From Membranipora membranacea (Eukaryota > Bryozoa > Gymnolaemata > Cheilostomatida > Membraniporidae): a DNA stretch of 64,000 nucleotides. The stretch spans positions 7,128,001-7,192,000 of the forward strand of contig OU612072.1 of NCBI GenBank assembly GCA_914767715.1, given 5' to 3'. How positions within the stretch are numbered: position 1 is the stretch's first letter; each line of letters begins with the position of its first letter. The position numbers and the translations under genes are program-made. The notes beneath the pieces are model-generated. The model searched no databases and was not told the origin of the DNA. It saw only the letters and a list, made by a program, of their open reading frames with translations. Below are positions 1 to 64,000 of this stretch, one piece after another.

Positions 1-236
1 TTAAACTATACACTATGTATGCGTTTTACTTAGTCTTAAAGTGAACATTGATTTAATCAAAAAATCCTCATTATATATCTTCCATCTAACAAAAAAAAAC
101 AATTGAGGATAGATGATACAGTGAATTAATAATCAGAGACAGTAAATAGATATCAGCTAATGTCTCTGATTATATAGGTATATGCTGTTATAATTATTGT
201 TTATATCAATATAAAATCATTCAATCATTGTTTAAA
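1..236. other. 3' flank of gene A1, starting at a unit boundary
   Basis: Downstream of the A1 stop. The first 240 bases match the 3' flank of B1 at about 16,793-17,030 almost base for base, so the window begins at a unit boundary. An ATTAAA hexamer (minus strand, 51-56) about 180 nt after the stop could be a poly(A) signal. No gene seen. Confidence 0.5.
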
Positions 237-367
237 TTATTTCAGTCTACAGTATGCAATCTTTGAAAATCCAGAAGACACTACCAGCTGATCACCTTCT
301 AGTTGTATATCCGTAATCCATGGACTTCTGCTGTCGAGGTCGGGGTCCAGTCCCTTTACAAAATGAC
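237..367 (-). CDS. A1 terminal exon: blade 6 and stop
   Basis: Acceptor TTTTTGAAG, then GHFVKGLDPDLDSRSP, core ITDIQLEGDQLVVSS and closing strand IAYCRLK, followed by TAA at 237-239. The 131 nt complete the frame exactly (phase 1 in). It closes the propeller. The core TDIQLEGDQL recurs in the B1 and A5 terminal exons; B2 has a variant. Confidence 0.68.
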
Positions 368-3300
368 CTTCAAAAAGAAATTAAAATTATCATAAATCCC
401 TAATATCCAGGTCAATTTTGTTATCAAGGATTGGGCTTGGTAATAGTGTAGAGTGTAAAAATTGTATGCTTGTCAGCTATAAAACGTAGTAGTTGAATTA
501 GTTGAATATTTTTTGTTTATCTTAAAATATTGAGTTGGCATTGCCAAACTATGTCGCTGCTTGTTTTTCCAATAATCATGACCTATGGTAAAGCGTTGTA
601 GCTCAGGAACTGTCACAATTTCTTATTTGAGCAGACAAACAAGCATTGTGTAACACAGCCATTCTTACAACAATTTATCAGACATACCTGTGTTGATATC
701 CAGTACAGAGATAGATGTGCCGGAGCAATCTGCTACCAGCACATAGCGCTTAGCGTAACGTACTACAGCTATTGGGTCCTCCACATGAGTAGATGTCCAC
801 TCTATCTCTTCTGTAGTCAGGTTTAGCTTGTAGACTTTATTAGTGTAGTAGTTAGTGATGATAACAGGGTCATCTCCAGCCTCACATATACAGTAGTTCC
901 AGCTGAGCTGGGTACAGGGAATGTGTCTGATGACGTCACCAGTTAGTGAATACACAATGAGCCTATTATTAGATACATCATCTACTATCACATGAGATCC
1001 TAATAAAGCTAACTTATTACCGTAATAAGGAGAGATACGACTGTCAGGATGATACCATGAGGTAATAAGCTGACCTAACATATTATAAATGCATAGTCTT
1101 CTCTTATTCTGAATCTTCTGAAATACAAATATATGATTATTTTTAGCTCTGATACTCTCTACACGTTCCCCTGATTGTAAAGAAGTAAATCTTGTCTGAT
1201 TTCCCTGAGAATCAATCTGTGATATTAACCCAATGGATCCTACATATGTAACCCCTTTATACTGACAGATGGCCCTGGGAAAGTAGCCTAAAGATAATGT
1301 TTTGATTGTATTTATAGCGGATGGTGGTTTGATATTTTTGAGCACAGACTGATTGTTGAGGCTGATTATGAAACTCTCTGCTGCTGCAAGCTTCACCTCT
1401 ATGTCTCTACTCTCATTCTCTGGAAAAAAATCTTAGAGTGATTAACAATGCCTGAGTTGATTGTCCAATGACCAAAATAATCTAAATAATATAGTACAAT
1501 ACATAATTTTAATTATTTGTATTTAAAGGATCTTTGAAAAGTGTATTTACCAGTATTAACCCATACCTTTGATAGTGAAGAACAAAAGAGTAGAATGAAC
1601 GTTTTTAGATAAAAATTGATTCAAATGGTGTACAAATTTTGGAAATCACTTTGAATGCGTAAATAAATTGGATTTTCGGTGTCCACTCAATTGGATTCAA
1701 ATCTAAGTTATATAAACACACCTTGGATAACAAATATTACCTGTTAGGAGAGGTTCTATAAGAGGGTTTGGTACAATGAGATCACTGTGCTGACTCTCCA
1801 TCATTTCTGACAGCTTTCTCTCTATCTGGGTTTTCTCCTTCAGTAGAGAGATCTGATGAAAAGAGAGTTTACATTACAGTGATACAGAGCTGCACAGGAC
1901 CAGTACTCCCATATTTTAATCCCCGAAAATGATATGTGATCTTTAGTATGGAAATTTGATTTGTCTTCTCATTTGTGACAAGGAGCCTACAACTACAGGT
2001 TATCTTCATAACATCAGGTTTTTGTAAAAGATGAATGGATGCAGATGAAACGGAGAGATGGATAAATATAAAAGTTCCCATGACAATCACTGATATGATT
2101 GAAAGATTATTTGAAGAAGATTATATCAAAAACACAGGATTATTGCAAAAGAATGAAGAAAATAATATGTGGACCCGCACTGTGTCCAGTATGGAACTAA
2201 TTTAAGAGATTCGCATGGCTTGGAAAAGGCAAGACGAGTCTGCGTTCCACATACATCAACATGAATCCATTTGACAATTGACGCGTCCCAAGTAACATGT
2301 GACTTGTGTTTTCAACTTACCCGATTGCAGGAATCAAACATATCTCTGATTTTCTTCATCTCTTCACAGATACCAGTATACTTGAGATTGTACTGAGATA
2401 CCGACTCCTTACTTTCTCTTCTTCTCTGTATATATTCAGCTTCCAGCTGTTTGTATTTCTCATTTATTGCCTGGATCTACAAACATTAGCAGGCGAATGA
2501 ATATAAGTAATGATTAACCATATCGTCATGAGAAAATACCATATCCATACTCATATCCTTACTCCTTGTAGCTGCCGAAACCAACATCAAAACCATTTCA
2601 GTTCAGATCACCGAAATCAGAGACCAAAAACTAATCAATCACAGTTTTCTTGCCCAAGTTGTCATTGTCAACAAACGAAATTGAGATTAATCTATAAAGG
2701 CTGGTAGAGAACAAAACTCTTCACCCTACAAGTTTGGCCCAGTGATTCCATCTAATGCTGAGTCATGTCCCAAGATTGATAATTTATAAGATACAGCTAA
2801 AATGGAACTTTTCCCTTCCAACAGATCTAAGATCACTATAGTAATTTTGTTTCAGTCTTTGAGGTTTTTTGATGTCCATGCACCCATTGTCTTCTGACAA
2901 TCTAAATCCTTGAGACGAATGGTCCCTCAGCAGTGCCTGCAGACAATTCAGAGGCAAATTTACACACAGACCTGCTGATCACGAGTGTGATGTATAGATC
3001 TTACTCCATCACCAGTCTCTTCATCCCATTGAGTCAGTAAATCTGAAGTCTGACTTATAACTTCAGTGAACCCTTCGAGTTTCCCTTCTGCACAAGATTT
3101 CAAAGGCTCCAGTTTGGACCGAATCCTTTCTGCAAGCTGGGAGAGTGGAATATACTTGTGTGATGAGCCTGTAACTATAACAAAAATAAAGTTTCGGATT
3201 CGGTAGTAAAATTTTATCAATAGCAGCAATTTAGTTAAATTATGACATTTCCTGAATTATATTGACATGGCGCTGGTCAATCCCAATTCAATAGTTTGAG

Positions 3301-6300
3301 ATGCAAAATTAGGAAGAATACAAATTATGTGCCTCTTGTTAATATTTGGGAAATAAATGCAACAAATGTTGCAAAATTATTATTACCCAAACAGAATGTG
3401 GTTGGTGAGTTTAGGCAGTTACAACAGAACATCTCACAACAGTTTTCACATCCCACAGATGATTGTTCTGCGAAGTGTATGCTACAAAATGTCCCTTCTT
3501 GTAGTGATATTGTGTCCGTGGACTGCGTATGATGAGCTGATGTTCTCCAGTTGTCTGTCCGACCAACCATTGCAGCTTCATCTGTAAGCGATGGTGACTG
3601 GGCTATATCCATTATTGGTCGAACTAACTGCACTACCTGGTGAGGAGACACAATAAGCACGATGAATTTCAGGCTATTATTGTGGTGGCATTTGTACATA
3701 TAGAACAATGACAAGGCATCAAATTTTATGGTGTAAAACTAGAGAAGAACCCCCAGTGATTTCATCGACTTCTATTTACTTCAAGCTGGGCTTATGGCCG
3801 TGCATAAACACAAGATATTTGTAAAGCTGGTGGTACAATTTAGAGTTTTTGGAAATAGGTGGCTCATTATTGCCAGTTTATTACTTCTACCTTGCCCGCT
3901 GGCTTGTTGCCTGCTTGTTTACATGGCGGTCGACTCTGATTAGTCTCAATCAGCACACATTCATATTGTCTACTGTCAATGTTAGCATCAGCTTCAGGAT
4001 GAAAACCTGTAAAAATCAGACAGGATTATTTAATGAGAACAATAGACCATGTGGTAAATCCTTATGGCTGCATGCCTGGCTTTTGAAGTGTGTAGAGTGC
4101 GTATGAGAGGACATTGTGGCATGTGGAAATCTTATCAAATAAAGGAAAAAAGAGAGGCAATTTGGAATTCATTTCAATGTAGGAAACCAGTCATCTCATA
4201 TGGTAGAGAGTGTTACCAGTTTAAATTGAAGACAGAATACAATAAATTTGTGAAAATTGTCTATTGAGTATTTAAAATTTGAGCCTTTGAAAAGGTGCAT
4301 TGATCTCTGCCTTAAATAAAAAAGCAAGATCCACCAGCTTACACTTTAGTCGGCTTATTGTGAAATGAGCGCAGCAGCAAGAAAGAGCATGCTCTGCAAT
4401 AAAGTTATTTTGACTTTACGTTAATTTAAAATAGGTGCCTCCATTTACGGTTCGATAGATTGATAAAGTGAATACATAATGATGGCGAGTCTCTAACTAG
4501 CACTACATAAGCTGATGTTCTTTAAGACATAAAGATGACAATGGCAACAGGTGAATCAATTTTTTCCATGGTAATAATATTTAACTACATGTAAAGTGTT
4601 ATAACCTTGATGTGGAGAAGTGAGAGCAATGAGGCCTTCTGCTGCAAGGGTGGCTTCTGGTGTAGGAGGGTTACACAAATCAATGGATGATATAGAAAGG
4701 GGAGCAGGCATTCCCTCTCTGCCATACTCAGAGGGTGATATTGATAGATTTTTATCATCTGATAATGTCTCATCTGTCACCTGATGATGGAACTCATCTG
4801 GTGACAAGCTGAAGTTGGGCTGTGGTAAGAAAGAGTCAAAAAATCAGGGTAAGGGTTAAGAGATATCGAACAGTGTAATTAAAAGGACAACTCCAGACTG
4901 CCTGTCATTATATACCATGGGACATGCACAAGAGATTTTGGAGATTTGTACCAAACTCCCTAGAACAAGTTTAATCCGATTGCCTGCATTCCTGTTGCTC
5001 CATTCTACTGGTCACGCCGTGGATCGGGAGCGACTCAGAATGCAGTCAAATAGACCAAAGTTGGTCTACAAACTCCCTAACATGCACTGATAAAAAAGTT
5101 AGACTTGTAAGACTTCTGATAAATGAGGATTTGAATTTGAAAGTTTATATTAATCAGGGGCAGTTAGGCTAATATGGAATAATCCTCCCAAATGCAATCA
5201 AAGCGTTCAAATTTGACAGATTTGACAGATGTCAAATGTCACAGAAAACTTTACCTCAAGATTAAGAGCACTGTTATCATCTTCACCTTGGCATCTGCAC
5301 ATCTGATATTTAATGTTACACCGCTGACAGAGAGGTAGATTGTCATCATCACCGTCAGCGCCTTCAGGGGAAAGTTCAGTAACGGTTGTAGGCAGGTTGG
5401 AAGGTACTGTCTGTAATCAAGGGTTACACTTTGTATACAGTTGAACATTCAAGGGAAAGGAAACTTGTATTCAAAGTTGATCGCGGTATGATATCATAAT
5501 ATTATTTCACACTTTAACACTTTAATTTATTTAAAAATGCTGTTGGCTAGCAGTCTATCAAAACTCCTCCCATACTAGCAAGTTATGCACCCCCGACAGA
5601 AAGAGACAGATTTATAATGACAGCGATAATTTTTCAATTTGACGAAACAAATCTGTTCCACCCGATCTCTTGCTAAGCGATAAAAAACTGCAATACTTAC
5701 TTCATCTTTTTTTTCTTTACAAATACAAGGTACGAAGTGGTTTGGCCTCCATTTCCCTTGATCCAGCAGATCAAAAGAGGATTCATCGGTGCTTGTCCAG
5801 CTAATGACAATTCTTCGAACAGCTGTCCCTTCAGGCTTGATGGTCCCAGAAAAGAGTTCTCTCTTTGTGTAAGAGTTGTTGTGGCTGGGATAAATCACCT
5901 GTATTTCAACACTCAGATGTTGACTCAAAAAGAAGATGTCTACCATTGAGCTGTACTTTCTGGAATCGAGCATCGATCTGCTGTGGTTTTTATTCGCCCT
6001 CACGGAATCTTTAGCGACAAAGTCAGCGATGGATGATTGTAGAATCATATCTAGGTCTTGTTCAGTAAGATCATTTCTGAATGTTTTTCTCAGCATTGTC
6101 AGGTTTAAAAGGTTGGCATTGTTGTGCATAAATATGCAGTTTCTCACTCGGAGCTCGAATGCTTTGTCTTCAGAGCCAAAGAGCAACCAGCATACAGAGT
6201 TGAAGAGGCAACTACCATCCTTACTAACATCAATCGGTATGAGATTTGTGACAGACTAAAATAAAATATTGATGATTTGGTTAAAATGCGGTTAAAATCA

Positions 6301-6313
6301 CAAGGTTTCATAT

Positions 6314-6372
<59 letters not shown>

Positions 6373-9356
6373 TTTATTGCATCAACCACCACCTGAAAAT
6401 GTTCTCCCTCATGTGCAAAAAAAATCAACAAAAACCAAGAAAATCAAGTTTAGCGATTCGTCAGAAATACTTTGCGCAGGTTTTGGAGTACCTAGAATCT
6501 CAAAATTCAATTTTTTTTGCATCATGTACCCGCAAATTTAGTTATCTCAAACATATAGTTATATCTTATGAAATCTTGTCTTCCTATAAAGCTGCTCTTA
6601 GCTTGATGCTACATCAGGCAGTTTTCAATCCTGAAACTAAATTCTGCAAGTTTTGGTGTACACCAACATAATAGTCCAGTGGCAGCCTACCAAAAATATG
6701 GCTAAAAACGCAAATTCATTTACGAAATTGGATGCATAAATTCCAAGAGTGGATTCTAGGGTAGTTTTTTGAGGCGGTCGCAATGGTGATGATGTACCTT
6801 ACACAAAGTTGCACAATGGGCAGCAAATTGCCAAAAACGCTGCCAAAAATGGCCAATATTGCTGTTCTTATGATATTTCAAAGGTCTGTCCCTTGCTCAC
6901 CTTATGAGTTGCGCTGCTCAAACTCTGCAATCAGATTCATACATACCTTGGTCAGTTTTTGGTAAAATATCAGCATAATATCTCAAATATTGAGTGAATA
7001 ACCAAGCTTATAAAAAGTGATAGAGTGAAAAACGCTGCCAAAAAAAGGGAAAGTGATGAAAAAATGATGATATGGTTTCAAAACAGCCAAAATCTGAAAG
7101 CGCATGTCATAATTAGTGGATCTACAACTTTACATGGGTCTGCTATCATAAATAGCCGAGATGTGGCCAACAACGGTTGCAATACCCCCCTATATCACCT
7201 GTATATAACTATCATTGAAACGACACTATTTTTTCAATTTTGCAGACGCCTCGAGATCTGACTTTGAATATTCGTATTGATCTGATTTTATTATGGTGGT
7301 TTTGTATTGACTCAATCAATGACAAAATATTTTTCTCTCAGCACTACGCAACTTCCTGATGATCCTTGAAGGAGTGAACTTTTGCTTTACACACTATATA
7401 ACCTTGTAAAGATGACTATTATGATACTATAAAGGAATCCTAAGAATACGCACTATCTCAAAAAAGACACACTCAGAGCATTGAAAACTGGTGTTATGCG
7501 ATGGGAGGGTCAATACACAGTCACCATACAAAAATCAGATCAATACAAACATTTGAAGCCTGTTTTTTAGGCAGAAAAAGTAGTTTCACTTTAATGATAG
7601 TTATACACAGGTGATAGAAGGGGCATTGCAACTGTTGTTGACCGCATCTCAGCTTTTTATGATAGCAGACCCATGTAAAGTTGTAGATCCACTATATTAT
7701 GACATGCTCTTTTAGATTTTGGATGTTTTGAAACCATATCATCATTTTTTGATCACTTTCCCTTTTACCGGCAGCGTTTTTGGCAATTAGCGACCCATTG
7801 TGCAACTTAGTGTAAGGTACATTGTTACCATTGCGATCAGCGTGAAAAACTGTACCAGTAACAACTGACAAACCTTATCCATCCAAAAGTGCAAATGGAA
7901 GTGACAAGATAGGCAGGGGCTGCCACCGGACTATAACAACATCAATATTCCCAATTATTTACCATAATAATTATCAAAAGAGTCGAATGTAGCAAATTTC
8001 TTTTCATCATTGTCTGTATAATACGAATGTTGCTGGGCATAGGTTGAATTGGATTCAAACCAAAACTTGACATACTCTAGAATTTGCAAGAGGACAACTT
8101 TACCATTCCACAGATGCTTGAAACAGCTAGATTAGGCTAGCTAACAAATAAACACCTACTTTATAGGCTCCCATGCCACCTAATGAGCTAAATTAAACTC
8201 TAGCCAACTAGACAAACTCTAGCTAACAATTACACACCCACCTAAGCCCAGATAGACTCCAACCCCAACTAACTATTAACAAGTTAACTCAGACTCTAGC
8301 TAACATTAACTAGCATATGTAGCCCTACATATCAACAAGAAAAATACTTTACCTGAATATCTTCTCAGTGACTCTATCCACATTTACATTGCGCGCCTTT
8401 GTACTAACAGCGATTGGGACGTGAAAAAACTGATCAGCCTGAAAATAAAAACACCTGATATAGCATGATCTCAAAGCTAAGCAAGAATTTGGACATCATA
8501 TTGGCTAAGAATCTAATAAATAAAAATACTCACTGCGGGTAGGGCGTTGGACCAGTCCTCCTGTGTTTTGAGAGTGTCTGCCAGCTCCCTAAAGTCTAAC
8601 TTCCCCGGACACCTGGGACTTTGAAAACCTACAAAGGCCAAAATATTTTTCTGGTTTAGACTGGAATACAGAATATTTAATTTTTTTCAAGGAGACAAAC
8701 TCGCTGACTTTGTAGAGCTTTCCTATATTCAATTACTTGATCATCTCTGTGGAACCATTAAAATTCCGATATCACATAAAGCATATCTACCAAAGTGTTT
8801 AAATATAAGGTACAGGATGTGAGATAGTATATACAGATGCCTTATTAGGAAGTCTATTTTTAATTGGACCAGCTGCCATACTATTCCTCTATTGATATGG
8901 CTTCAGTGGGATTTACTAGATCTAGATCTAAAGAGCAATAAAAATGTGTGACCAAGGAGTTATCCTTTGATTGATTCACTGAAAAATCACTCATTTTATC
9001 TTGGTCAGCAACCTCGACTGTTTTTATTCAAACTTTACTAAACACACGAATCTTAAATATTTACCCTCATCCTGATGTTCTCCAGATACTTTGCTCGGGA
9101 CTTGCGATTTTTCCTCTTTTGGCCTCTCACCGGGTTTGCGCCTTTTCCCTGACAATAAGGCGGGAGAAGAGTTTTATGTGGCCCAAATTTCATTCCTTTT
9201 ACTTTTGATATTATAAACTGTGCGCTCAGCTATTCCGTACTCCTTTGTAATGTCTTCCACAGTGAACCCCTGATTAATCTTACCCAAAATCTCATTTTTC
9301 TCAAGTTTACCACTTAGATCCTTTCTTTTATGCTTTGGAGTTTTGTTGGAAGCCAT
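237..9356 (-). CDS. Gene A1: HTH-OTU-B-box-coiled coil-NHL-like propeller protein
   Basis: Multi-exon gene read right to left. Exons: 9065-9356, 8534-8628, 8353-8438, 7963-8126, 5701-6255, 5255-5410, 4606-4819, 3891-4006, 3387-3636, 2972-3168, 2321-2476, 1741-1852, 688-1419, 237-367. All have GT-AG borders, and splice phases match at every junction except 7963 to 6255 (phase 1 into phase 0), so one short exon is missing there or OTU starts a separate transcript. Without it about 1,085 codons are joined. Order: CENP-B/psq HTH, linker, OTU protease, Cys patch, PTP motif, B-box, coiled coil, six-bladed propeller. The B-box/coiled-coil/propeller tail is TRIM-NHL-like but no RING was seen. One lesion is visible: TAC to TAA at 9174-9176 inside exon 1, so it is a recent pseudogene, a sequencing error, or is expressed from a downstream start. 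The type B genes, where HTH and propeller join without a phase gap, support the single-gene model. Confidence 0.72.
688..1419 (-). CDS. A1 propeller exon (blades 1-5)
   Basis: A 732-nt exon, phase 1/1, encoding five repeats of about 40 residues in the NHL/WD-like pattern: ICQYKGVTYVGS with ISQIDSQGN; IRAKNNHIFVFQKI with LCIYNMLGQ; LALLGSHVIVDDV with LIVYSLTGD; ICEAGDDPVIIT with VYKLNLTTEE; VVRYAKRYVLVADC with ISVLDINTG. With the final exon this makes six blades, as in TRIM-NHL propellers, whose loop face binds RNA or protein. Short clusters differ strongly from the B copies while the framework is constant. Open throughout, unlike A3 and A5. Confidence 0.72.
1741..3168 (-). CDS. A1 coiled-coil exons (three)
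   Basis: Exons 2972-3168, 2321-2476 and 1741-1852 (197, 156 and 112 nt), all phase-consistent. They encode charged heptad-rich helices typical of the TRIM B-box C-terminal coiled coil: SQLAERIRSKLEPLKSCAEG, NEKYKQLEAEYIQRRRESKE, LLKEKTQIERKLSEMMESQ, ending VPNPLIEPLLT before the propeller. The expected role is dimerisation. The last two exons and their introns are nearly the same in type B genes, evidence of exchange between paralogues. Confidence 0.7.
3387..3636 (-). CDS. A1 B-box zinc-finger exon
   Basis: A 250-nt exon, phase 0 in, phase 1 out. After a Ser/Thr-rich lead (QSPSLTDEAAMVGRT) it encodes TFCSIHFAEQSSVGC then ENCCEMFCCNCL: C-x2-H-x8-C-x2-C-x4-C-x2-C, the metal ligands of a type-2 B-box. 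The spliced next exon begins SSHKYIPLSQLAE, supplying the His and the start of the coiled coil as in TRIM proteins. B-boxes mediate TRIM self-association and ubiquitin-system contacts. No RING precedes it; the OTU domain occupies that side instead. Similar in A3 (30105-30354) and A5 (57447-57696), absent from type B genes. Confidence 0.72.
3891..4006 (-). CDS. A1 linker exon before the B-box
   Basis: A 116-nt exon with acceptor TTTTTACAG and donor AAG|GTAGAAG, phase 1 to 0, conserved in length in all three A copies. Encodes a low-complexity linker (FHPEADANIDSRQYECVLIE, later PACK-like Pro/Lys-rich residues). The A3 and A5 versions differ considerably in sequence, so this exon is fast-evolving. 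No domain recognised. Confidence 0.5.
4606..4819 (-). CDS. A1 PTP-motif exon
   Basis: A 214-nt exon (phase 0 in, phase 1 out) carrying one copy of a short motif found three times in type B genes: APLSISSIDLCNPPTPEA, then a short helix rich in Ala/Glu/Leu ending SPHQG at the splice junction. The upstream half is acidic/Ser-rich (SLSPDEFHHQ, SDDKNLSISPSEYG). It may be a repeated Ser/Thr-Pro linear interaction or phosphorylation motif. I do not recognise a named domain. Confidence 0.6.
5255..5410 (-). CDS. A1 Cys-rich patch exon after OTU
   Basis: A 156-nt exon, phase 0/0, acceptor GATTACAG, donor GTAAAG. Encodes 52 residues: an acidic stretch (PEGADGDDDNLPL) followed by CQRCNIKYQMCRC, a Cys-x2-Cys-x6-Cys-x-Cys pattern that could be a small metal-binding knuckle. 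Function unknown. In A5 two changes replace RC of the first CxxC by QR, which would destroy such a site. Confidence 0.6.
5701..6255 (-). CDS. A1 OTU-like cysteine protease exon
   Basis: A 555-nt exon, phase 0 at both ends, encoding 185 residues with no stop. It holds the hallmarks of an OTU-family deubiquitinase: IPIDVSKDGSCLF, with the predicted nucleophile Cys in DGSC (codon 6208-6210, residue 16 of the exon), and C-terminal KWRPNHFVPCI, with the predicted catalytic His (codon 5737-5739, residue 173). The spacing suits a compact OTU domain of about 160 residues. Between them lie helical segments (LRKTFRNDLTEQDLDMILQS) and a strand-rich part (SVEIQVIYPSHNN). Known OTU proteins cleave ubiquitin or ubiquitin-like conjugates; activity here is inferred. 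It is the only uninterrupted OTU of the three A copies. The acceptor is TTTTAG|TCTGTC. Confidence 0.75.
6310..6369. repeat. (TA)n microsatellite
   Basis: About 60 bases of almost pure TA dinucleotide just upstream (gene sense) of the A1 OTU exon. The same site in A3 (about 34,582-34,594) and A5 (about 60,295-60,311) is much shorter, showing length change between copies. Confidence 0.9.
6671..7934. repeat. Imperfect long inverted repeat in A1
   Basis: The plus strand from 6671 (ATAGTCCAGTGGCAGCC) to about 7312 is found again, reversed and complemented, from 7934 back to about 7497. Shared landmarks are CGCAATGGTRA, TTGCACAATGGG, AAAACGCTGCC, AAGGGAAAGTGAT and GTATTGATCTGATTTT. The left arm has an extra stretch of about 195 bases flanked by a repeated AAAAACGCTGCCAAAAA (6835 and 7029). 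The spacer is about 180 bases. It fills the space between linker exon 4 and OTU. Probably an old foldback element or inverted duplication; transcripts would form a long hairpin. Short open frames inside are not credible genes. Confidence 0.75.
7963..8628 (-). CDS. A1 exons 2-4: linker of unknown fold between HTH and OTU
   Basis: Three exons with clean GT-AG borders and matching phases: 8534-8628 (encodes RCPGKLDFRELADTLKTQED), 8353-8438 (FFHVPIAVSTKARNVNVD) and 7963-8126 (KVVLLQILEYVKFWFES, then ATFDSFDNYYG). The three A copies keep the same lengths (95, 86, 164 nt), evidence for coding constraint. I do not recognise the fold. The last exon leaves phase 1 while the OTU exon enters in phase 0. 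A candidate 53-nt bridging exon near 6430-6495 (TPKPAQSISDESLN) would repair the phase in A1, but its donor GTTTTT is poor and its frame is broken in A3 and A5. Confidence 0.6.
9065..9356 (-). CDS. A1 exon 1: CENP-B/psq-type HTH domain, with in-frame stop
   Basis: Starts at an ATG (9354-9356) with G at +4 and ends at a GTAAAT donor, phase 1. Basic N-terminus (KTPKHKRKDLSGK), then helices ILGKINQG, VEDITKEYGI and RTVYNIKSKRNEIW, the pattern of the CENP-B N-terminal/psq HTH used by Tigger/pogo-type transposases and host proteins derived from them; DNA binding is the expected role. Compared with copies at 37621-37909 and 63007-63295, this copy has a 3-nt in-frame insertion near 9300 and a TAC to TAA change at 9174-9176, directly after the HTH. 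The rest of the exon encodes a Lys/Arg/Glu-rich tail ending in GEHQDEG. Confidence 0.72.
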
Positions 9357-9659
9357 GATGCTTGTTGATTCACTCTATAATCTAAAAAGATGAGGAAAAT
9401 ACTGAAATATTGTTGCAAGCATTGCAAGCGTTGCAAGCTACCACCGATCACAATCTAAGCGATCCATCTATTTGTAACAATAATTATAAATCTCTAGAGG
9501 CTTTGATATGAATTTATGGATCAGTGGTGAAATACATAACGGGCTATTTGTAAAGATTTGCCATCAGTAAAAAGCTTTGTGTGAGGATCACACTGCTTGC
9601 AGATCGACTTTGTGATACGAGTCTCCCTGCACCGTAGGGTTTGTATTCATCCAAAGGTG

Positions 9660-10150
9660 CTTGAGTTCCCAGTTCTCCAGTTCTGGTGGGATGACTTTTC
9701 TGTTTGAGAACTCCAGCACATTTGAATTGATTCAGTCGCTACGGTTCAAAGATAACCAACCTATATTGATTGGTCAGGATCTAAATAAAGCTATCTGGCA
9801 GCTTTTACGTCACGCATTTAACGTCCCAGTAACAGCCTTGAAAAACCCAGGCAAGCTGCTTGACCAATGTTTACAACAGCCAGCAATGATAGTTTCTAAA
9901 CATGTGGACCAATCAAAGATGCGGTCCAGCAACCAATACATAAATAGCATTGAATTCCATATCTGTAATAGCATCATTAGCTTTCTTTTGCAAAACAAAG
10001 GGCTTGCAAAAATAGCCAGTCCCTAGTAGCAATCTAGAAATGCCCTAATCATCGACACTGTATGGGGCATAATTACTGTTTGCAATTTTGTAAACAAGAC
10101 AATTTCTCAGGCTAATTATCCATGCTACTAGGGACAGCCAATCAGATAAC
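9660..10150 (-). promoter_or_regulatory. Candidate promoter of gene A1 (CCAAT cluster)
   Basis: Lies 300-800 bases 5' of the HTH start codon. Five CCAAT boxes in either orientation are at 9769-9773, 9864-9868, 9909-9913, 9933-9937 and 10138-10142, plus a CRE/ATF-like TTACGTCA at 9805-9812. A TATA-like ATTTATAAT lies near 9485. The block is largely conserved in A3 and A5. The plus-strand open frame over it (from 9661) has no ATG at its 5' end and looks like a by-product. Transcription start not determined. Confidence 0.3.
10010..10138. repeat. Short inverted-repeat element (MITE-like)
   Basis: CAGTCCCTAGTAGC at about 10016 is mirrored by GCTACTAGGGACAG ending near 10138, bounding about 120 bases. 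Present in A3 (about 38,572-38,695). In A5 a deletion between two ATAAATAGC copies removed it. Confidence 0.45.
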
Positions 10151-11999
10151 AGTCAGATGGGTCCCTGTGTTTAGTGTCCTAACCGTATAACGCTATGATA
10201 CTATTTCCATTCTAAGAGAAGAATCTAATTCAGTGATAAATAGCCATCGCTTTCTCATGATCAGTTACATACTCCTCATCCAAATAATGAAATGTATCAG
10301 TGTCTACAGGCATATGGATTGACCCTTTGATTGGATGTTTCCATAAGTTCTAGTCAAATTACTGCATCGATCGACCCAAACAAGAAAAGTATACTAGGTT
10401 GCCCCTCAATATCAAAATTCAAATAATACATCAATACGCATTACATCTGATAGGACGCCCGGTCCACATTTCAACTTGACCAGTCATCATTTTGATGTCA
10501 GAATAGTGTATTATGAACTCTAGTGTTTGTCTTTGATTTGTTTTTTTTATTGAAGAGAGACACCTATTTTTACCCTACTAAGCTATAGGCCCCTTTCCAT
10601 AGACATTCTTAAATCAAAGTTTCTCACACAGAGCTATTTGTGTCCCATGTGGAAGGAGTATATCTAATACCTCATGAGCAGATGTTGTACAGGTGGTGAC
10701 CCGTCTTTCAGTGCCACAAGCTGCCGCCTTACTTACTGAACTGCGGCGGTACAGGGAGTACGAGCTTGATTCATTTACTTTGAATAGCATTGTTACTGTA
10801 GGGAGAAACCTTAAAATCTAGACAAATATTATCTAGCCTATCTCCACCTGACCTAGATATATAAGCTGATAAGAAGCTCAGTTGATGATCTACCTCCAAA
10901 AACCCTCCCCCCCCCTCCCGCAATGTATGTGTTAGAGAAGCTATCAAATATAAACGAATAGAATGTGTAGCCTTGTGTAGACACATCAGTTATCACTGAT
11001 GGCTTACCGTCTGACTTACTGTGGTCTCAGAGCTTCCTAACCTATAGAATTCTCAGCGTAACGTTTGACATACAGAAGCTGCTGCTGCTGCTACTCAGTA
11101 CAAGTGTTGGTCTAACTCTGTGTGGTCTACTAACACGATAAATAGAACACTGCTATGTAACTGTGAATGTTTAACTGAGCTATAAAGTTAATGATGCAAT
11201 AATAGACTTTGGTCCAACAGGAACATGTAATACAGGATTGTGAGTAAGGAAAAACTGCTTATTATAGCAACTTTTTACACAGTGTTATCAAATCTTAGGC
11301 CAGAAAAGTGAGTCAGGGGATTTCCCAAATAGATGACGCCATCCATGGAACAACATTTTAAACATGGCAAAGCAGTTTAATGCCATTATTGCCTCATTTT
11401 TTTCATTCAATACACAGTTAATATTCAGTTAATCTTCATTCACACTGCCAGTGTAATCCATACTTCATATTGACAAGGATAGAAGCTAGTTGTCGTTTAT
11501 GGTATATCATTGCCCCCTGTACCCTATAGATCGAGCACTTTTTTATCAACTGATCTTTTGGTTCCAATACTCGCCCTAATATATTTCAAAGGTTTACTCA
11601 TAATAGACTGGCAATGTTGACCTCAATAGTTTGAAATGTTGCGAAAACCCATCAACGGCTAAGGTACCATGCGGAAACAGCCCCGGACCAATTTGAAATA
11701 TTGCAGTTCCATCAGTTTATTATATTGTAAGGCATTCCAACTGGTTAGAATATTGTAAGCTTTTTACGGAGGAAAATGTGCAATGCTTCAACAGCACCGC
11801 TGTAGCCAGAAAAGCGAAGCATATGTAACTGAGTTGAAGTGATCCTTCAACATTTTTAGTTACAATTCCTTCAAACCCATACAAACACCTTTTATTTTCT
11901 TAGAATTCCCTGCAAGGCTGCTAAATACTGGAATCATCAGTTAAATTCCCAGATTTGTAGCAACACATGGATGGCGATGCTCTAGAAAAGTTATCTACT

Positions 12000-12690
12000 C
12001 GGGCTAAGCCTTCTCCATAGTTCTTGCTCTGGTCTAGTATGTTCAGTGCTAGGTATTTCAGTTCCCTCTATTCCTTGTCATTGTTCTTGTGACATGATAG
12101 AGAACCATGAGGAGCATGCGTAGGTGATGATTGGTCGAATACAAGCCACATATAATTGTCTTATAGTAAGTACAGCAACTCCGGAGTGTTTGAAGTCGAT
12201 AAGAGTGTGTCAATCAGGGGTGGGGGGGGGGGTGTTTTCTTGACGATGATATCAAGATGATTTTTCAAGTCAGATGGTTATCTATCACCACCTTCAGGAA
12301 TAAGGTTCTTTCCACACATTGAATCATCTTCCCCATTCATAATGAAGTTAGTTGCAGGCGGAACATGATGTTTGTGCATGTTGGAAAATTGTACTGTCAC
12401 AGATTTTTTCGCATTTGCTATCATGATGTGATTCTCACACCGGTTCTAAACATCATCAATTGTATGCTGTAAATCTGTTAAGCCCTACCAGCGCTGTTTG
12501 GTGTTATGATGAGGTCGTCAGTGGTTTTTATCAGGCTTCCATGTTCATTCGCTAAAGTGCCAACAATGCAACCAGAAGAGAGGCCCGCGGAGAGTGCCTT
12601 GGAGACCTGTGTTTTTTTTTGCAAATTGTTTTTCAAAATTCTGCTGACGTACCTAAGAGGGTATAGTATTAGCTGAAAGAGAAGTTTGAG
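12000..12690 (-). mobile_element. Decayed non-LTR retrotransposon RT fragment (A1)
   Basis: Read on the minus strand with frame changes it gives SLIKTTDDLIITPNSAG, then a piece like LTDLQHTIDDV, then NHIMIANAKKSVTVQFSN and PPATNFIMNG. This order resembles the palm end and thumb of CR1/L2-type reverse transcriptases (ADD-like box, then N-x-M-x-I-N-x-K-K). Stops and shifts show it is dead. A3 keeps only a shortened copy near 40,540-40,855, so about 450 bases were lost there. Family not assigned. Confidence 0.45.
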
Positions 12691-13643
12691 CACATGTATG
12701 GGATAGTAAAATAACAGCAATCATTCACTCAACCTAATAACTTTAAATTAACTCCATTCAATGCAAGTGAACATTTGTGCTAATTAAATTCAAATTATCT
12801 CCAAACTTGCTAAACTTAACTTAACCAATATTAACCCCTATATGGTAGCTGTCTGTGTATTTCCTACACCAATCCTCTTCAAATATAAAAACCTGTACCT
12901 CAATAGTTTAAAATGCTCAAAAACTCCTTGTTGATACAAAAGGCTGTCCTGTGTCTCGTACAGAAACACCTCAACTCAAAGACAATTTATAATAATGTAA
13001 TATTTTCCAACAGGGAAATTTACACCGCTGTACTTAGAAAATGGTCCACGAGATTGGATGTGAGTTCATCCTTTGAATTCTCAATAGATCAAGACTTCCT
13101 TGATCCCCGGGACACTTTACGCATTCTGAGAGTCAATTAAGTCAAGAGTAATATATTTGGGGGATGTGAGTGAAACGTTATAAAAGTTACGCCAAAAATG
13201 GAAAGTCTCAGATGCAACACTTTTATGTCTAATCTGTCTGACAGCCAACTTTTTTTTGGCAGTTACTCCATTACAATAAGTGTGAACCCAACAAATCATA
13301 AACAAATACATTGGTATGGTGATAAGACCTGCATAAACATTGAAACCCATATCAAGTTACTGCAGTTGACAGTTGAGTACACACAATGTTAACACTTTGG
13401 TTATCACTATATACAGGTAATGTGCAGAAGAATCTTATTATTCATGGAAATCCCACATTAAGTGCACTATAAAGTGACCTCTATACTGCAGTGTTCTAAT
13501 CAGCATTGGAGCAAAGACTGTCAAGACTATTTGTATTCATGAGTGTATGACAAAGTGTATGATAAATAAGTACATATACACCAATGGTATAAATATGTTG
13601 AGTTACCAACAGTGGGATCAGTGATCAAAAATTTCTGCCAGTG

Positions 13644-14130
13644 TCAAATATAGGCAGAGTCAAACAAAGCGTTGCTGCAGTCAAAATTGGTGGATTGAAT
13701 GTTTTTAAATATGACAACTTCGAGCCGACTATTATTAGATAAGGAAAATAATTCTTGGAAATATTTCTTTTTATTCTTGATCATTATTCTCTTCTCGTAA
13801 CCCTTTCGGCTATGCTGTTTGGTTGAATCTGACAACAAACCCTCAGACATCTGGTTGAAAAATTGTTCAGCACCCTTAGTCCCAATATCCGTCTGCAACA
13901 AACTTAAAGTATTGAAATGGCAACTCAATCCTTAGTAGGTTTACTAATCACAATAGTAACCTTTTAAACTTTCCTGCAAGGTGAATAACCTCATGTACAC
14001 TATACTCTGTAGATTTCCAGTTTGCTGCTCCAGCTGAACCTGACAAGATACAACAGCCTGTAGATGACAGTGACGAAGAGGACGAATAGTCAACAGCAGT
14101 GATCAATATATCTTCGATGTGGCTGGACAA
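13644..14130 (-). other. Unassigned conserved open frames upstream of A1
   Basis: Two minus-strand open stretches shared with A3 (41,462-42,156). One begins with ATG: SSHIEDILITAVDYSSSSS, and ends at a possible donor after STEYSVHE. The other follows a good acceptor (TTTGTTGCAG): TDIGTKGAEQFFNQMSEG, then HSRKGYEKRIMIKNKKKYFQ. They could be 5' exons of gene A or remains of another gene. No family recognised, and linkage to the HTH exon not shown. Confidence 0.3.
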
Positions 14131-16689
14131 TCTCAGAACTATATAGGCGTATTTGTCCGTTTATACATCAGCAAGAAACACAGCATTGCATAACAGCCTG
14201 TAACTTCAAGTTACTTTAAGTATGAAGACTGAATATTTATAAAAAATCTCTCCCATCCTCCCAGCCACTACTCTCATATACTCTTCAGGTACATCTGCAC
14301 TGACTTGTATCAGGGAGTTTGGGACCCAAACACCCTGCTTGTATCTACACATAGATTGTGATGATCTGGAGAAGTTGTCTACTCCAACTCATATTACTAT
14401 TATTTCGTATGTTCATGTAACATTCTTGTCTGATAACTTCCGAATTTTGTCTTTTTATTGTCTTTTTATTGTCTTTTTATTGACTTTTAACGATTGTATG
14501 AATGCCGATAAAGTGTAACTTACCCGTTTAATAATTAATAAAAGTTTGGTAAAGACTTACTACCTGGTATTTTTGGAAGGTAAAAAGATACATGATTGGT
14601 GTTTGACATACAGCGCTGACAGGTGTGATGTATTTTTGAGGCAAACTCAAGGATGCTGACTTACTACAGTAAATATGTTGCTAGAAGAAGGTGTCATAGG
14701 TATTTATAACTTATGTGTCAGAGGACGATTTAACGCTATGCACAGAACGATGTAAATTACTTCTAGCTAATAGAAAATTGATTTGTACAGATAGAGCTTG
14801 CCGACTGTTTGCGATATTGTAACTTTTCCAACCGCTAACATTATTTTAAGTGATCAACCTCATTCTCAGGAGGGACAACTGCACTGATGTAGCAGAATAA
14901 AACTATCCACATGGATTAGATTTGAGATCATTGCTTTGTTAGCAGCTCATTTCTTCCTTGGAAGCTAAATACTTTTTGCTTCCTGAATCATATCAAACAC
15001 AAGTTGTATACTTTGGAGATGAAGCAAGGCAAATAACTTTAAATATTTCCATTACAATGTGTGTAGACCCAGTCAGGAGTCGTCTGAAGGTTAAGGGTAA
15101 GGATCTATGATCCAGGTTCAATTACTGGCGTTGGCTGTGAATTTTGATTTGGCACTGGCAAGCTATTCATCCTGGCCAGGTCAGATCAGAGCAGGACCAT
15201 GAATACAGGAGGTCTGCTGAGTGCTTGCAGGCAGGACAAAGTACTGCCTCTTCAAAAAATAATAGCTGGCAACGGCAGGCAAGGGTAACAGGTTTCTACC
15301 CCACACAAGCCACCTGCCCTTAAGATTGGCCCTGAAATAGGGCGGTCAAATAGAGACCTAGAGTATAGAACAGTCACAATAACATTTAATTAACATATTA
15401 TATTGTATTGTGATGAGGAATGCAGAAAATATCCAATCCAGTTGATGCAGTTTACACAATGCCAACTGAAGGAAGTCCCTTGGTTATCACAATATACATA
15501 CTATATTATAAACAAGCTTATGTGCACTTCCATCTAAAGTAGAATCTTATTACTCATGGAAATCCCTCATTAAGTGCACTATAACTGGACCTCAATTACA
15601 GGAGTATACCTCTCATCTTCTGAGCAATGTGTTAAACTGCATTATTCATTGCACTATAGTAGTATTGTGTAAGTGTATCTTTCTTGTACATATAAAAAAG
15701 GAAGTATATGCTTTATGTTATGATCTGTCGATGTAGCCTGTCTCAAATACAGTGGTGATAATCTGTTTAGAATACTTCACATTGGTCTGTTTATCCGCCT
15801 GCATCAAGCCTAAACTTAACCCTCAGTAGGTTGACTTATTTATTCAGGTGGTATTGATAAGTCCAGGGACTTTTGTTTTAGAACAAATGTTACAATGGTC
15901 GAAGCAACACAAAACAACTTCCCAGGAAAAAATACTATCTAAAATATTTGTCAGTATTTATTTTTTTATTTGGTTCCTGCATCCAGTAAATATTGAAATT
16001 CAGGCATAAACTGGCGACTAAAAATTTATTGCAGCGTATTGTCATGTACTCAGGTCCTTGGTCTATAAGCTTTCGCTCTGATTCTAGGCAATCTATTATT
16101 TTATTAACTTTAATGACATCTAATATTTGAAAAACTTGCTGTGTGTATTACACCATTTGTCACTGACAGTTTTAGATGATTTACTCCTGGTAATTGGGAA
16201 AATGTATGAGTATAGTCAGTCCTCAAATTGCACCATTTCAGCAGAATTTGGCTCTAACCTAGCTTGGTAAATAAATATACAAGACCTCAACTAACTTGAT
16301 TTGGTCCTCAGTTGTTGTGTTATTCCTGGTTGCGGATTGACTCTAAATTACAAAAAAAACATTCAAATATAACATGTAATTATTATTGAGCCTTTCAAGA
16401 TAAAAATTGATCTATCGAAATGGCCAACTGACTGTGGTATCATGGTGTTTTATTGAAGGCGTAACCCTGGCCTGTAAGATTACAAACATTGTTACGACAG
16501 AATAGGATCAAATTAAAACATTATAAAATTAGTATTCAGGAGCCTGGTCGACATTCAAAAGTAGCATAGAATTAAAGTGCACGTATAAAGAAATGTCAAG
16601 ATAAGATTGGTCTCAAAGATAAATCAAAGTTGTCCCCCTCGCAGATAAAAACATCAAGTGAAGCAGTAGCATACATACAGATGTTAATA

Positions 16690-16800
16690 CAATGCACTCC
16701 ACTTAATCCAAACCTCTTGGGCCCTAGAATGCATGAAGGTTTGAGTGGATGGATTACTACTCCTATCTGAATAAGCAGGAGCTCGGAGTTAAACTATACA
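16690..16800. repeat. Unit junction A1/B1
   Basis: A boundary motif (CACTCCACTTAATCCAAACC ... GAGTGGATGGATTACT ... AATAAGCAG, then GTTAAA) that recurs at 26,925-27,060, 44,715-44,845 and 54,515-54,630. It marks the 5' edge of one gene unit and the 3' flank of the next (minus-strand sense), and defines the array. Confidence 0.7.
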
Positions 16801-17024
16801 CTATGTATGCGTTTTACTTAGTCTTAAAGTGAACATTGATTTAATCAAAAAATCCTCATTATATATCTTCCATCTAACAAAAAAAAACAATTGAGGATAG
16901 ATGATACAGTGAATTAATAATCAGAGACAGTAAATAGATATCAGCTAATGTCTCTGATTATATAGGTATATGCTGTTATAATTATTGTTTATATCAATAT
17001 AAAATCATTCAATCATTGTTTAAA

Positions 17025-17158
17025 TTATTTCAGTCTACAGTATGCAATCTGATTTGAAAATGTAGAAGACACTACCAGCTGATCACCTTCTAGTTGGATA
17101 TCCGTAATCCGTAGACTTCTGATGTCGAGGTCGAGGTCCAGTCCCTTTACAAAATGAC
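17025..17158 (-). CDS. B1 terminal exon: blade 6 and stop
   Basis: A 134-nt exon, phase 1 in, encoding GHFVKGLDLDLDIRSL, core ITDIQLEGDQLVVSS, then TFSNQIAYCRLK and TAA at 17025-17027. It shares the A1 core but differs in the flanking loop residues. Confidence 0.68.
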
Positions 17159-20100
17159 CTTCAAAAAGAAATTAAAATTATCATAAATCCGTAATATCCA
17201 GGTCAATTTTGTTATCAAGGATTGGGCTTGGTAATAGTGTAGAGTGTAAAAATTGTATGCTTGTCAGCTATCAAACGTAGTTGAATTAGTTGAATATTTT
17301 TTGTTTATCTTAAAATATAGAGTTGACATTGCCAAACTATGTTGCTGCTTGTTTTTCCAATAATCATGACCTATGGTAAAGCGTTGTAGCTCAGGAACTG
17401 TCACAATTTCTTATTTCTTATTTGAGCAGACAAACAAGCATTGTGTAACACAGTCATTCTTACAACAATTTATCAGACATACCTGTGTTGATATCCAGTA
17501 CAGAGATGAGAGATGGGCTGGAGACATCTGTTACCAGCACATAGCGCTTAGCGTAGCGTACTACAGCTTTCGGCCTCCTCACATGAGTAGATGTCCACTC
17601 TATCTCTTCTGTAGTCAGGTTTAGCTTGTATACTTTGCTGGTCCAACAGCTAGTGATGATAACAGAGTCATCTCCAGCCTCACATATACATGAGTTGTAG
17701 CTAAGCTGAGTACAGGGAATGTGTCTGATGATGTCACCAGTTAGTGAATACACAATGAGCCTCTTATTAGATACATCACCTGCTATCACATGAGATCCTA
17801 ATAAAGCTACCTTATTACAGAAAGTAAAGGTACTGTCAGGATGATACCATGAGGTAATAAGCTGACCCAACATATTAAAGATGCATAGTCTACTCTTATT
17901 CTGAATCTTCTGAATTACAAATATTTGATTATTTTTAGCTCTGATACTATCTACACGTTCCCCTGATTGTAAAGAAGTAAATATTGTCTGATTTCCCTGA
18001 GAATCAATCTGTAATATTGACCCATTGGATCCTACATATTTAACCCCTTTATACTGACAGATGGCCCAGGGAGTGTAGCCTAAAGATAATGTTTTGATTG
18101 TATTTATAGCAGATGGTGGTTTGATATTTTTGAGCACAGACTGATTGTTGAGGCTGATTATGAAACTCTCTGCTGTTGCAAGCTTCACCTCTATGTCTCT
18201 ACTCTCATTCTCTGGAAAAAAATCTTAAAGTGATTAAAAATGCCTGATTTGATTGTCAAATGACCAAAATAATCTAAATAATATATTACAATACATAATT
18301 TTAATTATTTGTATTAAAAGGATCTTTGACATGTGTATTTACCAGTATTAACCCATACCTTTGATAGTAAAGAACAAAAGAGTAGAATGAACGTTTTTAG
18401 ATAAAAATTGATTCAAATGGTGTACAAATTTTGGAAATCACTTTGAATGCGTAAAAAAATTGGATTTTCGGTGTCCACTCAATTGGATTCAAAGCTAAGT
18501 TATATAAACACACCTTGGATAACAAATATTACCTGTTAGGAGAGGTTCTATAACAGTGTTCGGTACAATAAGATCAATGTGCTGACTCTCCATCATTTCT
18601 GACAGCTTTCTCTCTATCTGGGTTTTCTCCTTCAGCAGGGAGATCTGATGAAAAGAGAGTTTACAATACAGTGATACAGAGCTGCACAGGACCAGTACTC
18701 CCATATTTTAATACCCGAAAATGATTTGTGATCTTTAGTGTGGAAATTTGATTTGTCTTCTCATTTGTGACAAGGAGCCCATAACTACAGGTTATCTTCA
18801 TAACATCAGGATTTTGTAAAAGATGGATGGATGCGGATGAAATGGAGAAATGGATAATATAAAAATTCCCATGACAATCACTAATATGTTTGAAAGATTA
18901 TTTGAAGAAGATTATATCAAAAACACAGGATTATTTCCAAAGAATGAAGGAAATTATATGTGGACCCGCACTGTGTCCAGTATGGAACTAATTTAAGAGA
19001 TTCGCATGGCTTGGAAAAGGCAAGACGAGTCTGCCTTCCACATACATCAACATGAATCCATTTGACAATTGACGCATCCCAAGTAACATGTGACTTGTGC
19101 GATCAACTTACCCGATTGCAGGGATCAAACATATCTCTGATTTTCTTTATCTCTTCACAGATACCAGTATACTTGATATTGTACTGAGATACTGACTCCT
19201 TACTGTCTCTTCTTCTCTGTATATATTCAGTCTCCAGCTGTTTGTATTTCTCATTAATTTCCTGGATCTACAAACATGATCGGGATGATGGTAAACGCCC
19301 GCACAGGCAAATATTGATTAAAGTTCATAGCTGATTACCAAATTCAAACCTAGGGGACAGATATTTATTCTTGAATAGTTTTCAATTTAGATAAGTTTTT
19401 AAGTTGATTTACAAGTAAAAAACAATCCTGCATACCTGCTCTCCTTGGACACAACGAATAGAGCTCAATCCGTCTTCAGTCTCTTTATCCCACTGAGAGA
19501 GAATATCTGAAGTCTCACTTATCACATCAGTGATATTTCTGTATTTCTCCTCCACTCTCGCTTTCAGAGGATCCAGATTGCATCGAGCTTCCACTGCAAG
19601 CCTGCCCAGTTGAGGGAGCTCAAATGACATATCTGAGGGATAGGTGGAAGTCCTGAATAAGTTTCTCTCGGGACACATTTTCACTGTTATTGATCGACGG
19701 ATAGGATATATTTTAGTTAATTTAATTAATTTAATTATATTTAACACATTTCTCACTAGATTAATGTGCTAGACTGTTAAAGCTTTTAATCGGAACAGAT
19801 TTGCTATTAACATGGACGATTTTGTGGCCCAACGCATTTATAAACTAGCCACCGATTTTATTGACTTCAATGATCACATTTTAAATCATTGTTATATATA
19901 GTTGTCAAAGGAGTAATTACATAATGCCTAAGATACGTACGAGCAGATTTTTACAGAGTTTTGTACCAACTAGTATAAAAGTTTTAAACAACAGAGCATT
20001 CCATGAATAATTGTATTTTGTCTTTGACAAAAATACCTAATAAATCTAAATCTAAGTTTGCTGTTACATCTATCAGGTTGACTGTAGGAAAGGTAATTCA

Positions 20101-23100
20101 GGTCCACAATTGACCTCACAGCCATCACCTGGATATCACCAGTAAAACCTCAGTGGGTAAAAGCTCAGTAGATAGATGATCAGGGTACTTACTCGTTGAT
20201 CCATGTAGCTGCCTCAGATCTGACTCAGGAGGTGAGTGAGGTATCACAGTCGGTAAATCAAACCTTACAATCTGTAGAATGTACAGTGAAAGATCAGTAA
20301 TTATGTATAGAGTATGTGAGGTGAGTAACACAAACGGCAATGGTGACATCACTAATGATGGGAATATCAGCAGCAATGATAAGAACGTTGGAGGGACATT
20401 CAAAAATTTAAATGGGCCAACAAAAGCAGTAAAAGATGAGCGCTGTCATTTAGTTACCTTTCTGGCCACTTTGTTAGACGTTGTAGGTCCTCTTGTGTTG
20501 TAGCCTGAGTCATCATACCATGAACATCCCGGTTTAGGACTGTTTATAGGTACACTTGTATTGTGAACTTGACGCATCACAAGATCTACAAGAACAAACA
20601 GAGACTCTACTGGACCTAATTGTGAGTTATCTGATCATTCATATCTTTATACACTCTGGTGGAGTGAATATTAGCAAGACTTTAGTCTCTAGTCTCTCTG
20701 GTTTTGAGCTCACCTGTCACATAACGCCATGTCCAATATTTTTTAATGATGAGGGACACCCACTCAACAAGCTGATAATAAGGAAGAGTGGACGACAGAC
20801 TCGGGTGTCACTTGCCACCCAGATGCCCCGCTGTCGGACTGAAAAGCTACGAAACACTTTTTTTATAAATACTCTAATATTTAATATAATTTTTAGTATA
20901 CATTTTTATCATTTTATATTTTACTGCTGTGTATTTTACTGACTTAATTTTTTTTCTAGTGGAATTCACTCCGGTACATCGCATTGTTGATTTTAGGAGG
21001 AACAAAAATACAAACATACATACATACATTAGGTAAATTCGCGCCCTTGGTATCTTTATCAAATAATCATTAATCAAAATCATTTTCATGGGGAAATCCA
21101 TGAATAGATTTTATGATTAGGTATACCGTTTTTCAATGATATTGACATGAAACTTAGAATTATCTCCTCATTGGTAATAGGGAGACAACTTGAGTTCAAG
21201 TTGGATTCAGTTTGATTTCTCCATGAAAATGATTATGATTAATGATTATTTAATATAAATACCAAGGGCACGAATTTACCTATTAGCTACTACTAATTCA
21301 AAATAATTGAGGTGAGTTAACATTAGGTACTACCAATTTAATGGTTTTGTGGTGAGTTATAATTAGCTACTACCAATTTAATTAGCTGAATCAAGTGAAC
21401 AGGTAAAATAATGAGGAGGATTTATATTTTTCTAGCATTGAAAAGGGCAAACTAGAGCTGTTTATGGGTGCGCTTGTATTGTCAACTTGATGCACCAAAA
21501 TACCTTGAAAACAAGCTTAGATTCTAATGGACCAAGACCTTAGTTTAATCTAGCTTTAAGAAGGGGCAAATTATGGAATATTATTTGAACTTTCTTTGTG
21601 CTATGGGAAATTCACATTACTAGACATTGACAAAAGGTTGTTAAGGGCGCTCAGGCTTCGACTCACCAGAGTTCATCAAGCCTCCAATCAAACTCATTTT
21701 GTTTATAACAACGACTATCATTAGGAAGGTAATATGTTACTAGATAGAATATGAATCAGTTGACTGGTGGTATTACTATATAAGAACAAGTTTCTCCGAA
21801 TGATGGTAGAACACAAACCTTGTTGGTGTGATTGATCAGCTAACAGAGAATCGACTGCCTCCACCATTTTAGGTGTCGGTACAGATGAATTAGTAGAAGC
21901 TACAGATAATGGTGACATGTAATCATACTGCTCTGACGCCCCAAACAGCGGTTCACCTGTACAGAGAGAGAGAAAATTAAGTGGGATCCATGAGAAACCC
22001 ATAAACAGTGTTTTGTCTACGGAGAAACCTATCAATATTATTGCAATTACCCAAACACAATACTCAAGAGGAGGTATACCCATGAGGAAACTTTTGCCAT
22101 TGCTACAATCTTGAAGTAGTGAAATGAACAATTAGCTGACATTCTATCAACCTAATTAAATTTATAAACTCCAATGTTGGCTCAAAAAGGTGCATTTCAG
22201 AAGTTGTGTTCATTGGGTTATGAATATTGATTATGATCATAATCTAGGTCAATTTTCATCGTTTAATTGACTCTTACCTGGAAATTGTGAGTCAGTTGCA
22301 GACATCAGTCCCACATCTTCTAACGCTTGGTTAAGCCTAGGTGTAGGTACAGACATATCACTAGAGACTGACAGTGGTCCTGTGTTCATGCAATGTTCAG
22401 GTGACTGTAGTAAGACTTCCTGTTTGCGTCCTGTAATAAATATGGATGACTCAGATGTATGAATGAAGAGACTGCTGATAACCCTCCATACACTTTTTTA
22501 GTAATATAGTGTGATCTCAAGTTGGGCTGGCGGGTGCTCTGGTCTAATGGTGGATAGCACGTGAGGTGGGCATGTTTTGTCTGGGCTCTTCATGATATTT
22601 TTGTGTTCCTTGATAGCAGAATACAAAAAAATCAGCTTTGTTTTTACTTTATTTATCGCCAGAATTTTGCAAAATGGTGACTCAAAATCCCGGAGGTCCA
22701 CAGGATTTATAGTTCACCAACCACCGAGATCTACGGCAGGTAAGGGTACATAATACAGCTAGAGTCCTTCAGCATTTCTGTACACTGGAGGAGATAAATC
22801 TCTGTATGGAAGACTACTGGCTTATTTTGTTAGATTCAGTTTTTGGTGTATAAACTTGCATGCCACTTGTTTCGCAGCAACTGAATCTAAGAAAAAATTC
22901 AAACCTTGCTGAGGAGAGTTGAGAGACAGGATTGCCTCTGCTGCATGGATGGCTTCTGGTGTAGGAACACATAGATCACTAGATGATACTGAAAATGGTG
23001 CAGTGAAATTAATATCATCCTCTTCGTTATCCTCCTCCTCAATATCAAGTTGTGACATTCTGGTCGTATTATGATCTGTGAAAGACAACGATGACAACAA

Positions 23101-24357
23101 TAAATAGATCAATGGTGAACTTGGGACAACAAATCTCAAACTGAACCTTCCGCTTTTGCCGTAATGTGCATTGGATGACCCTGGGTTAGATTATATTGCA
23201 TGCATCAGTCATTGCTTATAGTTACTCAGAAGCTAGCTCAAATTTAACAGTAGCCCCGCCCACTACCTGTATGCAGTAACTTCATGTGATTTGAGCATTG
23301 AGTATATGAATGTCTACAAACATTGTTGTCTTCGTCACCACGCTTTCTCTTTTGATTGAGAAATGATTGAGAAAGGGAGGTGTAAGAGGCATCAACTGTT
23401 GTTTACAAATCACATCACAGTCTTGGCAAACTTTTCCGGCTAGGGGTGGAATGAAGTTTGCCAATTTGTTCCTTCACCACTGGCAAAGTTTGCCAAAGCA
23501 GGCTTAGGACCACCATGAAAAAACAAAACGCAAAGTTGCTGTCACTGATTAGTATAAACTGATATACCCTGGTCTGAATTTTAAGTCAGTACTGCTGGTA
23601 ACATCTTTTACTTACCTGTGTATTCATGTAAACCAACACTTGCCGTAGCTGGCTCTCTGGGCTCTAAGATGGCCATTGGGATTGTTGTAGCTCTGCTGGT
23701 GGTTCCGGTCTGTCCGGGGTCAAATAGAAATTCTTTGATAACTGAAAATAATAGGAGCAGATATAATAGTGACTGTCAGAATCTCAGAGTTAACTACAAG
23801 ATACAAAATCAGCTCTGCTTATCAGAACTTACCTCTAGGCAGCCGGACTTTTCCGCCACATCAAGACTTACCTGTCACATCAAGAGTTATCCGTCACATC
23901 AGGACTTATCCGTCACATCAGGACTTACCCGTCACATCAGGACTTACCCCTCACATCAGGACTTACCCATCACATTGTCCTCATAATTATCAAGTGGTAT
24001 TTTTGGCTTCACTTCAATCACAGAACCAGTGACCTCTGGTTCTGATTCTTCAATATTATTAGTATTGTCTCTGTGTTCTTCTGGTTTGTGTCTCTTCACT
24101 TTCTCTCGGTTAGGTGCTGCCCAGTTCATCCGCTTTCTCAAAGGTTTGGTTGTAGGTGCTGCTGATATAGCTGCACGGATCGTCTGCTCCTGACTTCTCA
24201 GTTTATACACTTGACGCCTTTGTAGGCCGTTCTCCCGAGCAAACTCTGAGACATTGTGTGTTTGTCTTGATTGATCTATGAGCTCCAGTTTCTTCTCAAG
24301 GGTGAGTGCTTGCCTTGTCCGCTTCTGACTACAAGAATTCTGACAACCCTCTGCCAT
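17025..24357 (-). CDS. Gene B1: HTH-PTP repeats-coiled coil-NHL-like propeller protein
   Basis: Exons: 23967-24357, 23616-23741, 22905-23075, 22278-22430, 21819-21956, 20714-20846, 20458-20585, 20193-20271, 19436-19683, 19112-19267, 18533-18644, 17483-18211, 17025-17158. Every splice phase is compatible; the sum is 898 codons plus stop once a single extra G in exon 6 (20803-20805, GGG versus GG in B2) is discounted. Order: psq-type HTH, Pro/Thr linker, three PTP motif exons, Ser/Pro-rich segments, TRIM-type coiled coil, six-bladed propeller. Unlike type A there is no OTU exon and no B-box. The extra G breaks the frame after exon 5, so as written the copy would be truncated; error or pseudogene cannot be decided here. 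Expected to be intracellular: no signal peptide or membrane segment seen. Confidence 0.75.
17483..18211 (-). CDS. B1 propeller exon (blades 1-5)
   Basis: A 729-nt exon, open throughout, with the same five-blade pattern as A1. Blades 4 and 5 read QLSYNSC-ICEAGDD, VIITSCWTSKVYKL, HVRRPKAVV, YAKRYVLVTDVSSPSL and ISVLDINTG. Framework residues match A1 and B2, while YNSC, TSCWTS, RRPK and TDVSSPSL differ in each. From about 17,760 rightward through the following intron it appears to match B2 base for base. Confidence 0.73.
18533..19683 (-). CDS. B1 coiled-coil exons (three)
   Basis: Exons 19436-19683, 19112-19267 and 18533-18644, phase-consistent. The first (LPQLGRLAVEARCNLDPLKA, ISETSDILSQWDKETEDG) aligns with the A-type SSHKY exon, minus the His that completes the B-box. 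The other two are almost the same as in A genes (NEKYKQLETEYIQRRRDSKE; LLKEKTQIERKLSEMMES). The TRIM-type coiled coil is the expected dimerisation element. Confidence 0.68.
20193..20585 (-). CDS. B1 exons 7-8: Ser/Pro-rich segment
   Basis: Exons 20458-20585 (phase 1/0; PKPGCSWYDDSGYNTRG, TSNKVARK) and 20193-20271 (phase 0/1; IVRFDLPTVIPHSPPESDLR). Borders are consensus and both are kept in B2 (48237-48364, 47972-48050). Probably a flexible connector between the PTP repeats and the coiled coil; no B-box ligands are present here. Confidence 0.58.
20714..20846 (-). CDS. B1 exon 6, with +1 frameshift
   Basis: Acceptor TTTCGTAG|CTTTTCAG. The frame starts FQSDSGASGWQVTP and in B2 continues YYQLVEWVSPIIKKYWTWLY, ending in phase 1 (132 nt). 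B1 has 133 nt: GGG instead of GG at 20803-20805 shifts the frame into a stop. The Trp/Tyr/Ile-rich end may be a hydrophobic helix. Function unknown. Confidence 0.55.
21030..21282. mobile_element. MITE-like element with ~70-bp terminal inverted repeats (B1)
   Basis: TAGGTAAATTCGCGCCCTTG at the left is mirrored by CAAGGGCACGAATTTACCTA at the right; the match extends about 70 bases on each side (through ATCATTAATCA and ATCATTTTCATGG). About 250 bases in all, in the intron between exons 5 and 6, with no coding capacity. Also in B2 at 48808-49060. Confidence 0.7.
21283..21400. repeat. Short direct repeats ATTAGCTACTACYAATT
   Basis: Three imperfect copies of TTAGCTACTACYAATTTAAT (one with GGT for GCT) at about 40-50-base spacing, interleaved with GGTGAGTTA. 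Also in B2 (about 49,061-49,180). Confidence 0.5.
21819..23075 (-). CDS. B1 exons 3-5: three PTP-motif repeats
   Basis: Exons 22905-23075, 22278-22430 and 21819-21956, all phase 1/1. Each carries one motif: FSVSSSDLCVPTPEAIHAAE, then LSVSSDMSVPTPRLNQALED, then LSVASTNSSVPTPKMVEAVD, each followed by a short helix and a Gly at the splice site. The leads differ: the first is acidic (DIEEEDNEEDDINF). The symmetric phase means the exons can be duplicated or skipped without frame loss. B2 has the same three (49597-50849). A-type genes keep one. Confidence 0.65.
23616..23741 (-). CDS. B1 exon 2: Pro/Thr-rich linker
   Basis: A 126-nt exon, phase 1/1, acceptor ATTTTCAG, donor ACACAG|GTAAGT. Encodes VIKEFLFDPGQTGTTSRA, IPMAILEPREPATA and GLHEYTG. 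Conserved in B2 (51388-51513) with a few replacements. No domain recognised. Confidence 0.6.
23857..23970 (-). repeat. 19-bp minisatellite made of splice donors (B1)
   Basis: Six head-to-tail 19-bp units, minus-strand sense GGTAAGTCCTGATGTGACG with small changes. Four units keep GGTAAGT and two have mutated donors (GATAAG, GATAAC). The unit touching exon 1 supplies its 5' splice site. A further GAGGTAAGT lies just beyond at about 23,835. B2 has five units (51629-51723). Plus-strand open frames through it are artefacts. Confidence 0.85.
23967..24357 (-). CDS. B1 exon 1: psq/CENP-B-type HTH
   Basis: Starts at ATG 24355-24357 in a strong context (GAAATGG). Encodes RTRQALTLEKKLELIDQS, VSEFARENGLQRRQVYKLRS: a helix-turn-helix of the psq/CENP-B N-terminal type, only distantly similar to the A-type HTH. 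Then a basic tail (KPLRKRMNWAAPNREKVKRH) and an acidic end. It ends in phase 1 at the first of several tandem GGTAAGT donors. Reading past that donor hits TGA within four codons, so the first donor is the one that fits. Confidence 0.7.
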
Positions 24358-26008
24358 TTCCACAAAATACCAAATCCAAGGTTAGTAAGCGATAGTAATA
24401 CTACGTCCTGCTGTCTCAAACCTCTCCTGTTAAATGAACTGGCAGTTTACTAAAACTTCTATCGTGCTTGATCAGTGTAATCAATTGTATATCGTGTGTA
24501 AGGGAACAATGATGTATCGTCCCTCAAAAAATTACAATAGCGTAAGATCTCAGTCTACATAACAGGGAAGTTGGATTTTCCATGATGAGTCATAACTATA
24601 AGGCTCACAAACAATCCAATAAGTGGAACGTAATTAAACAAAGGCAAATTCATATCACAAGACCGTGTTATAATTTTTAAGGCCCACAACACACACACTC
24701 TTTCGAAATGAAACTGCACTGATAGTGAAATGTGAAATTAAATGTATATTTCTGGCCCAATCAGTTACATATTGATAATTTCTTAGCATGCAGTCACATC
24801 TATCCAGGAGAAAGTTACACTATGATATATCCTATTAACCACCATGGCTATCGTGTGGTTTACAGATGGTTACAGCAAAATGCTAAAACTTACTCATCAT
24901 GCTGCACTGATAACTAGTTCTCAGCGCCTCAGCCTTGCACAAATACAAGTGGCTCTTTCGATATGGGCATTAGACTCTAGTTCAATGTTTTATCTCCGCC
25001 GCCACGTCAAAAACTCAACACCAACGCCACGCTGACACATACAACAACCAAAAGCTTCCTGCCGAGCCTGCCAGAGCTGAGAAGCCATGTCCCATTTTAG
25101 TAATTGAGGTCCAGCTAACAAATATTTCCAAATTGAAGTCCGTGCCAAAAGACGCAGCACCTGACCAGGGGACAGCGATAAAGGTGATCAATGTATAGTC
25201 GAGCGTAAAGATCAAAGTGTATTAAATTGACACAGAGCTTTTTTCTTGCAAAATACAACAATTCATCGCGCTGTTAGGATACTGTTTTTATTAGGCCTGT
25301 AACAACTGCTGTTCACTCACATTATACCTCACACTGGAACATCACAAGTTGTACGCTCTTTTCAATAACCTTACCGTCCGCTGACCAAGTACATAAATAT
25401 GCCCTTCTGGTACTTTATTCAGAAGTAAATTTTTTGGGAGAGCCGCTTGAGCACTAAGACTAGCTGCATACTAAACACGTTATCCTTTCTTTTAAGAATA
25501 AATGTTACAATGGTCGTAGCAACAACAAACATCTTCCAGGGAAATACTACTGTCAAAAATATTTTTCACTATTTCTTTCTTTACCTATTTGATTCCTACA
25601 TCCTGTAAAAATTGAAATTCAAACATAAAATGGCAACTAAAAGAAAAGTGCAGCGGTATTGTCATGTAGTCGGGGACTGGTGCGCTGACGGTCCACCTAA
25701 TCTAGTTCAGCACTACTGCCAACCGAGCACCCAGGCAGGTCAGTCACTCTGACTTTGAAACATAAGACCCTCACAGGTCAGATGCCGACCTTCCAGCGGT
25801 ATGCAGTGACTGTTCCCCTCTGCTAGGTAGGAATAATTTATTTGAGCTAGTGCATGTTTTGGGGACTTTTTCAAACTCTGGTTGGTAGTAAATGTGAAAA
25901 TGAATTTAAAATCATATCTAAAAGTATATCTGACAGCATATCTAAAATCATACCTAAAATCAAGTCTTATTCCTAGAAATTTTGTGGTCGTCAGCCATTA
26001 TGTCGCTT

Positions 26009-26335
26009 TGTTGCAGCTAATACATCTAACATTTGCAATGATATGATCTTCAGAAGATCACCATCATCAGATAAACTTGGCGGTGGTAGGTCCAGGAGTA
26101 TGTCTAGCTCGGGGATTTTTGTGTCTGTCAAGTGAAACAGAGTGCATTGGGACCGTGTAAGGGCTTCATTCAATGCATATTTTGTCAGAGCGGCGGAAGA
26201 CGATTCATTGAGTAGTGACAAATAAGTTTTTGAAGTTCTTCCTTGAATTGTGAAGGTTATCACGAGTGGAAAGTGCTGGCATGATTTAATATGGAAGGCA
26301 GAATCAATGTCGCCTGGTATGATACTGGACTCAAG
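26009..26335 (-). other. Unassigned conserved open frame 5' of B1
   Basis: Minus-strand frame open for about 109 codons, also open in B2 (53604-53930): TFTIQGRTSKTYLSLLNESS, ALTKYALNEALTRSQ, LFHLTDTKIPELDILLDLPP, LLKIISLQMLD. The text looks protein-like and the few B1/B2 differences are mostly conservative. Possible exon of gene B or of a lost neighbour. Type A units lack it through a deletion. No family recognised. Confidence 0.35.
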
Positions 26336-26529
26336 TTATCCAGCAAGGATAGAAATTATTTTAGTTGTGTCCTCATGTTGACTGGATTTCATACCGGCAA
26401 TGAGCAGTGCTATTGGGTTTTCCCATGATCTATGCGGTCATCAGAGTTGATTACTTCGTGTTCTTCGTTCTTAGTGACTACCGATCAAAGCTCACATTGC
26501 TGGTTCTTTAAAATTCTTTAACATCCTTA

Positions 26530-26720
26530 CTTACAAAGCCGAAGCTTTTGCTCTGTTTCTAGGGAATCTAATCTTTGATTAACTTTATTAACACAGCCTG
26601 TAAGAGGTTTGGTATTGGGAATCGGAGGTATTCTTCATCACATCTATTATTTAAAAAGTTGTATGTATTACACCAATTGTCACTAACAGATTTAGATGAT
26701 TTATTCCTAGTAATTGCGAC
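26530..26720 (-). pseudogene. Degraded copy of the upstream ORF seen intact in A3
   Basis: Matches A3 43,912-44,253 (IPNLLQTVNKVNKIIDSLES). Here 2 extra bases after LLQAV and an in-frame TAA break it. The frame would resume as VNKVNQRLDSLETEQKLRL and then meet a consensus GTAAGT. Probably decayed. Confidence 0.35.
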
Positions 26721-27719
26721 AATGTGTACATATAAACAGTCCTCAAACGGATGGAAACGGACAAAATTACAACATCATTAAATTAGTTGACATACAAAAA
26801 TAACATATAATTAAAGTGCACATAATTATAAAGAAATGTCAAGATAAGATTTGTCTCAAAGATAAATCAAAGTTGTCCCCCCTCACAAAAAAAAAATCAA
26901 GTGAAGCAGTAGCCTATCTACAATACAATGCACTCCACTTAATCCAAACCTCTTTGGCCCTCCAGATTGTGTCTGAATTGAGTGACACTAGAACGTATGA
27001 AGATTTGAGTGGATGGATTACTCTTCCTATCTGAATAAGCAGGACCTCCGAGTTAAAAATCTACAAAATAGTTGCGCACACTAAATGTGCTTCAATTAGT
27101 CTAAAAGTGAATTTTAATTTAAACAAAAAATCTTAATCATATATCTTCCCTCTCGCCAAAAAAACAAGTGAAGATAGATGATACAGTAAATTACTAATCA
27201 GAGACAGTAACTAGACATCTACCTCTCTGATTATATAGATGTATGCTGTTATAATTATTGTTTGTATCCATATAAAATCATTTAATCATTGTTTAAATTT
27301 TAGTCTACAGTATGCAATCTGATATGGAAATCCAGAAGACACTACCAGCTGATCACCTTCTAGTTGTATATCAGTAGTATGTGAACTACTGATGTTAAGA
27401 TCCAGATCCTTACAGACTTGCCTTCAAAAAGAAATATAAATTCTCATAAATTCTCATACCCAGGTAAATTTTGAAATCGAGGGTTACGCTTTGTGATTGT
27501 GTAATTGAGTTAAAAAATTGATCAGCTGTTAAAAAAAAGAATGAATTAGTTTATATTTTGCTGCCTAATCATGTCGGGGCTTGTTTCTCCAATAATCATG
27601 ACTAAAGGTAGAGGCAGGTAGTTCAGGATCTTTAGGGCGCTTGTGCAGCAATTCTTACCTGAGCAGACAAACAAGCATTGTGTAACATAGTCATTCTTAC
27701 AACAATTTATCAGACATAC

Positions 27720-28267
27720 CTGTGTTGATATCCAGTACAGAGATAGATGTGCTGGAGAAATCTGCTACCAGCACCTAGCGCTCAACGTAACGTACTACAG
27801 CTATTGGGTCCCTCACATGAGTAGATCAATGAACTAAACCTCCTGAGATCCTAATAAAGCTAACTTATTACCGTAATTAAAGGTATGACTGTCAGGATGA
27901 TACCATGAGGTAATAAGCTGACCTAGCATATTATAAATGCATAGACTTCTCTTATCCTCAATCTCGTGAATTACAAATATTTGATTATTTTTAGCTCTGA
28001 TACTATCTACAGATCCCTCTGATTGTGAAGAAGTAAATCTTGTCTGATTTCCCTGAGAATCAATCTGTGATATTGACCAAATGGATCCTACATATGTAAC
28101 CCCTTTATACTGACAAATGGCCCTGGGAGTGTAGCCTAAAGATAATGTTTTGATTGTGTTTATAGCAGAGGGTGGTTTGATATTTTTGAGCACAATGTGA
28201 TTGTTGAGGCTGATTATGAGACTCTCTGCTGCTGCAAGCTTCACCTCTATGTCTCTACTCTCACTCT
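27720..28267 (-). pseudogene. A3 propeller exon with internal deletion
   Basis: 548 nt instead of 732. Blades 1-2 and the start of 3 are open; then sequence from NKLALLGS jumps to blade 5 through a short filler (CAATGAACTAAACCTCC), with a stop at 27834. Blade 4 and parts of 3 and 5 are gone and the frame is lost. A5 has the same deletion, so it predates their separation. Confidence 0.7.
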
Positions 28268-30104
28268 CTGGAAAAAAATCTTAGAGTGATTAACAATGCC
28301 TGATTTGATTGTCAAATGACCAAAATAATCTAAGTAATATATTACAATACAAATTTTGGAAATCACTTTGAATGCGTAAAAAAATTGGATTTTCGGTGTC
28401 CACTCAATTGGATTCAAAGCTAAGTTATATAAACACACCTTGGATATACCTGTTAGGAGAGGTTCTATTACAGTGTTCGGTACAATATGATCCCTGTGCT
28501 GACTCTCCATCAATTCTGACAGCTTTCTATCTATCTGGGCTTTCTCCTTCAGTAGAGAGATCTGATGAAAAGAGAGTTTACATTACAGTAATACAGAGCT
28601 GCACAGGACCAGTACTCCCATATTTTAATCCCGAAAATGATTTGTGATCTATAGTGTGGAAATTGGATTTGTCTCCTCATTTGTGACAAAGAGCCCATAA
28701 CTACAGGTTATCTTCATAAATTCAGGATTTTGTAAAAGATGAATGGATGCTGATGAAATGGAGAGATGGATAAATATAAAAGTTCCCATGACAATCACTG
28801 ATATGTTTGAAAGATTATTTGAAGAAGATTATATCAAAAACACAGGATTATTGCGTAAGAATGAAGGAATTAATATGTGGACCCGCACTGTGTCCAGTAT
28901 GAAACTAATTTAAGAGATTCGCATGGCTTGGAAAAGGCAAGACGAGTCTGCGTTCCACATACATCAACATGAATCCATTTGACAATTGACGCGTCCCAAG
29001 TAACATGTGACTTGTGTTATCAACTTACCCGATTGCAGGGATCAAACATATCTCTGATTTTCTTCATCTCTTCACAGATACCAGTATACTTGATATTGTA
29101 CTGAGATACCGACTCCTTACTTTCTCTTCTTCTCTGTATATATTCAGCTTCCAGCAGTTTGTATTTCTCATTTATTGCCTGAATCTACAAACATTGGCAG
29201 GCGCATGAGAGCTATCATCACTGCATCTAAATAATGATTAACCATATCGTCATGAGAAAATACTTCGCTCATATCCTTACTCCGTGTAGCTGCCGACCCC
29301 AACATCAAAGCCATTTCAGTTCAGATCAACGGAATCAGAGACCAAAAACTAATCAATCACAGTTATCTTGCCAAAGTTGTCATTGTCAGCAAAAGAAATT
29401 GAGATTAATCTAAAAAGGATGGTAGAGAACAAAACTCTTCACCCTACAAGTTTGGCCTAGTGATTCCGTCTAATGCTGAGTCATTTCCCAAGATTGACAA
29501 TTTATAAGATACAGCTAAAATGGAACTTTTTCCTTCCAACAGATCTAAGATCACTATAGTAATTTTGTTTCAGTCTTTGAGGATTTTTGATGTCCATGCA
29601 CCCATTGTCTTCTGACAATCTAAATCCTTGAGACAAATGGTCCCTCAGCAGTGCCTGCAGACAAATCAGAGGCAAATTTACACACAAACCTGCTGATCAC
29701 GAGTGTGATGTATAGATCTTACTCCATCACCAGTCTCTTCATCCCATCGAGTCAGTAAATCTGAAGTCTTACTTATAACTTCAGTGAACTCTTCGAGTTT
29801 CCCTTCTGCACAAGATTTCAAAGGCTCCAGTTTGGACCGAATCCTTTCTGCAAGCTGGGAGAGTGGAATATACTTGTGTGATGAGCCTGTAACTATAACA
29901 AAAATAAAGTTTCGGATTCGGTAATAAAATTTTATCAATAGCAGCAATTTAGTTAAATTATGACATTTCTTGAATTATATTGACATGGCGCTGGTCAAAC
30001 CCAATTCAATAGTTTGAGATACAAAATTAGGAAGAATACAAATTATGTGCCTCTTGTTAATATTTGGGAAATAAATGCAACAAATGTTGCAAAATTATTA
30101 TTAC

Positions 30105-30354
30105 CCAAACAGAATGTGGTTGGTGAGTTTAGGCAGTTACAACAGAACATCTCACAACAGTTTTTACATCCCACAGATGATTTTTCTGCGCTGTGTTTGC
30201 TACAAAATGTCCCCTCTTGTAGTAATATTGTGTCCGTGGACTGCGTATGATGAGCTGATGTTCTCCAGTTGACTGTCCGGCCAACCATTGCAGCTTCATC
30301 TGTAAGCGATGGTGACTGGGCTATATCCATTATTGGTCGAACTAACTGCACTAC
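30105..30354 (-). CDS. A3 B-box exon
   Basis: Open 250-nt exon with the same ligand spacing as A1: TFCSKHSAEKSSVGC then KNCCEMFCCNCL. Replacements against A1 fall mostly outside the metal ligands. Confidence 0.65.
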
Positions 30355-30737
30355 CTGGTGAAGAGAAACAAAAATCACAATAAATTTCAGGCTGTTATTG
30401 TGGTGGCAACTGTACATATAAAACAAAGACAAGGCATCGATTTTTATGAGGTAGAAGCGGATATTTCATCGACTTCTTTCAACATGAAGCTTACGGCCAT
30501 GCATGGATACAAGACATTTGATAAGCTGGTGGTAGAATTTAACATTTATTTTTTGGAAAAAGGTGGCTCATTATTGACAGTTTATTACTTCTACCTTGCT
30601 CGCTGGCTTGATGACTGTTTGTCTATACGGCAGACGACTTGGACCATCCTCGGTCTGTGAAGATTCATGTTGTCTCGAGTCGATATTGACTACAGCTTTG
30701 AGATGAAAATCTGTAAAAATCAACAAGGATCATTTAA

Positions 30738-32217
30738 CTCTTTCGCTCCTGCCCATTGTTAATGTTAATTAGTGGTCGGATACTAGGCGTTTTTCCAAAA
30801 AATGCCTAAGTTTACATAGACATTTCTTTGTAACCAGTTGTGCTATCCACAATCTGTAAAAATATTTGAATTCTCCAGCTCTTTATCTGTTAGGATTTAA
30901 ATTTTTGTACGCATTGGACAATGCATGTATACATAGTGCCCATTGACCTAGGGGAGGAATAAAGCATTTGTGATTTCTGAAGTTTTATTTTCAAACTCAC
31001 TTTATGACATTTAGTCACAGTACAGATCGCCCAATAGAGTGTCTGAGCTGGATTTATATGCACAGATGTGTTGGTTATTGATTTGCGATATATGATCTTA
31101 TGATATTTATTGCTGTAAAGCTGAACTTACATAAAAAACAGCAAAAAATGATTGTTATCGATTTGAAAAAAATATTTTCTGGTGATCAAAATATTATTTT
31201 AGTTTTTGATAGTAAAAACAAAAATGACTACCATACATCAAAAGTATGAGTCATCATCAGAGTTGTCAATCTCACCAACATGACTGACTACAACCTGCTC
31301 CTGAGGTGCCATTCTGCCTCAACCAGCTCTCCTTTGTCGACCCGCCCTCCCAGGAGCTCCATGTCCAGCCCCAACTATAACAACTTTTCGTGGTAGGGAG
31401 CCTGAAACAACAAAACAGGAAAGCGTGTTATGTTGTTGTGTATAACATGTGAAATACAATAATTGTTACACAAAGGTGTGTGGTTTATGCTTCATACTGT
31501 ATTGGGGGGGGGGGGAGACTCACCATCAAAATCTGAATCATCAGCATCAGCGTCTGTTGCAGAGTATCGGTTATCCATCTCATCAACTTCACCAACTTGA
31601 CTATCCTCTTCTGATTCACTCACTGTCACTTGACTAGTAAAAGAAAAAGTTACTTTATATTGTGAAATACAATGCATATCATGAACCAGAAAATTTGGTG
31701 TAGTAGCAGGCTTCCTAGTTGCACAAGTATATTTTTATCTTCTGACAAATTGAGGTTGATAGAAGGTCAGGTGAATGACATTTTTCTCATATATCATGTT
31801 ATAATTTAGCAATTTTATTTAGATATTCAGATTCACCATAATTTGTAACCCTACTCACCTCATTTTCATCATCAAGCTCTGAGCCAACTCCTCCTGAACA
31901 TTCATCAAGCACACCAGACTCATGAATCCTAGTCCTAGAGCTTGCCATTGAAATATTTTGTGACTGAAATTTTCTGAAATCCTAACTTGAGTTTTGTTTT
32001 TAGAAGTGAAAGCTAAGTGAGTACCCAAATATCTTTTCTAAAACTCTACCCAATCACATAAGAGTATGATGAAGATGATCCAATAAAGATTTTGAAGAAA
32101 AAACTGCACTATCATTGGACATTTGGTTGTCATAGTGACTGAGCGTATATATCCGTCATTAGTATTAGACCACACACTGCATGAATGCGTATATATACGT
32201 CATTAGGAGGCAATGAG
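30738..32217 (-). mobile_element. piggyBac-like deletion derivative inserted at TTAA (A3 only)
   Basis: A 1,480-bp insertion between TTAA (30734-30737) and TTAA (32218-32221). The empty site CATTTAATCGAG is intact in A5 near 58,070. Ends are similar but imperfect inverted: CTCTTTCGCTCCTGCC and, reversed, CTCATTGCCTCCTAATG. On the minus strand are ATG-led ASSRTRIHESGVLDECSGG up to a GTGAGT donor (about 31,860-31,947), then TVSESEEDSQVGEVDEMDN, then LPRKVVIVGAGHGAPGR: acidic and tail-like pieces. No DDD catalytic core is visible. TTAA duplication is the piggyBac hallmark. Confidence 0.65.
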
Positions 32218-32546
32218 TTAATCGAGAACAAAAAACTATGTGGGAAATCCTGATGGCTGCATGTGTGATTTTTGAAGTGTGTAGGGTGCTTATGAGATGG
32301 GGCACTGTGGTGCACTACAGCATGACTGTGCAAATCTTATCGAATACAGGAAAGAAGATGGGCAATTAGGAGTTCATTTCAATGTAGGAGACCAGTCATC
32401 TCATTTGGTAGAGAGTGTTACCAGTTTAAATCGAAGACAGAATACAATAAAATTGTGAAAATTGTCTATTGAGTATTTAAAATTTGAGCTTTTGAAAAGA
32501 TGCAATGATCTCTGCCTAAATAAAAAAACAAGTTTCACCAGCTTAC

Positions 32547-32623
32547 GCTTTATTTATTTATTTATTGAGGTTTTCTAAAAGTTTATAATTAAAGCAAATT
32601 AAAAATAAAAATAACTTGCTTTA
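32547..32623. mobile_element. 65-bp insertion with GCTTTA target duplication (A3)
   Basis: GCTTTA at 32547-32552 is repeated at 32618-32623. Between them is a TTTA-rich 65-bp piece missing from A1 and A5, which have a single CTTTAGTC. Looks like a short 5'-truncated retroinsertion with a simple-repeat end. Confidence 0.6.
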
Positions 32624-33964
32624 GTCGGCATATTATGAAATGAGCGCAGCAGCAAGACAGAGCATGCTCTGCAATAAAGTTATTTTGAGTTTATGTTGAT
32701 TTAAAATAGGTGCCTCCAATTATGGTTCGATAGATTGATAAAGTGAATACATAATGATGGCGAGTCTCTCAGTAGCACTACATAAGCTGATGTTATTCAA
32801 GACATAAAGATGACAATGGCAACAGGTGAATCAATTTTTTCCATGGTAATAATATTTAACTATATTTAAAGTGTTATAACCTTGACGTGGAGAAGTGAGA
32901 GCAATGAGGCCTTCTGCTGCAAGAGTGGCTTCTGGTGTAGGAGGGTTACATAAATCAAAGGATGATATAGAAAGGGGAGCAGGCATTCCCTCTCTGCCAT
33001 ACTCAGAGGGTGATATTGATAGATTTTTATCATCTGATAATATCTCATCTGTCACCTGATGATGGAACTCATCTGATGACAAGCTGAAGTTGGGCTGTGG
33101 TAAGAAAGAGTCAAAAAATCAGGGTAAGGGTTAAGAGATATCGAACAGTGTAATTAAAAGGACAACTCCAGACTGCCTGTCATTATATACCATGGGACAT
33201 GCACAAGGGATTTTGGAGATTTGTACCAAACTCCCTAGAACAAGTTTAATCCGATTGCCTGCATTCCTGTTGCTCAATTCCACTGGTCACGCCGTGGATC
33301 GGGAGCGACTCGGAATGCAGTCAAATAGACCAATTGGTCTACAAACTCCCTAACATACACTGATGAAAAAGTTAGACTTGTAAGACATCTGATAAATGAG
33401 GATTTGAATTTGAAAGTTTATGTTAATCAGGGGCAGTTAGGCTAATATGGAATAATCCTCCCAAATGCAATCAAAGCGTTCACATTTGACAGATGTCAAA
33501 TGTCACAGAAAACTTTACCTCAAGATTAAGAGCACTGCTATCATCTTTACCTTGGCATCTGCACATCTGATATTTAATGTTACACCGCTGACAGAGAGGT
33601 AGATTGTCATCATCACCATCAGCGCCTTCAGGGGAAATTTCAGTAACGGTTGTAGGCAGTTTATAAGGTACTGTCTGTAATCAAGGGTTACACTTTGTAT
33701 ACAGTTGAACATTCAAGGGAAAGGAAACTTGTATTCAAAGTTGATCGCGGTATGACATCATAATATTATTTCACACTTTAACACTTTAATTTATTTAAAA
33801 ATGCTGTTGGCTAGCAGTCTATCAAAACTCCTCCCATACTAGCAAGTTATGCACCCCCGACAGAAAGAGACAGATTTAGAATGACAGCGATAATTTTCAA
33901 ATTTGACGAAACAAATCTGTTCCACCCGACCTCTTGCTAAACGATAAAAAACTGCAATACTTAC

Positions 33965-34520
33965 TTCATCTTTTTCTTCTTTATAAATACAAGGTACGAA
34001 GTGGTTTGGCCTCCATTTCCCTTCACCCAGCAGATCAAAAGAGGATTCATCGGTGCTTGTCCAGCTAATGACAATTCTTCTAAAAAGCTGTCCCTTCAGG
34101 CTTGATGGTCCCAGAAAAGAGTTCTCTCTTTGTGTAAGAGTTGTTGTGGCTGGGATAAATCACCTGTATTTCAACACTCAGATGTTGACTCAAAAAGAAG
34201 ATGTCTACCATTGAGCTGTACTTTCCGGAATCGAGCATCGATCTGCTGTGGTTTTTAATCGCCCTCACGGAATCTTTAGCGACAAAGTCAGCGATGGATG
34301 ATTGTAGAATCGTATCTAGGTCTTGTTCAGTAAGATCATTTCTGAATGTTTTTCTCAGCATTGTCAGCTTTAAAAGGTTGGCATTGTTGTGCATAAATAT
34401 GCAGGTTCTAACTCTGAGTTCGAATGCTTTGTCTTTAGTGCCAAAGAGCAGTCAGCATACAGAGTTGAAGAGGCAACTACCATCCTTACTAACATCAATT
34501 GGTATGAGATTTGTGACAGA
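33965..34520 (-). pseudogene. A3 OTU exon, +1 frameshift
   Basis: 556 nt against 555 in A1. The Cys box DGSCLF and most of the domain are kept, but after SGTIKPEGTA the text TTTTTAG replaces a TTCG codon context, giving a stop at about 34080. The His box (KWRPNHFVPCI) is still encoded beyond the shift. Inactive as written. Confidence 0.65.
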
Positions 34521-34895
34521 CTGGCGCCTAAAATGAAAGATTGATGATTTGGATAAATTGCGGTTAAAATCACAAGGTTTCATATATATATATACAATTT
34601 TATTGCATCAACCATCACCTGAAGATGTTCTCCCTCATGTGCAAAAAAAATCAACAAAAACCAAGAAAATCAAGTTTAGCGATTCGTCAGCAATACTTTG
34701 CGCGGTTTTGGAGTACCTAGAATCTTAAAATTCAACTTTTTTTGCATCATGTACCCGCAAATTTAGTTATCTCAAACATGTAGTTATATCTTATGAAATC
34801 TTGTCTTCCTACAAAGCTGCTCTTAGCTCGATGCTACATCAAGCAGTTTTCAATCCTGAAACTAAATTCTGCAAGTTTTGGTGTACACCAACATA

Positions 34896-36160
34896 ATAGT
34901 CCAGTGGCAGCCTACCAAAAATATGGCTAGAAACGCAACTTCATTTACGAAACTGGATGCATAAATTCTAAGAGTGGATTCTAGGGTAGATTTTTGAGGC
35001 GATCGCAATGGTGATGATGTACCTTACACAAAGTTGCACAATGGGCAGCAAATTGCCAAAAACGCTGCCAAAAATGGCCAAAACTGCTGTTCTTATGATA
35101 TTTCAAAGGTCTGTCCCTTGCTCACCTTATGAGTTGCGCTGCTCAAACTCTGCAATCAGATTCATACATACCTTGGTCAGTTTTTGGTAAAATATCAGCA
35201 TAATATCTCAAATATATTGAGTGAATAACCAAGCTTATAAAAAGTGATAGAGTGAAAAACGCTGCCGAAAAAAGGGAAAGTGATGAAAGAATGATGATAT
35301 GGTTTCAAAACAGCCAAAATCTGAAAGCGCATGTCATAATTAGTGGATCTACAACTTTACAGGGGTCTGCTATCATAAATAGCCGAGATGTGGCCAACAA
35401 CGGTTGCAATACCCCCTTATATCACCTGTATATAACTATCATTGAAACGACACTACTTTTTCAATTTTGCAGACGCCTCGAGATCTGACTTTGAATATTC
35501 GTATTGATCTGATTTTATTATGGTGGTTTTGCATTGACTCAATCAATGACAAAATAATTTTCTCCCAGCACTACGCAACTTCCTGATGATCCTTGAAGGA
35601 GTGAACTTTTGCTTTACACGCTATATTATAACCTTATAAAGACGACTATTATGATACTATAAATCCTAAGAATATGCACTATCTCAAAAAAGACACACTC
35701 AGAGCATTGAAAACTGGTGTTATGCGATGGGAGGGTCAATACACAGTCACCATACAAAAATCAGATCAATACAAACATTTGAAGCCTGTTTTTTAGGCAG
35801 AAAAAGTAGTTTCACTTTAATGATAGTTATACACAGGTGATAGAAGGGGCATTGCAACTGTTGTTGACCGCATCTCAGCTTTTTATGATAGCAGACCCAT
35901 GTAAATTTGTAGATCCACTATATTATGACATGCTCTTTCAGATTTTGGATGTTTTGAAACCATATCATCATTTTTTGATCACTTTCCCTTTTACTGGCAG
36001 CGTTTTTGGCAATTAGCGGCCCATTGTGCAACTTAGTGTAAGGTACATTGTTACCATTGCGATCAGCGTGAAAAACTGTACCAGAAACAACTGACAAACC
36101 TTATCCATCCAAAAGTGCAAATGGAAGTGACAAGATAGGCAGGGGCTGCCACCGGACTAT
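34896..36160. repeat. Long imperfect inverted repeat in A3
   Basis: Same palindromic element as in A1, bounded by ATAGTCC and its complement, in the same intron. Arms remain clearly complementary. It predates the A1/A3/A5 split. Confidence 0.72.
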
Positions 36161-36379
36161 AACAACATCAATATTCCCCATTATTTACCATAATAATTAT
36201 CAAAAGAGTCGAATGTAGCAAATTTCTTTTCATCATTGTCTGTATAATACGAATGTTGCTGGGCATGGGTTGAATTGGATTCAAACCAAAACTTGACATA
36301 CTCTAGAATTTGCAAGAGGACAACTTTAACATTCCACAGATGATTGAAACAGCTAGATTAGGCTAGCTAACATAGTAGT

Positions 36380-36810
36380 CAGGGGGAGGCAATTAATCAC
36401 TATGATCCACTATGATCTCAATTTTCAGACTTTGCAGCAGTTTTACTGCAATTGGGTTCACAGGCTGTTTTATTTCATACGCCCTAATGACTTTTCAGCC
36501 TGAGATCTTTAAAACCATACTAAACATGGCCTAGTAGGACTGTCACTTTAAGTGGGTGTGTAATTGTTAGCTAGAGTTCGGCTAGCTGGCTAGAGTTTAA
36601 TTTAGCTCATTAGGTAGCATGGGAGCCTATATAGAATAAAGTAGGTGTTTATTTGTTAGCTAGCCTAATCTAATAATTGAAAAAAACTAATTGCTATTTT
36701 CCATAATTTTAATTTTTTTAATTTTTTTATTTGCCCTATGAGCTCACAATATTTGATTTACTGGGTAACATATTAACTTTTTTAATAGGACTGTCACTTT
36801 AAGCCCAGAT
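36380..36810. repeat. Rearranged, partly inverted intron segment (A3)
   Basis: A stretch at about 36,555-36,672 (GTGGGTGTGTAATTGTTAGC ... GTTAGCTAGCCTAATCTAA) is the reverse complement of the direct-orientation A1 (8,127-8,255) and A5 (62,052-62,178) sequence. It is flanked by A3-only AT-rich sequence and by two copies of GGACTGTCACTTTAAG. Looks like a local inversion or foldback insertion. Confidence 0.65.
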
Positions 36811-37620
36811 AGACTCCAACCCAAACTAATTATTAACAAGTTAACTCAGACTCTAGCTAACATTAACTAGCATATGTAGCCCTACATATCAACAAGAACA
36901 ATAATTTACCTGAATATCTTCTCAGTGACTCTATCCACATTCACATTGCGCGCCTTTGTACTAACAGCGATTGGGACGTGAAAAAACTGATCAGCCTGAA
37001 AATAAAAACACCTGATATAGCATGATCTCAAAGCTAAGCAAGAATTTGGACATCATATAGGCTAAGAATCTAATAAATAAAAATACTCACTGCGGGTAGG
37101 GCGTTGGACCAGTCCTCCTGTGTTTTGAGAGTGTCTGCCAGCTCCCTAAAGTCTAACTTCCCCGGACACCTGGGACTTTGAAAACCTACAAAGGCCAAAA
37201 TATTTTTCTGGTTTAGACTGGAATACAGAATATTTAATTTTTTTCAAGGAGACAAACTCGCTGACTTTGTAGAGCTTTCCTCTATTCAATTACTTGATCA
37301 TCTCTGTGGAACAATAAAAATTCCGATATCACATAAAGCATATCTACCAAAGTGTTTAATTATAAGGTACAGGATGTGAGATAGTATATACAGATGCCTT
37401 ATTAGGAAGTCTATTTTTAATTGGACCAGCCGCCATACTATTCCTCTAGTGATATGGCTTCAGTGGGATTTACTAGATCTAGATCTAAAGAGCAATAAAA
37501 ATGTGTGACCAAGGAGTTATCCTTTGATTGATTCACTGAAAAGTCACTCATTTTATCTTGGTCAGCAACCTCGACTGTTTATATTCAAACTTTACTAAAC
37601 ACACGATCTTAAATATTTAC

Positions 37621-37909
37621 CCTCATCCTGATGTTCTCCAGATACTTTGCTCGGGACTCGCGATTTTTCCTCTTTTGGCTTCTCATCGGGTTTGTGCCTT
37701 TTCCGTGACAATAAGGCGGGAGAAGAGTCGTATTTGGCCCAAATTTCATTCCTTTTACTTTTGATATTATAAACTGTGCGCTCAGCTATTCCGTACTCCT
37801 TCGTAATGTCTTCCACAGTGTACCCCTGATTAATCTTACCCAAAATCTCAATTTTCTGTTTACCACTTAGATCCTTTCGTTTATGCTTTGGAGTTTTGAT
37901 TGAAGCCAT
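37621..37909 (-). CDS. A3 exon 1: intact CENP-B/psq-type HTH
   Basis: Uninterrupted HTH: KDLSGKQKIEILGKINQG, VEDITKEYGIAERTVYNIKS, KRNEIWAKYDSSPALLSRKR. Starts at ATG 37907-37909, donor GTAAAT, phase 1. This is the reference for judging the A1 stop, since TAC (Tyr) is present here. Confidence 0.72.
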
Positions 37910-40900
37910 GATGCTTGTTGATTCACTCTATAATCTAAAAATATGGGGAAAATACTTAAATATTGTTGCAAGCATTGCAAGCTTTGCAAGCTACCACCGA
38001 TCACAATCTAAGCGACCCATCCATGTGTAACAACTAATTATAAATCTCTACAGGCTTTGGTATGAATTTATGGATCAGTGGTGAAATACATAACGTCGCT
38101 ATTTGTAAAGATTTGCCATCAGTAAAAAGCTTTGTGTGAGGATCACACTGCTTGCAGATCGACTTTGTGATACGAGTCTCCCTGCACCGTAGGGTTTGTA
38201 TTCATCCAAAGGTGCTTGAGTTCCCAGTTCTCCAGTTCTGGTGGGATGACTTTTCTGTCTGAGAACTCCAGCACATTTGAATTGATTCAGTCGCTACGGT
38301 GCAAAGATAACCAACCTATATTGATTGGTCAGGATCTAAATAAAGCTATCTGGCAGCTTTTACGTTATGCATTTGACGTCCCAGTAACAGCCTTGAAAAA
38401 CCCAGGCAAGCTGCTTGACCAATGTTTACAACAGCCAGCAATGATAGTTTCTAAACTTGTGGACCAATCAAAGATGCGGTCCAGCAACCAATACATAAAT
38501 AGCATTGAATTCCATATCTGTAATAGCATCATTAGCTTTCTTTTGCAAAACAAAGGGCTTGCAAAATTAGCCAGTCCCTAGTAGCAATCTAGAAATGCCC
38601 TAATCATCGACACTGTATGGGGTATAATTACTGTTTGCAATTTTGTAAACAAGACAATTTCTCAGGCTAATTATCCATGCTACTAGGGACAGCCAATCAG
38701 ATAACAGTCAGATGGGTCCCTGTGTTTAGTGTCCTAACCGTATAACGCTATGATACTATTTCCATTCTAAGAGAAGAATCTAATTCAGTGATAAATAGCC
38801 ATCGCTTTCTCAAGATCAGTTACATACTCCTCATCCAAATAATGAAATGTATCAGTGTCTACAGGCATATGGATTGACCCTTTGATTGGTTTCCATAAGT
38901 TTTAGTCAAATTACTGCATCGATCGACCCAAACAAGAAAAGTATACTAGGTTGCCCCTCAATATCAAAATTCAAATAATACACATTACATCTGATAGGAC
39001 GCCCGGTCCACATTTCAACTTGACCAGTCATCATTTTGATGTCAGAATAGTGTATTATGAACTCTAGTGTTTGTCTTTGATTTGTTTTTTTTATTGAAGA
39101 GAGACACCTATTTTTACCCTACTAAGCTATAGGCCCCTTTCCATAGACATTCTTAAATCATAGTTTCTCACACAGAGCTATTTGTGTTCCATGTGGAAGG
39201 AGTATATCTAATACCTCATGAGCAGAGGTTGTACAGGTGGTGACCCGTCTTTCAGTGCCACAAGCTGCCGCCTTACTTACTGAACTGCGGCGGTACAGGG
39301 AGTACGAGCTTGATTCATTTACTTTGAATAGCATTGTTACTGTAGGGAGAACCTTAAAATCTAGACAAATATTATCTAGCCTATCTCCACCTGACCTAGA
39401 TATATAAGCTGATAAGAAGCTCAGTTGATGATCTACCTCCCAAAAACCCTCCCCCCCCCCCCGCAATGTATTGTTAGAGAAGCTATCAAATATAAACGAA
39501 TAGAATGTGTAGCCTTGTGTAGACACATCAGTTATCACTGATGGCTTACCGTCTGACTTACTGTGGTCTCAGAGCTCCCTAAGCTATAGAATTCTCAGTG
39601 TAACGTTTGACATACAGAAGCTGCTGCTGCTGCTGCTGCTACTCAGTACAAGTGTTGGTCTAACTCTGTGCGGTCTACTAACACGATAAATAGAACACTG
39701 CTATGTGACTGTGAATGTTTAACTGAGCTATAAAGTTAATGATGCAATAATAGACTTTGGTCCAACAGGAACATGTAATACAGGATTGTGAGTAAGGAAA
39801 AACTGCTTATTATAGCAACTTTTTACACAGTGTTATCAAATCTTAGGCCAGAAAAGTGAGTCAGGGGATTTCCCAAATAGATGACGCCATCCATGGAACA
39901 ACATTTCAAAGTGACAAAGCAGTTTAATGCCATTATTGCCCCATTTTTTTCATTCAATACACAGTTAATATTCAGTTAATCTTCATTCACACTGCCAGTG
40001 TAATCCATACTTCATATTGACAAGGATAGAAGCTAGTTGTTGTTTATGGTATATCATTGCCCCCTGTACCCTATAGATCGAGCACTTTTTTATCAACTGA
40101 TCTTTTGGTTCCAATACTCGCCCTAATATATTTCAAAGGTTTATAGAATGGCAATGTTGACCTCAATAGTTTGAAATGTTGCGAAAACCCATCAACGGCT
40201 AAGGTACCATGCGGAAACAGCCCCGGACCAATTTGAAATATTGCAGTTCCATCAGTTTATTATATTGTAAGGCATTCCAACTGGTTAGAATATTGTAAGC
40301 TTTTTACGGAGGAAAATGTGCAATGCTTCAACAGCACCGCTGTAGCCAGAAAAGCGAAGCATATGTAACTGAGTTGAAGTGATCCTTCAACATTTTTAGT
40401 TACAATTCCTTCAAACCCATACAAACACCTTTTATTTTCTTAGAATTCTCTGCAAGGCTGCTAAATACTGGAATCATCAGTTAAATTCCCAGATTTGTAG
40501 CAACACATGGATGGCGATGCGCTAGAATAGTTATCTACTCGGGTTAAGCCTTTTCCATAGTCCTTGCTCTGGTCTAGTATGTTCAGTGCTAGGTATTTCA
40601 GTTCTCTCTATTCCTTGTCATTGTTCTTGTGACTTGATAGAGAACCATGAGGAGCATGCGTAGGTGATGATTGGTCGAATATAAGCCACATATAATTGTC
40701 TTATATTAAGTACAGGAACGATGATGTCAAGATGATTTTTCAAGTCAGACGGTTATCTATCACCACCTTCAGGAATTAGGTTCTTTAAACACGTTGAATC
40801 ATCTTCCCATTCATAATGAAGTTGGTTGCATGCGGAACATGACATTTGCGTAATATTAACCCCTATATGGTAGCTGTCTGTGTATTTCCTACACCAATCC

Positions 40901-43900
40901 TCTTCAAATGTAAAAACCTGTACATCAATAGTTTAAAAAGCTCATAAACTCCTTGTTGATACAAAAGGCTGTCCTGTGTCTTGTACAGAAACACCTCAAA
41001 GACAATTTATAATAATGTAAAATTTTCCAACAGGAAAACTTGCACCGTTGTACTTAGAAAACGGTCCACGAGATTAGATGTGAGTTCATCCTTTGAATTC
41101 TGAATAGATCAAGACTTCCTTGAAACCCGGGACACTTTACGCATTCTAAGAGTCGATGAAGTCAAGAGTAATATATTTGGGGGATATGAGTGAAACGTTA
41201 TAAAAGTTACTCCAAATATGGTAAGTCTCAGATGCAACACTATTGTGTCTAATCTGTCTGACAGCCAACTAATTTTTGGCAGTTACTCCATTACAATAAG
41301 TGTGAACCCAACAAATCATAACCAAATACATTGGTATGGTGATAAGACCTGCATAAACATTGAAACCCATATCAAGTTACTGCAGTTTACAGTTGAGTAG
41401 ACATAATGTTAACACTTTGGTTATCACTATATACAGGTAATGTGCACAAGAATCTTATTATTCATGGAAATCCCACATTACGTGCGTGCATTATAAAGTG
41501 ACCTCTATACTGCAGTGTTCTAATCAGCATTGGAGCAAAGACTGTCAAGACTATATTGTATTCATGAGTGTATGACAGATTGTATGAAAAATAAGTACAC
41601 ATACCCCAATGGTATAAATAGGTTGAGTTACCAACAGTGGGATCAGTGATCAAAACAATTCTGCCAGTGTCAAATATAGGCAGAGACAAACAAAGCGTTG
41701 CTGCAGTCAAAATTGGTGGATTAAATGTTTTTAAATATGACAACTTTGAGCCGACTATTATTAGGTGAGGAAAATAATTCTTGGAAATACTTTTTTTTAT
41801 TCTCGATCATTATTCTCATCTCGTAACCCTTTCGGCTATGCTGTTTGGTTGAATCTGACAACAAAGCCTCGGACATCTGGTTGAAAAATTGTTCAGCACC
41901 CTTAGCCCCAATATCCGTCTGCAACAAACTTAAAGTATTGAAATGGCAACTCAATCCTTAGTAGGTTTACTAATCACAATAGTAATCTTTTAAACTTTCC
42001 TGCAAGGTGAGTAACCTCATGTACACTATACTCTGTAGATTTCCAGTTTGCTGCTCGAGCTGAACCTGACAAGATACAACAGCCTGTAGATGACAGTGAC
42101 GAAGAGGACGAATAGTCAACAGCAGTGATCAATATATCTTCGATGTGGCTGGACAATCTCAGAACTATATAGGCATATTTGTCCGTTTATACATCAGCAA
42201 GAAACACAGCATTGCATAACAGCCTGTAACTTCAAGACTGAATATTTAAAAAAAATCTCTCCCATCCTCCCAGACACTACTCTCATATACTCTTCAGGTA
42301 TATCTGCACTGACTTGTATCTACACATAGATTGTGATGATCTGGAGAAGTTGTCTACTCCGACTCATATTACTATTATTTTGTATATTCCGAATATTTTT
42401 TTTGTCTTTTTATTGACTTTTATTGATTGCATGAATGCCAATAAAGTGTAACTTACCCGTTTAATACTTAATAAAAGTTTGGTAAAGACTTACTACTTGG
42501 TATTTTCGGAAGGTAAAAAGATACATGATTGGTGTTTGACATACAGCGCTGACAGGTGTGATGTATTTGTGAGGCAAACTCAAGAATGCTGACTTACTAC
42601 AGTAAATATAGTGCTAGAGGAAGGTGTCATAGGTATTTATAACTTATGTGTCAGAGCACGATTTAATGCTATGCACAGAACGATGCAAATTATTTCTAGC
42701 TGATAGAAAATTGATTCGTACAGATAGAGGTTGCCGACTGTTTGCGATATTGTAACTTTTCCAACCGCTAACATTATTTTAAGTGATCAGCCTCATTTTC
42801 AGGAGGGACAATTTGCACTGATGTAGCAGAAAACTATCCACATGGATTAGATTTGAGATCATGGCTTTGTTACCAGCTCATTTCTTCCTTGGAAGCTAAA
42901 TACTTTTTGCTTCCGGAATCATATCAAACACAAGTTATATACTTTGGAGATGAAGCAAGGCAAATAACTTTAAATATTTCCATTACAATGTGTGCAGACC
43001 CAGTCAGGAGTCGTCTGAAGGTTAAGGGTAAGGATTTATGATCCAAGTTCAATTACTGGCGTTGGCTGTGAATTTTGATTTGGCACTGGCCAGCTATTCA
43101 TCCTGGCCAGGTGTGATCAGAGCAGGGCCATGAATACAGGAGGTCTGCTGAGTGCTTGCAGGCAGGACAAAGTACTGCCTCTTCAAAAAAGAATAGCTGG
43201 CAACGGCAGGCAAGGGTAACAGGTTTCTACCCCACACAAGCCACCTGCCCTTAAGATTGGCCCTGAAATAGGGTGGTCACCTAGAGTATAGAACAGTCAC
43301 AATAACATTTAATTAACATATTATATTGTATTGTGATGAGGTATGCAGAAAATATCCAATCCAGTTGATGCAGTTTACACAATGCCAACTGAAGGAAGTC
43401 CCTTGGTTATCACAATATACATACTATATTATAAACAAGCTTATGTGCACCTCCATCTAAAGTAGAATCTTATTACTCATGGAAATCCCTCATTAAGTGC
43501 ACTATAACTGGACCTCAATTACAGGAGTATACCTCTCATCTTCTGAGCAATGTGTTAAACTGCATTATTCATTGCACTATAGTAGTATTGTGTAAGTGTA
43601 TCTTTCTTGTACATATAAAAAAGGAAGTATATGCTTTATGTTACGATCTGTTGATGTAGCCTGTCTCAAATACAGTGGTGATAATCTGTTTAGAATACTT
43701 CACACTGGTCTGTTTATCCGCCTGCATCAAGCCTAAACTTAACCCTCAGTAGGTTGACTTATTTATTCAGGTGGTATTGATAAGTCCAGGGACTTTTGTT
43801 AAGAAAACGAATTAGAAAGAATGTCTTTTAAATCATGTTATCCTTCCTTTTAAGAACAAATGTTACAATGGTCGAAGCAACACAAAACAACTTCCCAGGA

Positions 43901-44715
43901 AAAAATACTGTCTAAACTCTAAAATATTTGTCAGTATTTATTTTTTTATTTGGTTCCTGCGTCCAGTAAATATTGAAATTCAGGCATAAACTGGCGACTA
44001 AAAATTTATTGCAGCGTATTGTCATGTACTCAGGTCCTTGGTCTATAAGCTTTCGCTCTGATTCTAGGGAATCTATTATTTTATTAACTTTATTGACAGT
44101 CTGTAAGAGGTTTGGTATTGAGCGTCCGAAGTTGTCTTCGTCACATCTAATATTTGAAAAACTTGCCGTGTGTATTACACCATTTGTCACTGACAGATTT
44201 AGATGATTTACTCCTGGTAATTGCGACAATGTATGAGTATAGTCAGTCCTCAAATTGCACCATTTCAGCAGAATTTATCTCTAACCTAGCTTGGTAAATA
44301 AATATGCAAGACCTCAACTAACTTGATTTGGTCCTCAGTTGTTGTGTTATTCCTGGTTGCGGATTGACTCTAAATTAAACAAAAAACATTCAAATTTAAC
44401 ATGTAGGCCTAATTATTATTGAGCCTTTCAAGATTAAAATTGAACTATCGAAATGGCCAACTGACTGTGGTATCATGGTATTTTATTGAAGGCGTAACCG
44501 TGGCCTGTAAGATTACAAACATTGTTACGACAGAACGGGACAAAATTAAAACATTATAAAATAAGTAATTAAGAGCCTTCTGGACATTCGAAAATAGCAT
44601 ATAATTAAAGTGCACATATAAGGAAATGTCAAGATAAAGATCTCAAAGATTAATAACAGTTCTCACAGATAAACCACTCTATCAAGCGAAACATTAGCCA
44701 CCTACAGATGTAAAT
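37910..44715. other. Spacer 5' of gene A3
   Basis: Collinear with 9357-16690 but shorter. It keeps the CCAAT-rich candidate promoter (about 38,215-38,700), the short inverted-repeat element, a shortened RT remnant (about 40,540-40,855) and the open frames at 41,462-42,156. No HTH, OTU or propeller exon elsewhere in it. An unassigned plus-strand frame at 42,853-43,041 (DEARQITLNISITMC) is also kept in A1 near 15,000. Confidence 0.45.
43912..44253 (-). other. Unassigned open frame at the 5' edge of unit A3
   Basis: Longest open copy (113 codons) of a block present in all units: ATG-led RTDYTHTLSQLPGVNHLNLS, IRCDEDNFGRSIPNLLQTVN, KIIDSLESERKLIDQGP. A1 (16,020-16,200) has a deletion in it; B1 and B2 have frame-breaking changes. 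Could be the first exon of an ancestral upstream gene. Family unknown. Confidence 0.35.
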
Positions 44716-45088
44716 ACAAAACACTCCACTCAACCTCTTTGGCCTGCCAGACTGTGTCTGAATCGAGTAACACTAGTAGCACGAAGATTTGAGTGGATGG
44801 ATTACTATTCCTATCTGATTAAGCAAGAGTTCTGAGTTAAAAATCTACGAAATAGTTGTGTACACTTAATGTGCTATTCTATTATGGTCTAAAAGTGAAT
44901 TTTGATTTAATCAAAAATCTTAATCATATATCTTCCCTCTCGTCAAAAAAGACAATTGAAGATGGATGGTACAGTAAATTTATTATCATAGTCAGTGAAA
45001 AGACATCTACCGTCTCTGGTTATATATATGTGTGCTGTTATAATTATTGTATAAATAACGATATAAAATAGTTTAATCATTGTATAAA

Positions 45089-48000
45089 CTACTTCAGTCT
45101 GTAGTATATAATCTGATCTGGATCCCTGGAAGACAATACCAGCTGATCACCTTCTAGTTGGATACCCGTAATCCTAGTAGATGATGTACCAGGCTCTAGG
45201 TCCAGATTCTTCACATAATTACCTTCAAAAATAAATTAAAATTATCATAAATCCCTAATATCCAGGTAAATTTGGTAACCAAGGATTAGGCTTTGTATTT
45301 AGATTGTATTGTAGATTGGAAAAATTATTCAGCTGTCAGGTGTTAAGAAAGAGCATGTATTAGTTAATATTTTGTTGCATCTTGAAAATACAGAGTTAAC
45401 GATGCCTTATTATTATTATGTCAGAGCTTAATTGTCTAATAATCTTGGTAATCCAGGAACTTCGGAGCATTTTGCGACAATCTTTAACTTGAGCGGACAG
45501 AAAAGCATTGCATAACAATAATATGCTCCCTACAATAATTTATCAGACATACCTGTGTTAATATCCAGTACAGAGATAGATGTGCTGCAGAGATCTCTTA
45601 CCAGCACATAGCGCTTAGCGTAACAAACTACAGCTCTCGGGTACCTCACATGAGTAGATGTCCACTCTATCTCTTCTGTAGTCAGGTTTAGCTTGTATAC
45701 TTTCCCGGTGCACCAGTAAGCGATGATAACAGAGTCATCTCCAGCCTCACATATCCTTGAGCTGAAGCTAAGCTGAGTACAGGGAATGTGTCTGATGATG
45801 TCACCAGTTAGTGAATACACAATGAGCCTCTTATTAGATACATCACCTGCTATCACATGAGATCCTAATAAAGCTACCTTATTACAGAAAGTAAAGGTAC
45901 TGTCAGGATGATACCATGAGGTAATAAGCTGACCCAACATATTAAAGATGCATAGTCTACTCTTATTCTGAATCTTCTGAATTACAAATATTTGATTATT
46001 TTTAGCTCTGATACTATCTACACGTTCCCCTGATTGTAAAGAAGTAAATATTGTCTGATTTCCCTGAGAATCAATCTGTAATATTGACCCATTGGATCCT
46101 ACATATTTAACCCCTTTATACTGACAGATGGCCCAGGGAGTGTAGCCTAAAGATAATGTTTTGATTGTATTTATAGCAGATGGTGGTTTGATATTTTTGA
46201 GCACAGACTGATTGTTGAGGCTGATTATGAAACTCTCTGCTGTTGCAAGCTTCACCTCTATGTCTCTACTCTCATTCTCTGGAAAAAAATCTTAAAGTGA
46301 TTAAAAATGCCTGATTTGATTGTCAAATGACCAAAATAATCTAAATAATATATTACAATACATAATTTTAATTATTTGTATTAAAAGGATCTTTGACATG
46401 TGTATTTACCAGTATTAACCCATACCTTTGATAGTAAAGAACAAAAGAGTAGAATGAACGTTTTTAGATAAAAATTGATTCAAATGGTGTACAAATTTTG
46501 GAAATCACTTTGAATGCGTAAATAAATTGGATTTTCGGTGTCCACTCAATTGGATTCAAATCTAAGTTATATAAACACACCTTGGATAACAAATATTACC
46601 TGTTAGGAGAGGTTCTATAAGAGGGTTTGGTACAATGAGATCACTGTGCTGACTCTCCATCATTTCTGACAGCTTTCTCTCTATCTGGGTTTTCTTCTTC
46701 AGTAGAGAGATCTGAGGAAAAGAGAGTTTACATTACAGTGATACAGAGCTGCACAGGACCATTACTCCCATATTTTAATCCCCGAAAATGATTTGTGATC
46801 TATAGTATCGAAATTGGATTTGTCTTCTCATTTGTGACAAGGAGCCCACAACTACAGGTTATCTTCATAACATCAGGATTTTGTAAAAGATAATGGATGC
46901 ATATGAAATGGAGAGATGGATAAATATAAAAGTTCCCATGACAATCACTGATATGTTTGAAAGATTATTTGAAGAAGATTTTATCAAAAACACAGGATTA
47001 TTGCGAAAGAATGAAGTAAATAATATGTGGACCCGCACTGTGTCCAGTATGGAACTAATTTAAGAGGTTTGCATGGCTTGGAAAAGGCAAGACGAGTCTG
47101 CGTTCCACATACATCAACATGAATCCATTTGACAATTGACGCGTCTCAAGTAACATGTGACTTGTGTTATCAACTTACCCGATTGCAGGAATCAAACATA
47201 TCTCTGACTTTCTTCATCTCTTCACAGACACCAGTATACTTGAGATTGTACTGATATACTGACTCCTTACTTTCTCTTCTTCTCTGTATATATTCAGCTT
47301 CCAGCTGTTTGTATTTCTCATTAATTGCCTGGATCTACAAACATGATCGGGATGATGGTAAACGCCCGCACAGGCAAATATTGATTAAAATTCATAGCTG
47401 ATTACCAAATTCAAACCTAGGGGACAGATATTTATTCTTGAATAGTTTTCAACTTTGATAAGTTTTAAAGTTGATTTACAAGTAAAAAACAATCCTGCAT
47501 ACCTGCTCTCCTCGGACACGACGAATAGAGCTCAATCCGTCTTCAGTCTCTTTATCCCACTGAAAGAGAAGATCTGAAGTCTCACTTATCACATCAGTGA
47601 TATTTCTGAATTGCTCCTCCACTCTCTCTTTCAGAGGATCCAGATTGCATCGAGCTTCCACTGCAAGCCTGCCCAGTTGAGGGAGCTCATGTGACATATC
47701 TGAGGGATAGGTGGAAGTCCTGAATAAGTTTCTCGAGAGAGACATTTTACTGTTATTGATCGACGGATAGGATATATTTTAGTTAATTTAATTAATTTAA
47801 TTATATTTAACACATTTCTCACTATATTATATTTGGTTGCTGTTACATCTATCAGGTTGATTGTAGGAAAGGTAATTCAGGTCCACAATTGACCTCACAG
47901 CCATCACCTGGATATCACCAGTAAAACTTCAGTGGGTAAAAGCTCAGTAGATAGATGATCAGGGTACTTACTCGTTGATCCATGTAGCTGCCTCAGATCT

Positions 48001-51000
48001 GACTCAGGAGGTGAGTGAGGTATCACAGTCGGTAAATCAAACCTTATAACCTGTAGAATGTACAGTGAAAGATCAGTAATTATGTATAGAGTTTGTGAGG
48101 TGAGTAACACAAACGGCAATGGTGACATCACCAATGATGGGAATATCAGCAGCAATGATAAGAACGTTGGAGGGACATTCAAAAATTTAAATGGGCCAAC
48201 AAAAGCAGTAAAAGATGAGCGCTGTCATTTAGTTACCTTGCTGGCCACTTTGTTAGACGTTGTAGGTCCTCTTGTGTTGTAGCCTGAGTCATCATACCAT
48301 GAACATCCCGGTTTAGGACTGTTTATAGGTACACTTGTATTGTGAACTTGACGCATCACAAGATCTACAAGAACAAACAGAGACTCTACTGGACCTAATT
48401 GTGAGTTATCTGATCATTCATATCTTTATACACTCTGGTGGAGTGAATATTAGCAAGACTTTAGTCTCTAGTCTCTCTGGTTTTGAGCTCACCTGTCACA
48501 TAAAGCCATGTCCAATATTTTTTAATGATGGGGGACACCCACTCAACAAGCTGATAATAAGGAAGAGTGGACGACAGACTCGGTGTCACTTGCCACCCAG
48601 ATGCCCCGCTGTCGGACTGAAAAGCTACGAAACACTTTTTTTATAAATACTCTAATATTTAATATAATTTTTAGTATACATTTTTATCATTTTATATTTT
48701 ACTGCTGTGTATTTTACTGACTTAATTTTTTTTCTAGTGGAATTCACTCCGGTACATCGCACTGTTGATTTTAGGAGGAACAAAAATACAAACATACATA
48801 CATACATTAGGTAAATTCGCACCCTTGGTATCTATATTAAATAATCATTAATCAAAATCATTTTCATGGGGAAATCCATGAATAGATTTTATGATTAGGT
48901 ATACCGTTTTTCAATGATATTGACATGAAACTTAGAATTATCTCCTCATTGGTAATAGGGAGACAACTTGAATTCAAGTTGGATTCAGTTTGATTTCCCC
49001 ATGAAAATGATTATGATTAATGATTAATTAATATAAATACCAAGGGCACGAATTTACCTATTAGCTACTACTAATTCAAAATCATTGAGGTGAGTTAACA
49101 TTAGGTACTACCAATTTAATGGTTTTGTGGTGAGTTATAATTAGCTACTACCAATTTAATTAGCTGAATCAAGTGAACAGGTAAAATAATGAGGAGGATT
49201 TATATTTTTCTAGCATTAAAAAGGGCAAACTAGGGCTGTTTATGGGTGCGCTTGTATTGTCAACTTGATGCACGAAAATACCTAGAAAACAAGCTTAGAT
49301 TCTAATGGACCAAGACCTTAGTTTAATCTAGCTTTAAAAAGGGGCAAATTATGGAATATTATTTGAACTTTCTTTGTGCTATGGGAAATTCACATTACTA
49401 GACATTGACAAAAGGTTGTTAAGGGCGCTCAGGCTTGGACTCACCAGAGTTCATCAAGCCTCCAATCAAACTCATTTTGTTTGCAACAACGACTATCATT
49501 AGGAAGGTAATATGTGACTAGAAAGAATATGAATCAGTTGACTGGTGGTATTACTATATAAGAACAAGTTTCTCCGAATGATGGTAGAACACAAACCTTG
49601 TTGGTGTGATTGATCAGCTAACAGAGAATCGACTGCCTCCACCATTTTAGGTGTCGGAACAGATGAATTAGTAGAAGCTACAGATAATGGTGACATGTAA
49701 TCATACTGCTCTGACGCCCCAAACAGCGGTTCACCTGTACAGAGAGAGAAAATTAAGTGGGATCCATGAGAAACCCATAAACAGTGTTTTGTCTATGGAG
49801 AAACCTATCAATATTATTGCAATTACCCAAACACAATACTCAAGAGGAGGTATACCCATGAGGAAACTTTTGCCATTGCTACAATCTTGAAGTAGTGAAA
49901 TTTACAATTAGCTGACATTTTATCAACCTAATTAAATTTATAAACTCCAATGTTGGCTCAAAAAGGTGCATTTCAGAAGTTGTGTTCATTGGGTTATGAA
50001 TATTGATTATGATCATAATCTAGGTCAATTTTCATCGTTTAATTGACTCTTACCTGGAAATTGTGAGTCAGTTGCAGACATCAGTCCCACATCTTCTAAC
50101 GCTTGGTTAAGCCTAGGTGTAGGTACAGACATATCACTAGAGACTGACAGTGGTCCTGTGTTCATGCAATGTTCAGGTGACTGTAGTAAGACTTCCTGTT
50201 TGCGCCCTGTAATAAATATGGAAGACTCAGATGTATGAATGAAGAGACTGCTGATAACCCTCCATATACTTTTTTAGTAATATAGTGTGATCTCAAGTTG
50301 GGCTGGCGGGTGCTCTGGTCTAGTGGTGGATAGCACGTGAGGTGGGCATGTTTTGTCTGGGCTCTTCATGATATTTTTGTGTTCCTTGATAGCAGAATAA
50401 AAATCAGCTTTGTTTTTACTTTATTTATCGCCAGAATTTTGCAAAATGGTGACTCAAAATCCCGGAGGTCCACAGGGTTTATAGTTCACCAACCACCGAG
50501 ACCTACGGCAGGTAAGGGTATACATAATACAGCTAGAGTGCTTCAGCATTTCTGTACACTGGAGGAGATAAATCTCTGTATGGAAGACTACTGGCTTATT
50601 TTGTTAGATACAGTTTTTGGTGTATAAACTTGCAAGCCACTTGTTTCGCAACAACTGATTCTAAGAATAAATTCAAACCTTGCTGAGGAGAGTTGAGAGA
50701 CAGGATTGCCTCTGCTGCATGGATAGCTTCTGGTGTAGGAACACATAGATCACTAGATGATACTGAAAATGGTGCAGTGAAATTAATATCATCCTCTTCA
50801 TTATCCTCCTCCTCAATATCAAGTTGTGACATTCTGGTTCTCTGATGATCTGTGAAAGACAACGATGACAACAATAAATAGATCAATGGTGAACTTGGGA
50901 CAACAAATCTCGAACTGAACCTTCTGCTTTTGCCGTAGGTGCATTGGATGATCCTGGGTTAGATTATATTGCATGCATCAGTCATTGCTTATAGTTACTC

Positions 51001-52110
51001 AGAAGCTAGCTCAAATTTAACAGTAGCCCGCCCACTACCTGTATGCAGTAACTTCATGTGATTTGAGAAATGAGTATATGAATGTCTTCAAACATTGTTG
51101 TCTTCGTCACCTCGCTTTCTCAATTGATTGAGATATGATTGAGAAAGGGAGGTGTAAGAGGCAAAAACTCTTGTTTACAAATCACATCACAGTCTTGGCG
51201 AACTTTTCCGACTAGGGGTGGAATGAAGTTTGCCAATGTGTTTCTTCACCACTGACAAAGTTTGCCAAAGCAGGCTTAGGACCACCATGAAAAACCAAAA
51301 CGCTAAGTTGCTGTCACTGGCTAGTATAAACTGATATACCCTGGTCTGAATTTTAAGTCAGTACTGCTGGTAACATCTTTTACTCACCTGTGTAATCATG
51401 TAAACCAACACTTGCCGTAGCTGGCTCTCCGGGCTCTTGGATGGCCATTGGGATTGTTGTCGCTTTGCTGGTGGTTCCCGTCTGTACGGGGTCAAATAGA
51501 ACTTCTTTGATAACTGAAAAGAATAGGAGCAGATATAATAGTGACTGTCAGAATCTCAGAGTTAACTACAAGATACAAAATCAGCTCTGCTTATCAGAAC
51601 TTACCTCTAGGCATCCGGACTTTTCCGCCACATCAAGACTTACCTGTCACATCAAGAGTTATCCGTCACATCAGGACTTATCCGTCACATCAGGACTTAC
51701 CCGTCACATCAGGACTTACCCATCACATCGTCCTCAGAATTATCAAGTTGTATTTTTGGCTTCACTCCAATCACAGAACCAGTGACCTCTGGTTCTGATT
51801 CTTCACTATTATTAGTATCGCCTCTGTGTTCTTCTGGTTTGTGTCTCTTTACTTTCTCTCTGTTAGGTGCTGCCAAGTTCATCCGCTTTCTCAAAGGTTT
51901 GGTTGTAGGTGCTGCTGATATAGCTGCACGGATCGTCTGCTCCTGTCTTCTTAGTTTATACAGTTGACGCCTTTGTAGGCCGTTCTCCCGAGCAAACTCT
52001 GAGACATTGTCTGTTTGTCTTGATTGATCTATGAGCTCCAGTTTCTTCTCAAGGGTGAGTGCTTGCCTTGTCCGCTTTTGACTAGAAGAATTCTGACAAC
52101 CCTCTGCCAT
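45089..52110 (-). CDS. Gene B2: second HTH-PTP-coiled coil-propeller gene
   Basis: Exons: 51720-52110, 51388-51513, 50679-50849, 50054-50206, 49597-49734, 48493-48624, 48237-48364, 47972-48050, 47503-47749, 47179-47334, 46600-46711, 45553-46278, 45089-45222. Sizes equal B1 except exon 6 (132 nt, the intact frame), exon 9 (247 versus 248 nt, one base short at its 5' end) and the propeller (726 nt). The missing base in exon 9 (CAG|TAAAATG versus B1 CAG|TGAAAATG) breaks the frame unless another splice site or an internal ATG is used. All other exons are open. Stop is TAG at 45089-45091. Best candidate for a nearly functional copy. Confidence 0.74.
45553..46278 (-). CDS. B2 propeller exon (blades 1-5)
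   Basis: 726 nt, open. Blades 1-3 appear to match B1 base for base, but blades 4-5 carry clustered changes: QLSFSSR, VIIAYWCTGKVYKL, HVRYPRAVV, VLVRDLCSTS. Unchanged framework between the clusters includes ICEAGDD and KVYKLNLTTEEIEWTSTHV. The terminal exon (45089-45222) is also the most divergent of the set (GNYVKNLDLEPGTSSTRIT, IIYYRLK). Confidence 0.73.
47503..47749 (-). CDS. B2 coiled-coil exon 9, one base short
   Basis: Open frame LSRNLFRTSTYPSDMSHELP, ISETSDLLFQWDKETEDG, but the acceptor-to-ATG distance lacks the G present in B1, so splicing from exon 8 (phase 1) enters the wrong frame. The internal ATG (about 47743-47745) is in the good frame, so a coiled coil-propeller protein could still be made from a downstream start. 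Confidence 0.58.
48808..49060. mobile_element. MITE-like element (B2)
   Basis: Same element and site as in B1, with about 70-bp inverted ends beginning TAGGTAAATTCG. Inherited with the unit. Confidence 0.68.
49597..50849 (-). CDS. B2 exons 3-5: three PTP-motif repeats
   Basis: Exons 50679-50849, 50054-50206 and 49597-49734, phase 1/1, with the same three motifs as B1 (SDLCVPTPEA; SSDMSVPTPRL; TNSSVPTPKM) and almost no replacements, while the leading residues vary slightly (DHQRTRMSQL versus DHNTTRMSQL). Confidence 0.64.
51629..51723 (-). repeat. 19-bp splice-donor minisatellite (B2)
   Basis: Five 19-bp units, one fewer than B1, with the same order of variant units (two with degraded GATAA donors). 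Shows copy-number change by unequal exchange or slippage. Confidence 0.85.
51720..52110 (-). CDS. B2 exon 1: psq/CENP-B-type HTH
   Basis: ATG at 52108-52110. LTLEKKLELIDQSRQTDNVS, EFARENGLQRRQLYKLRRQE; same length (391 nt) and phase as B1, with scattered replacements. The donor is the first unit of a five-unit GGTAAGT minisatellite. Confidence 0.7.
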
Positions 52111-54515
52111 TTCCACAAAATGCCAAATCCAAAGTTAGTAAGCAATAGTAATACTGCGTCCTGCTGTCTCAAACCTCTCCTGTTAAATGAACTAGCAGTT
52201 TACTAAAACTTCTATTGCGCTTGATCAGTGTAATCAATAGTATATCGTCGTGTGTAAGGGAGCAATGATGTATCGTCCCTCAAATAATTAAAATTGCGTA
52301 AGATATCAGTCTACATAACAGGGAAGTTGGATTTTCCATGATGAGTCATAACTATAAGGCTCACAAACAATCCAATAAGTGGAACGTAATGAAACAAAGG
52401 CAAATTCATATCACAAGACCTAGTTATAATTTTTAAGGCCCACAACCCACACACTCTTTCGAAACGAAACTGCATTGATAGTGAAATGTGACAATAAATG
52501 TATATTTCTGGCCCAATCAGTTACATATTGATAATTTCTTAGCATGCAGTCACATCTATCCAGGACCATCTATCCTACTAACCATCATGGCTATCGTGTC
52601 GTTTACGGATGTTTACAGCAAAAGGCTAAAACTGACTCATCATGCTCCACTGATAAATAGTTCTCAGCGCCTCAGCCTTGAACAAATATAAGTGGTTCTT
52701 TCGATTAGGCATTAGACTCTAGTTCAATGTTTTATCTCGGCCGCCACGTCAAAAACTCAACACCAGCGCGGCGCTGACACTTACAACAACAACAAGTCCT
52801 GCTGAGCCTGCCAGGGCGGAGAAGCCATGTCCCATATTAATAATTGATGTCCAGTTAACAAATATTTCCAAATTGAAGTCCGTGCCAAAAGACGCAGCAC
52901 CTGACCAGGGGACAGCGATAAAGGTGATCAATGTATAGTCGAGCATAAAGATCTAAGTGTATTAAATTGACACAGAGCTTTTTTCTTGCAAAATACAACA
53001 ATTCATCACGCTGTTAGGATACTGTTTTTCTAGGATTGTAACAACTGCTGTTCACTCACATTATACCTCAAACTGGAACATCACAAGTTGAACGCTCTTT
53101 TCGATAACCTACCGTCCGCTGACCAAGTACATAAATATGCCCTTCTGGTCCTTTATTCAGAAGTAAATTTTTTAGGAGAGCCGCCTGAGCACTAAGACTA
53201 GTTGCAATCTAAGCACGTTATCCTTCAACAACAAACATCTTCCCGGGAAATACTACTGTCAAAAATATTTTTCAGTATTTCTTTCTTTATTTGATTCCTG
53301 CATCCTGTAAAAATTGAAATTCAAACATAAAATGGCAACTAAAAGAAAAGTGCAGCGGTATTGTCATGTAGTCGGGGACTAGTGTGCTGACGGTCCAGCT
53401 TATCTATCTGCCAACCGAGCACCCAGGCACTCTGACTTTGAAACATAAGACCCTCACAGGTCAGATGCTAACCTTCCAGCGGTATGCAGTGACTGTTCCC
53501 CTCTGCTAGGTAGGAATAATTTATTTGAGCTAGTGCATGTTTTGGGGACTTTTTCAACCTCTGGTTTGTAGTAAATGTGAAAATGAATTTTAAAATCATA
53601 TCTTGTTGCAGCTAATTCATCTAACATTTGCAATGATATAATCTTGAGAAGATCATCATCATCAGAAAAACTTGGCGGTGGTAGGTCCAGGAGTATTTCT
53701 AGCTCGGAGATTTTTGTGTCTGTCAAGTGAAACAGAGTGCATTGGGACCGTGTAAGGGCTTCATTCAACGCATATTTTGTCAGAGCGGCGGAAGACGATT
53801 CATTGAGTAGTGATAAATAAGTTTTTGAAGTTCTTCCTTGAATTGTGAAGGTTTTCACGAGTGGCAAGTGCTGGCATGATTTAATATGGAAGGCAGAATC
53901 AATGTCGCCTGGTATGATACTGGACTCAAGTTATCCAGCAAGGATAGAAATTATTTTAGTTGTGTCCGCATGTTGACTGGATTTAATACCGGCAATGAGC
54001 AGTGCTATTGGGTTTTCCCATGATCTATGCGGTCATCAGAGTTGATTACTTCGTGTTCTTCGTTCTTAGTGACTACCGATCAAAGCTCACGTTGTTGGTT
54101 CTTTAAAATTCTTTAACATCCTTACTTACAAAGCCGAAGCTTTTGCTCTGTTTCTAGGGAATCTGATCTTTGATTAACTTTATTAACACAGCCTGTAAGA
54201 GGTTTGGCATTTATATCAGAGGTATTCTTCATCACATCTATTATTTAAAAAGTTGTATGTATTACACCATTTGTCACTAATAGATTTAGATGATTTATTC
54301 CTAGTAATTGCGACAATGTGTACATATAAACAGCCTTCAAACGGATGGAAACGGACAAAATTACAACATCATTAAATTAGTTGACATACAAAAATAACAT
54401 ATAATTAAAGTGCACATAATTATAAAGAAATGTCAAGATAAGATTTGTCTCAAAGTTGTCCCCCCTCACAGAAAAAAAAATCAAGTGAAGCAGTAGCCTA
54501 TCTACAATACAATGC
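52111..54515. other. Spacer 5' of gene B2
   Basis: Collinear with 24358-26930. It keeps the AASFGTDFNLEIFVNWTS block at 52,749-52,946 and a decayed copy of the IPNLLQ-type block near 54,150-54,300. No other exon supported. Confidence 0.4.
53604..53930 (-). other. Unassigned conserved open frame 5' of B2
   Basis: Counterpart of 26009-26335, open for about 109 codons from just after a TAA at 53931-53933: SSIIPGDIDSAFHIKSCQHL, FTIQGRTSKTYLSLLNESS, TKISELEILLDLPPPSF, DDDDLLKIISLQML. Conservation of the open frame between copies argues it is or was coding. Confidence 0.35.
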
Positions 54516-55058
54516 ACTCCACTTAATCCAAACCTCTTTGGCCCTACAGATTGTGTCTGAATTGAGTGACACTAGAACGTATGAAGATTTGAGTGGATGG
54601 ATTACTATTCCTATCTGAATAAGCAGTTAAAATTATTTCAGTCTACAGTATGCAATCTGGTATGGAAATCTAGAAGACACTATCAGCTGATCACCTTCTA
54701 GTTGTATATCCGTTGTATGTGAATTACAGATGTTAGGATCCAGATCCTTTACAGACTTGCCTTCAAAAAGAAAAATGAATTATCATAAATTCTCATACCC
54801 AGGAAAATTTTGAAATCGAGGGTTACGCTTTGTGATTGTGAAATTGAGTTAAAAACTTGATCAGCTGTTAAAAAAAAGAATGAATTAGTTTATATTTTGC
54901 TGCCTAATCATGTAAGGGCTTGTTTCTCCAATAATCATGACTAAAGGTAGAGGCAGGTAGTTCAGGGTCTTTAGGGCGCTTGTGCAGCAATTCTTACCTG
55001 AGCAGACAAACAAGCATTGTGTAACATAGTCATTCTTACAACAATTTATCAGACATAC

Positions 55059-55606
55059 CTGTGTTGATATCCAGTACAGAGATAGATGTGCTGGAGAAAT
55101 CTGCTACCAGCACATAGCGCTCAACGTAACATACTACAGCTATTGGGTCCCTCACATGAGTAGATCATAGAACTAAACCTCCTGAGATCCTAATAAAGCT
55201 AACTTATTACCGTAATTAAAGGTATGACTGTCAGGATGATACCATGAGGTAATAAGCTGACCTAGCATATTATAAATGCATAGACTTCTCTTATCCTCAA
55301 TCTCGTGAATTACAAATATTTGATTATTTTTAGCTCTGATACTATCTACAGATCCCTCTGATTGTGAAGAAGTAAATCTTGTCTGATTTCCCTGAGAATC
55401 AATCTGTGATATTGACCAAATGGATCCTACATATGTAACCTCTTTATACTGACAAATGCCCCTGGGAGTGTAGCCTAAAGATAATGTTTTGATTGTGTTT
55501 ATAGCAGAGGGTGGTTTGATATTTTTGAGCACAATGTGATTGTTGAGGCTAATTATGAGACTCTCTGCTGCTGCAAGCTTCACCTCTATGTCTCTACTCT
55601 CACTCT
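55059..55606 (-). pseudogene. A5 propeller exon with internal deletion
   Basis: 548 nt, the same deletion as A3 with a near-identical filler (CATAGAACTAAACCTCC). The frame stops at 55173. Confidence 0.7.
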
Positions 55607-57446
55607 CTGGAAAAAAATCTTAGAGTGATTAACAATGCCTGATTTGATTGTCAAATGACCAAAATAATCTAAGTAATATATTACAATACAAATTTTGGAA
55701 ATCACTTTGAATGCGTAAAAAAATTGGATTTTCGGTGTCCACTCAATTGGATTCAAAGCTAAGTTATATAAACACACCTTGGATATCAAATATTACCTGT
55801 TAGGAGAGGTTCTATAACAGTGTTCGGTACAATATGATCCCTGTGCTGACTCTCCATCATTTCTGACAGCTTTCTATCTATCTGGGTTTTCTCCTTCAGT
55901 AGAGAGATCTGATGAAAAGAGAGTTTACATTACAGTAATACAGAGCTGCACAGGACCAGTACTCCCATATTTTAATCCCCGAAAATGATTTGTGATCTAT
56001 AGTGTGGAAATTGGATTTGTCTCCTCATTTGTGACAAGGAGCCCACAACTACAGGTTATCTTCATAACATCAGGATTTTGTAAAAGATGAATGGATGCAG
56101 ATGAAATGGAGAGATGGATAAATATAAAAGTTCCCATGACAATCACTGATATGTTTGAAAGATTATTTGAAGAAGATTATATCAAAAACACAGGATTATT
56201 GCGTAAGAATGAAGGAATTAATATGTGGACCCGCACTGTGTCCAGTATGAAACTAATTTAAGAGATTCGCATGGCTTGGAAAAGGCAAGACGAGTCTGCG
56301 TTCCAAATACATCAACATGAATCCATTTGACAATTGACGCGTCCCAAGTAACATGTGACTTGTGTTATCAACTTACCCGATTGCAGGGATCAAACATATC
56401 TCTGACTTTCTTCATCTCTTCACAGATACCAGTATACTTGATATTGTACTGAGATACTGACTCCTTACTTTCTCTTCTTCTCTGTATATATTCAGCTTCC
56501 AGCTGTTTGTATTTCTCATTTATTGCCTGCGTCTACAAACATTGGCAGGCGCATGAGAGCTATCATCACTGCATCTAAGTAATGATTAACCATATCGTTA
56601 TGAGAAAATACTTCGCTCATATCCTTACTCCGTGTAGCTGCCGACCCCAACATCAAAGCCATTTCAGTTCAGATCAACGGAATCAGAGACCAAAAACTAA
56701 TCAATCACAGTTTCCTTGCCAAAGTTGTCATTGTCAGCAAAAGAAATTGAGATTAATCTATAAAGGATGGTAGAGAACAAAACTCTTCACCCTACAAGTT
56801 TGGCCTAGTGATTCCGTCTAATCCATTTCCCAAGATTGACAATTTATAAGATACAGCTAAAATGGAACTTTTTCCTTTCAACAGATCTAAGATCACTATA
56901 GTAATTTTGTTTCAGTCTTTGAGGTTTTTTGATGTCCATGCACCCATTGTCTTCTGACAATCTAAATCCTTGAGACAAATGGTCCCTCAGCAGTGCCTGC
57001 AGACAAATCAGAGGCAAATTTACACACAAACCTGCTGATCACGAGTGTGATGTATAGATCTTACTCCATCACCAGTCTCTTCATCCCATCGAGTCAGTAA
57101 ATCTGAAGTCTTACTTATAACTTCAGTGAACTCTTCGAGTTTCCCTTCTGCACAAGATTTCAAAGGCTCCAGTTTGGACCGAATCCTTTCTGCAAGCTGG
57201 GAGAGTGGAATATACTTGTGTGATGAGCCTGTAACTATAACAAAAATAAAGTTTCGGATTCGGTAGTAAAATTTTATCAATAGCAGCAATTTAGTTAAAT
57301 TATGACATTTCTTGAATTATATTGACATGGCGCTGGTCAAACCCAATTCAATAGTTTGAGATACAAAATTAGGAAGAATACAATTTATGTGCCTCTTGTT
57401 AATATTTGGGAAATAAATGCAACAAATGTTGCAAAATTATTATTAC

Positions 57447-57696
57447 CCAAACAGAATGTGGTTGGTGAGTTTAGGCAGTTACAACAGAACATCTCACCAC
57501 AGTTTTCACATCCCACAGATGATTTTTCTGCGCTGTGTTTGCTACAAAATGTCCCCTCTTGTAGTAATATTGTGTCCGTGGACTGCGTATGATGAGCTGA
57601 TGTTCTCCAGTTGACTGTCCGGCCAACCATTGCAGCTTCATCTGTAAGCGATGGTGACTGGGCTATATCCATTATTGGTCGAACCAACTGCACTAC
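57447..57696 (-). CDS. A5 B-box exon
   Basis: Open 250-nt exon; TFCSKHSAEKSSVGC then ENCGEMFCCNCL keeps all metal ligands. Close to A3. Confidence 0.65.
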
Positions 57697-58662
57697 CTGG
57701 TGAGGAGAAACAAAAATCACAATAAATTTCAGGCTGTTATTGTGGTGGCAACTGTACATATAAAACAAAGACAAGGCATCAATTTTTATGAGGTAGAAGC
57801 GGATATTTCATCGACTTCTATCAACATGAAGCTTACGGCCATGCATGGATACAAGACATTGATAAGCTGGTGGTAGAATTTAACATTTTTGGAAAAAGGT
57901 GGCTCATTATTGACAGTTTATTACTTCTACCTTGCTCGCTGGCTTGCTGACTGTTTGTCTATACGGCAGACGACTTTGACCATCCTCGGTCTGTGAAGAT
58001 TCATGTTGTCTCGAGTCGATATTGACTAGAGCTTTAGGATGAAAATCTGTAAAAATCAACAAGGATCATTTAATCGAGAACAAAAAACTATGTGGGAAAT
58101 CCTGATAGCTGCATGTGTGGTTTTTGAAGTGTGTAGGGTGCTTATGAGATTGGGCACTGTGGTGCACTACAGCATGACTGTGCAAATCTTATCGAATACA
58201 GGAAAAAGGAGAGGCAACTAGGAGTTCATTTCAATGTAGGAGACCAGTCACCTCATATGGTGGAGAGTGTTACCAGTTTAAATCGAAGACAGAATACAAT
58301 AAAATTGTGAAAATTGTCTATCGAGTATTTAAAATTTGAGCTTTTGAAAAGATGCAATGATCTCTGCCTTAAATAAAAAAACAAGTTTCACCAGCTTACG
58401 CTTTAGTCTGCTTATTGTGAAATGAGCGCAGCAGCAAGAAAGAGCATGCTCTGCACTAATGTTATTTTGAGATTATGTTGATTTAAAATAGGCGCCTCCA
58501 ATTACGGTTCGATAAATTGATAAAGTGAATACATAATGATGGCGAGTCTCTAACTAGCACTACATAAGCTGATGTTCTTCAAGACATAAAGATGACAATG
58601 GCAACAGGTGGATCAATTTTTTTCAAGGTAATAATATTTAACTATATGTAAAGTGTTATAAC

Positions 58663-58802
58663 CTTGATGTGGAGAGGTGAGAGCAATGAGGCCTTCTGCT
58701 GCAAGAGTGTTCAGAGGGTTATAATGATAGATTCTTATCATCTGATAATGTCTCATCTGTCACCTGATGATGGAACTCATCTGATGACAAGCTGAAGTTG
58801 GG
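58663..58802 (-). pseudogene. A5 PTP exon with 74-nt deletion
   Basis: 140 nt instead of 214. The segment from just after the YG residues to the middle of TPEATLA is missing, which deletes the PTP motif and shifts the frame. Splice borders remain. Confidence 0.65.
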
Positions 58803-59678
58803 CTGTGGTAAGAAAGAGTAAAAAAATCAGGGTAAGGGTTAAGACTTATCGAACATTGTAATTAAAAGGACAACTCCAGACTGCCTGTCATTATATACCA
58901 TGGGACATGCACAAGTGATTTTGGAGAATTGTACCAAACTCCCTAGAACAAGTTTAATCCGATTGCCTGCATTCCTGTTGCTTCATTCCACTGGTCACGC
59001 CGTGGATCGGGAGCGACTCGGAATGCAGTCAAATAGACCAAAGTTGGTCTACAAACTCCCTAACATGTGCTGATATAAAAAGACTTGTAAGACTTCTGAT
59101 AAATGAGGATTTGAATTTGAAAGTTTATATTAATCAGGGGCAGTTAGGCTAATATGGAATAATCCTCCCAAATGCAATCAAAGCATTCAAATTTGACAGA
59201 TTTGACAGATGTCATGTCACAGAAAACTTTACCTCAAGATTAAGAGCACTGTTATCATCTTCACCTTGGCATCTGCACATCTGATATTTAATGTTACGCT
59301 GCTGACAGAGAGGTAGATTGTCATCATCACCGTCAGCGCCTTCAGGGGAAAGTTCAGTAACGGTTGTAGGCAGGTTGGAAGGTACTGTCTGTAATCAAGG
59401 GTGACACTTTGTATACAGTTGAACATTCAAGGCAAAGGAAACTCGTATTCAAAGTAGATCACGGTATGATATCATAATATTATTTCAAACTTTAACACTT
59501 TAATTCATTTAAAAATGCTGTTGGCTAGCAGTCTATCAAAACTCCTCCAATACTAGCAAGTTATGCACCCCCGACAGAAAGAGACAGATTTATAATGACA
59601 GCGATAATTTTTCAATTTGACGAAACAAATCTGTTCCACCCGACCTCTTGCTAAGCGATAAAAAACTGCAATACTTAC

Positions 59679-60233
59679 TTCATCTTTTTCTTCTTTACAA
59701 ATACAAGGGACGAAGTGGTTTGGCCTCCATTTCCCTTGACCCAGCAGATCAATAGAGGATTCATCGGTGCTTGTCCAGCTAATGACAATTCTTCGAACAG
59801 CTGTCCCTTCAGGCTTGATGGTCCCAGAAAAGAGTTCTCTCTTTGTGTAAGAGTTGTTGTGGCTGGGATAAATCACCTGTATTTCAACACTCAGATGTTG
59901 ACTCAAAAAGAAGATGTCTACCATTGAGCTGTACTTTCAGAAATCGAGCATCGAACTGTTGTGGTTTTTAATCGCCCTCACGGAATCTTTAGCGACAAAG
60001 TCAGCGATGGATGATTGTAGAATCATATCTAGGTCTTGTTCAGTAAGATCATTTCTGAATGTTTTTCTCAGCATTGTCAGCTTTAAAAGGTTGGCATTGT
60101 TGTGCATAAATATGCAGGTTCTAACTCTGAGTTCGAATGCTTTGTCTTCAGAGCCAAAGAGCAGCCAGCATACAGAGTTGAAGAGGCAACTACCATCCTT
60201 ACTAACATCAATCGGTATGAGATTTGTGACAGA
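59679..60233 (-). pseudogene. A5 OTU exon with nonsense codon
   Basis: 555 nt, same length as A1. DGSCLF and KWRPNHFVPCI boxes are both present, but AGA (Arg in A1, SMLDSRKYSS) is TGA here at 59937-59939, after HNSSMLDF. In this copy an open frame also runs through the preceding intron (from about 60,374), giving an alternative N-terminus with MKPCDFNRMLSKSS. Confidence 0.66.
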
Positions 60234-60612
60234 CTGGCGCCTAAAATGAAAGATTGATGATTTGGATAACATGCGGTTAAAATCACAAGGTTTCATATAT
60301 ATATATATATACAATTTCATTGCATCAACCATCACCTGAAGATGTTCTCCCTCATGTGCAAAAAAAATCAACAAAAACCAAAAAAATCAAGTTAAGCGAT
60401 TCGTCAGTAATACTTTGCGCAGGTTTGGAGTACCTAGAATCTCAAAATTCAACTTTTTTTGCATCATGTACCCGCAAATTTAGTTATCTCAAACATATAG
60501 TTATATCTTATGAAATCTTGTCTTCCTACAAAGCTGCTCTTAGCTCGATGCTACATCAAGCAGTTTTCAATCCTGAAACTAAATTCTGCAAGTTTTGGTG
60601 TACACCAACATA

Positions 60613-61860
60613 ATAGTCCAGTGGCAGCCTACCAAAAATATGGCTAGAAACGCAACTTCATTTACGAAACTTGATGCATATATTCTAAGAGTGGATTCTA
60701 GGGTAGTTTTTGAGGCGGTCGCAATGGTGATGATGTACCTTACACAAAGCTGCACAATAGGCAGCAAATTGCCAAAAACGCCAAAATTGCTGTTTTTATG
60801 ATATTTCAAAGGTCTGCTCCATGCTCACCTTATGAGTTGCGCTACTCAAACTCTGCAATCAGATTCATATATACCTTGGTCAGTTTTTGGTAAAATATCA
60901 GCATGATATCTCAAATATGGAGTGAATGACCAAGCTTATAAAAAGTGATAGAGTGAAGAACGCTGCCGAAAAAAGGGAAAGTGATGAAAAAATGATGATA
61001 TGGTTCCAAAGCAGCCAAAATCTGAAAGCGCATGTCATAATTAGTGGATCTACAACATTACAAGGGTCTGCTATCATAAATAGCCGAAATGTGGCCAACA
61101 ACGGTTGCAATATCCCCTTATATCACCTGTATATAACTATCATTGAAACGACACTACTTTTTCAATTTTGCAGGCGCCTCGAAAACTGACTTTGAATGTT
61201 CGTATCGATCTGATTTTTTTATGGTGGTTTTGTATTGACTCAATCAATGACCAAAAAAATTTTCTCAGCACTACGCAACTTCTTGATGATCCTTGAAGCA
61301 GTTAACTTTTGCTTTACACGCTATATAACCTTATAAAGACGATTTTTATGATACTATAAAGGAAACCTAAGAATACGCACTTTCTGAAAAGCGACACACT
61401 CAGAGCATTAACAACTGGTGTTATGCGATGGGAGGGTCAATACACAGTCACCATACAAAAATCAGATCAATACGAACATTCGAAGCCGGTTTTTAGGCAG
61501 AAAAAGTAGTCTCGCTTTATTGATAGTTATACACAGGTGATAGAAGGGGTATTGCAACTGTTGTTGGCCGCATGTCAGCTTTTTATGATAGCAGACCCAT
61601 GTAAAATTGTAGATCCACTAATTATGACATGCTCTTTCAGATTTTGGATGTTTTGAAACCATATCATCATTTTTTGATCACTTTCCCTTTTACCGGCAGC
61701 GTTTTTGGCAATTAGCGGCCCATTGTGCAACTTAGTGTAAGGTACAGTGTTACCATTGCGATCAGCGTGAAAAACTGTACCATAAACAACTGACAAACCT
61801 TATCCATCCAAAAGTGCAAATGGAGGTGACAAGATAGGCAGGGGCTGCCACTGGACTTTA
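60613..61860. repeat. Long imperfect inverted repeat in A5
   Basis: Same palindromic element and site as in A1 and A3. Here 16 bases of the AAAAACGCTGCC direct repeat are lost. No credible gene inside; open frames on both strands are by-products of the palindrome. Confidence 0.7.
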
Positions 61861-63006
61861 ACAACATCATATATTTCCATTATTTACCATAATAATTATC
61901 AAAAGAGTCGAATGTAGCAAATTTCTTTTCATCATCGTCTGTATAATACGAATTTTGCTGGGCATGGGTTGAATTGGACTCAAACCAAAACTTGACATAC
62001 TCTAGAATTTGCAAGAGGACAACTTTAATATTCCACAGATGCTTAAAACAGCTAGATTAGGCTAGCTAACAAATACACACCTACTTTATTCTATATAAGC
62101 TCCCATGCCACCTAATGAGCTAAATTAAACTCTAGCCAGCTAGCCGAACTCTAGCTAACAATTACACACCCACATAAGCCCAGATAGACTCCAACCCCAA
62201 CTAACTATGAACAAGTTAACTCAGACTCTAGGTAACATTTACTAGCATATGTAGCCCTACATATCAACAAGAACAATAATTTACCTGAATATCTTCTCAG
62301 TGACTCTATCCACATTCACATTGCGCACCTTTGTACTAACAGCGATTGGGACATGAAAAAACTGAACACCCTGAAAATAAAAACACCTGATATAGCATGA
62401 TCTCAAAGCTATGCAAGAATTTGGACATCATATTGGCAAAGAATCTAAAAAATGAAAATACTCACTGCGGGTAGGGCGTTGGACCAGTCCTCCTGTGTTT
62501 TGAGAGTGTCTGCCAGCTCCCTATAGTCTAACTTCCCTGGACACCTGGGACTTTGAAAACCTACAAAGGCCAAAAAATTTTTTTGGTTTAGACTGGAATA
62601 CAGTGTATTTAATTTTTTTCAAGGAGACAAACTCGCTGACTTTGTAGAGCTTTCCTATATTCAATTACTTGATCATCTCTGTGGAACAATTAAAATTCCG
62701 ATATCACATAAAGCATATCTACCAAAGTGTTTAAATATAAGGTACAGGATGTGAGACAGTATATACAGATGCCTTATTAGGAAGTCTATTTTTAATTGAA
62801 CCAGCTGCCATACTATTCCTCTAGTGATATGGCTTCAGTGGGATTTACTAATAATGAATCTGATCTAGATCTAAATAGCAATAAATATGTGTGACCAAGG
62901 AGTTATCCTTTGATTGATTCACTGAAAAATCACTCATTTTATCTTGGTCAGCAACCTCGACTGTTTTTATTCAAACTTTACTAAACACGCGATCTTAAAT
63001 ATTTAC

Positions 63007-63295
63007 CCTCATCCTGATGTTCTCCAGATACTTTGCTTGGGACTCGCGATTTTTCCTCTTTTGGCCTCTCACCGGGTTTGTGCCTTTTCCGTGACAATAA
63101 GGCGGGAGAAGAGTCGTATTTGGCCCAAATTTCATTCCTTTTACTTTTGATATTATAAACTGTGCGCTCAGCTATTCCGTACTCCTTCGTAATGTCATCC
63201 ACAGTGAACCCCTGATTAATCTTACCCAAAATCTCAATTTTCTGTTTACCACTTAGATCCTTTCTTTTATGCTTTGGAGTTTTGTTGGAAGCCAT
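63007..63295 (-). CDS. A5 exon 1: intact CENP-B/psq-type HTH
   Basis: Open exon, KQKIEILGKINQGFTVDDIT, KEYGIAERTVYNIKSKRNEI, basic tail RKRHKPGERPKEEKSR. ATG at 63293-63295; phase 1 donor as in A3. Confidence 0.72.
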
Positions 63296-64000
63296 GATGT
63301 TTGTTGATTCACTTTATAATCTAAAAAGATGAGGAAAACGCTTAAATATTGTTGCAAGCATTGCAAGCATTGCAAGCTACCACCGATCACAATCTAAGCG
63401 ACCCATCCATTTGTAACAACTAATTACAAATCTCTACAGGCTTTGATATGAATTTATGGATCAGTGGTGAAATACATAACGTGGCTATTTGTAAAGATTT
63501 GCCATCAGTAAAAAGCTTTGTGTGAGGATCACACTGCTTGCAGATTGACTTTGTGATACGAGTCTCTCTGCACGGTAGCGTTTGTATTCATCCAAAGGTG
63601 CTTGAGTTCCCAGTTCTCCAGTTCTGGTGGGATGACTTTTCTGTTTGATAACTCCAGCACATTTGAATTGATTCAGTTGCTACGGTGCAAAGATAACCAA
63701 CCTATATTGATTGGTGCACATGCGCATAGTGGTCAGGATCTAAATAAAGCTATCTGGCAGCTTTTACGTTACGCATTTGACGTCCCAGTAACAACCTTGA
63801 AAAACCAAGGCAAGCTGCTTGACCAATGTTTACAACAGTCCGCAGTGATAGTTTCTAAACTTGTGGACCAATCAAAGATGCGGTCAAGCAACCAATACAT
63901 AAATAGCCATAGCTTTCTCAAGATCAGTTACATACTCCTCATCCAAATAAAAATTGTATCAGTGTCTACAGGCGTAGGATTGACCCTTTGATTGGATGTT
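63296..64000. other. Start of spacer 5' of gene A5
   Basis: Keeps the CCAAT-rich block; has a 15-bp insertion (GCACATGCGCATAGT region, about 63,715) and a deletion between ATAAATAGC repeats near 63,905 relative to A1. The unit runs off the window. Confidence 0.45.

Follow-up and report, generated by a model that had tools for sequence, protein, structure and literature searches.

Propeller exons and gene organisation in the window

The window, meaning the whole 64,000-nt stretch that was analysed (C8:7128001-7192000), carries three propeller exons, A1 (665..1419), B1 (17460..18211) and B2 (45530..46278), each of which is an open minus-strand frame with an intron acceptor before it and a stop codon, included in these coordinates, at its end. 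B1 was assigned as a last coding exon from its open frame, the acceptor TTCCAG and its match to the family. The first-pass annotation had claimed all three exons and all three are real, although it named no strand and its ends fell short of the stop codon. It had also described framework blocks that stay constant (ICEAGDD, YAKRYVLV and ISVLDINTG), which we recovered in the exon translations, and short clusters that indeed differ among A1, B1 and B2 (WNYC/YNSC/FSSR, TNYYTN/TSCWTS/AYWCTG, EDPI/RRPK/RYPR and ADCSGTS/TDVSSPSL/RDLCSTS). Between B1 and B2, 24 aligned bases differ (approximately 19.5 nonsynonymous and 4.5 synonymous changes), all within the second half of the exon.

Two further minus-strand copies, at 27697..28280 and 55036..55619, were missed by the first-pass annotation and lack the same stretch of approximately 60 codons. 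In both, the frame changes at the gap, leaving two parts in different frames, so that the first frame is cut short at 148 codons, stop included; the copy at 27697..28280 also has a stop in its second part. The common deletion takes out strongly variable turns. A 161-nt inverted repeat was also observed, in which 61546-61706 is 89-93% complementary to 7028-7188, 35255-35415 and 60956-61116.

Nine exons of the A1 unit, all on the minus strand, can be joined with GT-AG at every border and the phase maintained throughout; the first exon of the gene was not found. Their order is an OTU-like protease exon (5701..6255), a Cys-containing linker (5255..5410), two further linkers (4606..4819 and 3891..4006), an exon with a B-box-like Cys/His pattern recognised by eye and without a Pfam match (3387..3636), three coiled-coil-like exons, also assigned by eye (2972..3168, 2321..2476 and 1741..1852), and the propeller, with the region between the B-box-like exon and the propeller appearing heptad-like by eye. 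The OTU-like exon just reaches the Pfam cut-off (PF02338, 23.9 bits against 23.3) and carries DGSC and NHF in frame, which we take to be the active-site Cys and His of a putative OTU domain; it had no PDB sequence match, and its AF2 model gave no usable fold (pLDDT 38.5). Matches to this exon number 11 on C8 (about nine copies) and, apart from one weak match on C2, are confined to the C8 array. The exon occupies the place where TRIM genes carry a RING. No RING pattern was detected in the window genes in six frames of the 264-kb region, a search that a divergent or exon-split RING would escape, and Pfam scans of the located A1 exons, the gene start not among them, gave no match to NACHT. With partial copies and copies with stops excluded, pN across the eight upstream A1-type exons was 0.00-0.041, and the two exons with ratios above 1 (1.63 and 1.28) owe these to very low pS.

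The B-type genes (B1, B2, c7229 and c7249) have a different upstream part. Minus-strand counterparts of the second and third coiled-coil-like exons were located in the B1 gene at 19112..19267 and 18533..18644, together with a frame at 19412..19768, delimited by frame ends rather than exon borders, that holds a divergent counterpart of the first. This first coiled-coil-like exon is approximately 50% identical between the A and B types (38.5% in rows that include intron). Since the upstream parts differ while the last coiled-coil-like exons and a nearly identical propeller exon are common to both types (17460-19768 compared with 665-3168), the 3' part of the gene behaves as a cassette, as though it had been exchanged.

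Upstream of the genes, on the same minus strand, we observed HTH-like frames at 9177-9374 (in 10 units; weak matches to HTH models, below cut-offs) and 23959-24381 (in four units, one partial; HTH-like by eye only). Their pN/pS values of 0.77 and 1.06 indicate weak constraint, and they may represent the gene start or a transposon remnant. A 95-aa minus-strand frame at 13647-13931, for which no confident family assignment was obtained, recurs in six other units, where identity is 90-99% and one copy carries a stop.

One gene of the chromosome 2 array was read upstream of its propeller (L089, 4.9 kb), and its RING and B-box matches correspond to the layout of a TRIM-NHL gene. The RING match (L089:1660-1836) was to PF13920 (E 1.6e-4, 21.9 bits against a cut-off of 27); six further RING models also matched (E<=0.004), none of these models reached its curated cut-off, and the B-box match was to PF00643 (E 3e-4, 21.3 against 24.1 bits).

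Predicted fold and the family in this genome

Searches with the propeller sequence gave no Pfam match above cut-off and no significant match in the PDB. The best solved structural match of the propeller is the Brat NHL domain; a C-terminal NHL-type beta propeller, a feature of TRIM-NHL (class VII TRIM) proteins, is thus present, and the TRIM-NHL comparison made in the first-pass annotation is borne out by this match together with the RING and B-box matches of the chromosome 2 gene. The propeller model has a mean pLDDT of 78, is poor before approximately residue 40 and was built on three near-identical sequences. Successive turns of a propeller alternate between two faces; here turn classes were taken from the predicted model, independently of variability, with odd turns representing the DA and BC turns of the top face. 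In B1, on the minus strand, the predicted top-face turns are turn 1 (18066..18080, variable), turn 3 (18021..18029), turn 5 (17961..17972, the least variable among the ten), turn 7 (17898..17903), turn 9 (17811..17843, with codon indels between copies), turn 11 (17763..17774), turn 13 (17694..17714, with 10 distinct peptides in 11 copies), turn 15 (17637..17648), turn 17 (17574..17588) and turn 19 (17520..17525), the last with the highest number of nonsynonymous changes per codon (4.5).

Relatives were counted within this genome (339,339,785 bases in 18 contigs), where 149 propeller matches were scored from 406 first-look candidates, clustering on C2, C6, C8, C10 and C11 and lying elsewhere as well. 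By hand count from the table, at least 57 of the 149 lie in approximately 1.75 Mb of C2 (20.84-22.60 Mb). The C8 array comprises 11 full-length propeller exons between 7.10 and 7.31 Mb, of which the other ten are 90-96% identical to B1 at the DNA level; the listed matches outside this array have 29-38% identity to B1. The frame is open in 10 of the 11 full C8 exons and is interrupted by TAG in one, and four further C8 copies are incomplete, two with the deletion and two partial (one of these with TAG). On C1, a homeodomain with 92% identity to an Antennapedia-type query, accompanied by four other homeodomain matches in approximately 61 kb, is consistent with a bilaterian genome.

Selection and exchange between copies

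Across the 11 C8 copies, 43 of 255 codon columns hold at least three amino acids and have accumulated a minimum of 132.5 nonsynonymous against 14.5 synonymous changes, and a further 165 columns are invariant in protein and carry 26 synonymous changes. The ratio for the whole exon (pN/pS 1.24, bootstrap interval 0.87-1.86) is insufficient alone as proof of selection, and a plain split of loops against strands is weak (1.44 vs 1.20); a strong contrast appears only when the turns are divided by face. Per codon, the minimum number of nonsynonymous changes was 2.2, 0, 1.33, 0, 0.5, 0.5, 3.0, 0.25, 1.91 and 0 in turns 1-10, and 1.75, 0, 1.43, 0, 2.88, 0, 2.4, 0.25, 4.5 and 0 in turns 11-20. Accordingly, pN was 0.2327 and pS 0.0925 in the odd turns, against 0.0064 and 0.0838 in the even, opposite-face turns, and pN/pS on the joint all-family alignment was 2.15 and 0.08. 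Maximum likelihood (ML) estimates of omega, which use a tree that recombination between copies violates, were 4.36 for top and 0.087 for bottom turns, both rejecting 1 (2dlnL 28.05 and 18.35), and 1.18 for the rest of the exon, which does not differ from 1. dN/dS at the variable sites, on which the first-pass annotation had staked its reading beforehand, is therefore well above 1 in the variable turns of C8, and mapping onto the predicted structure, as it had proposed, places the variability on one face. Its description of an otherwise frozen framework holds for the opposite-face turns; strand interiors, by contrast, vary as well (pN/pS 1.44), and much of the framework likeness among copies is due to homogenisation.

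We extended the comparison to six arrays (C8, C2, C6, C10a, C10b and C11), using 66 of 71 full-length exons (11 from C8 and 60 others; L064, with an interrupted frame, and L085-L088 were excluded), which became 63 rows once identical ones were merged. The counting contrast between top and bottom turns has the same direction in all six. Random relabelling of turns reached it 0 (C8), 67 (C2), 12 (C6), 28 (C10a), 238 (C10b) and 3 (C11) times in 20,000, and circular shifts of the labels did so in 0 to 4 of approximately 200. A plain count of variable codons by face gave Fisher p values of 0.002 in C6 and 0.0009 in C11, and did not reach 0.05 in C2 (0.11), C10a (0.051) or C10b (0.052). ML omega was estimated for C8 (above) and four further arrays, where it was 1.09 for top and 0.67 for bottom turns in C2, 1.97 and 0.32 in C6, 1.48 and 0.29 in C10a, and 2.66 and 0.66 in C10b. 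Taken singly, C8, C6 and C10b are the only arrays of the five in which top-turn omega significantly exceeds 1 (2dlnL >3.84); it does not in C2 or C10a, where relaxation may be at work. These results support diversifying selection on the predicted DA/BC top face in C8, C6 and C10b, and with omega above 1 on one predicted face in C8 the original reading of a diversifying recognition surface gains support.

The same copies have exchanged sequence. Over the 55 C8 pairs, divergence in the upstream intron ranges from 0.000 to 0.060; the downstream flanks form two groups, and the upstream and downstream sides disagree on which copies are kin. Site incompatibility rises with distance, from 0.13 within 15 bp to 0.34 at 51-100 bp and 0.41 at 101-400 bp, with none of 2000 permutations as low as observed, and copies that otherwise differ have loop peptides in common, such as the turn-15 peptide of B1 and c7293. 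Together, these two observations indicate the exchange of tracts of about a blade or less. Copies c7213 and c7310 differ by only 0.003 upstream and 0.010 downstream but by 0.103 in the exon, where dS is 0.095; both alleles occur elsewhere in the array at 55 of their 80 differing sites, and shuffling thus explains most of the difference. Bases confined to a single copy comprise 78 nonsynonymous and 19 synonymous changes. The diversity is hence partly reshuffled variation, and much of the framework likeness is due to homogenisation between copies. Two copies 80 kb apart (C8 7116715 and 7197478) are almost identical in exon and flanks, with one nonsynonymous and one synonymous change, which reflects a duplication or conversion event of very recent date; divergence is not seen in all recent pairs.

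Candidate functions of the diversified face

In the C8 array, variability lies on one face, omega exceeds 1 there, copies recombine, and loop peptides are common to different copies. Effector parts that are nearly uniform, a framework that is conserved, a single hypervariable face and sequence exchange among tandem paralogues jointly describe a recognition repertoire, and a one-face pattern is as expected of germline-encoded recognition proteins, whose role here may be immune, self/non-self or anti-transposon. We favour, at a probability of roughly 60%, the reading that each propeller is the C-terminal, ligand-binding domain of a protein from a large, tandemly arranged TRIM-NHL-type family, and that selection and exchange have diversified its top face for intracellular, probably antiparasite, recognition. 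Under this model, copies would differ little in their N-terminal part (OTU, B-box-like and coiled-coil-like exons in the A-type genes of this array, RING and B-box matches in the chromosome 2 gene that was read), and this part would carry a propeller with a conserved framework, whose DA and BC turns would be driven apart by diversifying selection. Mutation in one copy would make new variants, which gene conversion or unequal crossing over would move between copies in short tracts, while the same exchange would keep framework and introns alike. We infer that the ligands of the top face would be proteins or RNAs that change rapidly and belong, most likely, to viruses or to other parasites living inside cells; upon binding, the N-terminal domains would attach ubiquitin or take it off.

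The nearest published mechanism is that of HET-D/HET-E (HNWD) in Podospora anserina. There the top face has its positively selected codons in two turns, the d-a loop and the b-c turn (PMC1805685), and the repeats are homogenised by recombination within and between paralogues (PMC1805685, PMC2873952). The likeness extends both to selection in the DA and BC turns, here in C8, C6 and C10b, and to recombination between paralogues. By contrast, the Podospora proteins are STAND proteins with NACHT that exchange internal, near-identical WD40 repeats, whereas here NHL is the best fold match, the N-terminal domains are ubiquitin-related, and exchange was tested between the same positions of different genes only. 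Animal allorecognition usually relies on a few highly polymorphic surface proteins. An allorecognition repertoire, in which the propellers tell self from non-self colonies as the WD40 propellers of HET-D/HET-E do, would suit a colonial animal such as Membranipora membranacea and has the closest mechanistic parallel, with the same two turns under selection; the 149 matches and the cytoplasmic type of the domains run against it, as does the usual make-up of such animal systems, and we consider it unlikely. A bolder version is just as doubtful. In it, a colonial bryozoan would use the arrays as its repertoire for self/non-self recognition, blade-sized gene conversion among tandem paralogues would serve as a dedicated generator of diversity, and the system would be an independently evolved animal counterpart of the fungal HET propellers, one of the arrays having exchanged an N-terminal ubiquitin ligase for a deubiquitinase.

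Top surfaces of NHL domains bind RNA in known members (PMC9070667, PMC8251876). These contacts would fit nucleic-acid surveillance, in which the diversified face reads the changing RNA of viruses or transposons; protein ligands can also bind the NHL top face, however, and the variable C8 residues are of mixed kinds, among them W, Y, C, D, E, F and R, making this reading rather improbable.

NHL TRIMs belong to TRIM group 1. This group has been reported to be highly conserved, with a mean human-mouse Ka/Ks of 0.13, in a study that also reports the SPRY-bearing group 2 as absent in invertebrates (PMC2533329). With animal TRIM-NHL proteins (Brat, Mei-P26 and TRIM2/3/71) the present family has in common the NHL-type fold and, in the chromosome 2 gene that was read, matches to RING and B-box models; it differs in its large arrays, three of which show omega >1 on one face, and in window genes with OTU in which no RING was found. 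Vertebrate antiviral SPRY TRIMs (TRIM5 and finTRIM) resemble it in lineage-specific expansion and positive selection, but their ligand domain is SPRY rather than a propeller. Nematode F-box and MATH-BTB genes likewise form large families of ubiquitin adapters whose substrate domain is under positive selection, but their domains are different ones. A large ubiquitin-pathway adapter family for endogenous substrates, subfunctionalised without conflict, would account for the RING, B-box and OTU matches and for tandem duplication; we judge a one-face ML omega of 2.0-4.4 among recent copies in three arrays to be more than it would be expected to produce, and regard it as very unlikely.

In one pair, c7213/c7310, silent sites of the exon have diverged more than the flanks, which led us to consider DGR-like or other targeted mutation; we rejected it since most differences of this pair also occur in other copies. 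That exon-targeted hypermutation makes the variants, with selection second, is highly improbable given this shuffling and the fact that, among the 43 most variable codons, 20 have an invariant third position. Least credible of all is relaxed loop constraint or decay, which the stops, deletions or frame changes of some copies might suggest: relaxation does not give omega >1, 10 of the 11 full C8 exons are open, and, given the turn assignment of the model, relaxed loops are ruled out in C8 because the opposite-face turns are frozen at similar pS.

Among the open-licence papers listed on TRIM/NHL diversification or expansion, we found neither one-face selection on NHL propellers nor this bryozoan family, a weak indication of absence; in the Flustra genome paper, the main text nowhere contains TRIM, tripartite or NHL, and an oyster immune-expansion paper does not mention NHL. 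TRIM-NHL genes are mostly regarded as conserved regulators, and to our knowledge very little is known of how bryozoans recognise microbes or each other. Collectively, the 149 scored matches and the one-face signature of diversification suggest a possible recognition repertoire in Bryozoa, in which the face of a propeller may serve as a recognition scaffold in animals as it does in fungi.
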